56,919 nt of DNA from Acidobacteriota bacterium (GTDB lineage Bacteria; Acidobacteriota; Terriglobia; Terriglobales; Acidobacteriaceae), in contig QIAU01000147.1 of the NCBI GenBank assembly GCA_003225055.1, positions 1-56,919 of the forward strand. The letters run 5' to 3'. Positions within the stretch are counted from its first letter, which is position 1, and each line of letters starts with the position of its first letter. Below, in pieces: positions 1 to 56,919 of this stretch. The translations under genes were made by a program, and so were the position numbers. The notes below the pieces were generated by a model. It saw nothing but the letters and a program-made list of their open reading frames with translations. It did no database searches and had not been told where the DNA came from.

Positions 1-498
1 GCCGATATTTATACGTTCTTCTGATTTTCGACATATTGTTGCATGACCGCCAGCGGCGCCCCCCCGACGGTGGACACGAAATAGCTATTCGTCCACAGCG
101 TCGGCAACCGTGATTTCAGGGTGCGAAATTCCTGCCGCAAGCTGTGCGAGGAAACGCCCTTGAGGTGCTTAACCAACCGATGGATACCCAACTGCGGGTC
201 TACTTCTACCAGCACGTGTACGTGGTCGGGCATGATTTCCAAAGCCATGATTTCGGCACGATATTTGTTTGCCACTTGTCTAAGCACCTGTTCGCACCGT
301 TTAGCGACTCGTCCGACCAGCACAGCTCGCCGATACTTAGGTGTCCACACACAATGGTACTTGCTTGAATTGAATAGACCACGTTGTGGTTTGATTTGTA
401 CCCTTCCAGGGCCATACTGATGCTTATACCTAATGAAACAATCTAAGACAAGGCAAAATCACGCCTTATATCCCCAGCCCTAAAGGGCGGGGCTTTAC
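1..498 (-). mobile_element. IS200/IS605-family element, one end plus transposase (partial in window)
   Basis: The stretch holds a Y1 transposase reading frame on the minus strand. An imperfect subterminal hairpin lies at 472-492: GCCCT/AGGGC with a 2-base loop, an A-G mismatch, then three more G-C pairs. It is followed directly by TTTAC at 494-498. Subterminal hairpins next to a TTTAC-like target are characteristic of IS200/IS605 ends, so I place this end of the element near 497. The other end lies outside the window. The element abuts a decayed Crp/Fnr gene whose 3' part is missing exactly here, which suggests insertion into that gene. Confidence 0.7.
9..415 (-). pseudogene. tnpA: IS200-type transposase TnpA, frameshifted by a 5-bp duplication
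   Basis: This is a Y1 (HUH) single-strand transposase. The body, from about 355 down to 9, shows VWTPKYRR, the metal-binding HUH motif in PDHVHVLVE, and the catalytic tyrosine in MQQYVENQ, and it ends normally. The expected N-terminus (GYKSNHNVVYS) is present, starting at the ATG at 413-415, but in another frame. The two frames meet at a tandem duplication of ATTCA on the minus strand (TGAAT twice at 366-375). Removing one copy restores a continuous protein of about 133 residues (VVYSSKYHCVWTPKYRR), the usual length for the family. A shorter product from a GTG near 350 would lack the first beta strand, so the copy is probably inactive. Confidence 0.8.
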
Positions 499-1060
499 GG
501 CGCTTCTCGGTAAAGGAAGTCATGCCCGTCATCTGCATCTGCGCCAGTTCCTCATGAGGAGGCCGATGGGAGCCGGTTTTTGCGTGCCGTTTTGGTTTTG
601 TTCAAGAAGACGGACTAACGTTCGTGCCAACCGTGGCGCGACCGGTTGGGTGGCGAGTTCGTGAGAGCGTTCCTCGAGCATCGGCAAGCGCTCGCTCAAT
701 ATCTGAGAGGAGTTGAATCGAAGGGCGGGATAGAGTTCAAACCGAGCTTGAAACTTCCCTGCCTCCCAAACGAGCTCAATGCCTGGGCGGTTGGCGGCGA
801 GAAGCATACGACATGACCCAGGTTCGCGCCTATAACTTCTCCCGCTTCCTCAGTGCTCAGGGTCACCTCGGCGCCGCCATGGCTCGTCTCGCTGCTCTTC
901 ACTCTCGCTGATCTTCACTCGACAAGAGAGAAGATGACGAGGACAAAGATTAAGATGAAGATGAACTCTAAGCCGATCGCCCTGCCGTAGCGTCGTCCCA
1001 TGCTTCGCAAAATAGCGCTCGTGCGTCAGCGAAACTATCTGGTTGCACTTTGCATTGGCT
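499..1060 (-). pseudogene. Decayed Crp/Fnr-family regulator, paralogue of the gene at 40197-40898
   Basis: Three minus-strand frames together reproduce most of the intact Crp/Fnr regulator found about 40 kb away. The N-terminal piece (about 850-1050) gives IVSLTHERYFAKHG and RQGD, matching IVSIAQERHFAKGE and RQGD. The central piece (529-807) gives PALRFNSSQILSERL, then LEERSHELATQPVAPRLART, then LVRLLEQNQNGT, which is nearly identical to the intact protein. DNA identity is especially high over about 590-690 against 40390-40490. Frameshifts separate the pieces. The recognition helix and C-terminus are missing where the IS200 end begins. It is non-functional. Confidence 0.8.
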
Positions 1061-1063
1061 GCA

Positions 1064-3673
1064 TCAACGCTCCCGCTCGGGAGCCCAACCAAATTCAACG
1101 ATGGCGGTTAAGTTCCGGCGCGAGGAATCGAACAGGATCGGGTAGTGCGAAATATTTTCGAACTGCACCTGATTCTTCAGGTAGAGCCCCGACTTCCAAT
1201 ACTTGTCGTAACGCAGCTGGTAATCCTGCCAGGCTCCTCCACCGGGGATAAAGTCCGCGCTCACGGTGCTATGTTTGTAGGCGAACTGAATCGTCGTCGT
1301 CGGTGATGCCCAATAAGTGAACCACGCCTGGATCGCGCGTCCCATCCGTCCGACGCTATTGCCGATCAGGTTGCCATCGTTGGTGTAACCGTCCCGATAA
1401 GTCTGGTTCCAATAATTCAAGTTCCCATGGTTTGTGCCGCCAAAGTTGAAGAATCCGGGAGATTCAGTCGACACCGCTTCCAGGTGCAGGTCAAGTTTTG
1501 CCATGCCGGGGAAACGCGTGAGATAGATGCCCGGCCGATATGGGTTTTTCCCAGGGTTCTGGATCGGGAGTGGATCGTCGTCAGCATAAAGCTCACCGTA
1601 AAACACTAGATAGTTTCTGAGCTTGGGGACGTGGAAGACCCAGTCCATGGACGTATGCGTGTCGCCAGGCACAGATCCGCCAGCTCTATGTCCAAAGAAA
1701 CTGTCTATGAAATTAGAAAAATTGAAGGCATCGCCACCTCTGCCTCCAAGAGTAACCGTGCGCGCCAATCCCAGCTCAAGGCCAAGCAGAGGTTTGAAAT
1801 TGATCTTCTCGCCGTAGATCGCAGGGTGTCGAATGTAGGAACGCCCCGTGAGGCTGCCTAGAAACAGACTAAGACTCGCCGGGCCTAGGATCGGAAATCG
1901 TAGATCGGAATTTGTGACGCGAACCATTTCTACCGGATCCACATTATTACTCCACAGAGTCGACCCGCCCGGCCCGGGCGCCCATTCCTGGCTCTGCTTG
2001 CCCGCCGCGATCTGCCACCCACCCAGATTGAGAGCGGCATACCCTTCGATTAGATGTGGACGATTGACGGCGGCAAATGGAATCGCGGGCGCCACGGGAA
2101 TCAGATCGCGCGTGGCAAACGCATTGCGCACGGCGTCCGAGAATGCCGGAGCCGAGGCTGCGTGCTGAAACTCTCCACGAACATAAATCGTGAAAGGACC
2201 GGCCGCTGCCCACAGGGAACTGCCAACCTGTTCATTGGTGCCGCGACGGAATGGCCTGCCGTAGTCGTAGGAGAGTGTTTGGCCGAGATGGTAACTATCG
2301 ATCAACGCCGGCCCGCTGACCGATACGCCTCGGGCATAGACGGACTCGACTCTCGCTGTCAGGTTCGATTTGCCGTCGAGTAGTCCACGCTCATACGCGA
2401 ATTCCCGTTCCAGCTGATGCTGAATGTTGGTGATGTCTTCCGGAACATTATCGTCGAGATCCAAGTTCTCTCCCGCCTCGATTACCAGCCTTGCCGTTTT
2501 GATGCGAGTCCAGGGTTTCAAAGCGAGAAACGCGGTCTTGATGTAGTCCAGCGTCGCCAACTTCTCCACCGCCGGATATACCCAGCTGTCGAGCGGCACG
2601 TACGGCGAGCCCATGTGTAGTGGATTCCGAACCGCCTCCCTGTCCTCGGAGTCTTCCGCGACCCTGCCCCATTCGGCTCCGCCGAGCCCGGAATCGTGAT
2701 GAGCGCGATAAATTTGGCGCGCAAAATACCAGCCCAGGGCGCTGCCAATGACAACATCCGAAGCAAAGTGCTGCTTGCCGGTAACTCGCGTGACCGTGAC
2801 CGCGGAGGCAAGGCCGTAGGCGGCCGCCTTCGTCAACATACCCGGATACTCGTGGGCAATAACACTCGCGACCGACCATGCAATCGCGGCGTGTTCGGAA
2901 GGGAAGGATAAGCCGGTTTGAAAGAATTGTCCGTTACCACCCGACTCGAGGGGTCTGGGACGTTGCGTAGCGCCTTTGAGCAGATACGCAACCGCCGTGC
3001 TGTTTAAAGCTGCCTCTCCCGCTAGGAACCCCGCCTCTCGCAGATGTTCGTTTCTCGCTAAGAGCCCCATAAAGTAGGACGCACCTGCGGCCCCGATGAG
3101 CGAAAAGGCGGTGTAGTCGGAAATATTCTTGCTTCGGCTGATCTCGGATGGTTTGTCTGGGACCTGCCGCGAGATCGTGGCGTCGTTGGCCATGACGATT
3201 CCGCTAAAAGCGGCGAAAGGAACAAGCACTTTGGCGTCTTGCCATCGCAGGCGAAGCGGCGCTGTCCAAAACTGCTTTTGGTCGAGCCCAACATGTTTCA
3301 CGAATGGCGATACCAGACGGTTCTCCGGATCCTTTCCAGCGGGCAAGAATTCGGGTTGACTGTCATTCAGTTTCAAACGTCGGAGCAGCGGAATCGAACT
3401 GGCTGTCGATTCCGCCTTCGCGGGAGGCGCGAACGAGGGTTGCTGCGGCCCCCCGATCTGAGCCCTTCCCTGCTGGATTATTGCCAGCAACACCAGCGTG
3501 AAAGAAAGAGTCCCACGACTCGCGGAGCGGCCCAGCCGGAATCTCGCCCTTGATTTCAAAGAGAGCGATTCTCTCCCTCCCAGTGCGCCATAGCTGTTCC
3601 GGATCCCTATTGATTGGAGGCCATAGGTGCTAAGAAACGACATTCGCAATCTGTTCTTGTGGAGGCTCCGCAC
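1064..3673 (-). CDS. PAP2-superfamily phosphatase fused to a Wzi-like capsule-assembly barrel
   Basis: This secreted two-domain protein (up to 869 residues) has a signal-type hydrophobic segment (TLSFTLVLLAIIQQGRAQ) about 55-70 residues in. Residues about 150-325 carry the PAP2 phosphatase signatures: K-x(n)-RP (KGATQRPRP), PSEH in place of PSGH, and TRVTGKQHFASD for the SRxxxxxHxxxD motif. The remaining 500 residues resemble the Wzi outer-membrane capsule-assembly barrel, rich in alternating aromatic strands and ending near GWAPERER. PAP2 enzymes act on lipid pyrophosphates such as undecaprenyl-PP, and Wzi proteins retain capsule at the surface, so the fusion fits the polysaccharide locus next door. 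The start is uncertain: GTG 3673, ATG 3643, or a TTG near 3559 behind a GGGAGGGAGAG run, which would place the signal peptide at the very N-terminus. Confidence 0.8.
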   Translation of the reverse strand: MRSLHKNRLRMSFLSTYGLQSIGIRNSYGALGGRESLSLKSRARFRLGRSASRGTLSFTLVLLAIIQQGRAQIGGPQQPSFAPPAKAESTASSIPLLRRLKLNDSQPEFLPAGKDPENRLVSPFVKHVGLDQKQFWTAPLRLRWQDAKVLVPFAAFSGIVMANDATISRQVPDKPSEISRSKNISDYTAFSLIGAAGASYFMGLLARNEHLREAGFLAGEAALNSTAVAYLLKGATQRPRPLESGGNGQFFQTGLSFPSEHAAIAWSVASVIAHEYPGMLTKAAAYGLASAVTVTRVTGKQHFASDVVIGSALGWYFARQIYRAHHDSGLGGAEWGRVAEDSEDREAVRNPLHMGSPYVPLDSWVYPAVEKLATLDYIKTAFLALKPWTRIKTARLVIEAGENLDLDDNVPEDITNIQHQLEREFAYERGLLDGKSNLTARVESVYARGVSVSGPALIDSYHLGQTLSYDYGRPFRRGTNEQVGSSLWAAAGPFTIYVRGEFQHAASAPAFSDAVRNAFATRDLIPVAPAIPFAAVNRPHLIEGYAALNLGGWQIAAGKQSQEWAPGPGGSTLWSNNVDPVEMVRVTNSDLRFPILGPASLSLFLGSLTGRSYIRHPAIYGEKINFKPLLGLELGLARTVTLGGRGGDAFNFSNFIDSFFGHRAGGSVPGDTHTSMDWVFHVPKLRNYLVFYGELYADDDPLPIQNPGKNPYRPGIYLTRFPGMAKLDLHLEAVSTESPGFFNFGGTNHGNLNYWNQTYRDGYTNDGNLIGNSVGRMGRAIQAWFTYWASPTTTIQFAYKHSTVSADFIPGGGAWQDYQLRYDKYWKSGLYLKNQVQFENISHYPILFDSSRRNLTAIVEFGWAPERER

Positions 3674-4059
3674 CGGCAGCTTTCCGGTGCGCGCGGTCTA
3701 GGGTCACACACTATTATTATTATTATTTTGGTCAGTATATCCCCTGATTTTTCAGCCTTTCAAACAGTCTTGAGAAAACTCCGCAATCGAGAGTACACGG
3801 CAGGGTTCGATTAGTCTGGGTCGACCCGTGGTTTCGCCGGCCTCCGGTTTTGCAGCTTGGGTCTTGCTTGGGGCACCGAGCTGCTTAGATTCAACTCTGA
3901 TTGTCAACGTTGCCGGTGCTTCGAATCGATACGGTAACAAATGCAGAGCCAGTAATCAGAACGGCTTGCCGACGCTTGCCGGAGGCTTCTCTATGCGATA
4001 ATCGACATCAGCGTCATGCTTGAGACTCCCATTTCACCAACGGGATAAGGAGACCATCT
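3670..4059. other. Divergent intergenic region with hairpin and TAT microsatellite
   Basis: The region separates the minus-strand PAP2/Wzi gene from the plus-strand epimerase. It contains a perfect 7-bp hairpin (GCACCGG at 3670-3676, CCGGTGC at 3684-3690) covering the most upstream possible start of the PAP2/Wzi gene. A short TAT triplet repeat (about 3712-3727) follows. A GATAAT box lies near 4000, but without a convincing -35 element. No gene is supported here. Confidence 0.4.
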
Positions 4060-5070
4060 TTGGTTCTGAGTCGACGACGAATTCTGGTTGCTGGTGCTGG
4101 CGGCTTCATAGGACAATATTTAGTTACTCGCCTCAAAGCTGATGGACATTGGGTTCGTGGTGCCGATATACGCCCGCCCACGGCTGGCAAGACCGCCGCC
4201 GACGATTTTCAATTGTTGGACCTTCGTCGCGCGGACGCCTGTCTCCACGCCTGCGAAGGAGGGATTGATTGGGTCTTCCAGTTAGCAGCCGATATGGGCG
4301 GAATTGGTTATATCACTGGCTCCCATGCCGCAATTGCCCGCAACAACACGCTTATCAACGCCCATATGCTCGAAGCTGCCCGACAGCACGACGTCAAGCT
4401 ATTCTTGTTTTCATCGTCAGCCTGCGTCTATGCCCAATCGAAACAGCGGAATTCCGAACCCGCTCCATTGAAGGAAGACGACGCTTACCCGGCCGACCCC
4501 GAAGCGGGCTACGGCTGGGAAAAGCTTTATGCTGAAGAACTCTGTAAGTACTACCGGCAGGACTACGGGCTCGATACTTCCGTCGTGCGCTTTCATAATG
4601 TCTACGGGCCTCTTAGCGATTATGAGGGAGGAAGAGAAAAAGCGCCCGCGGCTATTTGTCGAAAAATTGCCCTGGCAACAGACGGTGGCGAGGTAGAGAT
4701 TTGGGGTGACGGCAACCAGTCCCGCTCATTCCTTTATATCGATGACTGCGTTGAGGGGTTGGTTCGATTGGTCGCGGGGCACGATGAGCGGCCGGTAAAC
4801 CTGGGCAGTTCCGAAAGCCTGACTGTTAATCAACTCACTGATTTAATCGCCAACATTGCGGGAAAACGCATAGTGAAGCGTTACAGCCTGGACAGACCTC
4901 AGGGCGTAAGAGGGCGAAACAGTGACAACTCGCGCCTTCTGAGTTTAGTGGGCTGGCAACCCGCGGTGAGCCTGCGTGAAGGTCTCACGTTAACTTATCG
5001 TTGGATCGAGGCCGAGTTGCGTAAGGCGAATCGACTACCCCGCAGCCAACCGACAGCAGCCGCCCGATGA
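4060..5070 (+). CDS. GDP-mannose 3,5-epimerase-like NAD-dependent epimerase
   Basis: This 336-residue extended short-chain dehydrogenase/epimerase has the Rossmann glycine motif GAGGFIG at residues 12-18. Its catalytic Ser/Tyr/Lys set is SSSACVY and YGWEK (Tyr about 152, Lys about 156). Several stretches match GDP-mannose 3,5-epimerase as known from plants: ADMGGIGYI, the ACVY cysteine, FHNVYGP, GGREKAPAA, QSRSFLYIDDCVEG and GVRGRNSDN. That enzyme makes GDP-L-galactose or GDP-L-gulose from GDP-mannose, so here it probably supplies an L-sugar donor to the exopolysaccharide. The start is TTG 4060, behind AAGGAG at 4047-4052. Other GDP-sugar epimerases are possible, but the GGREKAPAA segment favours this call. 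Confidence 0.85.
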   Translation: MVLSRRRILVAGAGGFIGQYLVTRLKADGHWVRGADIRPPTAGKTAADDFQLLDLRRADACLHACEGGIDWVFQLAADMGGIGYITGSHAAIARNNTLINAHMLEAARQHDVKLFLFSSSACVYAQSKQRNSEPAPLKEDDAYPADPEAGYGWEKLYAEELCKYYRQDYGLDTSVVRFHNVYGPLSDYEGGREKAPAAICRKIALATDGGEVEIWGDGNQSRSFLYIDDCVEGLVRLVAGHDERPVNLGSSESLTVNQLTDLIANIAGKRIVKRYSLDRPQGVRGRNSDNSRLLSLVGWQPAVSLREGLTLTYRWIEAELRKANRLPRSQPTAAAR

Positions 5071-5072
5071 TA

Positions 5073-5130
5073 TGCCATAAACAGGGCGATCGCCCTAAAT
5101 CTGGCCTCCAGATTGCTAAGGTTTATGGCA
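5073..5130. repeat. Nested palindrome, potential three-way-junction structure
   Basis: An outer 10-bp inverted repeat (TGCCATAAAC at 5073-5082, GTTTATGGCA at 5121-5130) encloses two further perfect palindromes. These are AGGGCGATCGCCCT (5083-5096) and AATCTGG-cct-CCAGATT (5098-5114). It lies immediately after the epimerase stop codon. As RNA it would fold into a closed stem with two arms, so it may act as a terminator or processing site, or be a small repetitive palindromic element. There is no T-run, so a classical intrinsic terminator is not supported. Confidence 0.7.
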
Positions 5131-5248
5131 GCCGCTTGGAGACTTTAGTTTAGCGGAAGCGGAACCATTTTAAGTGCGAAAAAAGATTCGTTGCGAGCGC
5201 ACCGGCCTTGGCGCCGAGAGTCCCAATTTACTGCCTCCGGCAAAGCAG

Positions 5249-5785
5249 GTGTTGGCGCAAATAAGGGCGCATTAACCAGTCGGTGAAAATCCGACCAAGG
5301 CCCAAAGGCTTAAGCCTCGTAGCTGGAAGGGAGCCGTGGAGCGAAAGCAATACGGTGAGGCCCTCCGACAACATGCTCAAAAAGGGCATGCGCAACCGAC
5401 TGGGTTCGCAACCGACTGGGTTGCAACCTACAGTGAAGGCGGACGTAGCCTCCTTACCGGTGGCTCTGGGGCTGAGGTTTTCTATAACCAGCGAAAGCAG
5501 GAAGAGCTGACCGAAACGAGTCCGATGCTCCCGTCCTCCCGGCGAGGCATCAGCGGTGACATGGTTGTGGGAAGGAGAATGGGTCAACTGGAGAAGCCCT
5601 CGCTGCCGGGCGAAGAAACTTCGCCGCAGAGGTGTCGGCTATAGCCGTGAGTGGGAAATCGAGGCACCGGCAACCGGTGACGGATCAGCTAGCCCGACTG
5701 TCGATCGGCGTCGAGCAAAACACGCCCGGAGGGAAGGGCCCGGACCGGTAAGTACTCCCATCGTCAAGGGGGAGGCAGAGGGAAA
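5249..5785 (+). mobile_element. Group II intron ribozyme remnant (5' domains)
   Basis: About 540 bases with no sensible coding frame show the short-helix, GAAA-rich texture of a group II intron 5' half. A possible GTGTTG 5' end lies near 5249. Features include GTCGG-tgaaaat-CCGAC, AGCCGTGGAGCGAAAGCAATACGG (resembling the AAAGC...GATACGG segment of Ll.LtrB domain I), a GGTTGTGG segment and a GTACTC-like segment before a purine-rich tract. It runs straight into a decayed maturase reading frame. Domains V and VI were not found downstream, so the 3' half is deleted. I identify this by recalled similarity, not by covariance search. Confidence 0.55.
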
Positions 5786-5998
5786 GTGACAAAAAGCACC
5801 CAGCAGTCTTGAGGATCTCGGGCGACCGATATATCGAACGACGTCTCATCGTACACATCACGAAGTCAAAAACTCTGGAAGAGGCTTACCGGCTTGCCCC
5901 GGGAAACGACGGCACTCCCGCATCGATCGCCGGAGTTTGCAAGCACATCGAGAGCTCGGTGAACTTCCGAGCGCGATGGATCACAAAAATGCGGTAGA
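5786..5998 (+). pseudogene. Truncated group II intron maturase/reverse transcriptase
   Basis: A GTG at 5786 after GGAGG opens VTKSTQQS and then hits a stop. In another frame from 5809, a 62-residue stretch includes TLEEAYRLAPGNDGTPASIAG. This resembles the start of the RT-0 region of intron-encoded proteins (A-Y-R-x-A-x-x-N-x-G-x-P-G). The resemblance stops after about 20 residues and the YADD-containing part is absent. It is best read as the frameshifted and truncated 5' end of the maturase gene of the preceding intron. Confidence 0.45.
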
Positions 5999-6421
5999 CT
6001 GTTCTCAATGCCACAACGCGTTCTTCGCCTCCTCAAAAGGCGTAAATGCTTTGCGGGCGCCGCTCGTCTTGGTTGTTTAGGGCTCTAAGGATGGGCCTCG
6101 TGGGCGGGGTATTTTGGAGTGCAAAGAAACGCCTGGCGATTCGCATTCTCGCAGGCTGCCGTGATCAGCTTGCGGGTCATGCCGACTTCCTGGGTCTTAC
6201 GAAACAGTTGCACCTCGAGATTGTCCAAGTACTATTCGACAGCGCGTGGGGTCCCGTTGCGCACCGACTAGCCCTGCGATCGCTTTCAAGGAACCGGAAA
6301 AACGTTGGCTCGTCTGCAACTCGTTTTTCCCTGACCGCCCCGGCGAGCCTGGCAATCCTTATTCTGACCTTTTCATCTCATTAACACGCCACCGGTTTAG
6401 CCGGCACCAAGGAGTCAGAGT
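5999..6421 (+). other. Leader/intergenic region upstream of the exopolysaccharide operon
   Basis: No gene is supported in these 420 bases. Small open frames lack convincing start signals and family features. The region probably carries the promoter of the downstream operon, but I found no good sigma-70 or sigma-54 match. It ends in a strong ribosome binding site (AAGGAG, about 6409-6414) for the gene at 6422. Confidence 0.35.
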
Positions 6422-9400
6422 ATGTTGCGCATGGGAAAACTGCTAGGACGCTGGTTGCTTTTCGGCTTGATTGGTTTTTCGCTCCCAGTATCTGCGCAGT
6501 CCAACGACAGACAGGCCGTCCCGCGGGAGGATTCCATGCCGTCCCGCACCATTGAAGCCTCCGAACTTGCCAAGGAGAATCTCGATCGCGTGGCGGCCTC
6601 CACAGCTCAAGTCCAGGCGGTTCTTCTGAAGGACCCGGGAATTCTCGTGGAACTGAAGAACTGGATAGCGAAGGAAGCCACTGAGAACGGTCAGGTGGTG
6701 GAGGATTCGGCGCTGACGGATCAGGCGATTTTCGAACGGCTTGATCGCGACATCAAGTTCCGGTCCGTGGCGACTCGTCTGGTGCAACGCTACGGGTACC
6801 TTTTGCCGAGCGCGAATCCAGACTCGGAAATCGCAAAGCAGCAGGACCTCATTTTGAAAGAACGCGTCCGCCGCCTCGTGCAGATTGAGGCACAGGAGGA
6901 TTCCGAGTCGCCGCGACGTCCCAGCATGCCAACGGATGAAGACCAGCGCCCGCAACGCGCGTCAGTGTGTGATCCTCCGGGCGGTAAGGACTGCGGTCAA
7001 TCGACAACAGCGCCGAGCCCGCGTCGCCGGACTACATCTCCCGACGAGACACCCGGAGGCGATCTCACTGTCCCCATTTTCCCGGATCAGCAACTGCCCC
7101 CGGTTGGGTCGATGCGGGTGCTGCGGACGAGTTCTGGAAGGATACCGGGCACCACCGATACGGAATCGGGCTTGGCGACGGGAATCGGTGCGCTCAGCTC
7201 TGGTCAGGCTGGACGGGCGCAGAAAGGCTTGCCCAACGACCTTCAGAGCGCAGCGCGCGCAATGGGTTTCGACAATCTTGGGACCACCCTCGAACCGAAT
7301 CCCTCGGCCGAGACTTTGGCCAGAGAGACCCGAGCACCGATGGCCGCAATGGAACGCAGCATAGCTTCCGAGAGGGATCTGGCGCCCGTCACCATGGTGC
7401 GCAAACAGAGTCCTTACGCCGATATTCCTTCGCTCTACGACCTGTACGTGCAGGCCGCTGCACGAGACAAGGTGCTTGAGCCGTTTGGCCTGGCTTTATT
7501 CCGCAACGGGTCGCTAGCACCGGAAGCGCTTCCGATGGATCTGCCCGTGGGGCCTGACTACGTCCTGGGCCCAGGCGACAGCCTTTCGATTAATCTCTGG
7601 GGCGGAGTAGCCCAGCGAATTTCCCGCGTGGTTGACCGCGAGGGACGTATTGCCCTGCCCGAGGCCGGGCCGTTGCTGGTCAGCGGACGCACGGTTGGTG
7701 CAGTGCAGCAGAGCGTACAGCAATTGATGCGCACCCAGTACCTCAATGTTTTTGCAGATGTGTCCCTCTCGAAACTGAGAACGGTACGGGTCTATGTTGT
7801 GGGCGAGGTAGCCGGGCCCGGCGCTTATGACATCAGCTCCCTATCCACCCCGCTGAATGCATTATTTGCCGCGGGAGGCGTAACTCCGCGTGGTTCGCTG
7901 CGGTCCATAAAGCATTACCGTGGAAATCAGCTGATCGAGGAAGTGGACGGATACAACTTGCTGCTCCGAGGTGTGCGAGGGGATATGGCGCGCCTTGAGA
8001 ACGGCGATTCTCTAATAGTGCCCCCGATCGAAGCGCAGGTGACGATCAGCGGCATGGTCCGCCGTCCGGCGATCTATGAATTGCACGGGGAGACATCGCT
8101 GTTGGATGTTCTCGATCTGGCGGGCGGAGTTCTCCCGGCGGCTGCCCTCCGGCACATCGAAGTTCAGCGCCTGGAGGCCCATGAGAAGCACACCATGCTC
8201 GGTCTAGACCTGCCAGCGGGAACTGACGCCAGTCAAGTACCGAAGCAGCTTAGCGCCTTCAAGATTCAGGGCGGTGATGAGATCCATATTTTTCCGATCA
8301 GCCCCTACAATGAGAATGCCGTCTATCTCGAAGGTCATGTGACACGGCCGGGCCGCTATTCCTATAAGACCGGCATGAAGCTGACTGATTTGATCGCCAC
8401 CTACGACGATCTGCTGCCCGAACCTGCTGCCCATTACGGCGAGATCATCCGGCTTAACCCGCCCGACTTTCGTCCCAGTGTGGAAAGCTTCGACCTGTCC
8501 CGAGGGTTAGCCAATCCGGCAGAGGCGCCCCAGCTGCGGCCGCTGGATACAGTTCGCATCTTCAGCAAATATGATTTCGAGCAGGCCCCCTCGGTATGGA
8601 TTGGCGGAGACGTGCGTGCGCCCGGGAGTTACCGCACTTCCGGCCAGATCCGCCTTCGCGACGCCATTTATCTGGCCGGGGGTGTATCTCCCGACGCCGC
8701 GCTCGAGTCTACTCAGCTGTTTCGTAACCAGAGCGATGGAACCTTAAAGATTCTGAGTGTCAATCTCAGGGCAGCCTTGGCGGGCAGTCCGGCGGACAAC
8801 ATTGTGCTCGAACCGCGCGACAGAATTCTGGTGCATAGAAACCTAGCCACGGTGGATCCGCCGACAGTCGACGTGAGGGGCGAAGTGGCTAAGCCCGGCC
8901 GCTACCTGCTTACCACCAACATGCACGTTGCCGATCTTGTCCAGGTTGCTGGCGGTCTCAAACGCAGCGCCGACCCGGAGACCGCAGACCTCATGCAGTA
9001 TTCGGAGAGTGGCGCGGGCAAGCGCGCCAGCGAGGACCGGCTCATCAGTCTCGCGGCTGCTACCAGCAGCGATTCAGATGCCAACGTGGCCCTGCAGCCT
9101 GGCGACGTGCTCACGATCCGGCAACGTCCGGGGTGGAAGGACATCGGGGCATCGGTCACAGTGCGGGGAGAGGTTCAGCATCCCGGTTCCTATGGTATTG
9201 GGTCCGGTGAGCGGCTCAGCTCAGTAATCTTGCGCGCCGGCGGATTCAGGGCGGAAGCGTATGCCCATGGCGCGATCCTGATGCGCCACGAAGTTCGGGA
9301 CCGGGAGATGCAATCGCATGCGGAACTGATCCAGCGGATCAAGCTCGAGCAAGCGAGCCTGAAGGTGCTGCCGGAGAACGACACGGATCAGAAAAACATG

Positions 9401-9907
9401 AAGCTGACCGCGTTGGCCCAGGCAGAAGCGACACTTGAGCAGGTCCAGGCCACAGCGCCGGTCGGCCGGGTCGTGGTTCACATCGGATCTGACGTGAGGA
9501 AATGGCAGAATACTTCCGCTGACGTACCGCTGAGCGACGGGGACGTTCTAGTCATTCCCAAGAAATCACCCTACGTTTTGGTGACCGGCCAAGTCTTTAA
9601 TCCGACGGCCATCAGCTACAAGCCCGGCAGAAGCGCTAAGTGGTATCTCAGCCAGGCGGGGGGGCTTACTCCGCTTGCCGACAAGCAGGCAACGTTTGTC
9701 ATCCGTGCGGACGGTTCGGTGATCGCTGCTAAGAACAATGGTGGTTGGTTCTCAGGCGACCCGCTGGCTCGCGGACTCGGTCCAGGTGATTCCGTCGTGG
9801 TACCGGAAAGGGCGCTCAAGGTCGGTGGCCGCAACTGGGGGACCCTCTTGCAGGCGGCTCAAGTTGCCTCCTCCGTGGCACTGACCATCGCTTATGTCAA
9901 GCCGTAA
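6422..9907 (+). CDS. Multi-SLBB polysaccharide export protein (Wza-like)
   Basis: This 1161-residue secreted protein begins with a signal peptide (WLLFGLIGFSLPVSAQS). A charged, low-complexity region follows to about residue 330. A Poly_export domain starts near residue 376 (DYVLGPGDSLSINLWGG), followed by about six SLBB-type repeats, each recognisable by patterns such as VVGEVAGPGAYD, ISGMVRRPAIYEL, LEGHVTRPGRYSY, IGGDVRAPGSYR, VRGEVAKPGRYLL and VRGEVQHPGSYGI. A short hydrophobic tail ends the protein. Wza-type proteins form the outer-membrane channel for polymerised polysaccharide. At three times the length of Wza it probably forms a longer periplasmic tube, as in other multi-SLBB proteins. 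It is first in the operon, with the chain-length protein next. Start ATG 6422 follows AAGGAG. Confidence 0.9.
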   Translation: MLRMGKLLGRWLLFGLIGFSLPVSAQSNDRQAVPREDSMPSRTIEASELAKENLDRVAASTAQVQAVLLKDPGILVELKNWIAKEATENGQVVEDSALTDQAIFERLDRDIKFRSVATRLVQRYGYLLPSANPDSEIAKQQDLILKERVRRLVQIEAQEDSESPRRPSMPTDEDQRPQRASVCDPPGGKDCGQSTTAPSPRRRTTSPDETPGGDLTVPIFPDQQLPPVGSMRVLRTSSGRIPGTTDTESGLATGIGALSSGQAGRAQKGLPNDLQSAARAMGFDNLGTTLEPNPSAETLARETRAPMAAMERSIASERDLAPVTMVRKQSPYADIPSLYDLYVQAAARDKVLEPFGLALFRNGSLAPEALPMDLPVGPDYVLGPGDSLSINLWGGVAQRISRVVDREGRIALPEAGPLLVSGRTVGAVQQSVQQLMRTQYLNVFADVSLSKLRTVRVYVVGEVAGPGAYDISSLSTPLNALFAAGGVTPRGSLRSIKHYRGNQLIEEVDGYNLLLRGVRGDMARLENGDSLIVPPIEAQVTISGMVRRPAIYELHGETSLLDVLDLAGGVLPAAALRHIEVQRLEAHEKHTMLGLDLPAGTDASQVPKQLSAFKIQGGDEIHIFPISPYNENAVYLEGHVTRPGRYSYKTGMKLTDLIATYDDLLPEPAAHYGEIIRLNPPDFRPSVESFDLSRGLANPAEAPQLRPLDTVRIFSKYDFEQAPSVWIGGDVRAPGSYRTSGQIRLRDAIYLAGGVSPDAALESTQLFRNQSDGTLKILSVNLRAALAGSPADNIVLEPRDRILVHRNLATVDPPTVDVRGEVAKPGRYLLTTNMHVADLVQVAGGLKRSADPETADLMQYSESGAGKRASEDRLISLAAATSSDSDANVALQPGDVLTIRQRPGWKDIGASVTVRGEVQHPGSYGIGSGERLSSVILRAGGFRAEAYAHGAILMRHEVRDREMQSHAELIQRIKLEQASLKVLPENDTDQKNMKLTALAQAEATLEQVQATAPVGRVVVHIGSDVRKWQNTSADVPLSDGDVLVIPKKSPYVLVTGQVFNPTAISYKPGRSAKWYLSQAGGLTPLADKQATFVIRADGSVIAAKNNGGWFSGDPLARGLGPGDSVVVPERALKVGGRNWGTLLQAAQVASSVALTIAYVKP

Positions 9908-10096
9908 GCGGAGGCAAGACTTTTCCGCCAGCCCCCTGACGGGAGCGAGAGAAGCGGGCTCGAGAGCGAGCTGCCCGGGGTACGGGAAAGGACGAGCCAT
10001 AAAAATGGACGCGAGAGACCTGTGTACGCCGTCCCGGCTTTACAGTATTCCATCTTCGGAGAATACGTCTCACTTTTCGGTACGGGGAGGTTGGCT

Positions 10097-11548
10097 GTGA
10101 GTGAGTATGGTGGCTTGGCCCTCAATCGTCCACCGGCTCGAACCGAGGGCAACGGTTTCGACCCAGATCCTGAGCGGCCTCGATTTCCCAGCAAGACTGT
10201 GGCTAACATCCGCCTTGTCTGGGAGCACCGCAGAAGGTTGCTTCGAGTCGCTGCCTACGCATTGATCGCCAGCACACTAGTAGCCTTTCTGATTCCCAAG
10301 CAATACGAAGCCACGTCACAACTCATGCCTCCGGAGAATGTGTCTGGGCCGGGAATGGCTATGCTCAATATGCTCGGTGCGCGGGGTTCTGGCAACTCAG
10401 GCGTGGGAGGAACGCTCGGAGGGCTGGGAGTCGCAGGAATCGCGAGCGATCTTATCGGCATGAAGAGTACCGGTGGCCTGTTTGTGGGTATTCTTGGGAG
10501 CCGCACCGTTGCCGACCGCATCATCGAGAGCTTTCAATTAGACCAGGTGTACCACACCAAGAAGATCGAGGACACTCGCCTCGCGCTTTGGCATCACATG
10601 GAAATCTTCGAAGACCGCAGGAGCGGAATTATTGCCATCACGGTCACCGACAAAGATCCTCAGCGTGCCGCAGCTATGGCTCAGGCTTATGTCATCGAAC
10701 TGGACCGACTGGTCGCGCAAGTGAGCACTTCTGCTGCCCGGCGCGAGCGGATCTTCCTCGAAGAACGCTTGAAAAGCGTGAAGGCAGACCTCGATAGCGC
10801 CGCCAGACGTTTCAGTGAATTTGCCAGCAAAAACACAGCGATTGACGTGCCCGCTCAGGGCAGAGCGATGGTGGAGGAAGCGGCCACACTCCAAGGTGAG
10901 CTTATTGTCGCCGAATCCGAGCTTCGTGAGTTTCAACAGATCTACGCGCCCACCAATATCCGGATACGAGCTCTCCAGGCACGTATCGGAGAGCTGAAGA
11001 AGCAGCTCGAGAAACTGGGCGGTAGCGATTCTCCCGCTGACGCCAAGAGCGACAATTCGCTTTATCCTTCGATTCGAAAGCTACCGCTGCTGGGCGTGAC
11101 GTATTTCGACCTGTACCGCGAGTCCAAGATCCAGGAGACGGTGTACGAATTACTGACCCAGCAGTACGAACTTGCGAAGGTTGAGGAGGCGAAAGAAATT
11201 CCGAGTGTCAAGGTACTGGACGTGGCGGTTGTTCCCACCAAGAAGAGTTATCCGAAACGATTGCAGGTGATGATCCTAGGTACGCTCATCAGTCTCGCGA
11301 TGGCGGTGGCGTGGCTTTTTGTGCGCCGGTGGTGGAACCGAATCGCCTTCGACGACCCCGGCCGCCAGTTACTCGAAGAGATGGGTGCAACCGTAGGTGG
11401 GCGGGCTCGCCGTTTCGCCTCCTCGGGCCGAGCTCTCTGGCGGCCTGTGGCGTACATCCGGCGGATTCTAAGGGGACGACGGTTGAGGTCGCCTCGAGAA
11501 CGAGAAGATGAAGCGGTCGAAAAGTCTACGGGACTTTCTTCTTCTTAG
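10097..11548 (+). CDS. Wzz/GNVR-type polysaccharide chain-length protein
   Basis: This 483-residue inner-membrane protein has two transmembrane segments, near residues 48-65 (LLRVAAYALIASTLVAFLI) and near 405-425 (VMILGTLISLAMAVAWLFV). Between them lies a periplasmic alpha-helical region with coiled-coil stretches (RRERIFLEERLKSVKADLDS). A GNVR-like segment before the second helix ends in VVPTKKSYPKR, the PxxPxxP-like region of the family. There is no C-terminal tyrosine-kinase domain, so control of export by a fused Wzc kinase is not evident. I chose GTG 10097, preceded by GGGAGG, over the in-frame GTG at 10022, which would add 25 atypical residues. Its place between export protein and priming transferase fits a Wzx/Wzy pathway. 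Confidence 0.85.
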   Translation: MSEYGGLALNRPPARTEGNGFDPDPERPRFPSKTVANIRLVWEHRRRLLRVAAYALIASTLVAFLIPKQYEATSQLMPPENVSGPGMAMLNMLGARGSGNSGVGGTLGGLGVAGIASDLIGMKSTGGLFVGILGSRTVADRIIESFQLDQVYHTKKIEDTRLALWHHMEIFEDRRSGIIAITVTDKDPQRAAAMAQAYVIELDRLVAQVSTSAARRERIFLEERLKSVKADLDSAARRFSEFASKNTAIDVPAQGRAMVEEAATLQGELIVAESELREFQQIYAPTNIRIRALQARIGELKKQLEKLGGSDSPADAKSDNSLYPSIRKLPLLGVTYFDLYRESKIQETVYELLTQQYELAKVEEAKEIPSVKVLDVAVVPTKKSYPKRLQVMILGTLISLAMAVAWLFVRRWWNRIAFDDPGRQLLEEMGATVGGRARRFASSGRALWRPVAYIRRILRGRRLRSPREREDEAVEKSTGLSSS

Positions 11549-11646
11549 ACCGTCTCAGACGACTTGGGTCGAAAATCCGGGCCGATTCGGCCGGAAAAAC
11601 AGAATCCCAGGATTGGCAGGAAAGGACTGCTTCACAAAACCTCAGG

Positions 11647-13176
11647 ATGACGATGAAGGAAATGCTCAATGAAGAATCTGTCTCGCGATCTGGTCTGGCG
11701 GAGCGGCTGCCGCAAGTAGTCACTACCGACCTGACTCTTGCGGAGGAAACCAAGGCAGCTTCGGGACCACGCGTCGTGAGAGGACCGCATGGCCTGCCGG
11801 TTAGGATAGCCTATGCCGCGACCGATTTCGGCATCGTCTGCCTGACCGGTGCGCTGGTGCTGTATCTGCAGTCCGGCATGGTGCCATCGCTGGCAGTCGC
11901 GAGGCCGCTGATACGGCATGCTTACTTGACGTGCACGTGCTTGTACGCGGCGATAGTCGTGTTGAGCTGTGCCGGTCAAGACCTCTACCGCACGCCGCGT
12001 GACCGAGGCGCCCTGGAAGAGAGCCTGATGGTAGTGAAGGCGGTAAGCGTGGCGACCGTGGTGCTGGTACTGTTCATATTTGCCATTGGCGGCTTGCAGG
12101 GGATTTCCCGAAGCACTGTGCTTGCGCTCGCGATGCTGAATGCGGGGGCGCTTTCCGGATGGCGGTATCTGAAGCGCCGGATGATTCTGAACCGGACGCT
12201 CCGGGGAATCGGCGTTTCTCGAGTGCTCATTGTGGGTGCGGGAAGGACAGGGCGGGGCCTGGCAGCGTGTTTAAGAGACAGTCCTCAACTCGGGTATCAA
12301 GTATGTGGTTTCCTGGAAGATGAACCGTCCTCTGATGGCCAAATCCTTGGTACCGTTGGCGAACTGCGTCGCGTGATCCTGGAACAGTTTGTCGACGAAC
12401 TGTTCCTGACGCCCCCGATCGATCGCGAAGTGGTCAAGCAACTCGTACTGGAAACTCGCGAGCTGCATGTGGCGCTGAAAGTCATTCCCGATCTCTATGA
12501 TGGCCTAGGTTGGCGCGCTAGAGTGCACGCAATTGGCGGATATCCGGTGATGGAACTGCACGTGCAGCCGATTCGCGGCATCGCGGTAGCAGTCAAACGG
12601 TTAGTCGATATTTTGATCGCAACCGTGGGGCTGGTGCTGACTGCGCCGTTCCTGGCGGTACTTGCTGTCCTGGTGCGCCTCGATTCGCCTGGTCCAGCTT
12701 TCTATTCTGCACAGCGGGTCGGATACAAAGGGCGCCGGTTTCGCTGCTGGAAGCTCCGCACGATGTCAGTGGATGCAGACATGCAGAAAGACGCTTTACG
12801 CAAGCACAACGGGCGCGAAGGTCCGTTTTTCAAGATCAGGAACGATCCCCGCGTAACCCGGCTCGGGCGCTGGTTGCGCAAGTTCAGTCTGGACGAACTA
12901 CCGCAATTGTGGAACGTCGTTTGCAACGACATGAGCATGGTTGGACCGCGGCCGCATCCGGTGGATGATTTCACGCGCTATTCGGTCGAACACCTGCGGC
13001 GCCTCGACGTGAAGCCGGGCATAACGGGCCTGTGGCAGGTGACTGCGCGACAGGATTCATCGTTTGAAACGAGCCTGGCGCTGGACCTGGAGTACATCGA
13101 GAGCTGGAGCCCGTGGCTCGACCTGGAAATTCTTTTCCGCAGCGTGCCGGAAATCGTGAAAGGGAAGGGCGAGTGA
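11647..13176 (+). CDS. Polyprenyl-phosphate sugar phosphotransferase (priming enzyme, WbaP/WcaJ type)
   Basis: This 509-residue membrane enzyme would transfer the first sugar-1-phosphate to undecaprenyl phosphate. It has an N-terminal bundle of four to five hydrophobic helices and a CoA-binding-like Rossmann region (RVLIVGAGRTGRGLA, about residues 190-205). After one more helix (DILIATVGLVLTAPFLAVL) comes the catalytic bacterial-sugar-transferase domain. The latter shows SPGPAFYSAQRVG, FRCWKLRTM, RLGRWLRKFSLDELPQ and MVGPRPHP, all hallmark blocks. Length and domain order match the undecaprenyl-phosphate glucose phosphotransferase group. Start ATG 11647 has only a weak upstream AGGA (caggATG); a second ATG two codons later is possible. 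Confidence 0.92.
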   Translation: MTMKEMLNEESVSRSGLAERLPQVVTTDLTLAEETKAASGPRVVRGPHGLPVRIAYAATDFGIVCLTGALVLYLQSGMVPSLAVARPLIRHAYLTCTCLYAAIVVLSCAGQDLYRTPRDRGALEESLMVVKAVSVATVVLVLFIFAIGGLQGISRSTVLALAMLNAGALSGWRYLKRRMILNRTLRGIGVSRVLIVGAGRTGRGLAACLRDSPQLGYQVCGFLEDEPSSDGQILGTVGELRRVILEQFVDELFLTPPIDREVVKQLVLETRELHVALKVIPDLYDGLGWRARVHAIGGYPVMELHVQPIRGIAVAVKRLVDILIATVGLVLTAPFLAVLAVLVRLDSPGPAFYSAQRVGYKGRRFRCWKLRTMSVDADMQKDALRKHNGREGPFFKIRNDPRVTRLGRWLRKFSLDELPQLWNVVCNDMSMVGPRPHPVDDFTRYSVEHLRRLDVKPGITGLWQVTARQDSSFETSLALDLEYIESWSPWLDLEILFRSVPEIVKGKGE

Positions 13177-13246
13177 CGAGGTAAGTCGGCCAGCGGGGAT
13201 CTAATTTTTATGAATAGGGCGCCTCAAGTGGGGACGTGATTCGGCG

Positions 13247-14752
13247 ATGGCAAATCCGGTTCAGGAAGTAGAAGGCGAAGTGTCAGAACCCCGGGCCCGA
13301 GCGAACTGCCTCGCTGATGTGTTGCGCTCACTGGTGGGCGATTCCGCCCAATATGTGGCCGGTGTAGTGGTCATGGGGCTGGCCAACATGGTGCTCTTGC
13401 CTCTCTACACGCGGTTTCTCAGTCCATCCGATTTCGGACTATATGCGCTGATTGAAGTACTGGCGCTCAGTTCGATCTCTGTCTCTGGCCTTGGCCTCAA
13501 TGTTGCTTACTTGAAATGGTTCGCCTCGTCCGCCCCCGACGAGGTACCCAGGCTCCTGGGCACGATGATTTGGGTGAACGGATTCGCGGGAATAGTGACC
13601 GGGGCCGTGCTCTGGATGTTTCTTGCCAGTCATCAGTCGTCCCGGATGCTGCATGGCGATACCCGAGGTCTCGGGTGGCTCTTACTGCCCCTCATTTCTT
13701 TTGAAACTTTGCAGGGCGTCCTTCTTACGCACCTGCGGGCGCGCAGGAGGCCAGGGGCTTTTTCGGCGGTGTCGACATTCCGCCTGGTCACGATCGCCGC
13801 CTTCAGCATTTGGCTGGTGGCGGGGCGCAAGGACGGGTTGAGCGGGGTGTTCCTGGCGAGGGTGCTGGGTGACCTTGGGGGATGCCTGGTTGCGTGGGGT
13901 CTGGTATCAGCCGACGTCTCCTTGTCCGCTTCCTTGAGTTCTGCCCTCGCCATGATGAAATACGGACTACCTGTCGTCGCTAGCTCACTCATCATGATGA
14001 TCCTGGATGGAGCGGGCAGGTTCTTCCTCAATCACTATGGAAATCTCGAGCAGGTGGGACTCTACGCGGTAGCCGTCAAAATTTCCGGTGTCATGCGGAT
14101 GCTGGTCGTTCTTCCGTTTGGGGCCGCGTGGGGCGGACTCATGTTTCAGATCGCGAAGCGGTCCGAGGCCGCCATAATCTATTCGAAAATTATGAGTTAC
14201 CTGCTGGTTCTTTCGCTATCGATTGCCCTGGTATTCTCTCTTTTTTCCCCCGTTCTTCTGTTAGTTTTCGCCACCAGGCAATACTCCGCCAGCCTTGCGG
14301 TCATTCCCTGGTTGCTCCTGGTGCAGGCGGTGACGGTCCTGCAATATCCCTCTGCCACCGGCCTTTTTCTCGGATCCGCCACCAAGTGGTTGCTGCCCAT
14401 TTTTGCCTTGGGAGTAGCCATTAGCTTGGGTTTAAATCGATTGCTGGTTCCGCGATTCGCCAGCCTGGGTGCGGCCTGGGCATGGCTGGTTGCCTGGCTG
14501 GTGATCACGATACTCATGGCCTCTGTCGGGCAGCGTCGTTATCCCATACGCTATGAAAGAAAACCTCTGCTCGTCGCACTGGCCGCATGTGCAATCGTTA
14601 TCCTTGCCTCTCCCCGGCCGGTGACCGCCTGGTCGCGTGGACTGATTGCTCCATCCATTTTCGGTGCCATCATCATGATGTTTGCAATCGGGTACGTGTG
14701 GAACGATTTCCGCCACTTTGGCGCCCTATGGAGCGCCAGGACAGTGGAGTAG
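13247..14752 (+). CDS. Oligosaccharide flippase, Wzx/MATE-like
   Basis: This 501-residue polytopic protein has about 12-14 hydrophobic helices and no soluble domain. It includes an N-terminal segment typical of polysaccharide-transport flippases (MGLANMVLLPLYTRFLSPSD, GLYALIEVLALSS). The family moves lipid-linked repeat units across the inner membrane. It lies directly between the priming transferase and the polymerase-like protein. The start is ATG 13247. Confidence 0.85.
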   Translation: MANPVQEVEGEVSEPRARANCLADVLRSLVGDSAQYVAGVVVMGLANMVLLPLYTRFLSPSDFGLYALIEVLALSSISVSGLGLNVAYLKWFASSAPDEVPRLLGTMIWVNGFAGIVTGAVLWMFLASHQSSRMLHGDTRGLGWLLLPLISFETLQGVLLTHLRARRRPGAFSAVSTFRLVTIAAFSIWLVAGRKDGLSGVFLARVLGDLGGCLVAWGLVSADVSLSASLSSALAMMKYGLPVVASSLIMMILDGAGRFFLNHYGNLEQVGLYAVAVKISGVMRMLVVLPFGAAWGGLMFQIAKRSEAAIIYSKIMSYLLVLSLSIALVFSLFSPVLLLVFATRQYSASLAVIPWLLLVQAVTVLQYPSATGLFLGSATKWLLPIFALGVAISLGLNRLLVPRFASLGAAWAWLVAWLVITILMASVGQRRYPIRYERKPLLVALAACAIVILASPRPVTAWSRGLIAPSIFGAIIMMFAIGYVWNDFRHFGALWSARTVE

Positions 14753-14759
14753 CTGTCAA

Positions 14760-15986
14760 ATGCACCCCCCGGGCAGACTCGAACGGCTTTTTGCAATGGT
14801 CCTTCTGCTTTTCTCAACCGGAGCGTTCATGAACCTTTTTCTGACACGCTCTTTTATTCCCACGAAAGGGTTACCTTTCATCCAGGACATCTGGGTAGCG
14901 GTGTATCTGGTTGTTCTGTTTTTTCTGTTCACAGAGAGCAGGGGGGTATGGGCTCTGGTTCTGAAGGGGTGGCCGTTTCTGCCGCTGCTCGGCGTTGTGG
15001 TGGTCTCGGTTGTCTGGTCGGATGCCAAAGACTTGACCATCAGAAGAAGCTTAGGGCTGCTGGCGACGACGATGGCCGGCCTTTATCTCGCGATCCGATA
15101 CAGCTTCGCGCAACAAATCCGACTGCTGATGCCGATATTGAAGATTTCCATCGTATGCAGTTTCATTTTTGGCGCCCTGCAACTTGGAACGGCGGTAGAC
15201 AATCTGCCTGGGCCCTGGTACGGCATCTTCACCCAGCGGAATTCTCTGGGAATGATCATGGCGCTGAGCATACTGGTATTTCTGCTGTGGAGCCAGATCG
15301 AACCCGAGGAGAGATGGAGTGCATACTGCTGGGCGTTTCTCTCCTTTACGCTTCTGCTTTTATCGCGCTCGGCGACCGGCCTTTTGAGTATTGCTGCTGT
15401 GATCGTGTTCTTTGTTCTTCTGCGGCAAATTCGTCTGAATCCCGAGAGAGGGCGCCAGATTGTCTTGCTGGCAATTCTCACGGCGAGCGCCGGTGTTTAT
15501 TACACCGCGAACCATTTCAAGGACATAGTGGAGATATTTGATCGTGATGCTAGCCTGAGCGGTCGAACCACAATCTGGGGTGCCTCTCTCCTCATGGGAA
15601 TGGATCGGCTGTGGATTGGACACGGTTTCAATGCCTTTTGGTTGGGTGATGAAGGACCCTCGGGCACAGTCCGCCAGATCGCAGGGTGGAATGTACCAGG
15701 GGCGCACAATGGGTTCCTGGAAATCTGGCTCGATCTGGGGTTCGTGGGATTAGCGCTGTTTTTCCTGGGATTTGTGCGCCATATCTGGAAAGCGGCGCGC
15801 TGTTTTCTTCGGGAAGATCGCTGGGAGGACGCCTGGCCAATCCTGTTTCTGATCTTTCTCTTCTTTGTGAATCTCGCACAGAGCGCTCTTCTTTCGCCCA
15901 ACTATGTGTTTTGGATCCTTTATGTCACCATTTCCTATCGTGTCTGTCTGATGACCGCAAAGCGATCCCAAGAAGGTGCAACGTGA
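14760..15986 (+). CDS. O-antigen ligase/polymerase-like membrane protein (Wzy-like)
   Basis: This polytopic protein of 408 residues has around 11 hydrophobic helices and a large periplasmic loop near residues 260-330 (TIWGASLLMGMDRLWIGHGF, then PGAHNGFLEIWLDLG). The xGHGFNAFW and H-N-x-F/Y-L-E motifs are characteristic of the Wzy_C (O-antigen ligase/polymerase) family. The probable role is polymerisation of repeat units in the periplasm. Start ATG 14760 lies 8 bases after the flippase stop codon, so I prefer it to upstream in-frame starts inside the flippase. The stop overlaps the GTG of the next (broken) gene by three bases. Confidence 0.85.
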   Translation: MHPPGRLERLFAMVLLLFSTGAFMNLFLTRSFIPTKGLPFIQDIWVAVYLVVLFFLFTESRGVWALVLKGWPFLPLLGVVVVSVVWSDAKDLTIRRSLGLLATTMAGLYLAIRYSFAQQIRLLMPILKISIVCSFIFGALQLGTAVDNLPGPWYGIFTQRNSLGMIMALSILVFLLWSQIEPEERWSAYCWAFLSFTLLLLSRSATGLLSIAAVIVFFVLLRQIRLNPERGRQIVLLAILTASAGVYYTANHFKDIVEIFDRDASLSGRTTIWGASLLMGMDRLWIGHGFNAFWLGDEGPSGTVRQIAGWNVPGAHNGFLEIWLDLGFVGLALFFLGFVRHIWKAARCFLREDRWEDAWPILFLIFLFFVNLAQSALLSPNYVFWILYVTISYRVCLMTAKRSQEGAT

Positions 15987-16429
15987 GCGCGCGCCAACAT
16001 GCCTCTCGTCCCTCAACCCCTCACTCCGGCACACCGTTTGATCCCAAGTCCTACCGGGAAACACGGCGGCGGCAACACTCCGGGCTTTGCAGGGTGGGGC
16101 ACACGGGCATGGGCAAACGGTACATCCAGTGGCTGCACGGAGTCCGGCGGACGGTATTGTTGCGGCTCCTTCGTTCTTTGGGTACCGATCTCAGCACAGC
16201 TTGGGTTTTCGACGTCGGATCGGGCACGGGGCTTCTATATGGAGTTGTGGAAGCGACTGGGGGTTGGCTCGATTGCAGGATGCGACTTGACCGAGATAGC
16301 CGGGCTACGGCTGCGGGGTTTGTCTACCTGCTTGAACGGCTTCTGACAAAGATCCTCCGCGCGAGCGCCACAACCGAGATCATTGCCTGTCGCAAGCGTC
16401 CCATGGGGCCCTTTCGAGAACTGGCGTGA
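15983..16429 (+). pseudogene. Broken SAM-dependent methyltransferase
   Basis: The gene starts at GTG 15983, overlapping the previous stop (GTGA). About 80 residues lead to the SAM-binding motif I (VFDVGSGTG), after which the frame becomes meaningless. In the +1 frame the protein continues correctly as FYMELWKRLGVGSIAGCDLTEIA, including the acidic motif II. One extra G in the run at 16228-16231 explains the shift. The restored frame stops at 16346, after only about 35 further residues, so the C-terminal half is also lost. In its intact form it probably methylated a sugar of the polysaccharide. Confidence 0.75.
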
Positions 16430-16494
16430 GGATGGGGAGCGCGTCGAGGCTCAACTTTACTCGATCAAAGACGGGAGTGGAGAGGCAACAGACA

Positions 16495-17709
16495 ATGCAG
16501 AACAACCAGGGGACTATCCCTTCGTTGGGTGGCGAGGGACTCGTCGGGAACCGTGGAAAGGATTCCGCTTCGGACGAAAAGCGCTTTGCTGCCTGGTTAT
16601 TTGTTGCCGTCTTTGCATCACGCGCATTCACATCTTCCTCTGCCTATTTCGCTGACGCCAACCGTCACGTCACTGCTGCCCTGAATCATAGCTATGTGAT
16701 TGAACCACCTGGCTACTGGCTCTTTAACCGCACCGCTGGTCTGTTCCCTGATCCCGAAATTGCGATTTCCGTATTGAATTGGTGCTTTTCCTCTGCCGGG
16801 GCGGTGCTTGTTTACCTAGCCGTACGTCGGCTCGCCAGTGAAAGTGTTGCCCGCATCTCCTCGGTTGCCTACGGGACCGTCTTTTGGGCTTGGCACTCCG
16901 GAAATGTTCATAGCACCTATGCTTCCCAGCTGTTCTTCCCCGTCGCTATTTTCTTGTGCTTCCTCTACTACTGGGAAAAGCCGAACCTCGGGTGGGTGCT
17001 GGCTGCGGCTGTTTTGTTCGCTCTCGGTAGCGGCTTCAGACCTTCCGATGGAGCATTCTTCGCTCCGGCGTTTCTCTATGGCCTCAGCAAAGCCAAGCGA
17101 AGTCATGTAATGACCTCCTTGGTCGTTATTTGCCTGCTATGTGTTGGTTGGCTGATTCCGCAACAGCTTGGCCTCTGGAAACAAACAGTCCCAATTGAAA
17201 GAAACTTTAGTAGCCATCTGGTCTCCATGGCGGACGGGGTGTTGGTGGTCGGCTTCAGCCGCTTCGCTCTGTCCAATGCCATACGTGTCCTGATCCCGTT
17301 CGTGATGGCAATTTTTCCTCTACTCGGCCTCATCCTCGGGAACCGTAAGCAGACTTTCCTGTGGATCTGGATCCTCCCCGGCATGGCTTTCTTTCTTTTG
17401 ATTTACTTGGGTCAGGCTTCTTATCTGGATTACCTGTTGGCCGCTCTGGTGATCCTGGCGGTAACGAACCCTCGAGCTAGCGATAGAAAAAAAGTCTGGC
17501 GCCTTGCCATCTGCGCTGCGCTGAATGTCGTCTTCTATTTTGCGTGGAGACCGATTGAATTTCGGAACCCTGCACTTCAGGTTGCAGAATACGTGCTCGA
17601 GGCCGATGCCGGCAAGTTTAGCTACTACGGAGTCCAACATCATTACGAACCCAGGCTGAGTCAGCTGCTTCACCTACAAGGGTATGGGGAACCGGTCCAT
17701 AAAAAATGA
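16495..17709 (+). CDS. GT-C-type membrane glycosyltransferase-like protein
   Basis: This 404-residue polytopic protein has about nine or ten hydrophobic helices. Early loops carry FADANRHVTAALNHSYVIEP and PPGYWLFNRTAGLF, which resemble the first periplasmic loop of the PMT/ArnT (GT39-like) superfamily, where an acidic pair near a sugar-acceptor motif is catalytic. A polyprenyl-phosphate-sugar-dependent transferase decorating the glycan is therefore likely. It could also be a non-catalytic relative. I chose ATG 16495, which follows GGAGAGG, over ATG 16426, which lies inside the broken methyltransferase. The stop is 10 bases before the next start. Confidence 0.65.
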   Translation: MQNNQGTIPSLGGEGLVGNRGKDSASDEKRFAAWLFVAVFASRAFTSSSAYFADANRHVTAALNHSYVIEPPGYWLFNRTAGLFPDPEIAISVLNWCFSSAGAVLVYLAVRRLASESVARISSVAYGTVFWAWHSGNVHSTYASQLFFPVAIFLCFLYYWEKPNLGWVLAAAVLFALGSGFRPSDGAFFAPAFLYGLSKAKRSHVMTSLVVICLLCVGWLIPQQLGLWKQTVPIERNFSSHLVSMADGVLVVGFSRFALSNAIRVLIPFVMAIFPLLGLILGNRKQTFLWIWILPGMAFFLLIYLGQASYLDYLLAALVILAVTNPRASDRKKVWRLAICAALNVVFYFAWRPIEFRNPALQVAEYVLEADAGKFSYYGVQHHYEPRLSQLLHLQGYGEPVHKK

Positions 17710-17719
17710 GGGAGACAGC

Positions 17720-20203
17720 ATGAGGATGAGTCCGGCGATGTCGCCCGACACCCTTGACCGGCTAGCGCCGACTTGGACCATGAGCAAGCTTCAGCCTAAG
17801 CCAGTCGTGGCCATCTTTGCTGAGCCACTGTTGGCGCCGAGCATGACCTTTATCCGCGCACAGGCTTCCGCGCTTACCGAGTTTACCGCCTTGTACGTCA
17901 GCCCCCAGCGGGCCTCTCCGAGCCTGGAGGTTCCCTCCGATCGGGCCGTCGTGCTGTGCGATGATCCCCGGGCCCCGCAGCTCTGGAACCGGCTCAAGCA
18001 AGTCCCGTTCAAGGTATTCGGATGCGCACCGTTCTTCTTTCGGCGTGTGGGGAAGCATAAGCCCATCCTGGTTCATGCTCACTGCGCTCCAGCGGGGCTC
18101 ACGGTTCTTCCCATGGCACGCTGGCTGAAGGTGCCGCTGGTCGTCACCGTTCATGGCTACGATGCCACGGTTAGAGATGCTGAGCTTATCCGCTCTCATT
18201 ATCGAGCGCGAGTGTATGTCCGGAACCGGCACGTCCTGCACAAGGAAACCGCCCTCTACATCGCGGTCTCCGAGTTTCTACGAAAAGAGATGATCGCGCG
18301 GGGATTTCCCCAAGAGCGAATCGTCACGCACTACATCGGGGTGGATACGCAATTTTTCCAGCCCGACCGGCACATTGCGCGAGAGCCGGTGGTTCTGTTT
18401 ACCGGCAGGCTCACGGAGAAGAAGGGATGTCGGCATCTTATCCGGGCGATGCAGGAAGTCGAGGCGGTCGTGCCCGCAGCCAGACTTGTCGTGATCGGCG
18501 ATGGAGAGCTGCGTCAGGAACTGGAGCACATGGCAAGCAAAGGCCTGCGGAATTACTCCTTCCTGGGAGTAGAGTGTCCCGAGGTTGTGCGCGACTGGAT
18601 GAATCGAGCCAGTGTTTTTTGCGTGCCCAGTGTTCGCGCTCAATCCGGCGACACAGAAGGGTTCGGAATGGTCTTTGTGGAAGCCCAGGCGATGGGACTT
18701 CCGGTGGCCAGCTTTTCCTCGGGGGGAGTGCCGGAAGCGGTTCAGGATGGTGGGACCGGCTTGCTGGCAGAGGAGGGCGATTGGCGCACCCTTGCCGGCA
18801 ATATCCTCACCCTTCTCAAAGATCGAAATCGTTGGAGGGCGATGAGTGAGGCGGGCCGCAGGCGTGTTCTGGCGTCATTCGATCTGACAACGCAAACCGC
18901 AAAACTCGAGGGAATGTATGGGAGGGTGCTGAAAGACCGGGTGCTGAAAGACCTGGGTCAGGAGGCGAGGGTCAAACCTCACTCAGTCGGGGCGACGCCA
19001 GAAGGGACAAGCCTCCCGTCCGCATCGCGTCGGAAGCAACTCCAGACCGCTCCCCGCCGAAGGTTTGCGTTTGTCCAGACTTTTTGTACGCACTATACAG
19101 TTGGCCTCTTCACCCTGCTCGCGCAACGTCTCGACGCACAATACTTTTTCCACTCCGATGGCGGGGAGTGGTACTGGCAAGCCGAGCATGGAGTCAGCTC
19201 TGGAGACTTTCCCCATGAGTACCTGGTTGGTTTCCGAATAGGAAGGACGCGGATTGTGCCCACTCTTCCCTGGAAGCTCTTGCGCTGTCCTGCGCGGGCC
19301 ATTCTCAGCTCGATCGACGGCAAATTCGCTCTCACGGTAGCTTATGTGGCGGCGCGATTGAAGAGGGTGCCGTTTTTGCTATGGACAGGCCTTTGGTTCA
19401 GGGTGGACACTCCGCTGCACCGGCGGATATTCCCGCTCACCCGTTTTCTTTATCAGAATGCCGACGGCATCGTCGTCTACGGCGAGCATGTCAAAGGCTA
19501 TCTGGTCTCGGAAGGAGTGAGACCGGAACGCATTTTCGTGGCCCCGCACGCGGTGGACAATTCCTTCTACTCCCGCTTTGTTTCCGACTCGGAGAAGGAA
19601 ACCCTCCGGGGGAAACTGGGCATCGAGTCCCGCCAGAACGTGATCTTGTATCTCGGACGCCTCGAACGGGTCAAGGGAATCCCCTACCTTCTCGAGGGGT
19701 TTCGGGCTTCTCACCTGCAGGATGCCGTCCTGGTAATTGCCGGGGCAGGTTCAGAACGCCTGGCGCTTGAAGACCTCGCGCGCAGGCTTGGACTGGAAGA
19801 ACGAGTCCATTTTGCGGGCTATGTGCCTATCGAAGAGACACTTTGCTACTACGCTCTCGCTCGCGTTGTCGTTCTGCCCTCGGTGACTACGCCACAGGTT
19901 AAGGAACTTTGGGGATTGGTGGTGAACGAGGCGTTTAACCAGGGCGTACCGGTGATCGCGACCGATGCGGTGGGAGCAGTTGCGGGAGGATTGGTCGAGG
20001 ACGGAGTCAACGGTATCGTCGTGCCGGAAGCGAACTCGGCCGCGCTGGCCAGGGCGCTCGAGCGAGTTGTGAACGATCTGGCCACAGGCCGCCGCATGGG
20101 GGCCGCCGCAAAACGCGTGATCGCCGAGTGGAACCAGGATGCCCAAGCGGCTGGCTTCGCACGTGCTCTCGAGTTCGTACTCAAGCGGGAGGCAGAGTTG
20201 TGA
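17720..20203 (+). CDS. Tandem fusion of two GT4-type glycosyltransferases
   Basis: This 827-residue cytoplasmic protein has two complete GT-B folds. The first (about residues 15-400) shows HAHCAPAGLTVLPMA, TVHGYDA, LFTGRLTEKKG and TEGFGMVFVEAQAMGLPV, with the EX7E-type motif. After a basic linker (about 400-455), the second (about 460-825) shows WTGLWFRV, LYLGRLERVKGIPYLLEGF, LWGLVVNEAFNQGVPV and DGVNGIVV. The second domain has the E-x7-E pair less clearly (VNEAFNQ). Both should transfer nucleotide-activated sugars to the lipid-linked repeat unit, so one polypeptide may add two successive sugars. Start ATG 17720 follows GAGGGAG. The stop overlaps the next GTG (GTGA). Confidence 0.88.
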   Translation: MRMSPAMSPDTLDRLAPTWTMSKLQPKPVVAIFAEPLLAPSMTFIRAQASALTEFTALYVSPQRASPSLEVPSDRAVVLCDDPRAPQLWNRLKQVPFKVFGCAPFFFRRVGKHKPILVHAHCAPAGLTVLPMARWLKVPLVVTVHGYDATVRDAELIRSHYRARVYVRNRHVLHKETALYIAVSEFLRKEMIARGFPQERIVTHYIGVDTQFFQPDRHIAREPVVLFTGRLTEKKGCRHLIRAMQEVEAVVPAARLVVIGDGELRQELEHMASKGLRNYSFLGVECPEVVRDWMNRASVFCVPSVRAQSGDTEGFGMVFVEAQAMGLPVASFSSGGVPEAVQDGGTGLLAEEGDWRTLAGNILTLLKDRNRWRAMSEAGRRRVLASFDLTTQTAKLEGMYGRVLKDRVLKDLGQEARVKPHSVGATPEGTSLPSASRRKQLQTAPRRRFAFVQTFCTHYTVGLFTLLAQRLDAQYFFHSDGGEWYWQAEHGVSSGDFPHEYLVGFRIGRTRIVPTLPWKLLRCPARAILSSIDGKFALTVAYVAARLKRVPFLLWTGLWFRVDTPLHRRIFPLTRFLYQNADGIVVYGEHVKGYLVSEGVRPERIFVAPHAVDNSFYSRFVSDSEKETLRGKLGIESRQNVILYLGRLERVKGIPYLLEGFRASHLQDAVLVIAGAGSERLALEDLARRLGLEERVHFAGYVPIEETLCYYALARVVVLPSVTTPQVKELWGLVVNEAFNQGVPVIATDAVGAVAGGLVEDGVNGIVVPEANSAALARALERVVNDLATGRRMGAAAKRVIAEWNQDAQAAGFARALEFVLKREAEL

Positions 20204-20943
20204 GACGAAACCACGCCCCATCGTTGGTTTCAACCAGTTGGGACGATGGGCATCCTCTCGACCTGCGCGTCGCCGACCTGCTGTCCAGGTATGGCTTGAC
20301 CGGTACCTTCTATGTGCCCCGCCATGTGAGCTGGCCGACGATGACGGAGCGTGAGATCCGCGAGCTGAGTTTGCGGTTTGAAGTGGGTGCCCATACGCTC
20401 GATCACGTCCTGCTCGACCGGGTCGGCGATGATGAGGCGCGGAACCAATTGCTGGGTTCGCGTCAGTGGATCGAAGATGTCACGGGGAAGCCCTGCCGCA
20501 TATTCTGTTTCCCCGGAGGAAAGTACAGGCGGGAGCAGTTGCCATTGCTGCGTGAATCAGGCTTCGAGGCGGCGCGGACGGCGGAACTTCTCTCTACCCG
20601 GTTTCCGCGTCGCATGAGCGGTCTCTCGTTGATTTCCACGACCGTCCAGGTTTTCCCGCATTCACCGCTTGCGTACGCCAAGAACGCAATCAGGCGTTTG
20701 TCATTGCGGAACCTGGTCGGGACACGAGCATTGTTCTGCGCCCGGGACTGGCTCAAACTCGCCCAGGAACTGTTAGAGAGAACCGGCGCCCAAGGAGGCG
20801 TGTTTCATTTGTGGGGGCACTCCTCGGAAATTGAAGAGCAACGTCAATGGGGGCGCCTCGAGGCATTGCTGGCCATGCTAAGGGAGAGCCGGAACCAACT
20901 CACCTATGTCACGAACTCGGAACTGGGAGCGCATGCGGTCTAG
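20200..20943 (+). CDS. Polysaccharide deacetylase (NodB-like)
   Basis: This 247-residue protein has the NodB-fold motifs. TSWDDG, with the catalytic and metal-binding Asp pair, lies near residue 15, HTLDH supplies the metal-binding histidines, FCFPGGKY corresponds to motif 3, and HLWGHSSEI is the C-terminal histidine motif. There is no signal peptide, so it may act on a cytoplasmic lipid-linked intermediate rather than on exported polymer. Start GTG 20200 overlaps the preceding stop and follows GGGAGG. The 3' end overlaps the next gene by 11 bases. It probably removes an N-acetyl group from a hexosamine of the repeat unit. Confidence 0.85.
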   Translation: MRRNHAPSLVSTSWDDGHPLDLRVADLLSRYGLTGTFYVPRHVSWPTMTEREIRELSLRFEVGAHTLDHVLLDRVGDDEARNQLLGSRQWIEDVTGKPCRIFCFPGGKYRREQLPLLRESGFEAARTAELLSTRFPRRMSGLSLISTTVQVFPHSPLAYAKNAIRRLSLRNLVGTRALFCARDWLKLAQELLERTGAQGGVFHLWGHSSEIEEQRQWGRLEALLAMLRESRNQLTYVTNSELGAHAV

Positions 20944-21871
20944 TCTCGACCAGATCGTTCGTTATCTTTGTTGTCCTGACGACAAGTCGCCCTTGGACTC
21001 GAGGACCGACACCTTGACTTGCAGCCAGTGCGGACGGTCTTATCCTCTCCTGGGTGACGGGATCGCGAGTCTTCTCCCGCGGGAACCTGCCGTCCCCGCC
21101 GCGAATCAGGAATACGCGCTGGCCTACAAGCAACAGTTTCACCGCGCCTTCGAAACGGGCGACGAGTCGATGGCCTGGGGCATCCGCGAAACCTCTCCGC
21201 CGGCCTGGATCCGGAAACGCGAGCGGCAGCGTCGAGCCGTGTTCTCCGTACTCAACGAGAGCGCGCAACCGTTGCATGAGCTTGTGCTCTGTGACGTCTC
21301 AGCCGGTCCCGGCGATTACACTCTCGGATACGCCCGTCACTTCAAATGGGTTTTACACTGTGACTTGTCAGTGGACTCTCTGCAATACGCTCTTCGAAGA
21401 TGCCGACAAATGGGCATTGGCAACGTTTTCTTCTTGCGGGTCGATTATTTTGCGCTGCCGTTTTGCCGCTCCCTCGATCGCATCCTTTGCCTGGACAGCC
21501 TAGCTCGAGGGAAAGACCACGAGCAGGCAGTGCTGAGGCAGATTCAAGGCGCTCTCGATCCGGACGGCCGCGCCATCGTCGATTTCCACCATTGGTGGCA
21601 CAACCCGCTGCGCCGACTCGGCCTGCTGCCACAGAACTTCGGACAAAATCGAAGTTACACCCGGCGTCAATCGGAAACGCTTCTCCGCGAGAGCGGAATC
21701 AAAAAGTGGAAGTTGATCCGTTTTTATCAAGAGTTCGAGCCAACCGAGCCACGGCACAAGCGTCTCGCTTTGGTGTTGCCTGCGACGCGCTTAATGTATG
21801 AAATCGAAAGTTACCCTAGCGCCGGTGACAAGAGTGAGAACGAGATTCGCTCAGGAAGGCTAGCTGGATGA
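20933..21871 (+). CDS. SAM-dependent methyltransferase with N-terminal zinc-ribbon (Trm112-like) region
   Basis: This 312-residue protein starts with a Trm112-like four-cysteine region (LCCPDD, then CSQCGRSYP). A class I methyltransferase domain follows, with motif I LCDVSAGPGDYTLG near residue 120 and acidic motif II HCDLSVDSL. The C-terminal part (FHHWWHNPLRRLG) is common in glycan-cluster methyltransferases. The probable role is O- or C-methylation of a sugar. I chose ATG 20933 (GGGAG upstream) rather than ATG 20906, because the sequence then begins right at the CPDD region. The stop overlaps the next ATG (ATGA). Confidence 0.75.
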   Translation: MRSSLDQIVRYLCCPDDKSPLDSRTDTLTCSQCGRSYPLLGDGIASLLPREPAVPAANQEYALAYKQQFHRAFETGDESMAWGIRETSPPAWIRKRERQRRAVFSVLNESAQPLHELVLCDVSAGPGDYTLGYARHFKWVLHCDLSVDSLQYALRRCRQMGIGNVFFLRVDYFALPFCRSLDRILCLDSLARGKDHEQAVLRQIQGALDPDGRAIVDFHHWWHNPLRRLGLLPQNFGQNRSYTRRQSETLLRESGIKKWKLIRFYQEFEPTEPRHKRLALVLPATRLMYEIESYPSAGDKSENEIRSGRLAG

Positions 21872-23157
21872 CGATTCAGAGGTCTTTCTTCTATCTGTGC
21901 ACGTTGGTTGTGCTCGGATTCCTGATCGTTCAAGTTCGAAGCGGACTGGATAGGAGATGGGACGCTGGCCAACGGCTCGATCCTCCCTCCCAGCCCATTC
22001 CCAGATCCCTGTTTGGGCTCCACATGCACCATCTGACCGACACGACTCCCTGGCCCAAAGTACGGTTCGGCACCTGGCGTCTGTGGGACGCCTACGCGGC
22101 CTGGCCCAATGTGGAGCCCCGAAAGGCGCAGTGGGATTTCTCTCGGGTTGACCAATACCTCTCTCTCGCGGAGAGTCATGGGGTCGAAGTTCTACTGCCG
22201 CTGGGGCTCTCACCCACCTGGGCCTCAGCCCGACCGACCGAGCACTCCGGGTACGGTCCTGGCAATGCCGCCGAACCGGCGCATAGTTCGGACTGGCAGG
22301 ATTACGTCCGGCAGGTGGCCATGCGCTACCGAGGCCGCGTACACGCGTACGAGATCTGGAATGAGCCCAACCTCCCGGATTTCTTCTCTGGCAGACCGGA
22401 GACGATGCTCGAACTGGCTCGTCAGGCCTATCAGATATTGAAGCAAGTGGATGGCAGCGTCATCGTGGTTTCGCCGTCCGCGACGGGAGCAGCTGGAGTC
22501 GAATGGCTTGATCGCTATCTGAAGCTGGGAGGCGGTGCCTCGTCCGACGTGATCGGGTTCCATTTCTATGTTACTCCCGGTGCCCCGGAAGCCATGGTGG
22601 ATCTGGCACGGAAGGTAAAGACCGTCATGGCTGTAAACCGCGTGGCCGACAAGCCTCTGTGGAATACCGAGTCTGGCTGGCTCATTGAGAACCGGTTGAG
22701 CAAAGTTCACCCGCGCGCGGGCAGCTTCAGCCGGGTTCTCACTTTGGACGAAGCGTCGGCCTACGTGGCTCGCTGCTACCTGCTGAATTGGGCGCTCGGT
22801 ATTTCTCGATTCTACTTTTATTCCTGGGACAGCGAAATCGGCGGCCTCACAGAAGAGGACGGGAAGACGCTGAAACCTCCCTCCGCAGCGTATGCGGAGA
22901 TCGAAAACTGGCTGGTGGGCGCACGCATGATTTCCTGTGTTTCCGATAAGGAGGACACCTGGACTTGCGAAGTGGAGCGCGCCGGGCATCATGGCTGGGT
23001 CGTCTGGAACCCCGGGCACACAATCGAATTCAAGATCCCTGCAGCATGGCCGGTGGCACGATTAAAAGACCTGGCAGGAAACGCGCACTCTCTTGGTTCC
23101 CATTCTATTGTCTCCATCGGACCTTCACCCCTGCTCTTCGAGTCTCAAGCCCTATGA
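21868..23157 (+). CDS. GH39-like glycosidase, PslG-type
   Basis: This 429-residue protein has an N-terminal membrane anchor or signal (FFYLCTLVVLGFLIVQV) and a (beta/alpha)8 glycosidase domain. The acid/base glutamate sits in YEIWNEPNLP near residue 169. The nucleophile is in LWNTESGWL near residue 265. Both are in the arrangement of clan GH-A, and the sequence resembles GH39 proteins of polysaccharide loci. Pseudomonas PslG is the best-known such enzyme; it trims Psl in the periplasm. A similar editing or release role is likely here. Start ATG 21868 overlaps the previous stop, and the 3' end overlaps the next gene (ATGA). Confidence 0.8.
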   Translation: MTIQRSFFYLCTLVVLGFLIVQVRSGLDRRWDAGQRLDPPSQPIPRSLFGLHMHHLTDTTPWPKVRFGTWRLWDAYAAWPNVEPRKAQWDFSRVDQYLSLAESHGVEVLLPLGLSPTWASARPTEHSGYGPGNAAEPAHSSDWQDYVRQVAMRYRGRVHAYEIWNEPNLPDFFSGRPETMLELARQAYQILKQVDGSVIVVSPSATGAAGVEWLDRYLKLGGGASSDVIGFHFYVTPGAPEAMVDLARKVKTVMAVNRVADKPLWNTESGWLIENRLSKVHPRAGSFSRVLTLDEASAYVARCYLLNWALGISRFYFYSWDSEIGGLTEEDGKTLKPPSAAYAEIENWLVGARMISCVSDKEDTWTCEVERAGHHGWVVWNPGHTIEFKIPAAWPVARLKDLAGNAHSLGSHSIVSIGPSPLLFESQAL

Positions 23158-24368
23158 AAGTGCTCATTCTGCACAACCACTACCAATGGCCGGGCGGGGA
23201 GGATTTGGTAGTTGAATCGGAAGAACAGTTGCTTGCCACGGCGGGCCACAGCGTGGCGCGCTACGATCGGAGCAACGCGGATATTCAGCGGTTTACGATC
23301 TCCGAGCATGCGCTTCTGCCAGCGACAACCTTGTGGTCGAGAAAGAGCGCCCTCGAAGTGCAGCAAGTCCTTCTCCAAAACCAACCGGACGTGGCACATT
23401 TCCATAATACTTTTCCACTGATTTCCCCGGCCGCGTACTCGGCTTGCAGGGCCGCAGGGATTCCCGTGGTACAAACTCTCCACAACTACCGTCTGCTGTG
23501 TCCCGAGTCGAGGTTTTTCCGGGCAGGCAAGCCGTGCGAACGCTGTCTGGGGAGAGGGGTCCCCTGGCCGGCGGTGCTTCATGCCTGTTATCGCGACAGC
23601 CGTGCCGCCACAGGAGTGGTGGCTGCAATGCTCACGGTTCATCGCGCTCTTGGTACCTGGAGAGAGATGGTGGACGTTTACGTCGCCCTGTCGGAATTCG
23701 CCAGAGAGAAATTCATCGCGGGCGGCCTGCCGGCTGCCAAGATCGTCGTCAAGCCCAATTTTGTTCACCCCGACCCCGGCACGGACCGGGACGGCTCCGA
23801 CTACGCTCTGTTTGTTGGTCGTCTGTCCCAGGAAAAAGGACTGGGGACTCTGCTGGCGGCTTGGAAGCTGCTGGGAGACCGGGTCCCGCTCCTGATTCTG
23901 GGGGACGGTCCCCTTCGCGGCAAGTTCGAAGCGCAGGCGAAAATTCTCGGGCTTTCCCGCGTGCGGTTTGGGGGATTCGTCGACCGGGAGACGATCTTGG
24001 CCGCCATGAAACGCGCGCGATTTCTGGTTTTTCCGAGCGAGTGCTATGAAAATTTCCCCACCACCATTGTTGAGGCCTTCGCCTGCGGAATTCCCATCAT
24101 CACCGCCAGTCTAGGCGCGATACGAGAGATGGTGGTCGATCAACACACAGGAGTGCATTTTCTACCGGGCAGGGCTGAGGACTTGGCCGCTAAAGTGGAT
24201 TGGGCGTGGATGCATGCTCGCGAGATGGAAGCCATGGGACAGGCGGGGCGTGCCGAGTACGTTGCGAAATACACTGGCGAGCGCAACTTCCGGATGCTGA
24301 TGAACATTTATGAGCGCGCTATAAAGACCCGAGCAGCGGGTGTGTTCCGGGAGCAGACAAAACCATGA
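23154..24368 (+). CDS. GT4-family glycosyltransferase
   Basis: This 404-residue GT-B enzyme begins MKVLILHNHYQWPGGED, typical of GT4 enzymes of exopolysaccharide clusters. The middle has HFHNTFPLISP and TLHNYRLLCP. The C-terminal donor-binding domain shows LFVGRLSQEKGLGTLL, ILGDGPLRGKFE and YENFPTTIVEAFACGIPI, carrying the glutamate pair. It has a cysteine-rich CERCLGRGVPW insertion, common in this subgroup. ATG 23154 overlaps the preceding TGA. A large upstream extension of the same frame lies inside the glycosidase gene and has no start signal. Confidence 0.9.
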   Translation: MKVLILHNHYQWPGGEDLVVESEEQLLATAGHSVARYDRSNADIQRFTISEHALLPATTLWSRKSALEVQQVLLQNQPDVAHFHNTFPLISPAAYSACRAAGIPVVQTLHNYRLLCPESRFFRAGKPCERCLGRGVPWPAVLHACYRDSRAATGVVAAMLTVHRALGTWREMVDVYVALSEFAREKFIAGGLPAAKIVVKPNFVHPDPGTDRDGSDYALFVGRLSQEKGLGTLLAAWKLLGDRVPLLILGDGPLRGKFEAQAKILGLSRVRFGGFVDRETILAAMKRARFLVFPSECYENFPTTIVEAFACGIPIITASLGAIREMVVDQHTGVHFLPGRAEDLAAKVDWAWMHAREMEAMGQAGRAEYVAKYTGERNFRMLMNIYERAIKTRAAGVFREQTKP

Positions 24369-25141
24369 TCGGGAATGGGGTGCGGCGTTCTTGCTTTCAA
24401 GTCCTGGGCGTGCGCGTGGATGCGGTCCAGATCCAGGACGTCTGCAGAATCCTTGAGCATTGGATTCAGCGGCGCCATCGCTGCCGTTACGTAGCCGTTA
24501 CCGGCATGCATGGCATGATGGAGGCGCGACACGATCCTTCATTCCGAGCCATCTTGAACTCTGCTGATCTGGTCGTGCCCGACGGCATGCCGCTGGTTTG
24601 GTTGGGCCGTCTTCGCGGCATGGACCTTCCCCGCCGGGTTTACGGCCCCGAACTCATGCTGAGTGTGTGCCAACAAACCAGTGCAAGCGGGTCGCGCCAC
24701 TTCCTGCTGGGCGGAGCACCGGGCGTGTCGGAGCGTCTTGCCTCAGCGCTCCAGAACAAGTTCCCCGGGCTTCGGATTGCAGGCACATGTTCTCCACCCT
24801 TCCGGCCCTTAACCAAGGAGGAAGACGAGGAGCTGGTGGCATCGATCAATCGCGCCTCACCCGATGTCGTGTGGGTGGGACTCGGCACGCCAAAGCAGGA
24901 GCGCTGGATGTACCAGCATCGTGATCATCTGAACGCAGCCGTGATTTTGGGAGTGGGGGCGGCCTTTGACATTCATTCGGGAACCAAGAAGCAGGCACCG
25001 AGCTGGATGCGGGAGGGCGGGTTGGAATGGCTCTTCCGGTTGTTTCAAGAGCCGCGTAGACTCTGGTGGCGCTACCTCGTCTATGGCCCCAAATTCGTTC
25101 TGCTTGCCGCACTGGAGTTGTTTGGACTCCGTAGATTCTGA
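24365..25141 (+). CDS. WecB/TagA/CpsF-family (GT26) glycosyltransferase
   Basis: The protein has 258 residues, the usual family length. Signatures are FQVLGVRVDAVQIQDV at the N-terminus, TGMHGMMEARHDP in place of the NxH...A region, LVVPDGMPLVW with the catalytic Asp, and VGLGTPKQERWM, followed by GVGAAFDIHSG. GT26 enzymes add N-acetylmannosaminuronic acid, ManNAc or glucose to lipid-linked acceptors. C-terminal basic and aromatic helices suggest membrane association. ATG 24365 overlaps the previous stop. Confidence 0.9.
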   Translation: MIGNGVRRSCFQVLGVRVDAVQIQDVCRILEHWIQRRHRCRYVAVTGMHGMMEARHDPSFRAILNSADLVVPDGMPLVWLGRLRGMDLPRRVYGPELMLSVCQQTSASGSRHFLLGGAPGVSERLASALQNKFPGLRIAGTCSPPFRPLTKEEDEELVASINRASPDVVWVGLGTPKQERWMYQHRDHLNAAVILGVGAAFDIHSGTKKQAPSWMREGGLEWLFRLFQEPRRLWWRYLVYGPKFVLLAALELFGLRRF

Positions 25142-25296
25142 TGGTTCGAGGACCGGCGAACGACAACAGCAGGCGCTGGGATTTGAGACCGATAGCCAGT
25201 ACCTACCACGTTTCCGGCCGGGAAGCGGAATCTTCCACCGCGAACGTGGTTCTCAATTGCGGGCGTAACCGTGGCGAGGGAGTGACAGGAACCAAG

Positions 25297-27213
25297 ATGT
25301 GCGGAATCGTGGGCTCCGTCGACGTCGGTGATCTCGAACCGGATCGAGACCAAATCCGGCGTGCTATGAATCACATGATCCATCGCGGACCCGACGGAGA
25401 AGGATTCACCGAATTTGTTATCTCGAACAACACAGGAGTTCGCGAGGCCGGGGAAAGCTTGCCAGCAACCGTCTTGCTGGGCCACCGCAGACTGGCAATT
25501 ATCGATCTCTCTGAAGCGGCTAGCCAGCCTATGGCGACGCCGGATGGACGATTCCACCTCATCTTTAACGGCGAGATCTACAACTATCGCGAACTTGGAG
25601 CAGAACTTCGGAACCTTGGATTCACGTTTCGCACCAGCTCAGATGCGGAGGTGTTGCTGCTAGGCTGGCAAAAATGGGGTGCCGCTCTGTTGCCGCGGCT
25701 CATTGGCATGTTCAGCTTTGCCATCTTGGATCGAAAAAATGCGACGATTGTGCTGGCCCGTGATCCCTTCGGCATTAAGCCCCTGTACTACGCGCAGGAT
25801 CAGAAGCGCCTGGTTTTTGCCTCCGAAATTACCCCCCTTCTCGATTTCCCGTCGATAACCCGTCGACCGAATCTGCACGCCGTCTATGAATTCCTCTCCG
25901 GTGGGTTCGGGGATCACTCCGGCAGGACCTTCTTTCATGATATCCACCAGGTCCCGCCGGCCCATTACTTATTGATCTCCTGTGGGTCTCCCGGGACGGC
26001 GGAGCCGGTGTGTTACTGGGAACTTCAGAGGAAACAATCTGATGGAACGTCGCCCGAGGAAGCGAGTTCCATCTTCCGTCATTTATTCAAACAAAGCATC
26101 AACCTGCATCTGCGAAGCGATGTTCCTGTGGGCGTGTCTCTTTCCGGAGGTATGGATTCGTCCTCGATAACCGCGATGGTTCGTGCCCTCCAAGGCCCCG
26201 AACGCGAATTACACACCGTCAGCTATGTCGCAGACGATCCCAACCTCTCGGAAGAGGGCTGGTGCCGAATTGTGGCAGCGGCCACCTCGGCGCGACAGCA
26301 TCTGGTTCACGTCCAAGCGAACGAACTTGTCCAGGACTTCCAGCGGCTGGTGCAAGTGCAAGAGCAGCCATTTGGATCACCCACCATCTACGCTCAATAT
26401 CGTATCTTCCGCTGCGCGCACCAGGCGGGCCTGAAAGTGATGCTGGGTGGACACGGGGCAGACCAATATCTGGGCTATATTGGTCATCTGCCGGTCCGGC
26501 TCGCCTCTCTGCTGCGCCAGGGACGATGGAGCGCAGCAGTCCGGTTCCTGCGCCACGCCCGGTCGCTCCCCCTGAGCGGAGCGCTCAGTTTACCGTCCGT
26601 GATACGACACATTTTGCCCGAAAGGCTGGTGGAAGCAGTAAAAGGCCTGCGTACGGCGATACCGTCAGGAGTGAACGCGGCTTGGTTTCGGCAACGCGGG
26701 GTTGGCGGACCCAATACTCATAGCAATCGCGGCCATTCGAACCTTCACGATCTCCTGAAGCAGAATCTTGGGGAGACACTTCCCTCTTTGCTTCGCTTTG
26801 AAGATCGCAATGCGATGGCATTCTCAGTTGAGAACCGGGTTCCGTTTCTTACCACGGAGCTGGTGGATTTCGTGTTTTCATTGCCTGAGGAAGAAGTGAT
26901 TTCAGGCGAGGGCTGTTGCAAAGCCATACTGCTGCGGGCCATGCAGGGGCTCGTACCTCCCGAGATTCTCAATCGTCGTGACAAGGTCGCTTTTGCCATG
27001 CCGCTCGCGAAACTGAATCGTCAAACTGGGGCTTGGCTCGAGACCCGATTGAGCGACGCTGCCGCCATTCCAGTATTTGATGTGGAGGAGGTTCAGAGAC
27101 AGTCGAAACTCACCCTGTACCAAGGAACATCCGATACCGAGTCACAACGGACGTTATGGCGCTGGCTGAGCTTCATCGCATGGGTGCGAGAGTTCCAAGT
27201 GTGTTTTGAGTGA
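25297..27213 (+). CDS. asnB: Asparagine-synthase-type glutamine amidotransferase
   Basis: This 638-residue protein starts MCGIVGS, giving the N-terminal nucleophile Cys2 once Met1 is removed. The glutaminase domain includes HRGPDGEGF, GHRRLAIIDLSE and FNGEIYNYREL. The ATP-dependent synthetase domain has the PP-loop SGGMDSSSI near residue 283. Later blocks include GGHGADQYLGY, MAFSVENRVPFLT and RRDKVAFAMP. ATG 25297 must be the start, as Cys2 has to be near the N-terminus. The 155-bp gap from the previous gene is the largest since 16495. In polysaccharide clusters such enzymes usually amidate uronic acids or amino-acid substituents rather than aspartate. The 3' end overlaps the convergent gene by 41 bp. 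Confidence 0.85.
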   Translation: MCGIVGSVDVGDLEPDRDQIRRAMNHMIHRGPDGEGFTEFVISNNTGVREAGESLPATVLLGHRRLAIIDLSEAASQPMATPDGRFHLIFNGEIYNYRELGAELRNLGFTFRTSSDAEVLLLGWQKWGAALLPRLIGMFSFAILDRKNATIVLARDPFGIKPLYYAQDQKRLVFASEITPLLDFPSITRRPNLHAVYEFLSGGFGDHSGRTFFHDIHQVPPAHYLLISCGSPGTAEPVCYWELQRKQSDGTSPEEASSIFRHLFKQSINLHLRSDVPVGVSLSGGMDSSSITAMVRALQGPERELHTVSYVADDPNLSEEGWCRIVAAATSARQHLVHVQANELVQDFQRLVQVQEQPFGSPTIYAQYRIFRCAHQAGLKVMLGGHGADQYLGYIGHLPVRLASLLRQGRWSAAVRFLRHARSLPLSGALSLPSVIRHILPERLVEAVKGLRTAIPSGVNAAWFRQRGVGGPNTHSNRGHSNLHDLLKQNLGETLPSLLRFEDRNAMAFSVENRVPFLTTELVDFVFSLPEEEVISGEGCCKAILLRAMQGLVPPEILNRRDKVAFAMPLAKLNRQTGAWLETRLSDAAAIPVFDVEEVQRQSKLTLYQGTSDTESQRTLWRWLSFIAWVREFQVCFE

Positions 27214-28177
27214 CGAATGCGGTTTCGGCTGAAGCGTTGACTTCCTCCACCTTATGGGGCTGGTTCGACACCTCGGGATGAGGCTTCTTCAACCAGGCTG
27301 CCACGACATCCCAATTGGCGAAAACCAGCAACTGCGGCACATTCAAGAACGTCAGGTTCATGCCCAGCAAAATTCCCAAATGAAAGAGCGCCACCAGTGG
27401 CACCAGCACGCGGCGCGCTATCCGTGAGAACAGCACCATGATCAACCCAAGTTCAAATACCAGTGTGCCGACGCCGAGGGCAAGGCAGGCCAGCTGTCTC
27501 GCCGCCGCCCATGCGCCCAGGGAATGAAATACTCCCATCTGGTCTTCTTCGATGCAATAGAGTATCCAGTTCCTGATGTTGGCTGCGGAGGCCCACTTCC
27601 AACCCACGACCACGATCTTCGCGTAGCCGGCAAAGAGGTAGATCTCAACCAGAAACACCTGGATCAGACGGACCGGCCACGTATAATCACTGGCCGGTGC
27701 CGAGGGCCGGCTTCGGCCGAGCGGCAACAGCGTCCAGGAGTCTCCACATGGTGAAAATGCAAGTGTGAGCAAGGCGATTACGGAAATCGTCAGGCCCCGC
27801 GCGTAGGGATGGGGAATCCAGATGATCGATTCAAACGGAGCGAGATGGTAGAGCAGGATCCCGGAAACGAAACAGGACAATCTGGGAAATACGCCTGCCC
27901 CCGCACAAACCAGGGCGATCCCGGCCAGCCAGACGAGAGTCCGTTCCAAGGATAAGTGTCCGGGGAAATCCAGATAGCGCCAGCGTGCGCTGGCGCCTAC
28001 TCGGCTCCAGAAGTCCAAGGGCAGGCCGGATACCTCAGCAAGCTGGCGCGAGGCGAGCACCCAAAGTGAGTATGCGGCAAAGATGATGCGCGCCGCGGCA
28101 AGGTTCCTCGGCGATGTAGGCGTAAACCAGAATGTGTCCCAATACTGGGCCCACCGGGATTGAGATAAGCGGTTCAT
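27173..28177 (-). CDS. HTTM-domain (vitamin K-dependent carboxylase-like) membrane protein
   Basis: This 334-residue integral membrane protein has about eight hydrophobic helices. The opening RWAQYWDTFWFTPTSPRNLAAARII and the FESIIWIPHPYARGL and AGYAKIVVVGWKWASAANIRN regions match the HTTM family, which is related to the membrane part of gamma-glutamyl carboxylase. The bacterial members are mostly of unknown function. It is the last gene of a three-gene operon, and ATG 28177 overlaps the previous stop (ATGA). The soluble C-terminal part of true carboxylases is missing; the small upstream protein may act as its partner. Confidence 0.7.
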   Translation of the reverse strand: MNRLSQSRWAQYWDTFWFTPTSPRNLAAARIIFAAYSLWVLASRQLAEVSGLPLDFWSRVGASARWRYLDFPGHLSLERTLVWLAGIALVCAGAGVFPRLSCFVSGILLYHLAPFESIIWIPHPYARGLTISVIALLTLAFSPCGDSWTLLPLGRSRPSAPASDYTWPVRLIQVFLVEIYLFAGYAKIVVVGWKWASAANIRNWILYCIEEDQMGVFHSLGAWAAARQLACLALGVGTLVFELGLIMVLFSRIARRVLVPLVALFHLGILLGMNLTFLNVPQLLVFANWDVVAAWLKKPHPEVSNQPHKVEEVNASAETAFVTQNTLGTLAPMR

Positions 28178-28818
28178 CGCAGGGGATACTCGTAGGCAAG
28201 TACACGTGTCAGTTTTGCCGGATCAAGACGGCGAGCTTCGAGGTCCCAACTTTCTTGGTAAATTCTCAGCCGAACGAAGCAATTACGCGGCACTCGTCCC
28301 GCCCGGGACCAGATGGCGGGATGGAGTATGTGAGTCGGAGCCGTCAGAGGCCCCAGCCAGCGATTTGGGTAAGCCAATCCGGACGGGGCAAGGGCTTGCT
28401 CGCGTGCGCGATTGGCACGGTCCAAAAAGAATTTCCCGACCCGGTCCTCTGACGCACGGTCGAGGTGGAAGAAATGGAGATTCAACCAGGAGGTGAGCTC
28501 TTCGAGGGAAAGCGGCTGCCAGGCTCGATAGTCGATGTCGTATTCGTTTCCGTTGGCGTCGACACCGACAATTCTGGGCGTGGGCAGATCGAACGTCGCG
28601 GCAGGCATGGGCATGGCCAAGACCGGCCATGACGAAAACGGCCACAGGTTATGCTGTGTCAGACCCGCGGCGAAACTAACCGTCAGGGCGAAGGCGAGGA
28701 ACGCGTTCGTCAGCCGGCGCTTGGCCGGTTCGGCCAGGAACCGCCCCCCGGTGGCGGCCAGCAGGCCCAACCCAACAAACCCCACAAAGGCGATTGTGCT
28801 GACGATGTTAGTTTTCAC
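28174..28818 (-). CDS. Small membrane-anchored protein, probable HTTM partner
   Basis: This 214-residue protein has two N-terminal hydrophobic segments (IVSTIAFVGFVGLGLLAAT and LTNAFLAFALTVSFAAGL). A soluble domain of about 150 residues follows, with DANGNEYDIDYRAWQPLS and FFHLDRASEDRVGKFFLDRAN. I do not recognise a named family. Similar proteins commonly sit beside HTTM genes, as far as I recall. I chose GTG 28818: it follows AGGAG at the right distance and overlaps the upstream stop (GTGA). It is translationally coupled on both sides, which argues for a stoichiometric partnership with its neighbours. Confidence 0.65.
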   Translation of the reverse strand: MKTNIVSTIAFVGFVGLGLLAATGGRFLAEPAKRRLTNAFLAFALTVSFAAGLTQHNLWPFSSWPVLAMPMPAATFDLPTPRIVGVDANGNEYDIDYRAWQPLSLEELTSWLNLHFFHLDRASEDRVGKFFLDRANRAREQALAPSGLAYPNRWLGPLTAPTHILHPAIWSRAGRVPRNCFVRLRIYQESWDLEARRLDPAKLTRVLAYEYPLR

Positions 28819-29735
28819 ACGCGTTCTCCTAATAACCGGTGTCGCGCGTCTCCCAGTTGTATGGACCCGCCCTGGCAGTACAAATTCCACCCAAAAGATC
28901 GAAGGCGTACCTGCCCCGCCTCACCCTGGCAATCGCCCGGAGTGTAACCCAGCACCGAGTGGTAGCGAATCTCTTTTTGACGATGGTCGCGCAGCGGTTC
29001 CCGCCGCCGCGAGCACAGGCCGGACAAAAAGTGCCAGACGCGCTCGACGTCCCACTCGCGAAAGTTTACCAGTCCCACTCCATGCGCCACTCGCGGAGCA
29101 TATGTGGAAAAACGTTCGTCTTGCGTAATTGGCTGCATGTCGCCATTCTCAAGACTACCCAGGACCTCGAGCAATAACTTCCCTCCCAGTTCGGCCTTCC
29201 GAGTGTAAAGACGCTCAATCGGAAACCCGCGAGGCAAATCGAAAGCCTCCTGTGCCAGGATGTCGCCGGCATCGGCCTGCGGGCTCATGCGGTGGACGGT
29301 GACACCGGTACGGTGGTCGTTGTGGTAGTAGACCCACAACAACGGGTTCGGACCCCGATGACGCGGGAGTAATGAGGAATGGACGTTCAGAGCCGAACGG
29401 CGCGCGATCCCCAGGATCTCCTTCCCCAGAATCCAGGGGAATGCGGAAACGCAAACCACATCGGGTGCAAGCTTTTGCAAGCGCTCTACCAAGTCCGGAT
29501 CACGTCCTGAGACTGCATCAAGCAGCGGCACATCGTGCATTCTCGCCCACTTGGCCATGACTGCCTGCCCCGTGAGTCCTGATCTTGACAGCACCGACCT
29601 GATGGCCCGGCCGAATCCGGACCTGGCTTTCCCGGGTCTTACGACCGCAATCACCCGATGGCATTTGGAGGCGGCATCCAGAGGGACCATGCTACCCTCG
29701 CCGCCACTTCCGAAAAATGCCACCGTCAGCATCAT
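28815..29735 (-). CDS. Formyltransferase-family protein (methionyl-tRNA formyltransferase-like)
   Basis: This 306-residue protein has the formyl-transferase fold: start MMLTVAFFGSGGEGS, the catalytic N-x-H in NVHSSLLPRHRGPNP (about residues 114-128), and the catalytic Asp in SPQADAGDIL about 35 residues later. The C-terminal region resembles the OB-like domain of such enzymes but is divergent. Outside translation, the family formylates amino sugars (VioF/FdtF-type) or peptides and lipids using N10-formyl-THF. Its location between a polysaccharide operon and a peptide-type operon, first in a three-gene operon, makes housekeeping Fmt unlikely. ATG 29735 is chosen, with 29732 also possible. Confidence 0.75.
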   Translation of the reverse strand: MMLTVAFFGSGGEGSMVPLDAASKCHRVIAVVRPGKARSGFGRAIRSVLSRSGLTGQAVMAKWARMHDVPLLDAVSGRDPDLVERLQKLAPDVVCVSAFPWILGKEILGIARRSALNVHSSLLPRHRGPNPLLWVYYHNDHRTGVTVHRMSPQADAGDILAQEAFDLPRGFPIERLYTRKAELGGKLLLEVLGSLENGDMQPITQDERFSTYAPRVAHGVGLVNFREWDVERVWHFLSGLCSRRREPLRDHRQKEIRYHSVLGYTPGDCQGEAGQVRLRSFGWNLYCQGGSIQLGDARHRLLGERV

Positions 29736-29993
29736 GTACCTTTTCGATGGGGCTCGCTCTCCCACCCAGTTGAGGTTTGTCCGGGAGCAACGCCTAGGGG
29801 TTTGCCCTGATACGCGCGGCTAAGAGTGTCCTTGCACATGAGGTTTCAACTCATTTTCAGCGAACTTTCGGAAGCGAACTCTTCGCTAGGTCGCGATATT
29901 TATTAACCGACATACATCATATGGAAGTGGTTTGCCAATACGATAGAGCCCTGGCAACAACTTAGGACCCGACCGGCAATACGCACCCTGTCC

Positions 29994-30048
29994 AAACGAG
30001 TAAAACGAGTAAAGGGCATGGTTGACAGGCAGATTTCAGCTATATAAT
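29994..30048 (+). promoter_or_regulatory. Strong sigma-70-like promoter with tandem 9-bp operator-like repeat
   Basis: TTGACA (30022-30027) and TATAAT (30043-30048) both match the consensus perfectly, with a 15-bp spacer that is slightly short. Immediately upstream, AAACGAGTA occurs twice head to tail without a gap (29994-30002 and 30003-30011), a plausible regulator binding site. The start codon of the PqqD-like gene follows at 30087. The minus-strand formyltransferase gene starts 260 bp away on the other side, so this is the divergent control region. Confidence 0.65.
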
Positions 30049-30086
30049 AAAAGAATCGTACCACTACTTGTGGGTGGGGAATAAAA

Positions 30087-30362
30087 GTGAGCACTCTTTA
30101 TTGCCGCTGTGAGTCGATTGAGACGGCTCCGCTCCAGGACGAAACGATTCTTTTCGATCCTGAGCGAAAGAAGTTTTGCGTTCTTAACCGGACCGCTTCG
30201 TTCATCTGGAATCAGCTTGCCATTCCGACCACTGTCGAAAGTCTGGCCGCCAAAGTCTGCGAGAGTTTTTCAGGAGTCTGTATGGAAAGCGCATTAAGTG
30301 ACGCAGACCATACCATTCAGGAAATGCTGACCTTGAACTTTGTTGGCAGCCAACCCGATTAA
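30087..30362 (+). CDS. PqqD-family peptide-binding protein (RiPP recognition element-like)
   Basis: This 91-residue protein has the PqqD-like pattern ILFDPERKKFCVLNRTASFIWNQLA: a beta-hairpin, then a helix ending in W-x-x-L. A C-terminal helical region (ESLAAKVCESFSGV) follows. In PqqD and related RRE domains this fold binds the leader of a precursor peptide and presents it to modifying enzymes. It stands first in the operon, 11 bases before a small peptide gene and ahead of an HprK-like kinase. Haft-type HprK/PqqD systems in exopolysaccharide loci use this combination. GTG 30087 follows GTGGGGA. Confidence 0.8.
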   Translation: MSTLYCRCESIETAPLQDETILFDPERKKFCVLNRTASFIWNQLAIPTTVESLAAKVCESFSGVCMESALSDADHTIQEMLTLNFVGSQPD

Positions 30363-30373
30363 GGAGATTGACA

Positions 30374-30553
30374 TTGAGCGAGCTTAATAGATCGAACGAA
30401 CCGGACGAGAAGATTGCGTCTTCCTTCGGAACATCTGGTACGAACGCGTCCATTCTGCCGGCTTATGAGCCTCCACATCTGACTGTGATGAACGAGGACG
30501 AGGTTCTGAGCGCCTTCCAAGTTCCAGTTGTCGCTGGCTCCTGGTGGGGATAG
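30374..30553 (+). CDS. Small peptide ending GSWWG, candidate modified-peptide precursor
   Basis: This 59-residue peptide starts at TTG 30374, seven bases after AAGGAG (30361-30366); an in-frame TTG at 30368 would sit too close. The sequence is acidic and polar, then has YEPPHLTVMNEDEVLSAFQ and ends VPVVAGSWWG. The Y-x-P-P-x-L element resembles leader motifs bound by PqqD-type domains in lasso-peptide pathways, and the short hydrophobic, aromatic tail looks like a core. The stop overlaps the next start by one base, so it is coupled to the kinase. There is no database evidence; the precursor role is inference from composition, position and the preceding PqqD-like gene. Confidence 0.6.
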   Translation: MSELNRSNEPDEKIASSFGTSGTNASILPAYEPPHLTVMNEDEVLSAFQVPVVAGSWWG

Positions 30554-31677
30554 TGGGCGGCTGGCAGCCTGATCCAGCCCAGGTGAGGCTACAGCCGACG
30601 ACCAGGGGGTTTTGGGCGCCGCGCTGGTGGCAGAATCCGGCTTGCTTACTCGAGGGCTTCTCCAAGCTGGAACGGGTTCCGCTGGTCTCGGATTGGTTCC
30701 AGCTCGTCGATGCCTATCTGGGCATCGAGTCTCAGGACCTCGCTTTTCGGAGCAGGTTCAGACGGCTCTACGGTGAGTTTTTGTCGAGTCCCTCGCGGGT
30801 TCCTTTGGGCGTTCAGAAACTCCACTGCCAGGTGCAAGTTAGCCGCGGAGCGCCTGCCTGCTTAGTGACGTTATCCGCCCCTGAAGAGGTCGGCATGGTC
30901 GACTTTATCCTGGACTTGTATCGCGATCGCGGCTATGTCGAAACCTACGACACCTCTGACGGTTGGCGGTCTCTAGGTCTACCGGGTCGAGACGAGCCCC
31001 TGCTGACCGCCAAAGGTTCTCACGTGTTTGTTGGTCGATGGCAATCTTGGCAGCCGTTGATTGCCACTTGTGCAATCAACTGGGTGATGCGAATGCAGCC
31101 GGATGTGCTGTTCTTCCACGCGGCCTCCGTCGGTATCGGTGGCGCGGGTGTTCTGATTGCAGGCGACAAGGGTACAGGCAAATCCACTTTGTCGATGGCC
31201 CTGGGGGCACAAGGCCACGAATTCTTCGGGGATGAGATTGCGGCAGTGAGGTGGCCGACGCTTGAGCTTGCTCCCTTCCGCCGGACTGTGTCAGTGCGCC
31301 CCGGCCCCCAATCGCGCTGGGTCGAAAAGGTCCTCAGGGACAATGCCACCTACACGGAGCCCTTTCCAGACGGCACCACTCGCAGGCGCGCAGAGGCCGG
31401 CAAACTGTTCCCGCGAGCCGTGGCAAACTCGCTGCCGCTGCGCTGGCTGTTTTTTTTACGTAGCTTCGAGTATCGACCGCGGGCCGAGGCCTTTCGTCCG
31501 CGGACTTCGGACCTCCGATTGCTGGCTCCCATGCCGTGCGCGTTTTGGAAAACGTCTCCCGCGCGGCCGATGATGAAGGCCGCCAAATTGCTTTCGAGTG
31601 TGAACTGTTACTTTCTCCATCCAGGCTTGCCCGAAGAAACGGCCGGACTGGTGGAGGGAATAGTGAGGGCAGGATGA
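30553..31677 (+). CDS. HprK-like serine kinase-related protein
   Basis: This protein of about 374 residues has roughly 200 N-terminal residues of unknown fold. The C-terminal half resembles HPr kinase: a Walker A loop in AGDKGTGKSTLSMALG near residue 205, the EFFGDEIAAV acidic motif, and RRTVSVRPGP beyond it. HprK homologues occur in lasso-peptide (tailoring kinase) and HprK-rel-A clusters, where they can phosphorylate peptide serines. The tail of the small peptide upstream contains one serine. The gene starts at GTG 30553, overlapping the peptide stop codon, and ends overlapping the next ATG (ATGA). Confidence 0.75.
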   Translation: MGGWQPDPAQVRLQPTTRGFWAPRWWQNPACLLEGFSKLERVPLVSDWFQLVDAYLGIESQDLAFRSRFRRLYGEFLSSPSRVPLGVQKLHCQVQVSRGAPACLVTLSAPEEVGMVDFILDLYRDRGYVETYDTSDGWRSLGLPGRDEPLLTAKGSHVFVGRWQSWQPLIATCAINWVMRMQPDVLFFHAASVGIGGAGVLIAGDKGTGKSTLSMALGAQGHEFFGDEIAAVRWPTLELAPFRRTVSVRPGPQSRWVEKVLRDNATYTEPFPDGTTRRRAEAGKLFPRAVANSLPLRWLFFLRSFEYRPRAEAFRPRTSDLRLLAPMPCAFWKTSPARPMMKAAKLLSSVNCYFLHPGLPEETAGLVEGIVRAG

Positions 31678-32225
31678 CTCTTTCGGTCGAGAACAGAGCA
31701 GAAAAGGTGGCGACTTTTCGCTTCATTCATGTGTTCTTAATGGAAACGCTGGCGCGGTGGGTGCCCATGACTCCGGAAATGGAGGTGAAGGTGATCCTCG
31801 GGCGCCACATATGGGATCTGGCACAACAGGCTGACGCTCTTGGCAAGCGCACCTACGAGTTACGTGCTCCATTGCAATTCAGCCTTCGTCCCCTCGACCG
31901 CTACGCTCGTTTCCTCGAGGAGTTCGCCAGGACCACGGCCACTTCCGAGAAAATTCACGGTTTCTATGAAGTGATGCTTCCCGCCCTAGCGGTGCGATAT
32001 CGGGCATACCTGGACCAGACAGACCGGCTGCTAGACGAACCTACGGTGCGCATCGTGGAGCGCATACTCGGCGATTTCACTCGTATGGAGAGCGAAAGCC
32101 AGCGGCTGCTGGACGAGCTTCCCGAGTTACGTCCGGTGGACCAGACATGGCTGGCAGGTCTGCGCAAACTTGAAGCTGCCGAGACCGACATAGTCGCCTC
32201 CCGGCCTGCCACGGCAGTGGCGTGA
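31674..32225 (+). CDS. Helical protein resembling a degenerate ferritin-like domain
   Basis: This 183-residue, almost entirely helical protein contains FIHVFLMETLARWVPMTPEMEVKVILGRHIWDLAQQADALGKR. That stretch resembles the first half of DUF455-type ferritin-like proteins (E-x-K-x7-H-x6-QHAD). The second helical pair (DEPTVRIVERILGDFTRMESES) lacks the D/E-x-x-H iron ligands seen in the two downstream proteins. It may be a structural or regulatory partner of those enzymes. Both ends overlap neighbours by four bases, so the level of expression is probably tied to them. No named family is assigned. Confidence 0.55.
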   Translation: MTLSVENRAEKVATFRFIHVFLMETLARWVPMTPEMEVKVILGRHIWDLAQQADALGKRTYELRAPLQFSLRPLDRYARFLEEFARTTATSEKIHGFYEVMLPALAVRYRAYLDQTDRLLDEPTVRIVERILGDFTRMESESQRLLDELPELRPVDQTWLAGLRKLEAAETDIVASRPATAVA

Positions 32226-33046
32226 GTGGAGGTGCCATGGTCGCGCTAAAGCCAGAAGAGACAAAACAGGTCAAAGGGATGACGCTTCGGCGCGATCCCT
32301 TGCGGGAAGATTGTTTCAGCGTCGTCAACAGCGATGCCGAGCTAAAGGAGTGGCCGGACATGTCGGACATCTCCCGGCGCCAGCGTCTTCACCGCCACAT
32401 GAACAACGAAACCGGAGCGATCGAGATTGCCGCCCAATGCCTTGTGGACTTCCCGGAGGCGCCATGGGAGTTGCGCATGCACCTGGCACGCCAGTGCTGG
32501 GATGAAAGTCGCCATGTGGCCTCGCTCTATCGTCGCTTGCGCGAGATAGGGGGCCGCAAAGGCGAATTTCCGATCTCAAATTTTGAATGGACTGTGACCT
32601 GTGCGTTGGACTCGCTGGCCGCTCGACTGGCGCTGCAAAACCGCACGTTTGAGGCAGGGGAACTGGACCTGCTGGGCCAGCTTCCGCCGAAATGGCGAGA
32701 AGTGGGCGACGATGCCACCGCGGAGGTGCTGGAGTCTATTCTGGCTGACGAGATCACACACGTGCGCTTTGCCAACCAATGGCTGAGACGCATGATACAG
32801 GAGGACCGCCGCGTCCTGCTTAAGATTGCGATGGCGGCTCGCTTTCTCTCCGCAGTTAGCGCCGCAGTCGCGCCGAAAGAAGGCGAAATGAGCCCCAGCG
32901 GCTTGCCCTTTGTCAAAGGTGAGGAGAAACTCGCTCCCGTCAACATCGAAGATCGCAAGCACGCGGAGTTTTCCGACGCGGAAATCGACCAATTTTTGCG
33001 CCAATCGGGCTTTGAATCGATTATGACCACCGGAGCGGAAGGATGA
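32222..33046 (+). CDS. DUF455-like ferritin-superfamily (probable di-iron) protein, first copy
   Basis: This 274-residue helical protein carries two ferritin-type ligand pairs. The first is E in TGAIEIAAQCLVDFP with DESRHV. The second is E in NRTFEAGELD with DEITHV. These are the E...E-x-x-H set of DUF455/MiaE-like di-iron proteins. The family is poorly characterised; relatives hydroxylate or oxidise substrates with O2. An N-terminal extension of about 50 residues precedes the domain. GTG 32222 overlaps the upstream stop; ATG 32237 after GGAGG is an alternative. It is coupled to the second copy, so a heterodimer is possible. Confidence 0.75.
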   Translation: MSGGAMVALKPEETKQVKGMTLRRDPLREDCFSVVNSDAELKEWPDMSDISRRQRLHRHMNNETGAIEIAAQCLVDFPEAPWELRMHLARQCWDESRHVASLYRRLREIGGRKGEFPISNFEWTVTCALDSLAARLALQNRTFEAGELDLLGQLPPKWREVGDDATAEVLESILADEITHVRFANQWLRRMIQEDRRVLLKIAMAARFLSAVSAAVAPKEGEMSPSGLPFVKGEEKLAPVNIEDRKHAEFSDAEIDQFLRQSGFESIMTTGAEG

Positions 33047-33810
33047 CCAGCGCGGCCCAGATTTCACCAACCCTCGATCCCAAGCTTTTTGGTGATGCCC
33101 CCGCGCGCGACGCGCGGTTTCGCGAGAAGAGTCGCTGGGTGGACCTTATGAATTTCCCCGACGACCATCCGCTGAAAGTGGTTGAGTTCTTTCATCGTCA
33201 AATGAACGAAGAAATGAATGGGATGGAGAACGCAGCCCAATCGCTCGCCGATTTTCCCGACGCCGACTGGAATGTGCGGCTGTCCATTGCGCGCCAGTGT
33301 GCCGATGAAGCCAGGCACGTAGAAATGTTTCGGCGCATCTTCGAGAGCCGGGGCGGGGAGATCGGCGCTTATCCCGTGCTGAATTTCCAGTATCGCATCA
33401 TTGCGAATCTCCCCGACCTCCTGAGCCGCCTGGTGGTGCAAAACCGCAGTTTCGAGGCGGGAGGTATTGATGCCGTCACCTTTGCCATTGACGAAGCCCG
33501 GAAAAGGGGCGATCAGGAGCTGGTGGAGTTGTTTGAGATGCAGCAGGCGGACGAGATCACGCATGTCCGTTTTGCAAACGAATACATCCGGGACACCATC
33601 CGTGCCGACCCCCGCGCCGCCCTGCGGGTCGCCCGTGCCCTTACCCTTGCTTCAACCGCGTTCACCGAGGTGATGGGCAGAGAGGGCATCGAGAAAGTCG
33701 AATATCTCACGGACGAAAGGGGCCGAATGGAAGCCGGCTTTGGGCTCGAGGAAGTAAAAGCCGCCACCACGCAAGCAATCAAACGACGTGCCTCGTATGA
33801 AGGCCAATGA
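33043..33810 (+). CDS. DUF455-like ferritin-superfamily (probable di-iron) protein, second copy
   Basis: This 255-residue paralogue of the preceding protein has the same ligand layout: NGMENAAQSLADFP, CADEARHVEMF, NRSFEAGGID and ADEITHVRFANEYI. Divergence outside these blocks is considerable, so the duplication is not recent. ATG 33043 overlaps the upstream stop (ATGA). The 3' end overlaps the following membrane-protein gene. Retention of complete ligand sets in both copies suggests both bind metal. Confidence 0.75.
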   Translation: MTSAAQISPTLDPKLFGDAPARDARFREKSRWVDLMNFPDDHPLKVVEFFHRQMNEEMNGMENAAQSLADFPDADWNVRLSIARQCADEARHVEMFRRIFESRGGEIGAYPVLNFQYRIIANLPDLLSRLVVQNRSFEAGGIDAVTFAIDEARKRGDQELVELFEMQQADEITHVRFANEYIRDTIRADPRAALRVARALTLASTAFTEVMGREGIEKVEYLTDERGRMEAGFGLEEVKAATTQAIKRRASYEGQ

Positions 33811-34921
33811 TCTCAGGGAACTGGCATATCCTTTATGGGAAGCTGTGTCTCCCCACCGAGAAGACTCGGTTCTCGCGGATGCTCGACCTCTCGCCCCCGC
33901 TCGGCGCGGCTGGGTCCAATCCCCGCTGTTTGATCTGAGTCTGTTCACCGTATCGCCGCTGGCGGGCCTATTCGTCATACTACCGGCGCTTTGGTCGCCA
34001 AAAGGCCTGCACGTCTTTATTGCTGCCACATATCTGATTGCAATTCCACACTATGTCTCGAGCTTCAGCTTTTACCTGGGTGATGAAAACCTAACCTACT
34101 ATCGCACGCGACGCTTGGCCTTCTTTGTTGGTCCACTCTTGATCCTCATCAGCGTGATGGCGTTGCGAATAATGAAGATCGATGCCGCCGTGCAGTCCGC
34201 GCTTTACGGGTGGAATGTTTTCCACGTGTCGATGCAAAGCGCCGGCATCCTTTCCCTCTATCGACGCCTCAACGGAGGTTTGCCCTCCGAGAGCCGGTCT
34301 GCGCGTGCCTCTCTGCTGGGCGTGAATGGAGGCCTGGCATTCCTTCATATCGACCGTTTTCCCCCGATTTATCAGAACCTGCTGAGGATTCACTTCCCGG
34401 TGTGGACAATTCGCGCCGCCTTTCTGACTGTCGCAGCCGTTGGCCTGGCCTTCTACCTGGACAGTCTTCGGCGTCGAAGGAAGCGGATTCGAGCTCCCGA
34501 GCTCACCTTTCTTATATCCAGCTTGCTGCTTTTCCACCCCTACCTCTGGGTCCGCGATTCGGATCTTGCCACCTTTGGCATGCTCATGGGGCACTTTCTG
34601 CAGTATCTGGGCATAGTCTGGTTGCTCAATCGCAGGAAATACTCCATGGTGGAAGGCTCGGGACACCAAAGGCTGCTCTCCTCGATCAGTACGAAGACTC
34701 CGCTTCTGATGCTGGCATTGGTTTCTGTCGGTTTGGTATTTTATCTTGCACAAAAGTCGAGTGCGTGGCTGGGCGTTCCCATCTCTTATGTCATCCTTTG
34801 GAACTCGCTGGCACTGGTTCACTTTTACCTCGACGGGCTCATCTGGGCGTTCAAGAATCCGTTCGTTCGCAAGTCCATTGGACCGTACCTGACTCCAGAA
34901 TCACACATGGCAGCCGAATGA
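33797..34921 (+). CDS. Polytopic membrane protein with conserved-looking histidines (Brp/Blh-like fold possible)
   Basis: This 374-residue protein has about eight to nine hydrophobic helices. Histidines sit in or near helices in patterns such as IPHYVSSFSFYL, WNVFHVSMQ, GHFLQYLGIVW and ALVHFYLDGLIWAFKNPFVRK. The last, H-x(2-4)-D-x-x-I-W-x-x-x-x-P, recalls membrane oxygenase-like proteins of the Brp/Blh group, but similarity is weak and I give no function. It could bind iron and work with the adjacent ferritin-like proteins. The gene overlaps the preceding one; ATG 33797 is preferred, GTG 33788 is possible. Confidence 0.5.
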   Translation: MKANDLRELAYPLWEAVSPHREDSVLADARPLAPARRGWVQSPLFDLSLFTVSPLAGLFVILPALWSPKGLHVFIAATYLIAIPHYVSSFSFYLGDENLTYYRTRRLAFFVGPLLILISVMALRIMKIDAAVQSALYGWNVFHVSMQSAGILSLYRRLNGGLPSESRSARASLLGVNGGLAFLHIDRFPPIYQNLLRIHFPVWTIRAAFLTVAAVGLAFYLDSLRRRRKRIRAPELTFLISSLLLFHPYLWVRDSDLATFGMLMGHFLQYLGIVWLLNRRKYSMVEGSGHQRLLSSISTKTPLLMLALVSVGLVFYLAQKSSAWLGVPISYVILWNSLALVHFYLDGLIWAFKNPFVRKSIGPYLTPESHMAAE

Positions 34922-35179
34922 ACGAAAATATTGCCGATAGTCGGAGCGGCGCAGGGTTCGACAGGAAGCGGTTACGGATTCTCCAGCCGGCTGAGAACGA
35001 GTTCGCGTGGAATCAACTTTGCTTACCTTTGGCACTCGGTGAGAGTCTCCGACCTTGGGGAGTGTCGAAGGCCGGTTAGGCCCAGAGAGCCTTCAGGCTT
35101 GGCCGCGGCCGGTTTTCAAATTGTGACCGGCAGACTCGAGTTCGCCACCGAGTACAATGCCCGCACCCAGAGGCTCAAG

Positions 35180-36553
35180 ATGGAAAATCAGGATCACGCA
35201 GCCGCCGCTTGGCCACGTGTTCAACTTTTGGCGTTTCGATTCGCGTTTGTCTACCTAATCCTGTACTATCTTCCGTTTCCCTTCGGCAGCTTACCCCACA
35301 CTGTCCGAATCGCACAAAAATACGAATCACTCTGGCTCACGCTTGTGCCTTGGGTCGGCAAGCATGTCCTTCGCTTGAGTCATGCGATTATGACCTCGAC
35401 AAACTGCAGCGGTGATACCACCTACGATTATGTGCGGGTTTTGTGTTTTCTCGCCCTCGCCTTCGCTGGCTCTCTTCTTTGGTCTTTCCTTGATCGATCG
35501 CACTCAAACTACCAGCGGATTCACCAGTGGCTCCGGTCCTACGTCCGGCTTTCAGTGGGAGCCGCGATGCTCATGTACGCAGCCGCCAAGATTTTCCTGA
35601 TGCATTTTCCCCAGCCAAACCTCTACAAGCTGCTCGAGCCCCTCGGCGACTACTCACGGATGAGCTTGCTCTGGACCTTCATGGGGGCTTCTCCTGGCTA
35701 CCGCCTATTTGCCGGCTGTTTGCAGATGTTCAGTGGCATCTTGCTTTTCGTCCCGCGGTTGACAACTCTGGGAGCTCTCGTAGGCCTGGCAGTCTTTTTG
35801 AACATTTTCGCTCTCAACTTGGGTTATGACTTGCCGGTTAAGCTCTATTCCTTGCATATCATTCTCGCCTGCTTCTTTCTTGTTCTGCCGGACGCGCGGC
35901 GGTTAGTTAACTTCTTCTTGCTCAACCGAAGCGTTGCGCCCTCTCCTGAGACCGCCCTGTTTAATTACAGACGCGCAAACGCCGCCGCCTTGGTCGCGCA
36001 ATTGGCGCTGGGCGGATTTCTGTGCTGCTTATACCTTTATCAAACGCACGATTACGAAAAACGGACTTTCGGCATGGGTTCTCGGCCGCCGTTCTACGGC
36101 ATCTGGGTCGTCGATGAATTCACACTCGGCGGGAAGGTGCTGCCCCCGCTATCGACCGACCAGACCCGTTGGCAGAGGGTGGTCTTCCAGTTTCCCCAAA
36201 AAATTGGCATTCAGTCCATGAACGGCTCATGGATGAGATACTGGCTACGCGGGGACAAGGCGAAGAAAAGCTTGGCTATGGGAAAGCCTGACGATCCTAA
36301 GAGAGAGTTCGAATTTACCTTTTCGAACCCTGATTCCTGGTCGCTGACTTTGGACGGAAGCAACGGGGAAAACCCGATTCGGGTCAAACTCCACCGGGTG
36401 GACGAAACACAATTTGCGCTCCTCGACAGGAGTTTTCACTGGATCGACGAAGATGCTGTTTTGGTGATGGACGAGGAGAGCGTTTGCGATCGTGTCAGTC
36501 GGATGGATGGCACGCTCTTGGCCCCGGTGAAAACTCGGGCGTTGCCTCAGTAA
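35180..36553 (+). CDS. DoxX-like membrane protein with soluble C-terminal domain
   Basis: This 457-residue protein has several hydrophobic helices in its first 300 residues. They include AAMLMYAAAKIFLMHFP, then LLWTFMGASPGYRLFAGCLQMFSGILLF, a DoxX-like arrangement. A soluble C-terminal domain of about 150 residues (GIWVVDEFTLGGKVLPPL, then FTFSNPDSWSLTLDG) is rich in beta strands. Proteins with this exact layout are usually labelled DoxX-like and have no established role. The 258 bp before ATG 35180 hold no clear gene. The downstream peptidase gene follows within 25 bp. Confidence 0.65.
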   Translation: MENQDHAAAAWPRVQLLAFRFAFVYLILYYLPFPFGSLPHTVRIAQKYESLWLTLVPWVGKHVLRLSHAIMTSTNCSGDTTYDYVRVLCFLALAFAGSLLWSFLDRSHSNYQRIHQWLRSYVRLSVGAAMLMYAAAKIFLMHFPQPNLYKLLEPLGDYSRMSLLWTFMGASPGYRLFAGCLQMFSGILLFVPRLTTLGALVGLAVFLNIFALNLGYDLPVKLYSLHIILACFFLVLPDARRLVNFFLLNRSVAPSPETALFNYRRANAAALVAQLALGGFLCCLYLYQTHDYEKRTFGMGSRPPFYGIWVVDEFTLGGKVLPPLSTDQTRWQRVVFQFPQKIGIQSMNGSWMRYWLRGDKAKKSLAMGKPDDPKREFEFTFSNPDSWSLTLDGSNGENPIRVKLHRVDETQFALLDRSFHWIDEDAVLVMDEESVCDRVSRMDGTLLAPVKTRALPQ

Positions 36554-36576
36554 GAGCGAAGGCTCTCAAGGTCGGT

Positions 36577-37206
36577 ATGGGAAGCCCCATGCAATCTGCC
36601 GGTAAGATGAAACGGAATCAATCGAGTGTCGTGGGCCACTCCGGGTTCGACAGCGAGTGCTTCTTGGCGCTCTCCAGGCTTCTGAGGAAAGGATCTCGGG
36701 AGTTTGAGTTCTTTCTTTCGGGCACGAGTATGGGACCCACGCTGCCCGCCGGGTCGTGGATCCGCGTCAGGCTGGCTGCGGATGGCGAATTCATGGTCGG
36801 TCAAGTGTTAACCTACGTCGCGAAGGACCGCGTGCTGGCCCATCGTCTGGTGCGATCCGTGAAATCGGGGAACCAGGAGTATCTGATTACGCGCGGCGAT
36901 GCCACGGCCTGCTGCGACCTGCCGGTGGTTGCGTCTTCCGTCATCGGCATCGTAACCGAATATTGCGCGGCCGGCTCCTGGCAACCGGTGGGCCCGCCCC
37001 GAGCGCGCTGGTTCGGCTTCGCATGGACGGCCTGGGCAATCTCTGCGGCAGTTGGCGGGTTGGTGCGCCGGAATCCTGGAATTGCAGCTTGGACGGCGAG
37101 ACGGATCATCAGGATTCATCGGCTTCTGATGAGACTGGCCGGCTTTGCGACGCGTCACGTTGCCCGATGGTCATGGGCCCGAACCCGCGTCCAACGCCCG
37201 AGTTGA
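36577..37206 (+). CDS. S24/S26-type peptidase, Ser/His signal-peptidase-like
   Basis: This protein of about 209 residues has the serine motif SGTSMGPTLPAG near residue 45. A second motif, VLAHRLVRS, has His where bacterial signal peptidase I and LexA have Lys. ITRGDATACCD corresponds to the GDN/GDA box. A Ser-His arrangement of this kind is typical of SipW, archaeal and ER signal peptidases. A hydrophobic segment near the C-terminus (FAWTAWAISAAVGGLV) could anchor it, and the end is very basic. In a peptide cluster it could mature or remove the leader. ATG 36577 is preferred; ATG 36589 and 36607 are possible. Confidence 0.6.
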   Translation: MGSPMQSAGKMKRNQSSVVGHSGFDSECFLALSRLLRKGSREFEFFLSGTSMGPTLPAGSWIRVRLAADGEFMVGQVLTYVAKDRVLAHRLVRSVKSGNQEYLITRGDATACCDLPVVASSVIGIVTEYCAAGSWQPVGPPRARWFGFAWTAWAISAAVGGLVRRNPGIAAWTARRIIRIHRLLMRLAGFATRHVARWSWARTRVQRPS

Positions 37207-37627
37207 GGCGGAAACTCGCGCCCCGGCGCACTTTGAAGAGTTTTCCTGTTCTCCTGGACACGGTCATTCCATGCGGCTGAAGTCCGCGATAACCCCTTGT
37301 GGGCACCTGTCGGTGGGCAACCAGGAAACCGGGAGCGTCACCTAGATTGCGGAAACGACGCGTTGATTGGATGCCTGCGGCCGAAGTTCGTCGGCCCCTC
37401 CTCGGGAGAACAGATCATCCGAACTAAGCTATTACTTCGAAAGTATGAGAGGGCCCGGAAGGCTGGTTCGTGATGCGGTTCGGGGGAAGAATCCGAAGAC
37501 CAGGCCAGGAGCGCACAAAATACCCCCAAGGAGCGGCAGACGAAATGGATCATCATTTTTAGGCATTTCTGTAAAGAGGGTCTGACCGAGGCGTGGGAGC
37601 ATTTCTGAGCCTTTCCGGGCGCGGAGA
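37207..37627 (+). other. Intergenic region, no supported gene
   Basis: Between the peptidase and the nucleotidyltransferase gene I see no coherent reading frame or clear promoter. It may represent the end of one transcription unit. Confidence 0.3.
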
Positions 37628-38986
37628 TTGCCGGCGCATCTCGGGCGACTGGAGGAGCAAAGGCGGCACATTGTGCATCGGATCGCGACATATTACAAAG
37701 ACTTATCAACAGAGCACGAGTTCTTACTCGAGTTACTCGGCAAGCGCAATCAGGTGTGCCACCATGAATTAGAAAACAAAGCGACCGAGATTAACTGGCC
37801 CCATCTGTTCTTCATCACTTCCCCTGATCTTTACGGATATCTCGGGTACAGGCTCATGAAACTTGGTTTCCAGAGTCGATGCCCGGCGTCGTCCTTCGAG
37901 GAGACAGTGAACGTCCGTCGGGCTACGGCGGCACAATGGCTTCGCTTTCGCTTTGAACTGCGCCGCCTTGCCGCTGAGTTTGCACGGCAGCACGTCGATT
38001 TTCTGTTATTGAAAGGGGCCGTATTGGCATCTTTGGCCTATCCCGACGCTTCTATGCGCTCGGTGTCCGATATCGACATCCTGGTGCGTTCGGACAACTT
38101 GGCCAAGGCGCTGGAGTGCGTTTATGCTGCGGGTTTCAAGTGCCCGGGGCGTTACGCGCATCCGGAGAATCTCATGGAATCCGCGCTGCCGGGGGAGGAG
38201 ATTTCGCTCCCGGTGGAAAAACCGGGCACGCGCGCCCTGATTGAGGTTCACACCCAACTGGAATCGGCAGAACCGTGGTTCCCGGTAACCATCGGCCAGG
38301 TTTGGGAGACCTCGAAGCCGGCGAACCTCGACGGACTCAAGGTGCGTATTCCCGACCAGCACGAGTTTCTCTTTCACTTGATTTTGCACCTAGCCCGGGG
38401 ACACCTGTTCTCTCTCGGCCTGCGGCCGCTACTGGACGTTCATTTGTGGGTGGAATGTCAAGGTGAACTCCTGAACTGGAAATGGATTGCCGCGGAGTGT
38501 GGCCGCAGAGGCTATGGCGACTGGGCACACTTGACGCTGAAGATTGTGTCCGACACGTTCGGAACTCGAATCCCGTCCTATTTCTTTGAGCACGTTCCGC
38601 CGCCGCCCGCACTCGATCGCCTGCAGCGGCTTGCCTACGAACAGATCTGGTCCGATCGCCGGTTGGACTCCCTCGTTCCGCCCCGTCTCGCGATGACGCT
38701 GTCTGAAGGCTCTGTGAAGAGTGCAGTCTTCGCCTTGCTCAGGCGGGTGAAACCGACCCGTCAGGAAAGGGGTTCAACTGTTCCACCGTCAACGGGAATC
38801 GAGAGTGCCGGCTTGACCGGCGGTTTTCGGCGAATATTAAACGACTTCCGAGTAAAAACACCGCAGTACCTTCGGGCGTGGCGCAAGGGCACGCTCCGCT
38901 GGTCGACCCTGCAGGAAGCTGCGCGCTTGGCGAAAGGGCGCCTCGAAATCAAACAGCTCATTGTCGATCCTCACCAGAGGAAGTGA
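37628..38986 (+). CDS. NTP_transf_5-type nucleotidyltransferase-fold protein
   Basis: This protein of up to 452 residues has the core DFLLLKGAVLASLAYP followed by RSVSDIDILVR: the nucleotidyltransferase-like motif with D-x-D. A helical region follows (HEFLFHLILHLARGHLFSLG, then LLDVHLW). The family appears repeatedly next to PqqD- and HprK-like genes in lasso-peptide and HprK-rel-type clusters, where the substrate is unknown. That supports placing it in the same system, although a 420-bp gap separates it from the peptidase. The start is uncertain: TTG 37628 or GTG 37670, and the N-terminal 60 residues look less conserved. Confidence 0.7.
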   Translation: MPAHLGRLEEQRRHIVHRIATYYKDLSTEHEFLLELLGKRNQVCHHELENKATEINWPHLFFITSPDLYGYLGYRLMKLGFQSRCPASSFEETVNVRRATAAQWLRFRFELRRLAAEFARQHVDFLLLKGAVLASLAYPDASMRSVSDIDILVRSDNLAKALECVYAAGFKCPGRYAHPENLMESALPGEEISLPVEKPGTRALIEVHTQLESAEPWFPVTIGQVWETSKPANLDGLKVRIPDQHEFLFHLILHLARGHLFSLGLRPLLDVHLWVECQGELLNWKWIAAECGRRGYGDWAHLTLKIVSDTFGTRIPSYFFEHVPPPPALDRLQRLAYEQIWSDRRLDSLVPPRLAMTLSEGSVKSAVFALLRRVKPTRQERGSTVPPSTGIESAGLTGGFRRILNDFRVKTPQYLRAWRKGTLRWSTLQEAARLAKGRLEIKQLIVDPHQRK

Positions 38987-40196
38987 TCTCGGCAAGCGGC
39001 CTTGACGCGGTCACAGGTGAGGAAAGGCTTGCGCGTGCTTTCGCAGCCTCGCCACCCAGCGTCAAGGAGGTATTGTGTCCACCGGCCAGAATCAGGGCAC
39101 CTTCGAAAGGGCACGGGCGTCAACCTCTACGATGGCGTCTGCATCCTTGCGCGTCATGGCATCACGCCTGTTCCCCTGGACACTTTCTATGTCGTCTTGC
39201 AGTTCGGCTGATCCGGCGAACGCCTGCCCTCCAAGTCTTCTCGAGCAATCTAGGCTGCCGCGAACCTGGGCGGCGTGTGGCGCCTCGCGCGGTTCCTGGA
39301 GATCCTTCGACAGCACATTCGCGACTGGACATAGGATAAGGTCAGGCGGCATCGATACCGGCTTTTTGGAAAATATGAAACTTGTCCGGCCCCCGATCCC
39401 GTGTGGCAAGCAGCCTCGCCTGCCCAATAGTCAACGGATCCGGGCGCATGCGGACTGTCATGCGCAGGATGGAGGCGACTTGAAGTATTTCAACTTCTCC
39501 AACCGCGCAGCATTTTCGCCCACGCACGCCTCCATCGCCTCTATCTATCCATCTTGCAGGGCGAACAGATCCGCCAGCATACACCCTCGTTCCCTGTTGC
39601 GGACGTCACCACGCGCGAAAACGGCTAGGTCGACCTTGCGGGCGGCAAACCCGTACCGGAAGAGAAAAAACGCTCGCAACCAGAATAATCTCAGCGAGAA
39701 ACGAAGTTTCGAGGGCGATCCGAGAATGAGCAGAAGAGTGAACACACTGCCGCAACCGCAGATCACCGCGATTCTCTTAATCACTGCTGGGGCGGTAGAG
39801 AAATGAAGACGAATGAGAGAGCCACTTCGTCAATCACCTCAGCGAGCGGCACCGATGAGGCTGCAATCGTGAAATATGCCGATCAACCCAGACTGACGAA
39901 AAAAACATTCAAAGCGGTGGGATGAAATTTACATGGGTCTTGGCCACCATGCCAGAACTTTACTGCCATGGAAAGAGGGTAGGTCGGCACCACACGCGTT
40001 TTTCCCACCGCTTCTATTGATAGCAAGCCGGTTATCTACCATCCAGTGTGCTATTTTTCGGGAAAAGTGTCCCTTATTGCGAAGGACGGCCGAGTCTCTG
40101 CAAGGACCGTTTAAGTTCAATCAGGTAAACCCTGCGCATCCGGTTTGACCGGATTCCTCAGGGATACGCGCTCGCCGCAACTCGGATGGATACCGA
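38987..40196. other. 1.2-kb region without a supported gene
   Basis: Several open frames cross this region on both strands, the longest on plus (39075-39806). They have arginine- and serine-rich shadow-like composition, no family motif and no clear ribosome binding site. A minus-strand piece (39342-39430, ARLLATRDRG) loosely suggests a decayed gene but cannot be assigned. It is probably a degenerate boundary between the peptide cluster and the regulator. Confidence 0.35.
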
Positions 40197-40898
40197 TCAG
40201 GCCGCGCGCTTGGCCAGCGTTCTGAGGCCCAGGAGATCCTTGATGAGCACAGATCTGCGCTGGCTGGCAAGAATGCCGCGCTGTTCCCAATCCGACAGCA
40301 GGCGGCTAACCGTAAAGGAGGTCATGCCCGTCATCTGCGCCAGCTCCTCATGCGTGAGGCTGATGGGAGCGGGTTCTCGCGTGCCGTCTTGGTTTTGTTC
40401 AAGAAGACGGACTAACGTTCGTGCCAACCGTGGGGCGACCGGTTGGGTGGCGAGTTCGTGAAAGCGTTCCTCGAGCACCTGCAAGCGCTCGCTCAATACT
40501 TGAGACGCGTTCAGGGCAAGGGCAGGATATCGTTCTGCGAGAGTTTGAAAGTCCCCTGCTTTCCAGACGAGCATATGGCATCGCTCCAGTGCCTGGGCGG
40601 TTCGCGTGTGGGGACTATTCGGCGCTAGCCCAAGTCCGCCTACAACTTCTCCACTTGCCCGCATGCTTAGGATCACATCGTCACCTCCCGGGCTGGTCTC
40701 GGTGATCTTCACTCGACCGGAGATGAGGAGGAAGGTGAACTTTACCGGATCTCCCTGACGGAAGATCGTCTCACCCTTCGCGAAGTGGCGCTCCTGCGCA
40801 ATCGAAACGATCTCACTACACTCGGCCGAAGCGATGCCATAAAAAAGTGGGGATCTCAGAACACTGTCGACTCGGGTATCGAGGGGCAACGTTGACAT
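40197..40898 (-). CDS. Crp/Fnr-family transcriptional regulator
   Basis: This 233-residue protein has an N-terminal cyclic-nucleotide-binding fold (about residues 15-125; HFAKGETIFRQGDPVKFTFLL, then GRVKITE and SGEVVGGLGL). A dimerisation helix follows. The C-terminal winged helix (about 150-220) has HEELAQMTGMTSFTVSRLLSDWEQRGIL as recognition region. No FNR cysteine cluster is visible, so oxygen sensing by an iron-sulphur centre is unlikely. A decayed paralogue lies at 499-1060. It may regulate neighbouring loci, but no Crp-like operator was identified. It lies downstream of, and in the same direction as, the cupredoxin operon, separated by a probable terminator. Confidence 0.9.
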   Translation of the reverse strand: MSTLPLDTRVDSVLRSPLFYGIASAECSEIVSIAQERHFAKGETIFRQGDPVKFTFLLISGRVKITETSPGGDDVILSMRASGEVVGGLGLAPNSPHTRTAQALERCHMLVWKAGDFQTLAERYPALALNASQVLSERLQVLEERFHELATQPVAPRLARTLVRLLEQNQDGTREPAPISLTHEELAQMTGMTSFTVSRLLSDWEQRGILASQRRSVLIKDLLGLRTLAKRAA

Positions 40899-40960
40899 TC
40901 AATTCACCAAACCAGATGCGATATCGCCATGCAAGCGGGCAGCATGAGGAAAAAGCTGCC

Positions 40961-41012
40961 AAGAAAAAAGGTTCGCACCATGGGTGCCTTGCGCCCCTTG
41001 CTAGGGGCTTCT
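40961..41012 (-). terminator. Probable terminator of the cupredoxin operon
   Basis: On the minus strand, just after the stop at 41018, come two hairpins. GCCCC/GGGGC has a 6-base loop near 40992-41007. GCACC-cat-GGTGC (40975-40987) is followed five bases later by a run of six T. The second fits a weak intrinsic terminator. Confidence 0.45.
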
Positions 41013-41017
41013 GGGCG

Positions 41018-41545
41018 CTACTCTACTGGGAGTCCACTCGCGCGAAACTTGCCGATCACGACGTCAACTTGACTTCCGGGTTTCACGGCCCGATGTGAAT
41101 TAAAGAAGACCATCCAGTATTCGCGCCCGTTCTCCGGCGTAGCAACCTGGCGCAACTGGCCGACCCTCTCCGCCTGTGCAAGTTCCATCTTCGCACCCGT
41201 GCCGGTCTCTATCAGATAAGGAGTCTCCTTTTTGTCGTTGAGTGCCTGGGCCTTTATCGGGTCCACCACTCGCCAGCTGAACCGAAGCAATTCGCCCGAG
41301 GCGGTCTGTCTGACGCGGAGGTCGTCAACACCCCAAATTCGCCTGTACATCATGGCTCCCCGTGCGCTTCTTGAAAGCGAAGGCAGACTGACCAGAGGCG
41401 GGGCTGGAGTAGACATAGCGGACGGTTTTATTTCCGACCTTTCGTTACCCTGGGACAAAGGCATAAGGCAAGGGGGAGCGAGAATGCTGCTCGCGAGCAA
41501 GCCCGCGAGCAGCATTCTCTGAGGTGTTGGTGGCTGGCCGATCAC
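41018..41545 (-). CDS. Small secreted protein of the cupredoxin operon
   Basis: This 175-residue protein has a short hydrophobic N-terminus (MLLAGLLASSILAPPCL), giving a signal peptide or lipoprotein-like segment. A soluble domain contains RRIWGVDDLRVRQTASGELLRFSWRV, ending in an NSHRAVKPGSQVDVVIGKF strand. I do not recognise the family. GTG 41545 overlaps the stop of the giant cupredoxin gene (GTGA). The alternative ATG at 41515 would give the cleaner signal peptide but lies inside a strong hairpin. Confidence 0.7.
   Translation of the reverse strand: MIGQPPTPQRMLLAGLLASSILAPPCLMPLSQGNERSEIKPSAMSTPAPPLVSLPSLSRSARGAMMYRRIWGVDDLRVRQTASGELLRFSWRVVDPIKAQALNDKKETPYLIETGTGAKMELAQAERVGQLRQVATPENGREYWMVFFNSHRAVKPGSQVDVVIGKFRASGLPVE
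41480..41519 (-). promoter_or_regulatory. Perfect 16-bp stem-loop at the start of the last operon gene
   Basis: GAGAATGCTGCTCGCG (41480-41495) is followed by an 8-base loop and its exact reverse complement (41504-41519). It lies within the first codons of the small secreted protein and masks the ATG at 41515. No T-run follows, so termination is less likely than RNA processing, stability control or translational masking. Confidence 0.75.
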
Positions 41546-44500
41546 TGTGGGTTCACCGAATACGGCGCAGCACCTATCGGTCCTGTGTGATTGTAGTTTC
41601 CGAGTGGCGTTTGCCCTGCACCCGGAGTGGTGGTCAGCGTCGAGTTGGCGTACGACAGCGGACCGTAGAACATGTTGATCCAGTTGTTACCTTCATCCAC
41701 GGTCGCCGCCGGGGCCAGCGTGAACGCCGGGTAGAACTGGTTTATATCGGGAACTCCCGGAGGCACGGTCATGGACACTCCTACCGTTCCTGGCTGGATG
41801 CACCCCGGAGCATTGGCGTTGCCGTTCGGGCCCGAGCAGAGCAGCGGCGCAATCTCCGGCGGTACACGCGAGCCATTGCAGTACTGGTGCACAAACCCTG
41901 GGTTGGCCGAACTGCTGAGAGGGTAACCACTGCTGCTGGTCAGGATTGAAGCCACCGGGGTGAGGGTGAATCCTGAACCATGGTTGGTCGGTGACGTATC
42001 ACCATAGACCCCGATGTCCCAATAACTTGCTCCTCCGGGGCAAGCGCCGGTCGTGCTTTGCGTCAAAGAGGGAACCAGTTGCACCGTCGTCTGCAAACTC
42101 GGCGTGGTGGGAATGGCTCCCGTAGTGATGTGGAAGGTGCGGTTCTGCCAGAAGATGTCCCCAACCAGTATCGGGTTGGAGAATTTGGTGCAGCCTGCAT
42201 GTCCTAGACCGCAGTTCACGGTAGGAACAGTGAACGCTGCCAGGAGGTTTGCATCGTGTTTCTCCGTTTCCAGCCCTGCCGGCAGCGGAACTGACTGAGT
42301 GATCGCGGTGTTGGTGCACGCCGGCGGAGGTGGAGTTATCGTCGGGTCACAGCCCGGCGGTGGCGCGCTGGCGAACGAGGCTCCACCCGCATCGAACAAT
42401 ACTCCCGCCGAAGAGGTCGTATCGTTCGACGCCACCGTGTTCTGGATGAAGTTTACCTTCACGGCGTTGTGCAGCGAGACTCCGCCTCCCGTCCAGCCGG
42501 CAACGTTATTCACAATGACGTTGTTGGTAACATTGACCTGGTACCAGGCATCCGAGTTGTTGGGGTTGCGTTGCACCTCGGTTCCGTTGACGTGCTGTAA
42601 CCGCAGGCCACCACCACTACCACCCTCGGCAGTGTTGCCCAGGATCACGTTGTTGCTAACCGTCGTGTTGGGACCAGCGCCATCGGCGAGCGCAGGAGGA
42701 CATTCGGTGTCGACCAAGGCGGCCTCGCAAACCGTACCATCGGTGGCCGCGCCTCCCACGATCAGGCCACCGCCGTGGGTGGGCAGCGTCGGGTTGGTGC
42801 TCTGATTGAAGACGATCCAGTTGTGGTCGATGGTTCCGTTATAGATGAACCCAAAGTGAGCGACGCCACCGCCGTCGCCACCGCTCAGGTTGCCGCACAC
42901 CCAGTTGTACTGGAAGCGGTAGTAGTCGGAACCATCGCAGAACACTGCGCCGCCGGCTACTGCGGGCGTATTGGAGTTCAACTCGTCGCCGTAGGAAGCG
43001 TTTCCGGTGATCGAATTGTGATGTATGAACACATCGTGGTTGAGCAAGTACGGCAGTTCGGTCAGACCAGTCGAATCGAAGCTTGCCGGAGGAGTTTCTC
43101 CTTGGCCGACGATGATACCGCCGCCCAGAGTTCCGCCGTTGGCGTAGACCCGGTTGTTGGCCACTTCCACGTAGTGTCCCCAACCGTGGAGGAAGATACC
43201 TCCGCCGCCCTGGGAACTGTTGGTGAAGCTCAGGCCATCGATGCGCGCCGGGTTGCACAAGAAGTTGGTCGTGTAAAACGCCGATTTCGTATTGCAATCG
43301 CCCAAACCATTGTTGTAACCATTGTTCGGGGCCGTGCCGGTGAGGCCGTTGAGCGGAATGCAATTGGCATTGCTGGTCGCGTTGCAGTTAGCCGTATTGT
43401 TGTTCTCTAAACCTTTTGCCAGGACCGTAATGGCTGCACCTTCGTAGGCGCCCATGAGTGAGGGTTCCTGCAACAGTTCGGCAATATTGCCGTTGAGGGT
43501 GGCATCCCACCCGACAACGGGCTCCATGGGTATCGGATCCACTTTACCCTGCATCGCGCTCGTACACGAGAAGGTATTGGTGGGGTCATAGGGATGCGTG
43601 GCGCTGACGTAACCGCCGTCCAGGGCCAGCCCGAACAGGCAGTTGATTCGCCGCCGCCACGGATCGAGCTTGCCCGCAGGATGCGTGTTGGCATTGACGA
43701 CAGCGGAGGCCGCCCCCACACCTTGCAAGCGGACCGGCTTCCACATTTGTAGCATTTCGCTGTACGTGCCAGGGGTCGCCACACACGTGGCGGTAGCTGT
43801 GGTCACCCCAGCGCAGGTCGTTCCCCGCGGAGCGGTTGCGCTCGGCGCAAACGACCCGTTGATTATGATCAGGTCGCCGGGGCTGGCATTATCGATCGCC
43901 TGCTGGATTGCGGTGTTGGAGGCATTCTCCCCGTTGACCACCGTGGGAGCTTTGCCGCCAACCGTGACTGTGACGGTATCAATGGACGTCTTGCCGTTGG
44001 CTGTCGTGATTACCAGTTCACCGCAGCGTGCGCCGGAGTAGCCCACTTGCTGCCTGGCGCAGAGCGGAACGTTTCCACCCACGTTGACCGTAAGCGTTGT
44101 GTCACTCCAGCTCGTGACGCCCTGGTTAGCGCCACCGATCGTGACGCTACCTTGACCTGTCCCGAAGCCGTAATGGCGGGTTACGAACTTCTGGTTGTAG
44201 GGTGCCGTGCTTGCCGCCGGACCTGAGTATGAGTGGTTGGGTACAAGCTGGTTGCCGAGCGCCGTTATGGTTAGCTTGTGTCCCGGTCCGCTCACCCAAG
44301 GTCCAGGACCATCGCCATCCACCCTCAGGATTGCTGGGGTGGCATCGGGATAGGAGCAATCCGGCGGGTTGTAGCCGTCAGCAAAGGCTGTCGTCGGAAC
44401 CACCGGCGTATCCATGTAAGCTGTGTCCGCCGGCATGAACGGCCATTCGTAACAGAAGTCGCTGTAATTCGGGTTGTACATAGGGTCGGTAATCATCTGT

Positions 44501-47500
44501 CCTTGCGTTGGCGAACCCGGACGCGTATCCAGGACTGGGCCCGGATCGTTCATGCACGCCACCATCATGTTGGGAGCATATCCGGTCGGATTCGGCGGGT
44601 TGACTTGCCAGGTCGAGTACACCAAACCATTGAAGATACCCCACTGGTCGGAGTACACCCGGGAAGTCTCGACCCCGTTGTAATCCTTAATGGATATAGG
44701 CGAGTTTGGCACAGCAAACTTCTCGCCGAAGGCGGGCGAGGCGGGATCAAACTCGGACGAGAAGTCATCCGTAATGAACCCGGCGAAGTGAGAGGCGGCC
44801 GGTGTCTTGGTCCAGACGAAGAAGTCGGTCTGCGCCTGCATTTGGTCCTCAAGCGTAACTTCCTTGCGATCGCAGAGTCGGCGAGAAGCACCGGCAAAGG
44901 GCGCCACTTCCCCGGATTCCGGAGAAATGCTCATGAAATCGGGGACGACGCGGAGCTGGCCCACGCAGGGCGCCGGCATCACGATCAGACCGCCGGGGCC
45001 GAAGCCACCGATGCTCGTGCGGCCCAGGTCCGTGGTCGGATTCGTAGCTCCGCCGCCGGTTCCGTAAGCTTGGTTGTAGGCGTTGATGGATGCCTGGTCG
45101 GGCACGATGAAGATGTTAGAGATCGCGGCGAACTGCTGCGTGACCGGCGCGATGAAGTTGTCGCCGATGAGGATGTTCTTATCTTCCTCCTTGACTATCT
45201 CGTAATTGGGCGGGGTCACGGCCTCCACCACATACTTTCCGGGAGGCAGGCTGACCAGAGTCTGTCCTGCAGCCTTCTGCGCCGCAGTTAAGGGGTGGGC
45301 CGCAATATAGGCGGCGCTGGGAAACTGGTACAAGCCGTCGTAAGGCGCAGGCTGCACCTGGTTGAGGTTGTGATAGCCGTCGTAGCACTTATATTGCGAG
45401 TTGTTCGGCAACGCCAGAGTGGAGCTCAAGTAGTTGCGAGTGCCCGCCAGGGTGTAGCTGAAGAATGGATCGGCCGGATCCTGGCCTGGACAGTTCATAT
45501 TGGGCACACCGGCGGCTCGGAAGCCCTGAGCCCAATCATCCCAGCTACTGGTTTTGGTGGTATCAACCAGAGTCAGGGTTTGGGTCCCGTCCGGGCCCGT
45601 GCCTTCGGCATAGAGATTGACGGTTACGCCCGGAACCAGCGGCTCCCAGAGGTTCTGGAACAGCTGATTCGGATCATCAAAAGGCCGGGTCGAGCTGTAT
45701 ACGACATGGCCGCGGATGCCGCCGTTCTCGTTCGTGACATAGGGTTTCTTGCCCCACTCGACGACGTTAAACTGGCTGACACCGCCCTGCCACCCTTCGC
45801 TGATGACTGAGCCGGGATCAACTCGGCCGGTCGACCCGCCGGGACCGCCGCCGGTCGGGTTCGTACCCAGGTTCGTGTGGGTGCATGCGGCGTCGCCAGC
45901 TCCGCAATACACGGCGCCCGGTATTCGCAGATTGGCCGGCACCGAGAAGGTCTCCTTCGAATTCAGTAGTCCCTGATACGGGCCACCATTGCCATTTCCG
46001 GCGGTGGCGAAACCGCCACTGGCGGGGCCGTCCACCTGGCCGCCGGCGTCGTTGACCACGTGCACGCCTGTGCTCTTGAACCGCGTGTTATCGGTCTCGG
46101 TTACGTACCAGTTGAATAGCGGGAAGGTCTCATCGAAGCGGACCTGCCCGTTTATGTCGGTGAGCGAGGAATTGTTGAACTTGCCGTTCCTCATCCTGAC
46201 CCGATTTGGAATCTGAGCCAGTCCCGGCTCCCCCGGATCCTGGATGCCGTTCCCGTTCACGTCCATGAAGGTGTTCGACCAGAGGTGCGTCTGCCACGTG
46301 AAGGCTGAGTAATTCAGATTGAGGGTCTGGCCACCCTTCACGTTCACGCCTTTGCTCGATCCGTCCACGATCAGGTCAAGCCACTGGTCGAATATGACCA
46401 GTCCCCAGCTACCATCGGGAATCCCGGTAAAGGTGAAGTTCCCGTTGGCGTCGCACTTGGTGAAAGCGAATGTAGAAGCATCACTGTCACCCAGCGCGGC
46501 GTAGCAGGTGGTGTAGTTGAGCGGCGCGTAGTTGTTCGTGTTACCTTGGGCGAAGACGCCGCTACTGAACAGTTGCTCACTCGGTGGACGCCCCTGGTGC
46601 AAGTTGGTGACTTGGCCTTTAACCGTGTTGTGGCAAGGCGGAGGAGTGGGATTGGTAGCGCTGGCGGTGCATATCGCTTTCAACCGGGCATTGATAATGG
46701 CGGGATTCGCCATGCCCATGAACACGTGGTAACCACCGGGGCCATATTCCTGGAAATAGGCTGGTTCGGCCATCTTGACGAAGGAATCCAGAGCGTGGGT
46801 GCCGTCCAGAGTGTTGGTCTGGAGCCATTCCTCTCCCCTAGCCTCTCTGGCGGCCCCGGGGTGCACGATGACGCCAAATCTGCCCGGCATGAGGTTCTTG
46901 ATGACAGCTTGGCCCACCAGAGGTGACAGGGTTACGCCGTCCGACTCGAATTTTGGGCAGACAATAATCACGCCCACGGGAATTTCGCCCCCTGGCCCGA
47001 GAGTTCCAACGTTCTGACCACTAATGTTGGAGATTGGGCATGCGTCCAAACCGGTTTGTGGGTCAATGGTTCCGTTGAGGGCATTGGTCAACGGCTCGTT
47101 GAACATGTCATAGGTCATCTGCCCGGTGGCATCGCCACTGCCGCCCGCGTCATCCCAGAGTATGACCTGGAAATCTTCCAGCCCTACCTCTTGAGTTGGG
47201 AAAGCGTCGGCCCCTCCTCCGGTGTCGGGTTCACCGTTAAGCGGGAAGTCGTCCTGGAACACAAACACCGTAACCGTCGAGGTCGGCAGAGGATTGGGTT
47301 CGACATTCACAGTCACACTGGTTGGCAGCGTGCACGTACTGGTCGTGCCGCTGGACGTGCAGGCCGGGCTAATAGGGGCGCCCCCCATGGTGTGCCCGCA
47401 GCTGCCCGCAGCAAAGCAAGTCGAGTCCGGTGGAGACGTATTTCCGCTGTTGAATGAGTTGGCGGCGTCGCCCGGCAGAACCGAAATGTAGTAATACACC

Positions 47501-49920
47501 GGGTTGCCGTTCGCGTCCGTTGTGGGCAGGTTTACCTGGCTCGGTAGCGATGTAGGCAAATAAGCCGCTCCCGTCGCCGGTACACACACGCCACCGTCGC
47601 AGACTGCCGGGACGTGACTCTTCGTAGTTGGATCGAAGACGGTCTGGGCCTGCTCGCAGCTTTGTGGCCCAGTGCAACCGACCGCCACCACCGGCATGTA
47701 GCTGGTGTGGAAGTTGGTGCCCAGAGTCGGCGGTACGCCTGCGGGACAGGTAGCAGGCTTGGTTCCGCCGGCGCCGTTCTGCTGGCATGCCGGATTGATG
47801 TGGAAGGTACGGTCTTGCTCGATGATCCACTTGTAATCGGTGAGTTTCATCGAGGGATTTTGCGCGTCCTGGACAATTACTTGAAGGCCGCTACCTGCCT
47901 GGAAGGTCAGGGTAACTGTCGTCGGACTACTGACTTGCTTCTCCGAGTTGACAGCCAGGTATTGGAAGCTGACCACCGAGGTTCCGCTGGTTGGTGGTGT
48001 GGCCAGCTTTGCCGTAAACGAGCCATCCGGCTTCAGGGATACGGTTACTCCCCCTGCCGTGATCGTCTGCGGCGTGGCAGGACAGGCAGTCGAGCCACTC
48101 GGAGCCGCGCACAACGGGTAATTGTTCGGGTCCGTGTCGTTGCCAAGGACACCGGGAGCAGCCACTCGCAGCAGGCTCGATATGTTGCTGGTGTAGCTAT
48201 CCGCATTGGCCGTCGGCTTCGCCGCCAGAGTCGGAGAAGGACTGATGGTGACCGCCGCGGTGACCGCGGTATTGCCGTTGACATAGTAGGTGAACGAACC
48301 TCCGCAACTAGCGTTGGTCGCGGGCTGCGTGTAGGTGAAAGTACCGTCGGGGTTGAGCGTGAGTGAACCGCCACCGAAGGGCGTCAGCGTGTTGTTAGCG
48401 GGATTGCCGGTAAGCCTGACGCCGTAGACGTTCACGTCATTGGCGATTAAGCCTCTGCCTGGGTCAGACACGAGGAGGGTCACGCCCGGCGCGCAGTAAT
48501 AGAGATCATTGTTGGCGGCGGCCAGAGCGCTGGCCAGCGCCGTCCCTCCACCTACTTGGAGGATGGCCTGCATACCAGTATCGTGCCCCGAGGCGTTGCC
48601 CGATAGGCTCAGCTCGCGGTCAAAGAGCTGGTAGTTTGCCGCGGTAAAAGCAGTAGGTGCAGCCGTTGCCGAGCCATTATTGGCAGGATTAATCATCACA
48701 TCGTAGGTCTTTCCCGCCGGCAGAAAGACGTTGTTCTGAACCCTCACATTCAAATTGGGTGGTGTTTTGGCGGCACCCAACACGATGTCGGGCAGAACAT
48801 TGCCGTCCTCCGCGATCAGCGCCATGTTCAGCCGAGCCACCGAAGGAGAATGGATGCGCAGTCCGGCATTGACGAAGCGCAGCAGGACATTGCCGGTCGA
48901 GGCGGTGGCGGGGACCTGAATCGCCGAGGCCGCCAGCGCATCTTTGCTGAACGACACGCCGTTCACCAGGTAGTAGAGGGGCGTGTAGTCCACGGCCGGC
49001 GGATAACAGGTGTGCGCCGCGGCACAAGCGGGATTCCACGTGGCAGTCTCCACTGCTGCCGACGGTGTCGCCGGAGTGCAGGGAGTTGTCGTGCCGGTTG
49101 GCGGGCAAACCACGGCATCGGCCGCCGCGTTCTGTACCGGATCGATCTCGCTCAACAGGAGCGGAACGGCGGCATCGTAATGGATGCTGTAAATGGGCGC
49201 GACTGTACTCGAATACGCCGTCCCCGGGCCAAATGCAGTGCCGCCTGCCGCAGCCGGAGTATAGACAACTAGCACGCCATACAGTCCCATGGGTCCTTGG
49301 ATCGAAGGATAAGTGCCGGTCTCAATGAGATAGGTGCCAGGCTTTAATCCTTGTCCTGTGGTCGCATTGTAAGCAGCCCAGGTGTACGTCTGCGTTCCAC
49401 CCGCGGCCGCTTCCGGCACGAACGATCGGACGCGTGCCCCCTGGGCAGGCGGTGTAAAGGTAGCCCCGCCTTGTATCGGCCATGTGGTCTGGCTCTGGGC
49501 GGGGTGCGCACGAGGACCCGACTCTCTGACCGGTGCTCCGAGGCCGCCGCCCTGCTGGCCCACAATCGTCAGCGATGTCTCTACCGGCAAGCTGTTAGTC
49601 AGGTTGATCGTCAGCGCGCTGCCTACGGGCACCGTGATCAAGGGCGGCTGCCACGGGGTGGTGGTCGTGGTGCCTACGATCACGGTGGTCTGGGCGAGGC
49701 CGTTCATCGCGCTGCAGGTGGCGCCGCCGGCCGCGGCAGCCGTGCCCGTGCCGCATATCCAGCCCCACATGGGAACGATGTTGCCGTCGGGCAGGGTGGT
49801 GGTCTGCCGGGTCGCGGTCAGAGTAACCGACTGGGCGGAAGATATACCCACGGTCAAGAGGAGAATTATCGCCGCCAGCACTGACTTCTTCAGAGTCGCT
49901 TCGAGATAGTTGGATCGCAT
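41542..49920 (-). CDS. Giant secreted cupredoxin/Ig-like/beta-helix protein
   Basis: This protein of about 2,792 residues starts with a signal peptide (LAAIILLLTVGISSAQS). Residues about 30-480 resemble cupredoxin domains of multicopper oxidases (NLTNSLPVETSLTIVGQQGG, GTYLIETGTYPSIQGPMGLYGVLVVY). However, the HxH and HCH copper-ligand motifs are absent, for instance Tyr and Thr where His is expected. Big_9/cadherin-like repeats follow (about 480-650: LNPDGTFTYTQP), then SdrD-like segments (FMDVNGNGIQDPGEPGL near 1218), an IPT-like domain (about 1868-1960) and a right-handed parallel beta-helix (about 2015-2610) with many N-N-x-I/V repeats. It is probably an extracellular or surface structural partner of the two smaller cupredoxin proteins. 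Residue numbers are approximate. ATG 49920 follows GAGGAG. Confidence 0.8.
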   Translation of the reverse strand: MRSNYLEATLKKSVLAAIILLLTVGISSAQSVTLTATRQTTTLPDGNIVPMWGWICGTGTAAAAGGATCSAMNGLAQTTVIVGTTTTTPWQPPLITVPVGSALTINLTNSLPVETSLTIVGQQGGGLGAPVRESGPRAHPAQSQTTWPIQGGATFTPPAQGARVRSFVPEAAAGGTQTYTWAAYNATTGQGLKPGTYLIETGTYPSIQGPMGLYGVLVVYTPAAAGGTAFGPGTAYSSTVAPIYSIHYDAAVPLLLSEIDPVQNAAADAVVCPPTGTTTPCTPATPSAAVETATWNPACAAAHTCYPPAVDYTPLYYLVNGVSFSKDALAASAIQVPATASTGNVLLRFVNAGLRIHSPSVARLNMALIAEDGNVLPDIVLGAAKTPPNLNVRVQNNVFLPAGKTYDVMINPANNGSATAAPTAFTAANYQLFDRELSLSGNASGHDTGMQAILQVGGGTALASALAAANNDLYYCAPGVTLLVSDPGRGLIANDVNVYGVRLTGNPANNTLTPFGGGSLTLNPDGTFTYTQPATNASCGGSFTYYVNGNTAVTAAVTISPSPTLAAKPTANADSYTSNISSLLRVAAPGVLGNDTDPNNYPLCAAPSGSTACPATPQTITAGGVTVSLKPDGSFTAKLATPPTSGTSVVSFQYLAVNSEKQVSSPTTVTLTFQAGSGLQVIVQDAQNPSMKLTDYKWIIEQDRTFHINPACQQNGAGGTKPATCPAGVPPTLGTNFHTSYMPVVAVGCTGPQSCEQAQTVFDPTTKSHVPAVCDGGVCVPATGAAYLPTSLPSQVNLPTTDANGNPVYYYISVLPGDAANSFNSGNTSPPDSTCFAAGSCGHTMGGAPISPACTSSGTTSTCTLPTSVTVNVEPNPLPTSTVTVFVFQDDFPLNGEPDTGGGADAFPTQEVGLEDFQVILWDDAGGSGDATGQMTYDMFNEPLTNALNGTIDPQTGLDACPISNISGQNVGTLGPGGEIPVGVIIVCPKFESDGVTLSPLVGQAVIKNLMPGRFGVIVHPGAAREARGEEWLQTNTLDGTHALDSFVKMAEPAYFQEYGPGGYHVFMGMANPAIINARLKAICTASATNPTPPPCHNTVKGQVTNLHQGRPPSEQLFSSGVFAQGNTNNYAPLNYTTCYAALGDSDASTFAFTKCDANGNFTFTGIPDGSWGLVIFDQWLDLIVDGSSKGVNVKGGQTLNLNYSAFTWQTHLWSNTFMDVNGNGIQDPGEPGLAQIPNRVRMRNGKFNNSSLTDINGQVRFDETFPLFNWYVTETDNTRFKSTGVHVVNDAGGQVDGPASGGFATAGNGNGGPYQGLLNSKETFSVPANLRIPGAVYCGAGDAACTHTNLGTNPTGGGPGGSTGRVDPGSVISEGWQGGVSQFNVVEWGKKPYVTNENGGIRGHVVYSSTRPFDDPNQLFQNLWEPLVPGVTVNLYAEGTGPDGTQTLTLVDTTKTSSWDDWAQGFRAAGVPNMNCPGQDPADPFFSYTLAGTRNYLSSTLALPNNSQYKCYDGYHNLNQVQPAPYDGLYQFPSAAYIAAHPLTAAQKAAGQTLVSLPPGKYVVEAVTPPNYEIVKEEDKNILIGDNFIAPVTQQFAAISNIFIVPDQASINAYNQAYGTGGGATNPTTDLGRTSIGGFGPGGLIVMPAPCVGQLRVVPDFMSISPESGEVAPFAGASRRLCDRKEVTLEDQMQAQTDFFVWTKTPAASHFAGFITDDFSSEFDPASPAFGEKFAVPNSPISIKDYNGVETSRVYSDQWGIFNGLVYSTWQVNPPNPTGYAPNMMVACMNDPGPVLDTRPGSPTQGQMITDPMYNPNYSDFCYEWPFMPADTAYMDTPVVPTTAFADGYNPPDCSYPDATPAILRVDGDGPGPWVSGPGHKLTITALGNQLVPNHSYSGPAASTAPYNQKFVTRHYGFGTGQGSVTIGGANQGVTSWSDTTLTVNVGGNVPLCARQQVGYSGARCGELVITTANGKTSIDTVTVTVGGKAPTVVNGENASNTAIQQAIDNASPGDLIIINGSFAPSATAPRGTTCAGVTTATATCVATPGTYSEMLQMWKPVRLQGVGAASAVVNANTHPAGKLDPWRRRINCLFGLALDGGYVSATHPYDPTNTFSCTSAMQGKVDPIPMEPVVGWDATLNGNIAELLQEPSLMGAYEGAAITVLAKGLENNNTANCNATSNANCIPLNGLTGTAPNNGYNNGLGDCNTKSAFYTTNFLCNPARIDGLSFTNSSQGGGGIFLHGWGHYVEVANNRVYANGGTLGGGIIVGQGETPPASFDSTGLTELPYLLNHDVFIHHNSITGNASYGDELNSNTPAVAGGAVFCDGSDYYRFQYNWVCGNLSGGDGGGVAHFGFIYNGTIDHNWIVFNQSTNPTLPTHGGGLIVGGAATDGTVCEAALVDTECPPALADGAGPNTTVSNNVILGNTAEGGSGGGLRLQHVNGTEVQRNPNNSDAWYQVNVTNNVIVNNVAGWTGGGVSLHNAVKVNFIQNTVASNDTTSSAGVLFDAGGASFASAPPPGCDPTITPPPPACTNTAITQSVPLPAGLETEKHDANLLAAFTVPTVNCGLGHAGCTKFSNPILVGDIFWQNRTFHITTGAIPTTPSLQTTVQLVPSLTQSTTGACPGGASYWDIGVYGDTSPTNHGSGFTLTPVASILTSSSGYPLSSSANPGFVHQYCNGSRVPPEIAPLLCSGPNGNANAPGCIQPGTVGVSMTVPPGVPDINQFYPAFTLAPAATVDEGNNWINMFYGPLSYANSTLTTTPGAGQTPLGNYNHTGPIGAAPYSVNPQ

Positions 49921-49934
49921 TGCCATTCTCCTCG

Positions 49935-51521
49935 TTACAGCGTTTCGTCGATGAAAAAGACCGGTGGGTCAACCAGCATCATCATCAGCATCCCGCCCGG
50001 GAAAACGTCATTGGTAGTGATCTCGCGTTCGTTGTGGGAGTGCCACATGAAGGCGATACCGGACTCTTCGAGAGGATTCATGGTGCTTTTGACGGGAGGC
50101 AAGGGTGTCGGTCCCCGCGAGCGGTTTACTGCGTCCGGCCCCAGATAAGGTGTGCCGTTATACCAGAGACCATTAGCAGCGATGAGCGGGTCGAATAGCG
50201 TCGCCGGACCGCCGCCGCCCACGTGACCGACGGGATTGGCCTCTAAGGGATGGTTGTGGTCGGCGCACCACTCGTAATAATTCGGAGCGCTGAGGGGAGC
50301 GCCGCTTGCCGCCGTGTAGTAACCGTTGCTGTCCGGCACGCATGGCGGATTTCCTGCATTAGCTGGTGTGTGCCCGTAAATGTCCCAGCCCAGGCCTTTG
50401 CCTGACCAGTAGAAGATTCCGTCGTAGGATTGGCCGGGATAGGTGTCGGTCGTAAATTCCATCCGTCCGCCCAGTTTCGCGGAATCGGTCTGGCTCAAGA
50501 TCAGGTTTCCGTCGCGCGCCAGGATGCGCACGTGGTTTCCGTGTTCGTGAAACGGATGTTCCCACCGCCCTTGTCCTATGGTGCGAACCAGCACCAGGTC
50601 CCCGGGATGCATGTGGGGATTCCCGTTGTAGGGCTGGTTGGGATAGTTGGGCGCATAGTCGGCGTCCATGTCGTCTGGCATGGAACGCCCGTTGATCAGG
50701 TAGTAGCTAGGATGATAGGGCTCGGTCTTGACTTCGAGCGTGGTCGGGCAAGGAAGACCGCCCGCAGTCGGAACGCAACTGGCGATGGCCTGTACCTGCT
50801 GTTCTGCCTGTTTGTGGATTCTAGGATCGAGCTCCATGAACTGGAACAGGTATTCGCGGTCGTAACAGGTCGCGGGGTGATCGTACGCCGAGGCAGCCAG
50901 CCTGTAATCGGGGTGTCCCAAGAGCTGGGTATCCGAGCCGATGGCCGAACAACCTGCGGGCACAGTGTTGGGCTTAACGACGACTGCCCCGTAAAGACCC
51001 ATCTCGATCTGCAAATCAGGTTTGGTTCCGCTGTAATAAGCATGCGTGCCGGGTGTGGTGGCCACGAAGGTGTAGCTAACCGAGCCGCCGTGAGCCGCCT
51101 CGGAGGTGATCAAGCCGGGCGTGCCACCTCCGGTTGTTACCTGGAAGCCTTGGAACACAATCGACGTATTACCGACAGGCGCCGGCAAATTGTTCGTAAG
51201 GTTCACCGTGACGGTCTGCCCCTCGGTGACAATTAGCGTAGGACCAGGGACCTGTCCCGCCCGGCAGAAGCCAACCGAGGCGAATTGCGGAGGCAGATAC
51301 GAGGGAGTGAAGCCGGTGGCGCACCCATAGCCCCAGGAGTAAATCATGGCTCCGTCAGGCTGGGTTATATAAATAGGACTGGCCACCAGATTGAAAATCG
51401 TTCCGGTTATCCCAGGTGTTGCCGCGTACGACAGGGCTGGGAGCAGCAGGGCCGCCACCGCGATCGCGGCGGCAGTCAGTCGGGTTACGTCATGTCGCTT
51501 TTTCGCATTCCAATAAGTCAT
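49935..51521 (-). CDS. Multicopper-oxidase-like protein with T2/T3-type histidines
   Basis: This 528-residue protein has a Sec signal peptide ending LLLPALSYAATPG. Its first cupredoxin domain lacks copper ligands (PGTHAYYSGTKPDLQIEMGLYG). The last third has HPFHEHGNHVRIL (about residues 324-334) and MWHSHNEREITTNDVFPGGM near 490. The first resembles the trinuclear-site HxHGxxH block. The second corresponds to the C-terminal HCH...M block but with Ser in place of the type 1 Cys. So a complete type 1 copper centre is not apparent. ATG 51521 follows AGGAG; an upstream extension to 51560 would overlap the previous gene. Confidence 0.8.
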   Translation of the reverse strand: MTYWNAKKRHDVTRLTAAAIAVAALLLPALSYAATPGITGTIFNLVASPIYITQPDGAMIYSWGYGCATGFTPSYLPPQFASVGFCRAGQVPGPTLIVTEGQTVTVNLTNNLPAPVGNTSIVFQGFQVTTGGGTPGLITSEAAHGGSVSYTFVATTPGTHAYYSGTKPDLQIEMGLYGAVVVKPNTVPAGCSAIGSDTQLLGHPDYRLAASAYDHPATCYDREYLFQFMELDPRIHKQAEQQVQAIASCVPTAGGLPCPTTLEVKTEPYHPSYYLINGRSMPDDMDADYAPNYPNQPYNGNPHMHPGDLVLVRTIGQGRWEHPFHEHGNHVRILARDGNLILSQTDSAKLGGRMEFTTDTYPGQSYDGIFYWSGKGLGWDIYGHTPANAGNPPCVPDSNGYYTAASGAPLSAPNYYEWCADHNHPLEANPVGHVGGGGPATLFDPLIAANGLWYNGTPYLGPDAVNRSRGPTPLPPVKSTMNPLEESGIAFMWHSHNEREITTNDVFPGGMLMMMLVDPPVFFIDETL

Positions 51522-51531
51522 GGCTGCTCTC

Positions 51532-53220
51532 CTAGAAGGTGCACGCACTGGCTGAGGCACACACCTGGACCTCGGTCATCAACCCGCCGAAGTTCTCGGC
51601 GTCGTTGGACAGGTGGTCGAGGTTCGGCGTGTACAGGAAGTAGGTGCCCGGGGCAACGCCCGTGCTGTCCAGAATCACATCCAGCGATTCGCCGCCGCCC
51701 AAGGTGACCGAGTTGGTGACGATGGGGAGATTGTTTCCGGCCTGGTCGCGCAACAGCTTGGCCTGAAAGCCGACCAACTGCATCGGGATTCCGAGAGATG
51801 CCAGTGTCTGGTACTCGGTCACATCCAGGTCAGACAAACGGAGCAGCGCCCTTTCCCCTTGAATGAGGGTGATTAGGGAGGGCAGCGGCTGGGAATAACG
51901 CGTCAGTCCATCCGAATCCTCTGTTCCTATCGCGCGCGAGGCCGAGTCGGGGTTGCTGCTGCCGGCGCTGGGACCGCCGGCGTAGCCAGGCACACCGACC
52001 GTGTCGGGATAGCTGCGGCCATTCAGCAGAAAATACTTGTCCTTCATGTCAGCAAATCCCTCCGGATTAAAGGTCATGCCGACGAAGTGAAAGTTGGGAT
52101 CAAAACCATGAATCTGGATGGGAACATCAATGTCGTAGCGGGTCGAGGCGTCACCGTCGTTGTAGGCGTACTTGTACGGGGTTCCAGCCGGAATGCGGGG
52201 ATCTACTCCGGCGAACGGATCCACTTGTTGAATGGCGCCGTTGTTGACGCCTGGCAAGGGCGTCGAGCAGAGGATGTCCTTGGCCGTCTGGCCAGCCAAT
52301 CCGGTGTTGCAGGCGGTCCGCAGGTCAGTCTGTTGCAGCTCGAGCGAACTGTAGAGACTGGTACCCACCGGCACTCGGTTCTGGCGCGGACGCACGTAGA
52401 GTTGTCCAACCATCCCCATCTGCAGGTGTTCAGGGGGCGTGATGTGGCAGTGGTAGAAATAAGTTCCGGCATCGGGAGCCATGTAGTAATAGGTCGCGCT
52501 GCCGCCGATGTTGATCGCCCAAGTCGCGTCCGGCACGCCGTCATAGAAAGAAGAGGCGTTGGGATAGCCGTGGAAGTGCACGGTATGCTGCTCGAACAGG
52601 TCGGGGCGCATGATCATGCCCACGTTGCTGAGCGTCAGAAAGAACTCGTCGTCCTCATCGAAGGCGGCCAGGGGCATGGGAAGGTTCCCATTCAGCACTC
52701 CGATGGTCATGATGGCCGCCGGATCCGCCACCGCGCCGTTCAAGCTCACCGGCCGACTCGGGTCGTAGGTCGGATTGCGGGAATTGGGCGAGCTGGGCAG
52801 AGTAGGCGAGTTGTAGTGGTTGTTGAAAACCGACGCAAACTGCGTGCCCGGCTGCCCGTGCTTGATGGCGTCCATGCCGGAGAGCGGACCAAACGAGAAC
52901 ATGAACGTCTGGTTTCCGTCCGCCTCGGTCATGAAACCGTCGCCACCGGAAATTTCCTGGCACTTGATGGCGCCGCCGTTGAGCGTGTATGGCAACGACA
53001 CGCCGTTCACGGTTTCCGTCACGGTCTTCGGACCGGTATAGGATCCCTCCTGCTGTGTCGGGTCATAACCCAGCACGGAGCTCCCAGGGTGCCAGACTGT
53101 GCTGGTGGGACATTGCACCATGAACGATCCGCCTCCCTGAGCCTTGTTGCTCTGGGCAGGGACGGTCGTCGCAAGGCAGACTAAAAGTATGGGCAAGCAA
53201 ACCGGGAACAGCTTTCTCAT
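51532..53220 (-). CDS. Multicopper-oxidase-like protein with HFHG and HCH motifs
   Basis: This 562-residue protein has a signal peptide (FPVCLPILLVCLATTVPAQS). Around residues 210-275 lie HTVHFHGYPNAS and GTYFYHCHITPPEHLQMGM, which supply the H-x-H and HCH-x5-H-x-x-M ligands of type 1 and trinuclear copper sites. Both are in the same domain, as in two-domain multicopper oxidases. The later cupredoxin domain (ESLDVILDSTGVAPGTYFLYTPNLDH) has no such set. ATG 53220 follows an excellent AAGGAGG. It is first in the operon, which continues with the two cupredoxin proteins and a small secreted protein. Confidence 0.85.
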   Translation of the reverse strand: MRKLFPVCLPILLVCLATTVPAQSNKAQGGGSFMVQCPTSTVWHPGSSVLGYDPTQQEGSYTGPKTVTETVNGVSLPYTLNGGAIKCQEISGGDGFMTEADGNQTFMFSFGPLSGMDAIKHGQPGTQFASVFNNHYNSPTLPSSPNSRNPTYDPSRPVSLNGAVADPAAIMTIGVLNGNLPMPLAAFDEDDEFFLTLSNVGMIMRPDLFEQHTVHFHGYPNASSFYDGVPDATWAINIGGSATYYYMAPDAGTYFYHCHITPPEHLQMGMVGQLYVRPRQNRVPVGTSLYSSLELQQTDLRTACNTGLAGQTAKDILCSTPLPGVNNGAIQQVDPFAGVDPRIPAGTPYKYAYNDGDASTRYDIDVPIQIHGFDPNFHFVGMTFNPEGFADMKDKYFLLNGRSYPDTVGVPGYAGGPSAGSSNPDSASRAIGTEDSDGLTRYSQPLPSLITLIQGERALLRLSDLDVTEYQTLASLGIPMQLVGFQAKLLRDQAGNNLPIVTNSVTLGGGESLDVILDSTGVAPGTYFLYTPNLDHLSNDAENFGGLMTEVQVCASASACTF

Positions 53221-53447
53221 GACTCGCGGCCTCCTTCCGGACCTTGCTGCGCGTGCAGCGCTTGGTTCTTTAGGTAAGAATCTCGAGAGAGAGCTGGCGC
53301 TGGCCTGCCTGTCGGTCAACAAGTTCGCGCACTCGCCAGCCAGAAGTTAGTCGGCACAAAATTTTCTTACTCATCGATAGCAGTTGATCCCACAGGGCCT
53401 GCAAGGAAAACCATTGGCTCAAAACATCTCGGGGGAGAAATTGGGCC

Positions 53448-53529
53448 AGCCAGAAAGGGGGTTCTGGCTTTCAACGTGTGGGCTAGACTAGAGGGACTAA
53501 CCCACGCTGTCTACCGTCAAACGACGGTA
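53448..53529. promoter_or_regulatory. Two perfect hairpins between the LuxR-type gene and the cupredoxin operon
   Basis: AGCCAGAA/TTCTGGCT with a 6-base loop (53448-53469) and TACCGTC/GACGGTA with a 4-base loop (53512-53529) lie in the 334-bp gap upstream of the operon. Neither has a T-run on the minus strand. They may be operator sites or leader structures. A weaker GTGGG...CCCAC pair lies between them. Confidence 0.45.
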
Positions 53530-53554
53530 AAAAATCAAAAGATTTCCTCAGATT

Positions 53555-54439
53555 TCAATTTCGAAATCTTCCTGGTTCGCTTTCCGATGTCCTGCGCCAG
53601 GTCGCGATATTGATATGACTTGACCTTGGCTCACGCAAGCTGCCCTTCTCCCGCGTGGTGCGAACCAGCCCGACGCTCTTCAATAACAACAGGACGAGCT
53701 GGCTTTGGCGTTGTACGCCAGTTTTGGCAAACAAGTTTCCGAGATGCATGCGACCGGTTGAAACCCGGATGCCGAGTTCGTCGCAGCACTCGTTGAGGCT
53801 CTTGCCCTCTATCAAAAGGCTGGCCAGACGTGCTTCCGTGGGAGTGAACTCATAAAGTTGGCGGAGTTCCGCCTCGCCGGCTTCTACCGAAGAATCAGGA
53901 TCGAGGATCACGACCAGTGCGGCCGCTGCCGCTGGATCAGCGTTCACCACGTTCCTATCGATAGGTCGCAATCGCACCATGAGCGGTCTTTTGCCCGAAG
54001 GCCGCTGAACAATCAAAGCGGAATCTTTGTTTCGCGCAGTCCCAAGCACCATCGGTCCTGCCGTCCGTTCCCGCAGCGCGGCGCAGCTTGGATTCGAAGA
54101 TCCTCGTGCGATCGAGAGTTCGCCACGGCTGGTCAACTCCAGCCCATCGCGAGCGGCGATGATCTCGTCCGCCGCGCGATTGGCGACCAACACTTGCCCG
54201 GCAAGATTGGTCACTGCTACGCCCACGTTGAGTAAATCGAGCGCTTCCAATCCTGCCCTTAGCAAGCCGGACGAACTTGCCACAAGCTCAGTAATTTCTT
54301 CCCGGTACTTGCCTTCCAGCCGGGCCAATGCTTCGGCGCATTTGCCCGCATCCGCGCAGCCTCCCTCCGACTCCCACGCTCCACAATGAGGACACTGGAA
54401 GTCTCGCTGCGGCTCTTTGATAGGGGATCCAGTTGACAT
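53555..54439 (-). CDS. LuxR-type regulator with PAS-like and cysteine-rich N-terminal regions
   Basis: This 294-residue protein has an N-terminal cysteine cluster (CPHCGAWESEGGCADAGKC). A PAS-like middle (LDLLNVGVAVTNLAGQVLVANRAADEII, about residues 80-110) follows, then a C-terminal LuxR-type helix-turn-helix (FTPTEARLASLLIEGKSLNECCDELG, about 210-260). The CxxC...C...C pattern could bind zinc or sense metal or redox state, though no receiver domain is present. It lies upstream of, and in the same direction as, the cupredoxin operon and is a candidate activator. ATG 54439 is preferred over ATG 54469. Confidence 0.8.
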   Translation of the reverse strand: MSTGSPIKEPQRDFQCPHCGAWESEGGCADAGKCAEALARLEGKYREEITELVASSSGLLRAGLEALDLLNVGVAVTNLAGQVLVANRAADEIIAARDGLELTSRGELSIARGSSNPSCAALRERTAGPMVLGTARNKDSALIVQRPSGKRPLMVRLRPIDRNVVNADPAAAAALVVILDPDSSVEAGEAELRQLYEFTPTEARLASLLIEGKSLNECCDELGIRVSTGRMHLGNLFAKTGVQRQSQLVLLLLKSVGLVRTTREKGSLREPRSSHINIATWRRTSESEPGRFRN

Positions 54440-54469
54440 CGCGAGTTCCCTTTCAATTGCTGCGAGCAC

Positions 54470-54715
54470 TTCTGCCCCGCAGCTGAGGCGGTGGGAACCT
54501 GATTCCGGTGTGCCGAGTACTCTCGGGATCCGTCACATTCGAGAACGTTGAGGATGTTCTCGCTCTATTGCGAAACACTACCTGCTCTTGAATTTTCCCC
54601 GGGGGTGGGAAAAAACAGGCGCATAATATTCTCCCTCAACTTTAAATCCATAGGGCGGTTTCTGTATGAGCCCCGCGGAAACGCTGTATTTTTGGGAGCG
54701 TCGCTTCGGCGTCCA
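54470..54715. other. Region upstream of the LuxR-type gene, no supported gene
   Basis: Open frames here are short and unconvincing. The stretch probably contains the promoter of the regulator on the minus strand and the eroded edge of a decayed gene on the plus strand. Confidence 0.3.
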
Positions 54716-54936
54716 TGCACGCTGCCGGTTTTACCAGCCTTGAAAAACCGGTGCAGGTCGATGCGGATTTTCCCGCCTATCACTGGAGCCTCGATCAGTG
54801 TGAGTACGCAACCGACATCGTGTTCCGTCGGCAGCGCGGATCCGGGCGCGATTTATGAGAATCTGACGCCCACTGCCATTCCGAGGTCAAGCCGGACAAC
54901 ATCGCCACCTTTCTCGGGAAGAAATTGCACGGCAAC
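54716..54936 (+). pseudogene. Fragment of a recurrent mobile-associated protein gene, interrupted by IS630
   Basis: One plus-strand frame reads AYHWSLDQCEYATDIVFRRQ, a second reads IYENLTPTAIP, and the first resumes as VKPDNIATFLGKKLHGNY. These blocks occur in this order in a family of about 450-residue proteins, common in soil bacteria and often multi-copy, as far as I recall. Two compensating indels and an in-frame stop separate them. The fragment ends at the TA target of the IS630 insertion. Confidence 0.5.
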
Positions 54937-54938
54937 TA

Positions 54939-56092
54939 TAACAGATGCGCATAATTAAAGGTACATAGTGATTAAAAAAAGGGAAGCATCGACGGGCGAA
55001 TCAGTTCCGGGTAAGTCTGCATTTCTCCGAAAACTCGGGTCAGAGTACCCACCAGCTCGCCTTGGTTCTCAAAGTATCGGTTATGCGTGCCGTTCTTACG
55101 GGTGTATTGCCAAAGTCGTTCCGTGGGATTCAGCTGGGGAGAATACTTGGGCAACGGCTGGACTTCCAGCCAGTCTCCATTGGCCTCCAGCAAGCTCTGC
55201 ACCAGCGGCTTCTTGTGATAGGAGGCGTAGTCGTGAATGAGAATCGCGCCTTGCCGCCGATAGCGTCGGGCCAAGGTCTGCAAAAAGGCCAAGTAGGTTT
55301 CGGCATTGAATACGCAGTCTTGCTGATAATGAAACCGTACCTTCCACAACTCGATGGCGCCCAGGATCTTGACGCTCTTGCGTTGTCCGGTCACGGGAAT
55401 CTCCGGTGAATGTCCGACGCGGCTCCAGGTGGCGTGCAGGGTGGAATCCTGGCGGAAGCTGGCTTCATCGGTAAAGATTAGTGCCCAGTTTTTCGCTTGG
55501 GATTTTTTTTAGCCGGGGATAGGTGTAGCGATGCCAGCGGTCCTGCTCGGTGGGATTGGCGCGAGTCACGCGATGGGGCCGCTGCACCGAGAAATGCAAC
55601 TGATGGAGCAACTTGCGCACGTGTCCGGGATGATAATGAACCCCAAATTCTTGCGCAATAATCCAAGCGATCAGGGGCGACGTCCAGATTCCGGTGTCTA
55701 AGCCATAAGCCACCGGGCCGCTGTCCAGAATATCGCTCAACTGTTCCTTTTGTTGCAGACTCAAGCCAGCAGGACGGCCGGATCGATAGCCTTCCAGCAA
55801 AGCCTCGACTCCGTGGGCTTCATAGCGAGCCAGCCACTCGGAAACTTTGGATCGCGGGGCTTGGAGAATGTCGGCTAGTTCACTGCTGGTGCGACCCTGC
55901 GCGTTTAAGATTACCGCTCTAAGTCGTTTGGCAACCCGGTAAGCACCATCCCGTTCCGCCTCTTTACTCAATCGGATCAACCGGCGAGAAGTACTCGGAT
56001 GCAAGCGCAGCAATCGAGGGAGCATGGCATTCCTCCGATGGAAGTATGCCACACTACGAGGTTAATGTCCCTTTATTTATGATCACCTGTTA
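54939..56092 (-). mobile_element. IS630-family insertion sequence with terminal repeats and TA duplication
   Basis: The 1,154-bp element is bounded by imperfect inverted repeats of about 30 bp. The left end TAACAGATGCGCATAATTAA matches the reverse complement of the right end, TAACAGGTGATCATAAATAA, and both continue AAGG-ACAT. TA flanks both ends (54937-54938 and 56093-56094), the usual IS630 target duplication. It carries a single transposase gene in minus orientation, and its insertion disrupts the fragment at 54716-54936. Confidence 0.85.
54972..56052 (-). pseudogene. IS630 transposase, split by a frameshift at an A8 run
   Basis: The N-terminal part (56052 to 55465, 195 residues) has helix-turn-helix segments (SSELADILQAPRSKVSEWLARY). 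The C-terminal part (to 54972) is the DDE domain: LIHDYASYH with the second Asp and LPKYSPQLNPTERLW with the last Glu. The first acidic motif, LIFTDEASF, lies between them in the +1 frame. The frames join at eight A (minus strand; 55503-55510). Seven A would give RLKKSQAKNWALIFTDE and one continuous protein. It is either a single-base insertion or a site of transcriptional slippage, known for some elements with long A runs. Both halves look otherwise intact. Confidence 0.8.
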
Positions 56093-56301
56093 TATCAACG
56101 GAAAAAGTCCAGCACCACTTGGGAGTTCCCAGCCCAGCGGTTCGAATATGGCCCGCCGGAGAAGGGACACGGCTGGTTCCCCTGGGCACTGGCAAGGTTC
56201 ATCAAGATGATGGCCGACCCGGTCGCGCACGGCACGACAGGCGCGCCACTCGCCCTGGCAGTCTGTGTCCCTCGCTGCAAAGCTGTTCAAGAAACCCAAG
56301 A
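56093..56301. other. Flank of the IS630 element, no supported gene
   Basis: Downstream of the insertion the frame of the interrupted gene continues as YQRKKSSTTWEFPAQ. That does not resemble the expected continuation of the family, so a deletion or junction probably lies here. Minus-strand frames of about 60-70 residues show no recognisable motif. Confidence 0.3.
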
Positions 56302-56733
56302 TTAAACGAAGGGATCCTTGATCTTTAGACCGGAAAAGCGGGTAAAGTCGCGATCAGCGGTAAGCAGCTCCGTGACTCCGTGTTCGAGACACAGAGCCAC
56401 AATATGCGCATCGTGAATCAAGTTGCCAGTCGCGGCGGATTGCCGTACAACTCGCTCGAGCATAGCCGGATGGGATCCCGTTTCGGCGAGCACGGAAAGA
56501 GAAGGAGAAGCCAGAATACTATTCAGATCCCTTAGCGCAACGTCAATGCTCACCGGAGGATGGTAGACCTTTGGATGTGTAATGATCCTCAAAAATTCGT
56601 AGACGCAGGGCCAGGGAATGGCCCAGGGAGCAGACCCCTGAGCGAATTCGCTCAGCAGCTTGATAGCGTGTGAGTGATGCACGCTATTTGTGATCTCCGC
56701 ATAAACCAGGACATTGGTATCGACGGCCTTCAT
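56302..56733 (-). CDS. vapC: PIN-domain toxin (VapC-like)
   Basis: This 143-residue PIN-domain protein has the N-terminal acidic motif VDTNVLVYAE, the central Glu in WPCVYEFLRI, and the C-terminal acidic cluster NLIHDAHIVALCLEHG, then LLTADRDFTRFSGLKI. Such proteins are metal-dependent ribonucleases, usually toxins. The start overlaps the upstream antitoxin stop codon by four bases, which is the standard VapBC arrangement. Confidence 0.9.
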   Translation of the reverse strand: MKAVDTNVLVYAEITNSVHHSHAIKLLSEFAQGSAPWAIPWPCVYEFLRIITHPKVYHPPVSIDVALRDLNSILASPSLSVLAETGSHPAMLERVVRQSAATGNLIHDAHIVALCLEHGVTELLTADRDFTRFSGLKIKDPFV

Positions 56734-56919
56734 TCCCGTTCCATAGCCTCAAAAAGGCTATTACGGTCCAGAATGTCAATTCCCGGCTGCAATTCTGCTT
56801 TCCATCCCTGGAGCTTCAGGCGGTAGCTCTGACGTGGACGAGTGGCCAGACCGCGCCGAATCAACTCGTTGGCAACCGCCTGCAAGCTGCGTCCTTCGTC
56901 AGCAGCCTTCTTCTTCATT
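56730..56919 (-). CDS. vapB: VapB/FitA-like antitoxin, 5' end outside the window
   Basis: The visible 62 residues (KKKAADEGRSLQAVANELIRRGLA) match the helical half of a ribbon-helix-helix or FitA-type antitoxin. The rest (GWKAELQPGIDILDRNSLFEAMERE) is the toxin-binding tail. The ATG at the window edge is probably internal, because the beta strand that precedes this helix is missing. It is coupled to the PIN toxin. Confidence 0.75.
   Translation of the reverse strand, partial: MKKKAADEGRSLQAVANELIRRGLATRPRQSYRLKLQGWKAELQPGIDILDRNSLFEAMERE

Follow-up and report, generated by a model that had tools for sequence, protein, structure and literature searches.

What a bacterium might do with a short aromatic peptide encoded among ferritin-like proteins is the question raised by a tight string of genes in a window of 56,919 nucleotides from an acidobacterium, a soil bacterium in which this gene set very probably produces a Trp-Trp peptide and modifies it chemically. 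The string (30087-33810) consists of genes for a PqqD-like protein, a peptide of ~60 amino acids, an HprK-like kinase, a ferritin-like protein (ferrA) and two DUF455 proteins, and is followed by a gene for an S26-type peptidase. An earlier note, made from the sequence alone, had described this arrangement, and every gene it named was found at the position and on the strand claimed. Its description of three ferritin-like proteins, two with complete di-iron ligand sets, was also correct (ferrA lacks the ligands; DUF455a and DUF455b have them), as were the four-base overlaps it reported, which lie at 31674 (HprK/ferrA), 32222 (ferrA/DUF455a) and 33043 (DUF455a/DUF455b). Two membrane proteins and a nucleotidyltransferase that the note had included are present on the + strand but are only partly conserved as cluster members, and are best regarded as accessory: a 377-codon ORF (33788..34921) has counterparts in 12/23 loci, a 540-codon ORF of uncertain start (34931..36553) in 5/23, and an NTP_transf_5 gene (37628..38986; PF14907, 127.2 bits) has family matches in 14/23, fragments included in each case. 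No dedicated exporter was conserved across loci.

The precursor peptide is specified by a 61-codon ORF (30368..30553, + strand) comprising a leader and a short core that ends in AGSWWG. Its start is a TTG directly 3′ of AAGGAGA, and an alternative in-frame TTG at 30374 is possible. The leader carries a lasso-like motif, YxxPx[LIV], which reads YEPPHL in the window (30464..30481, + strand); in an alignment of 20 peptides (A8) the motif was found in 19, with FxxPxV in the remaining one, and P36 was invariant (20/20). Two adjacent tryptophans, W59 and W60 (codons at 30542..30547, + strand), were likewise constant in 20/20 peptides while the core residues around them varied, and are the presumed site of modification. 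A longer CWW core occurs in three peptides (G084, GR16-43 and Ramlibacter), all belonging to one enzyme clade. The peptide is coding and under purifying selection, with pN/pS ratios of 0.08-0.32 in 15 pairs. Profiles built by leaving out one group at a time regained all peptides at E <= 4.2e-11, and in 14/14 such runs the same 21 peptide ORFs, and no others among 15,940 small ORFs, passed 1e-3. Curated family models gave no significant match to the window peptide or to 10 others; two of those 10 reached E values of about 0.1 to unrelated models. In Ramlibacter monticola (locus L029) the PqqD-like protein and the peptide are naturally fused, and this fusion, together with a Trp-Trp pair held constant within a variable core, points to the peptide as the substrate of the enzymes.

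The PqqD-like protein (30087..30362, + strand; PF05402, 43.7 bits, cut-off 23.4) is the presumed RiPP recognition element. The genome has a second PqqD, which by inspection belongs to a pqqBCDE-like operon. The HprK-like ORF (30544..31677, + strand) probably starts at a GTG at 30553, sharing one base with the stop codon of the peptide. Its P-loop and GH..D motifs are kept (G212, K213, T215, H225 and D230 are identical in 21/21 aligned rows, one a duplicate), although its scores fall below the cut-offs of both PF07475 (27 bits vs. 33.3) and TIGR04352 (47.6 bits vs. 200), and on sequence grounds it can therefore be called kinase-like only. The S26/SipW-type Ser/His peptidase (36484..37206, + strand; TIGR02228, 40.7 bits, cut-off 51.85), whose true start is probably downstream of the ORF start, retains its Ser/His pair, with S82-M83 in 24/24 and H120-R121 in 23/24 aligned rows, one a duplicate. 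It is a candidate leader peptidase, and the statement in the earlier note that such an enzyme is missing thus applies to the lasso B2 type alone.

DUF455a (32222..33046, + strand; PF04305, 104.4 bits) and DUF455b (33043..33810, + strand; 71.7 bits; cut-off 34.3 for both) are candidate ferritin-like di-iron oxygenases. Six predicted iron ligands in DUF455b (E57, E89xxH92, E138 and E171xxH174) are invariant in 38/38 DUF455 rows (alignment A7). E/ExxH/E/ExxH is the pattern of known ferritin-like di-iron oxygenases. The AF2 model of DUF455b (pLDDT 95) contains four helices (H45-70, H76-102, H126-154 and H158-188). When the DUF455 profile was compared with solved structures, bacterioferritins (1.8e-5), aldehyde decarbonylases (5.1e-5) and a VlmB homologue (0.0026) were matched, and VIA placed an aldehyde-deformylating oxygenase (Z 16.3) and the VlmB azoxy synthase (16.1) at the top for DUF455b, with MiaE at 14.8. 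Helical bundles can reach Z 13-14 through shared arrangement alone, so values of about 16 support the fold class and not a substrate; a Foldseek search of the PDB with the DUF455b and ferrA models gave nothing at E <= 0.001. The third protein, ferrA (31674..32225, + strand), has a conserved start at 31674, the mechanical ORF beginning at 31536. It is predicted to be ferritin-like (AF2 pLDDT 94.9) without a di-iron ligand set (alignment A6), had no Pfam match, and matched nothing significantly when its sequence was compared with solved structures. VIA gave Z values up to 16.2 (toluene 4-monooxygenase chains), with Dps-like, ferritin and oxygenase rows tied near Z 14-16, and Foldseek ranked TenA/CADD first at E above 0.02; because the rows tie and this match is weak, no specific homologue is claimed. 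Iron binding and O2 activity of the DUF455 pair are inferred from these sequences and models.

Conservation was assessed in 23 distinct loci gathered by similarity to DUF455b, with a contig scan limited to the best 80 of 256 relatives, and all locus counts are consequently conditional on DUF455b. One row was dropped for describing the same place as another (L035, L015), as were three duplicates (L104-L106, of L033, L038 and L037), and fragments (L026, L028, L031, L032) were excluded where the relevant stretch lies off the contig. Among informative loci, DUF455a was present in 22/22, ferrA in 21/21, the peptidase in 23/23, HprK in 20/21, and PqqD and the peptide in 18/19 each; the DUF455a count relies on best-profile assignment, since the DUF455a profile also matches the DUF455b of L028. 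The core set is PqqD, peptide, ferrA, DUF455a, DUF455b and S26 peptidase, nearly always with HprK, and it is kept in loci whose remaining neighbors differ. PqqD, peptide and HprK are not strictly obligatory nearby, as L025 lacks the first two despite long flanks and L023 lacks HprK. Translation of the L025 upstream region in three frames revealed no PqqD or peptide. One frame in that region resembles, by eye, a 2-oxoglutarate oxygenase.

Two outcomes would, according to the earlier note, have refuted a joint system: a lack of conserved co-occurrence of the peptide with these genes, or DUF455 genes that travel independently. Neither was seen. Beyond the 18/19 loci, strong peptide matches in 396 genomes of the phylum were confined to four genomes, each with the DUF455 pair (up to 17 candidates were scored per genome, with a profile to which many of these genomes had contributed), and among 60 relatives of G099 the peptide and the pair occurred in the same five. 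Phylogenetically, DUF455b forms one clade (100/98) and DUF455a one clade (99/96) plus a single outsider, L039. Profiles for PqqD, HprK, S26 and the peptide had no match in 59 distant DUF455 loci, in contrast to the S26 peptidase found at every locus of the set; the ferrA profile matched in 35/59. DUF455 enzymes can therefore also act on something else, and the distant neighborhoods give no chemical hint as to what, since no other neighbor group occurs in more than 7/59 loci, an antisense-frame cluster aside. A plasmid search returned only one distant Geobacillus DUF455.

We consider the best explanation, with a probability of about 0.68, to be a RiPP operon in which a PqqD-presented Trp-Trp peptide is oxidized by O2-activating DUF455a and DUF455b. 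The RiPP nature of the operon is strongly inferred; its product and chemistry remain unshown, and there are no product, activity or iron data. Gene content, conservation, a coding peptide, the Trp-Trp pair, ligand sets, predicted fold, linked inheritance and the PqqD-peptide fusion are computed observations, and O2-dependent chemistry acting on the aromatic core is an inference. In the proposed mechanism, PqqD would bind the YxxPx[LIV] leader and present the short core to DUF455a, DUF455b and ferrA, binding being inferred. Each DUF455 protein would activate O2 at a carboxylate-bridged di-iron site, as inferred from its ligands, with ferrA as a putative structural partner. Trp-Trp would then undergo hydroxylation, N-oxidation, desaturation or crosslinking, both the site and the type of reaction being inferred. 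The HprK-like kinase probably phosphorylates a Ser or Thr of the peptide, but its target is unclear because no Ser/Thr at a fixed position was found in the core among the aligned peptides. Finally, the S26 peptidase probably frees the core, a cleavage that is again inferred. A bolder version, which we put forward only tentatively, is a new RiPP class in which the DUF455 pair converts Trp-Trp into a crosslinked or quinone-like group that S26 releases as a small, peptide-derived redox cofactor or pigment; if true, several phyla would share a Trp-Trp analogue of PQQ or mycofactocin.

HprK, PqqD, NTP_transf_5 and AsnB are also frequent companions of exopolysaccharide and envelope clusters, and the operon could serve such assembly, with a lipid or sugar intermediate as what the DUF455 enzymes oxidize and no more than a scaffold or regulator role for the peptide. 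The window operon indeed follows a polysaccharide-type cluster (ORFs by inspection; WecG family 181 bits, cut-off 69), and HTTM, formyltransferase and FA_hydroxylase genes recur near the loci. Conservation of the core set where other neighbors differ makes this explanation unlikely, and the Trp-Trp pair and PqqD fusion favor the peptide as substrate. A second alternative accepts that the peptide is modified but makes it a sacrificial scaffold, from which oxidized Trp-Trp is excised to yield a small molecule or a redox cofactor, in the way that PQQ and mycofactocin arise from peptides by excision. A PqqD-type recognizer, two invariant aromatics near the C-terminus and an ever-present peptidase are what it would call for, and in 9/20 peptides a single residue follows WW; tails of up to 9 residues exist elsewhere, however, and we find the idea rather improbable.

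Membership in a divergent lasso pathway would assign PqqD as B1, the peptide as precursor, HprK and NTP_transf_5 as tailoring enzymes, an AsnB homologue as cyclase and DUF455 as extra tailoring. The available parts of reports on phosphorylated lasso clusters (paeninodin, bsf and pseudomycoidin; PMC8498205, PMC10368454) describe the same YxxPx[LIV] leader, PqqD-type recognizer, HPr-kinase homologue and nearby nucleotidyltransferase; in those parts, a YxxPxL leader is required for recognition by the PqqD-type B1 (PMC10368454), and peptides are phosphorylated by HPr-kinase homologues (PMC8498205, PMC10368454). The leader motif is present here, and in G119 a leader of lasso-like type, not accompanied by Trp-Trp, lies next to PqqD. 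The earlier note had described the lasso cyclase as missing, which stands by the cyclase model but overlooks an asparagine-synthetase homologue upstream, a possible accessory (25141..27213, + strand), that passes the AsnB model (TIGR01536, 397.7 bits, cut-off 267.1) and not the lasso cyclase model (293.1 bits, cut-off 525). AsnB-family matches occur in 13/23 loci, fragments included, and the other 10, among them fragments L026, L031 and L032, have none; all 8 neighbors scored from other loci (8/8) were below the lasso cut-off too. Divergent AsnB forms lie directly 3′ of the S26 gene in L025 and L028, and are below both cut-offs (159 and 119 bits to the lasso model, 161 and 143 to the AsnB model). 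B2-type peptidases (PF13471), which belong to the lasso clusters, were absent from three of four whole genomes (0 in G000, G099 and G124), and the single match in the fourth, G084, is on another contig and not in the cluster. After the conserved FQ, 18/20 peptides have no Asp or Glu that could close a lasso ring, the leader/core boundary being undetermined, and the window instead combines a Trp-Trp core with paired DUF455 enzymes. Lasso membership was rejected because, in the genomes and neighbors scored, neither the B2 peptidase nor the cyclase model was satisfied within a cluster, and even a divergent form appears quite improbable. Least credible of all, and rejected on account of linked inheritance, is the view that the peptide gene is unrelated and that DUF455 and ferrA are mere passengers next to it, serving iron storage or oxidative stress. 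In its favor one can cite the ferritin-like fold and bacterioferritins among the best profile and Foldseek matches; against it stand inheritance together in several phyla, overlapping frames, clade structure, co-occurrence and oxygenases as the top VIA rows.

A RiPP-like setting of a different kind was found in Bradyrhizobium, where ferrA and DUF455 are fused in two loci (L084 and L086; ferrA part E 1.4e-21 and 8.5e-22) near a split LanB (Lant_dehydr_N, Lant_dehydr_C), a GG-leader peptide and a C39 exporter. As in the window, DUF455 is associated with ferrA in a cluster of RiPP-like character; these loci differ in having a GG leader, a core ending in VMCPW and a single DUF455, with no PqqD, HprK or S26 match. 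Together they suggest that DUF455-ferrA has been recruited into RiPP clusters at least twice. L088 was considered as a third fusion and set aside, its N-terminal part being weak to the ferrA profile (E 0.03; 1.3e-6 with a wider profile).

Among characterized enzymes, aldehyde-deformylating oxygenase, VlmB and MiaE resemble DUF455 in fold (by VIA) and in the E/ExxH/E/ExxH ligand pattern. Their substrates are aldehydes, a small azoxy precursor and tRNA, not a RiPP precursor; sequence identity is only ~12-18%, and the second DUF455 copy and ferrA are present here in all informative loci. RiPP pathways with MNIO (DUF692) enzymes, as far as the accessible portions of the literature on biphenomycin-like peptides and nitrilobacillins go, likewise direct a non-heme multi-iron enzyme at a short precursor, in nitrilobacillins with an AS-like partner; MNIO is a separate family, whereas Pfam and the AF2 model place DUF455 among the ferritin-like four-helix proteins. 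AetD, a di-iron enzyme that rearranges tryptophan, provides a precedent for di-iron Trp chemistry in the available part of its report, and differs from DUF455 in its heme-oxygenase-like fold and free amino acid substrate (PMC11611611). No role for DUF455 in RiPP biosynthesis was found in titles and the beginnings of abstracts in the open-licence PMC literature, which does not prove its absence in print.

The name DUF455 marks a Pfam family of unknown function, encountered here in several phyla, to which the operon offers a concrete, testable substrate. The question can be put directly in Ramlibacter monticola KACC 19175, a named strain that has the set and in which precursor and recognizer are fused. 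If the DUF455 pair acts on this peptide, the enzymes that tailor ribosomal peptides would come to include a ferritin-like di-iron fold.

The gene set that starts at 30087 on the + strand runs from a PqqD-like gene through a 61-codon peptide, an HprK-like kinase, the ferritin-fold gene ferrA (31674-32225) and the PF04305 paralogues DUF455a (32222-33046) and DUF455b (33043-33810), followed by two membrane-protein genes, an S26-type peptidase and an NTP_transf_5 gene. Four-base overlaps join adjacent frames at 31674, 32222 and 33043. Scores exceed the family cut-offs for PqqD (43.7 bits, cut-off 23.4), DUF455a (104.4 bits) and DUF455b (71.7 bits, cut-off 34.3 for both). The HprK-like kinase scores under the curated Pfam and NCBIfam cut-offs; its P-loop and GH..D residues are kept in 21/21 aligned rows, one of them a duplicate. 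Upstream, positions 1-25100 hold by inspection a long exopolysaccharide-type cluster (export protein, chain-length regulator, sugar transferase, flippase, polymerase, glycosyltransferases). At 41542-53322, on the - strand, lies a 2794-codon secreted-looking protein, followed by two further ORFs that look, by eye alone, like multicopper oxidases.

The gene set is real and conserved. Among 60 further genomes, most of them from the family and order of the window's genome, none gave a DUF455b match at 1e-10; in the phylum 6 of 396 genomes matched it at 1e-12, four of which, the window's genome included, carry both paralogues. A genome-contig scan, restricted to the best 80 of 256 relatives, yielded 79 distinct loci; the first 20 of these, which fall in the system's clade (one repeating a known place), the window and three further loci from genome searches make up 23 distinct system loci, from Acidobacteriota, Gemmatimonadota, Pseudomonadota and one Omnitrophota fragment. 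All 23 contain DUF455b by selection. Counting, for the core genes, only loci whose contig spans the relevant stretch, we found the S26 peptidase in 23/23, DUF455a in 22/22, ferrA in 21/21, HprK in 20/21 (absent from locus L023), and PqqD and the peptide in 18/19 each (both absent from locus L025). With fragments included, the 377-codon membrane protein occurs in 12/23 loci and the 540-codon one in 5/23, while NTP_transf_5 and AsnB match in 14/23 and 13/23; the latter two are broad families, and their matches may be non-orthologous. In the 59 distant DUF455 loci, the PqqD, HprK and S26 profiles gave no match (0/59), and the ferrA profile matched in 35/59.

Other genes recur nearby. An HTTM-domain protein and a small, membrane-anchored-looking protein are found at 10/23 loci (window 27173-29765, - strand; L015, L019-L021, L030, L031, L033, L036, L037), with a formyltransferase in most of these and multiple copies in some. 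An FA_hydroxylase-like membrane protein recurs at L014, L015, L024, L027, L028, L036 and L037 (PF04116 checked in L036), with two copies each in L014 and L028 on inspection. The genome's other PqqD sits, by inspection, in a pqqBCDE-like operon elsewhere (L016, contig G000:C109, locus positions 5524-8619).

The peptide behaves as a conserved coding sequence. In 15 pairs among six closely similar sequences, the window's own and five from three other loci, pN/pS over the last 41 codons was 0.08 to 0.32. Leave-one-group-out profiles (14 groups) recovered the left-out peptides at E <= 4.2e-11, and a constant set of 21 peptide ORFs, and no others, passed 1e-3 across 15,940 small ORFs. An alignment of 20 copies (18 loci) shows P36, Q51, W59 and W60 unchanged throughout, with Y33, E43 and F50 nearly invariant; positions flanking Trp-Trp are variable, and the tail beyond it spans 1 to 9 residues, being a single residue in 9/20. 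Ramlibacter monticola (L029) carries the peptide as the C-terminal part of its PqqD protein, a natural precursor-recogniser fusion. Two loci hold two precursor copies with identical last 12 residues (L019, at 7322 and 13944; L020, at 7328 and 15542).

Peptide and enzymes also occur together. The peptide profile matched strongly in four of the 396 phylum genomes, exactly those with the DUF455 pair, and in five of 60 relatives of genome G099, the same five that hold the pair; one further relative has a single distant DUF455. Because many of the searched genomes had contributed to the profile, and the 396-genome search scored at most 17 candidates per genome, what these searches tell lies in the lack of matches elsewhere, most clearly in the G099 relatives, where every candidate was scored. 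A fifth phylum match (E 6e-4) in genome G119 (L103, contig G119:C245, 625-1093, - strand) has a lasso-like leader without Trp-Trp and adjoins another PqqD-like ORF, a hint that PqqD-linked peptides of this phylum form a broader family.

A lasso pathway was considered. The leader logic is common to both: the peptide's YxxPx[LIV] motif matches the YxxPxL described for lasso leaders (PMC10368454). A B2-type leader peptidase was not found in three of four whole genomes and lay on another contig in the fourth, all nine AsnB homologues tested fell under the lasso cyclase cut-off, and 18/20 peptides have no acidic residue downstream of FQ, though where the core begins is only presumed. On these grounds the system is not classed as a lasso pathway. 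Those of L025 and L028, directly 3′ of the S26 gene, are divergent and score under the cut-offs of both the lasso cyclase and the AsnB model. By analogy with an asparagine-synthetase-like enzyme that acts on the C-terminus of a RiPP (PMC13060819), the AsnB neighbours could have a role.

The DUF455 proteins are candidate di-iron oxygenases. E57, E89, H92, E138, E171 and H174, a complete di-iron carboxylate set, are invariant in 38 aligned proteins, and their profile matched solved bacterioferritins (1.8e-5), aldehyde decarbonylases (5.1e-5) and a VlmB homologue (0.0026). The DUF455b AF2 model (pLDDT 95) aligned in VIA-align with an aldehyde-deformylating oxygenase (Z 16.3, rmsd 3.5, 189 aligned), the azoxy synthase VlmB (Z 16.1, rmsd 3.4, 203 aligned) and MiaE (Z 14.8, rmsd 3.5, 168 aligned); unrelated helical bundles may score Z 13-14, and Foldseek with this model returned no match at E <= 0.001. 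The ferrA model (pLDDT 94.9) is ferritin-like and resembles toluene 4-monooxygenase chains (Z 16.2, many rows tied), but unlike the DUF455 proteins ferrA lacks the di-iron ligand set. These predicted folds are no proof of function.

In the most likely scheme, PqqD would hold the leader, and oxidation of the Trp-Trp core with O2 would fall to the DUF455 pair together with ferrA; the HprK-like kinase would phosphorylate a residue with a hydroxyl group, and the S26 protein would cut off the leader. Every chemical step is inferred. Precedents include phosphorylation of lasso precursors by HPr-kinase homologues, once with help of a PqqD-type B1 (PMC8498205, PMC10368454), and AetD, a di-iron enzyme that rearranges tryptophan (PMC11611611).

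In a tree of 107 DUF455 rows, all 23 system DUF455b proteins form one clade (100/98) and all 22 DUF455a proteins another (99/96), the two joining at 95/87; the deep root is unsure owing to long branches in some other rows. Horizontal transfer is suggested by the copies from the acidobacterial genome G084, which group with betaproteobacterial sequences. A core with CWW that is longer by four residues is common to the peptides of G084, GR16-43 and Ramlibacter, so that precursor and enzymes appear to change in concert. The DUF455a clade also includes a gene of L039, a locus of 20.7 kb from a MAG labelled Bordetella parapertussis, where it accompanies a shortened ferrA (9618-10711 for the pair); PqqD, HprK and peptide profiles had no match in this locus, and the gene is possibly a remnant or in different use.

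A single fused protein combines ferrA and DUF455 in Bradyrhizobium sp. DOA9 and B. forestalis (ferrA profile 1.4e-21 and 8.5e-22; loci L084 and L086, about 8780-10714), beside a small GG-leader peptide ending in VMCPW and a split lantibiotic dehydratase. Lant_dehydr_N, Lant_dehydr_C and a C39 exporter lie within 8 kb, as assigned by Pfam in DOA9 and by 94-98% gene identity in B. forestalis. Here the enzyme pair stands in a second, different RiPP-like cluster.

The system was not found described in the open-licence papers searched. It is probably a new RiPP class, in which the logic itself is known and the novelty lies in the enzyme family, DUF455, not earlier found within that logic.
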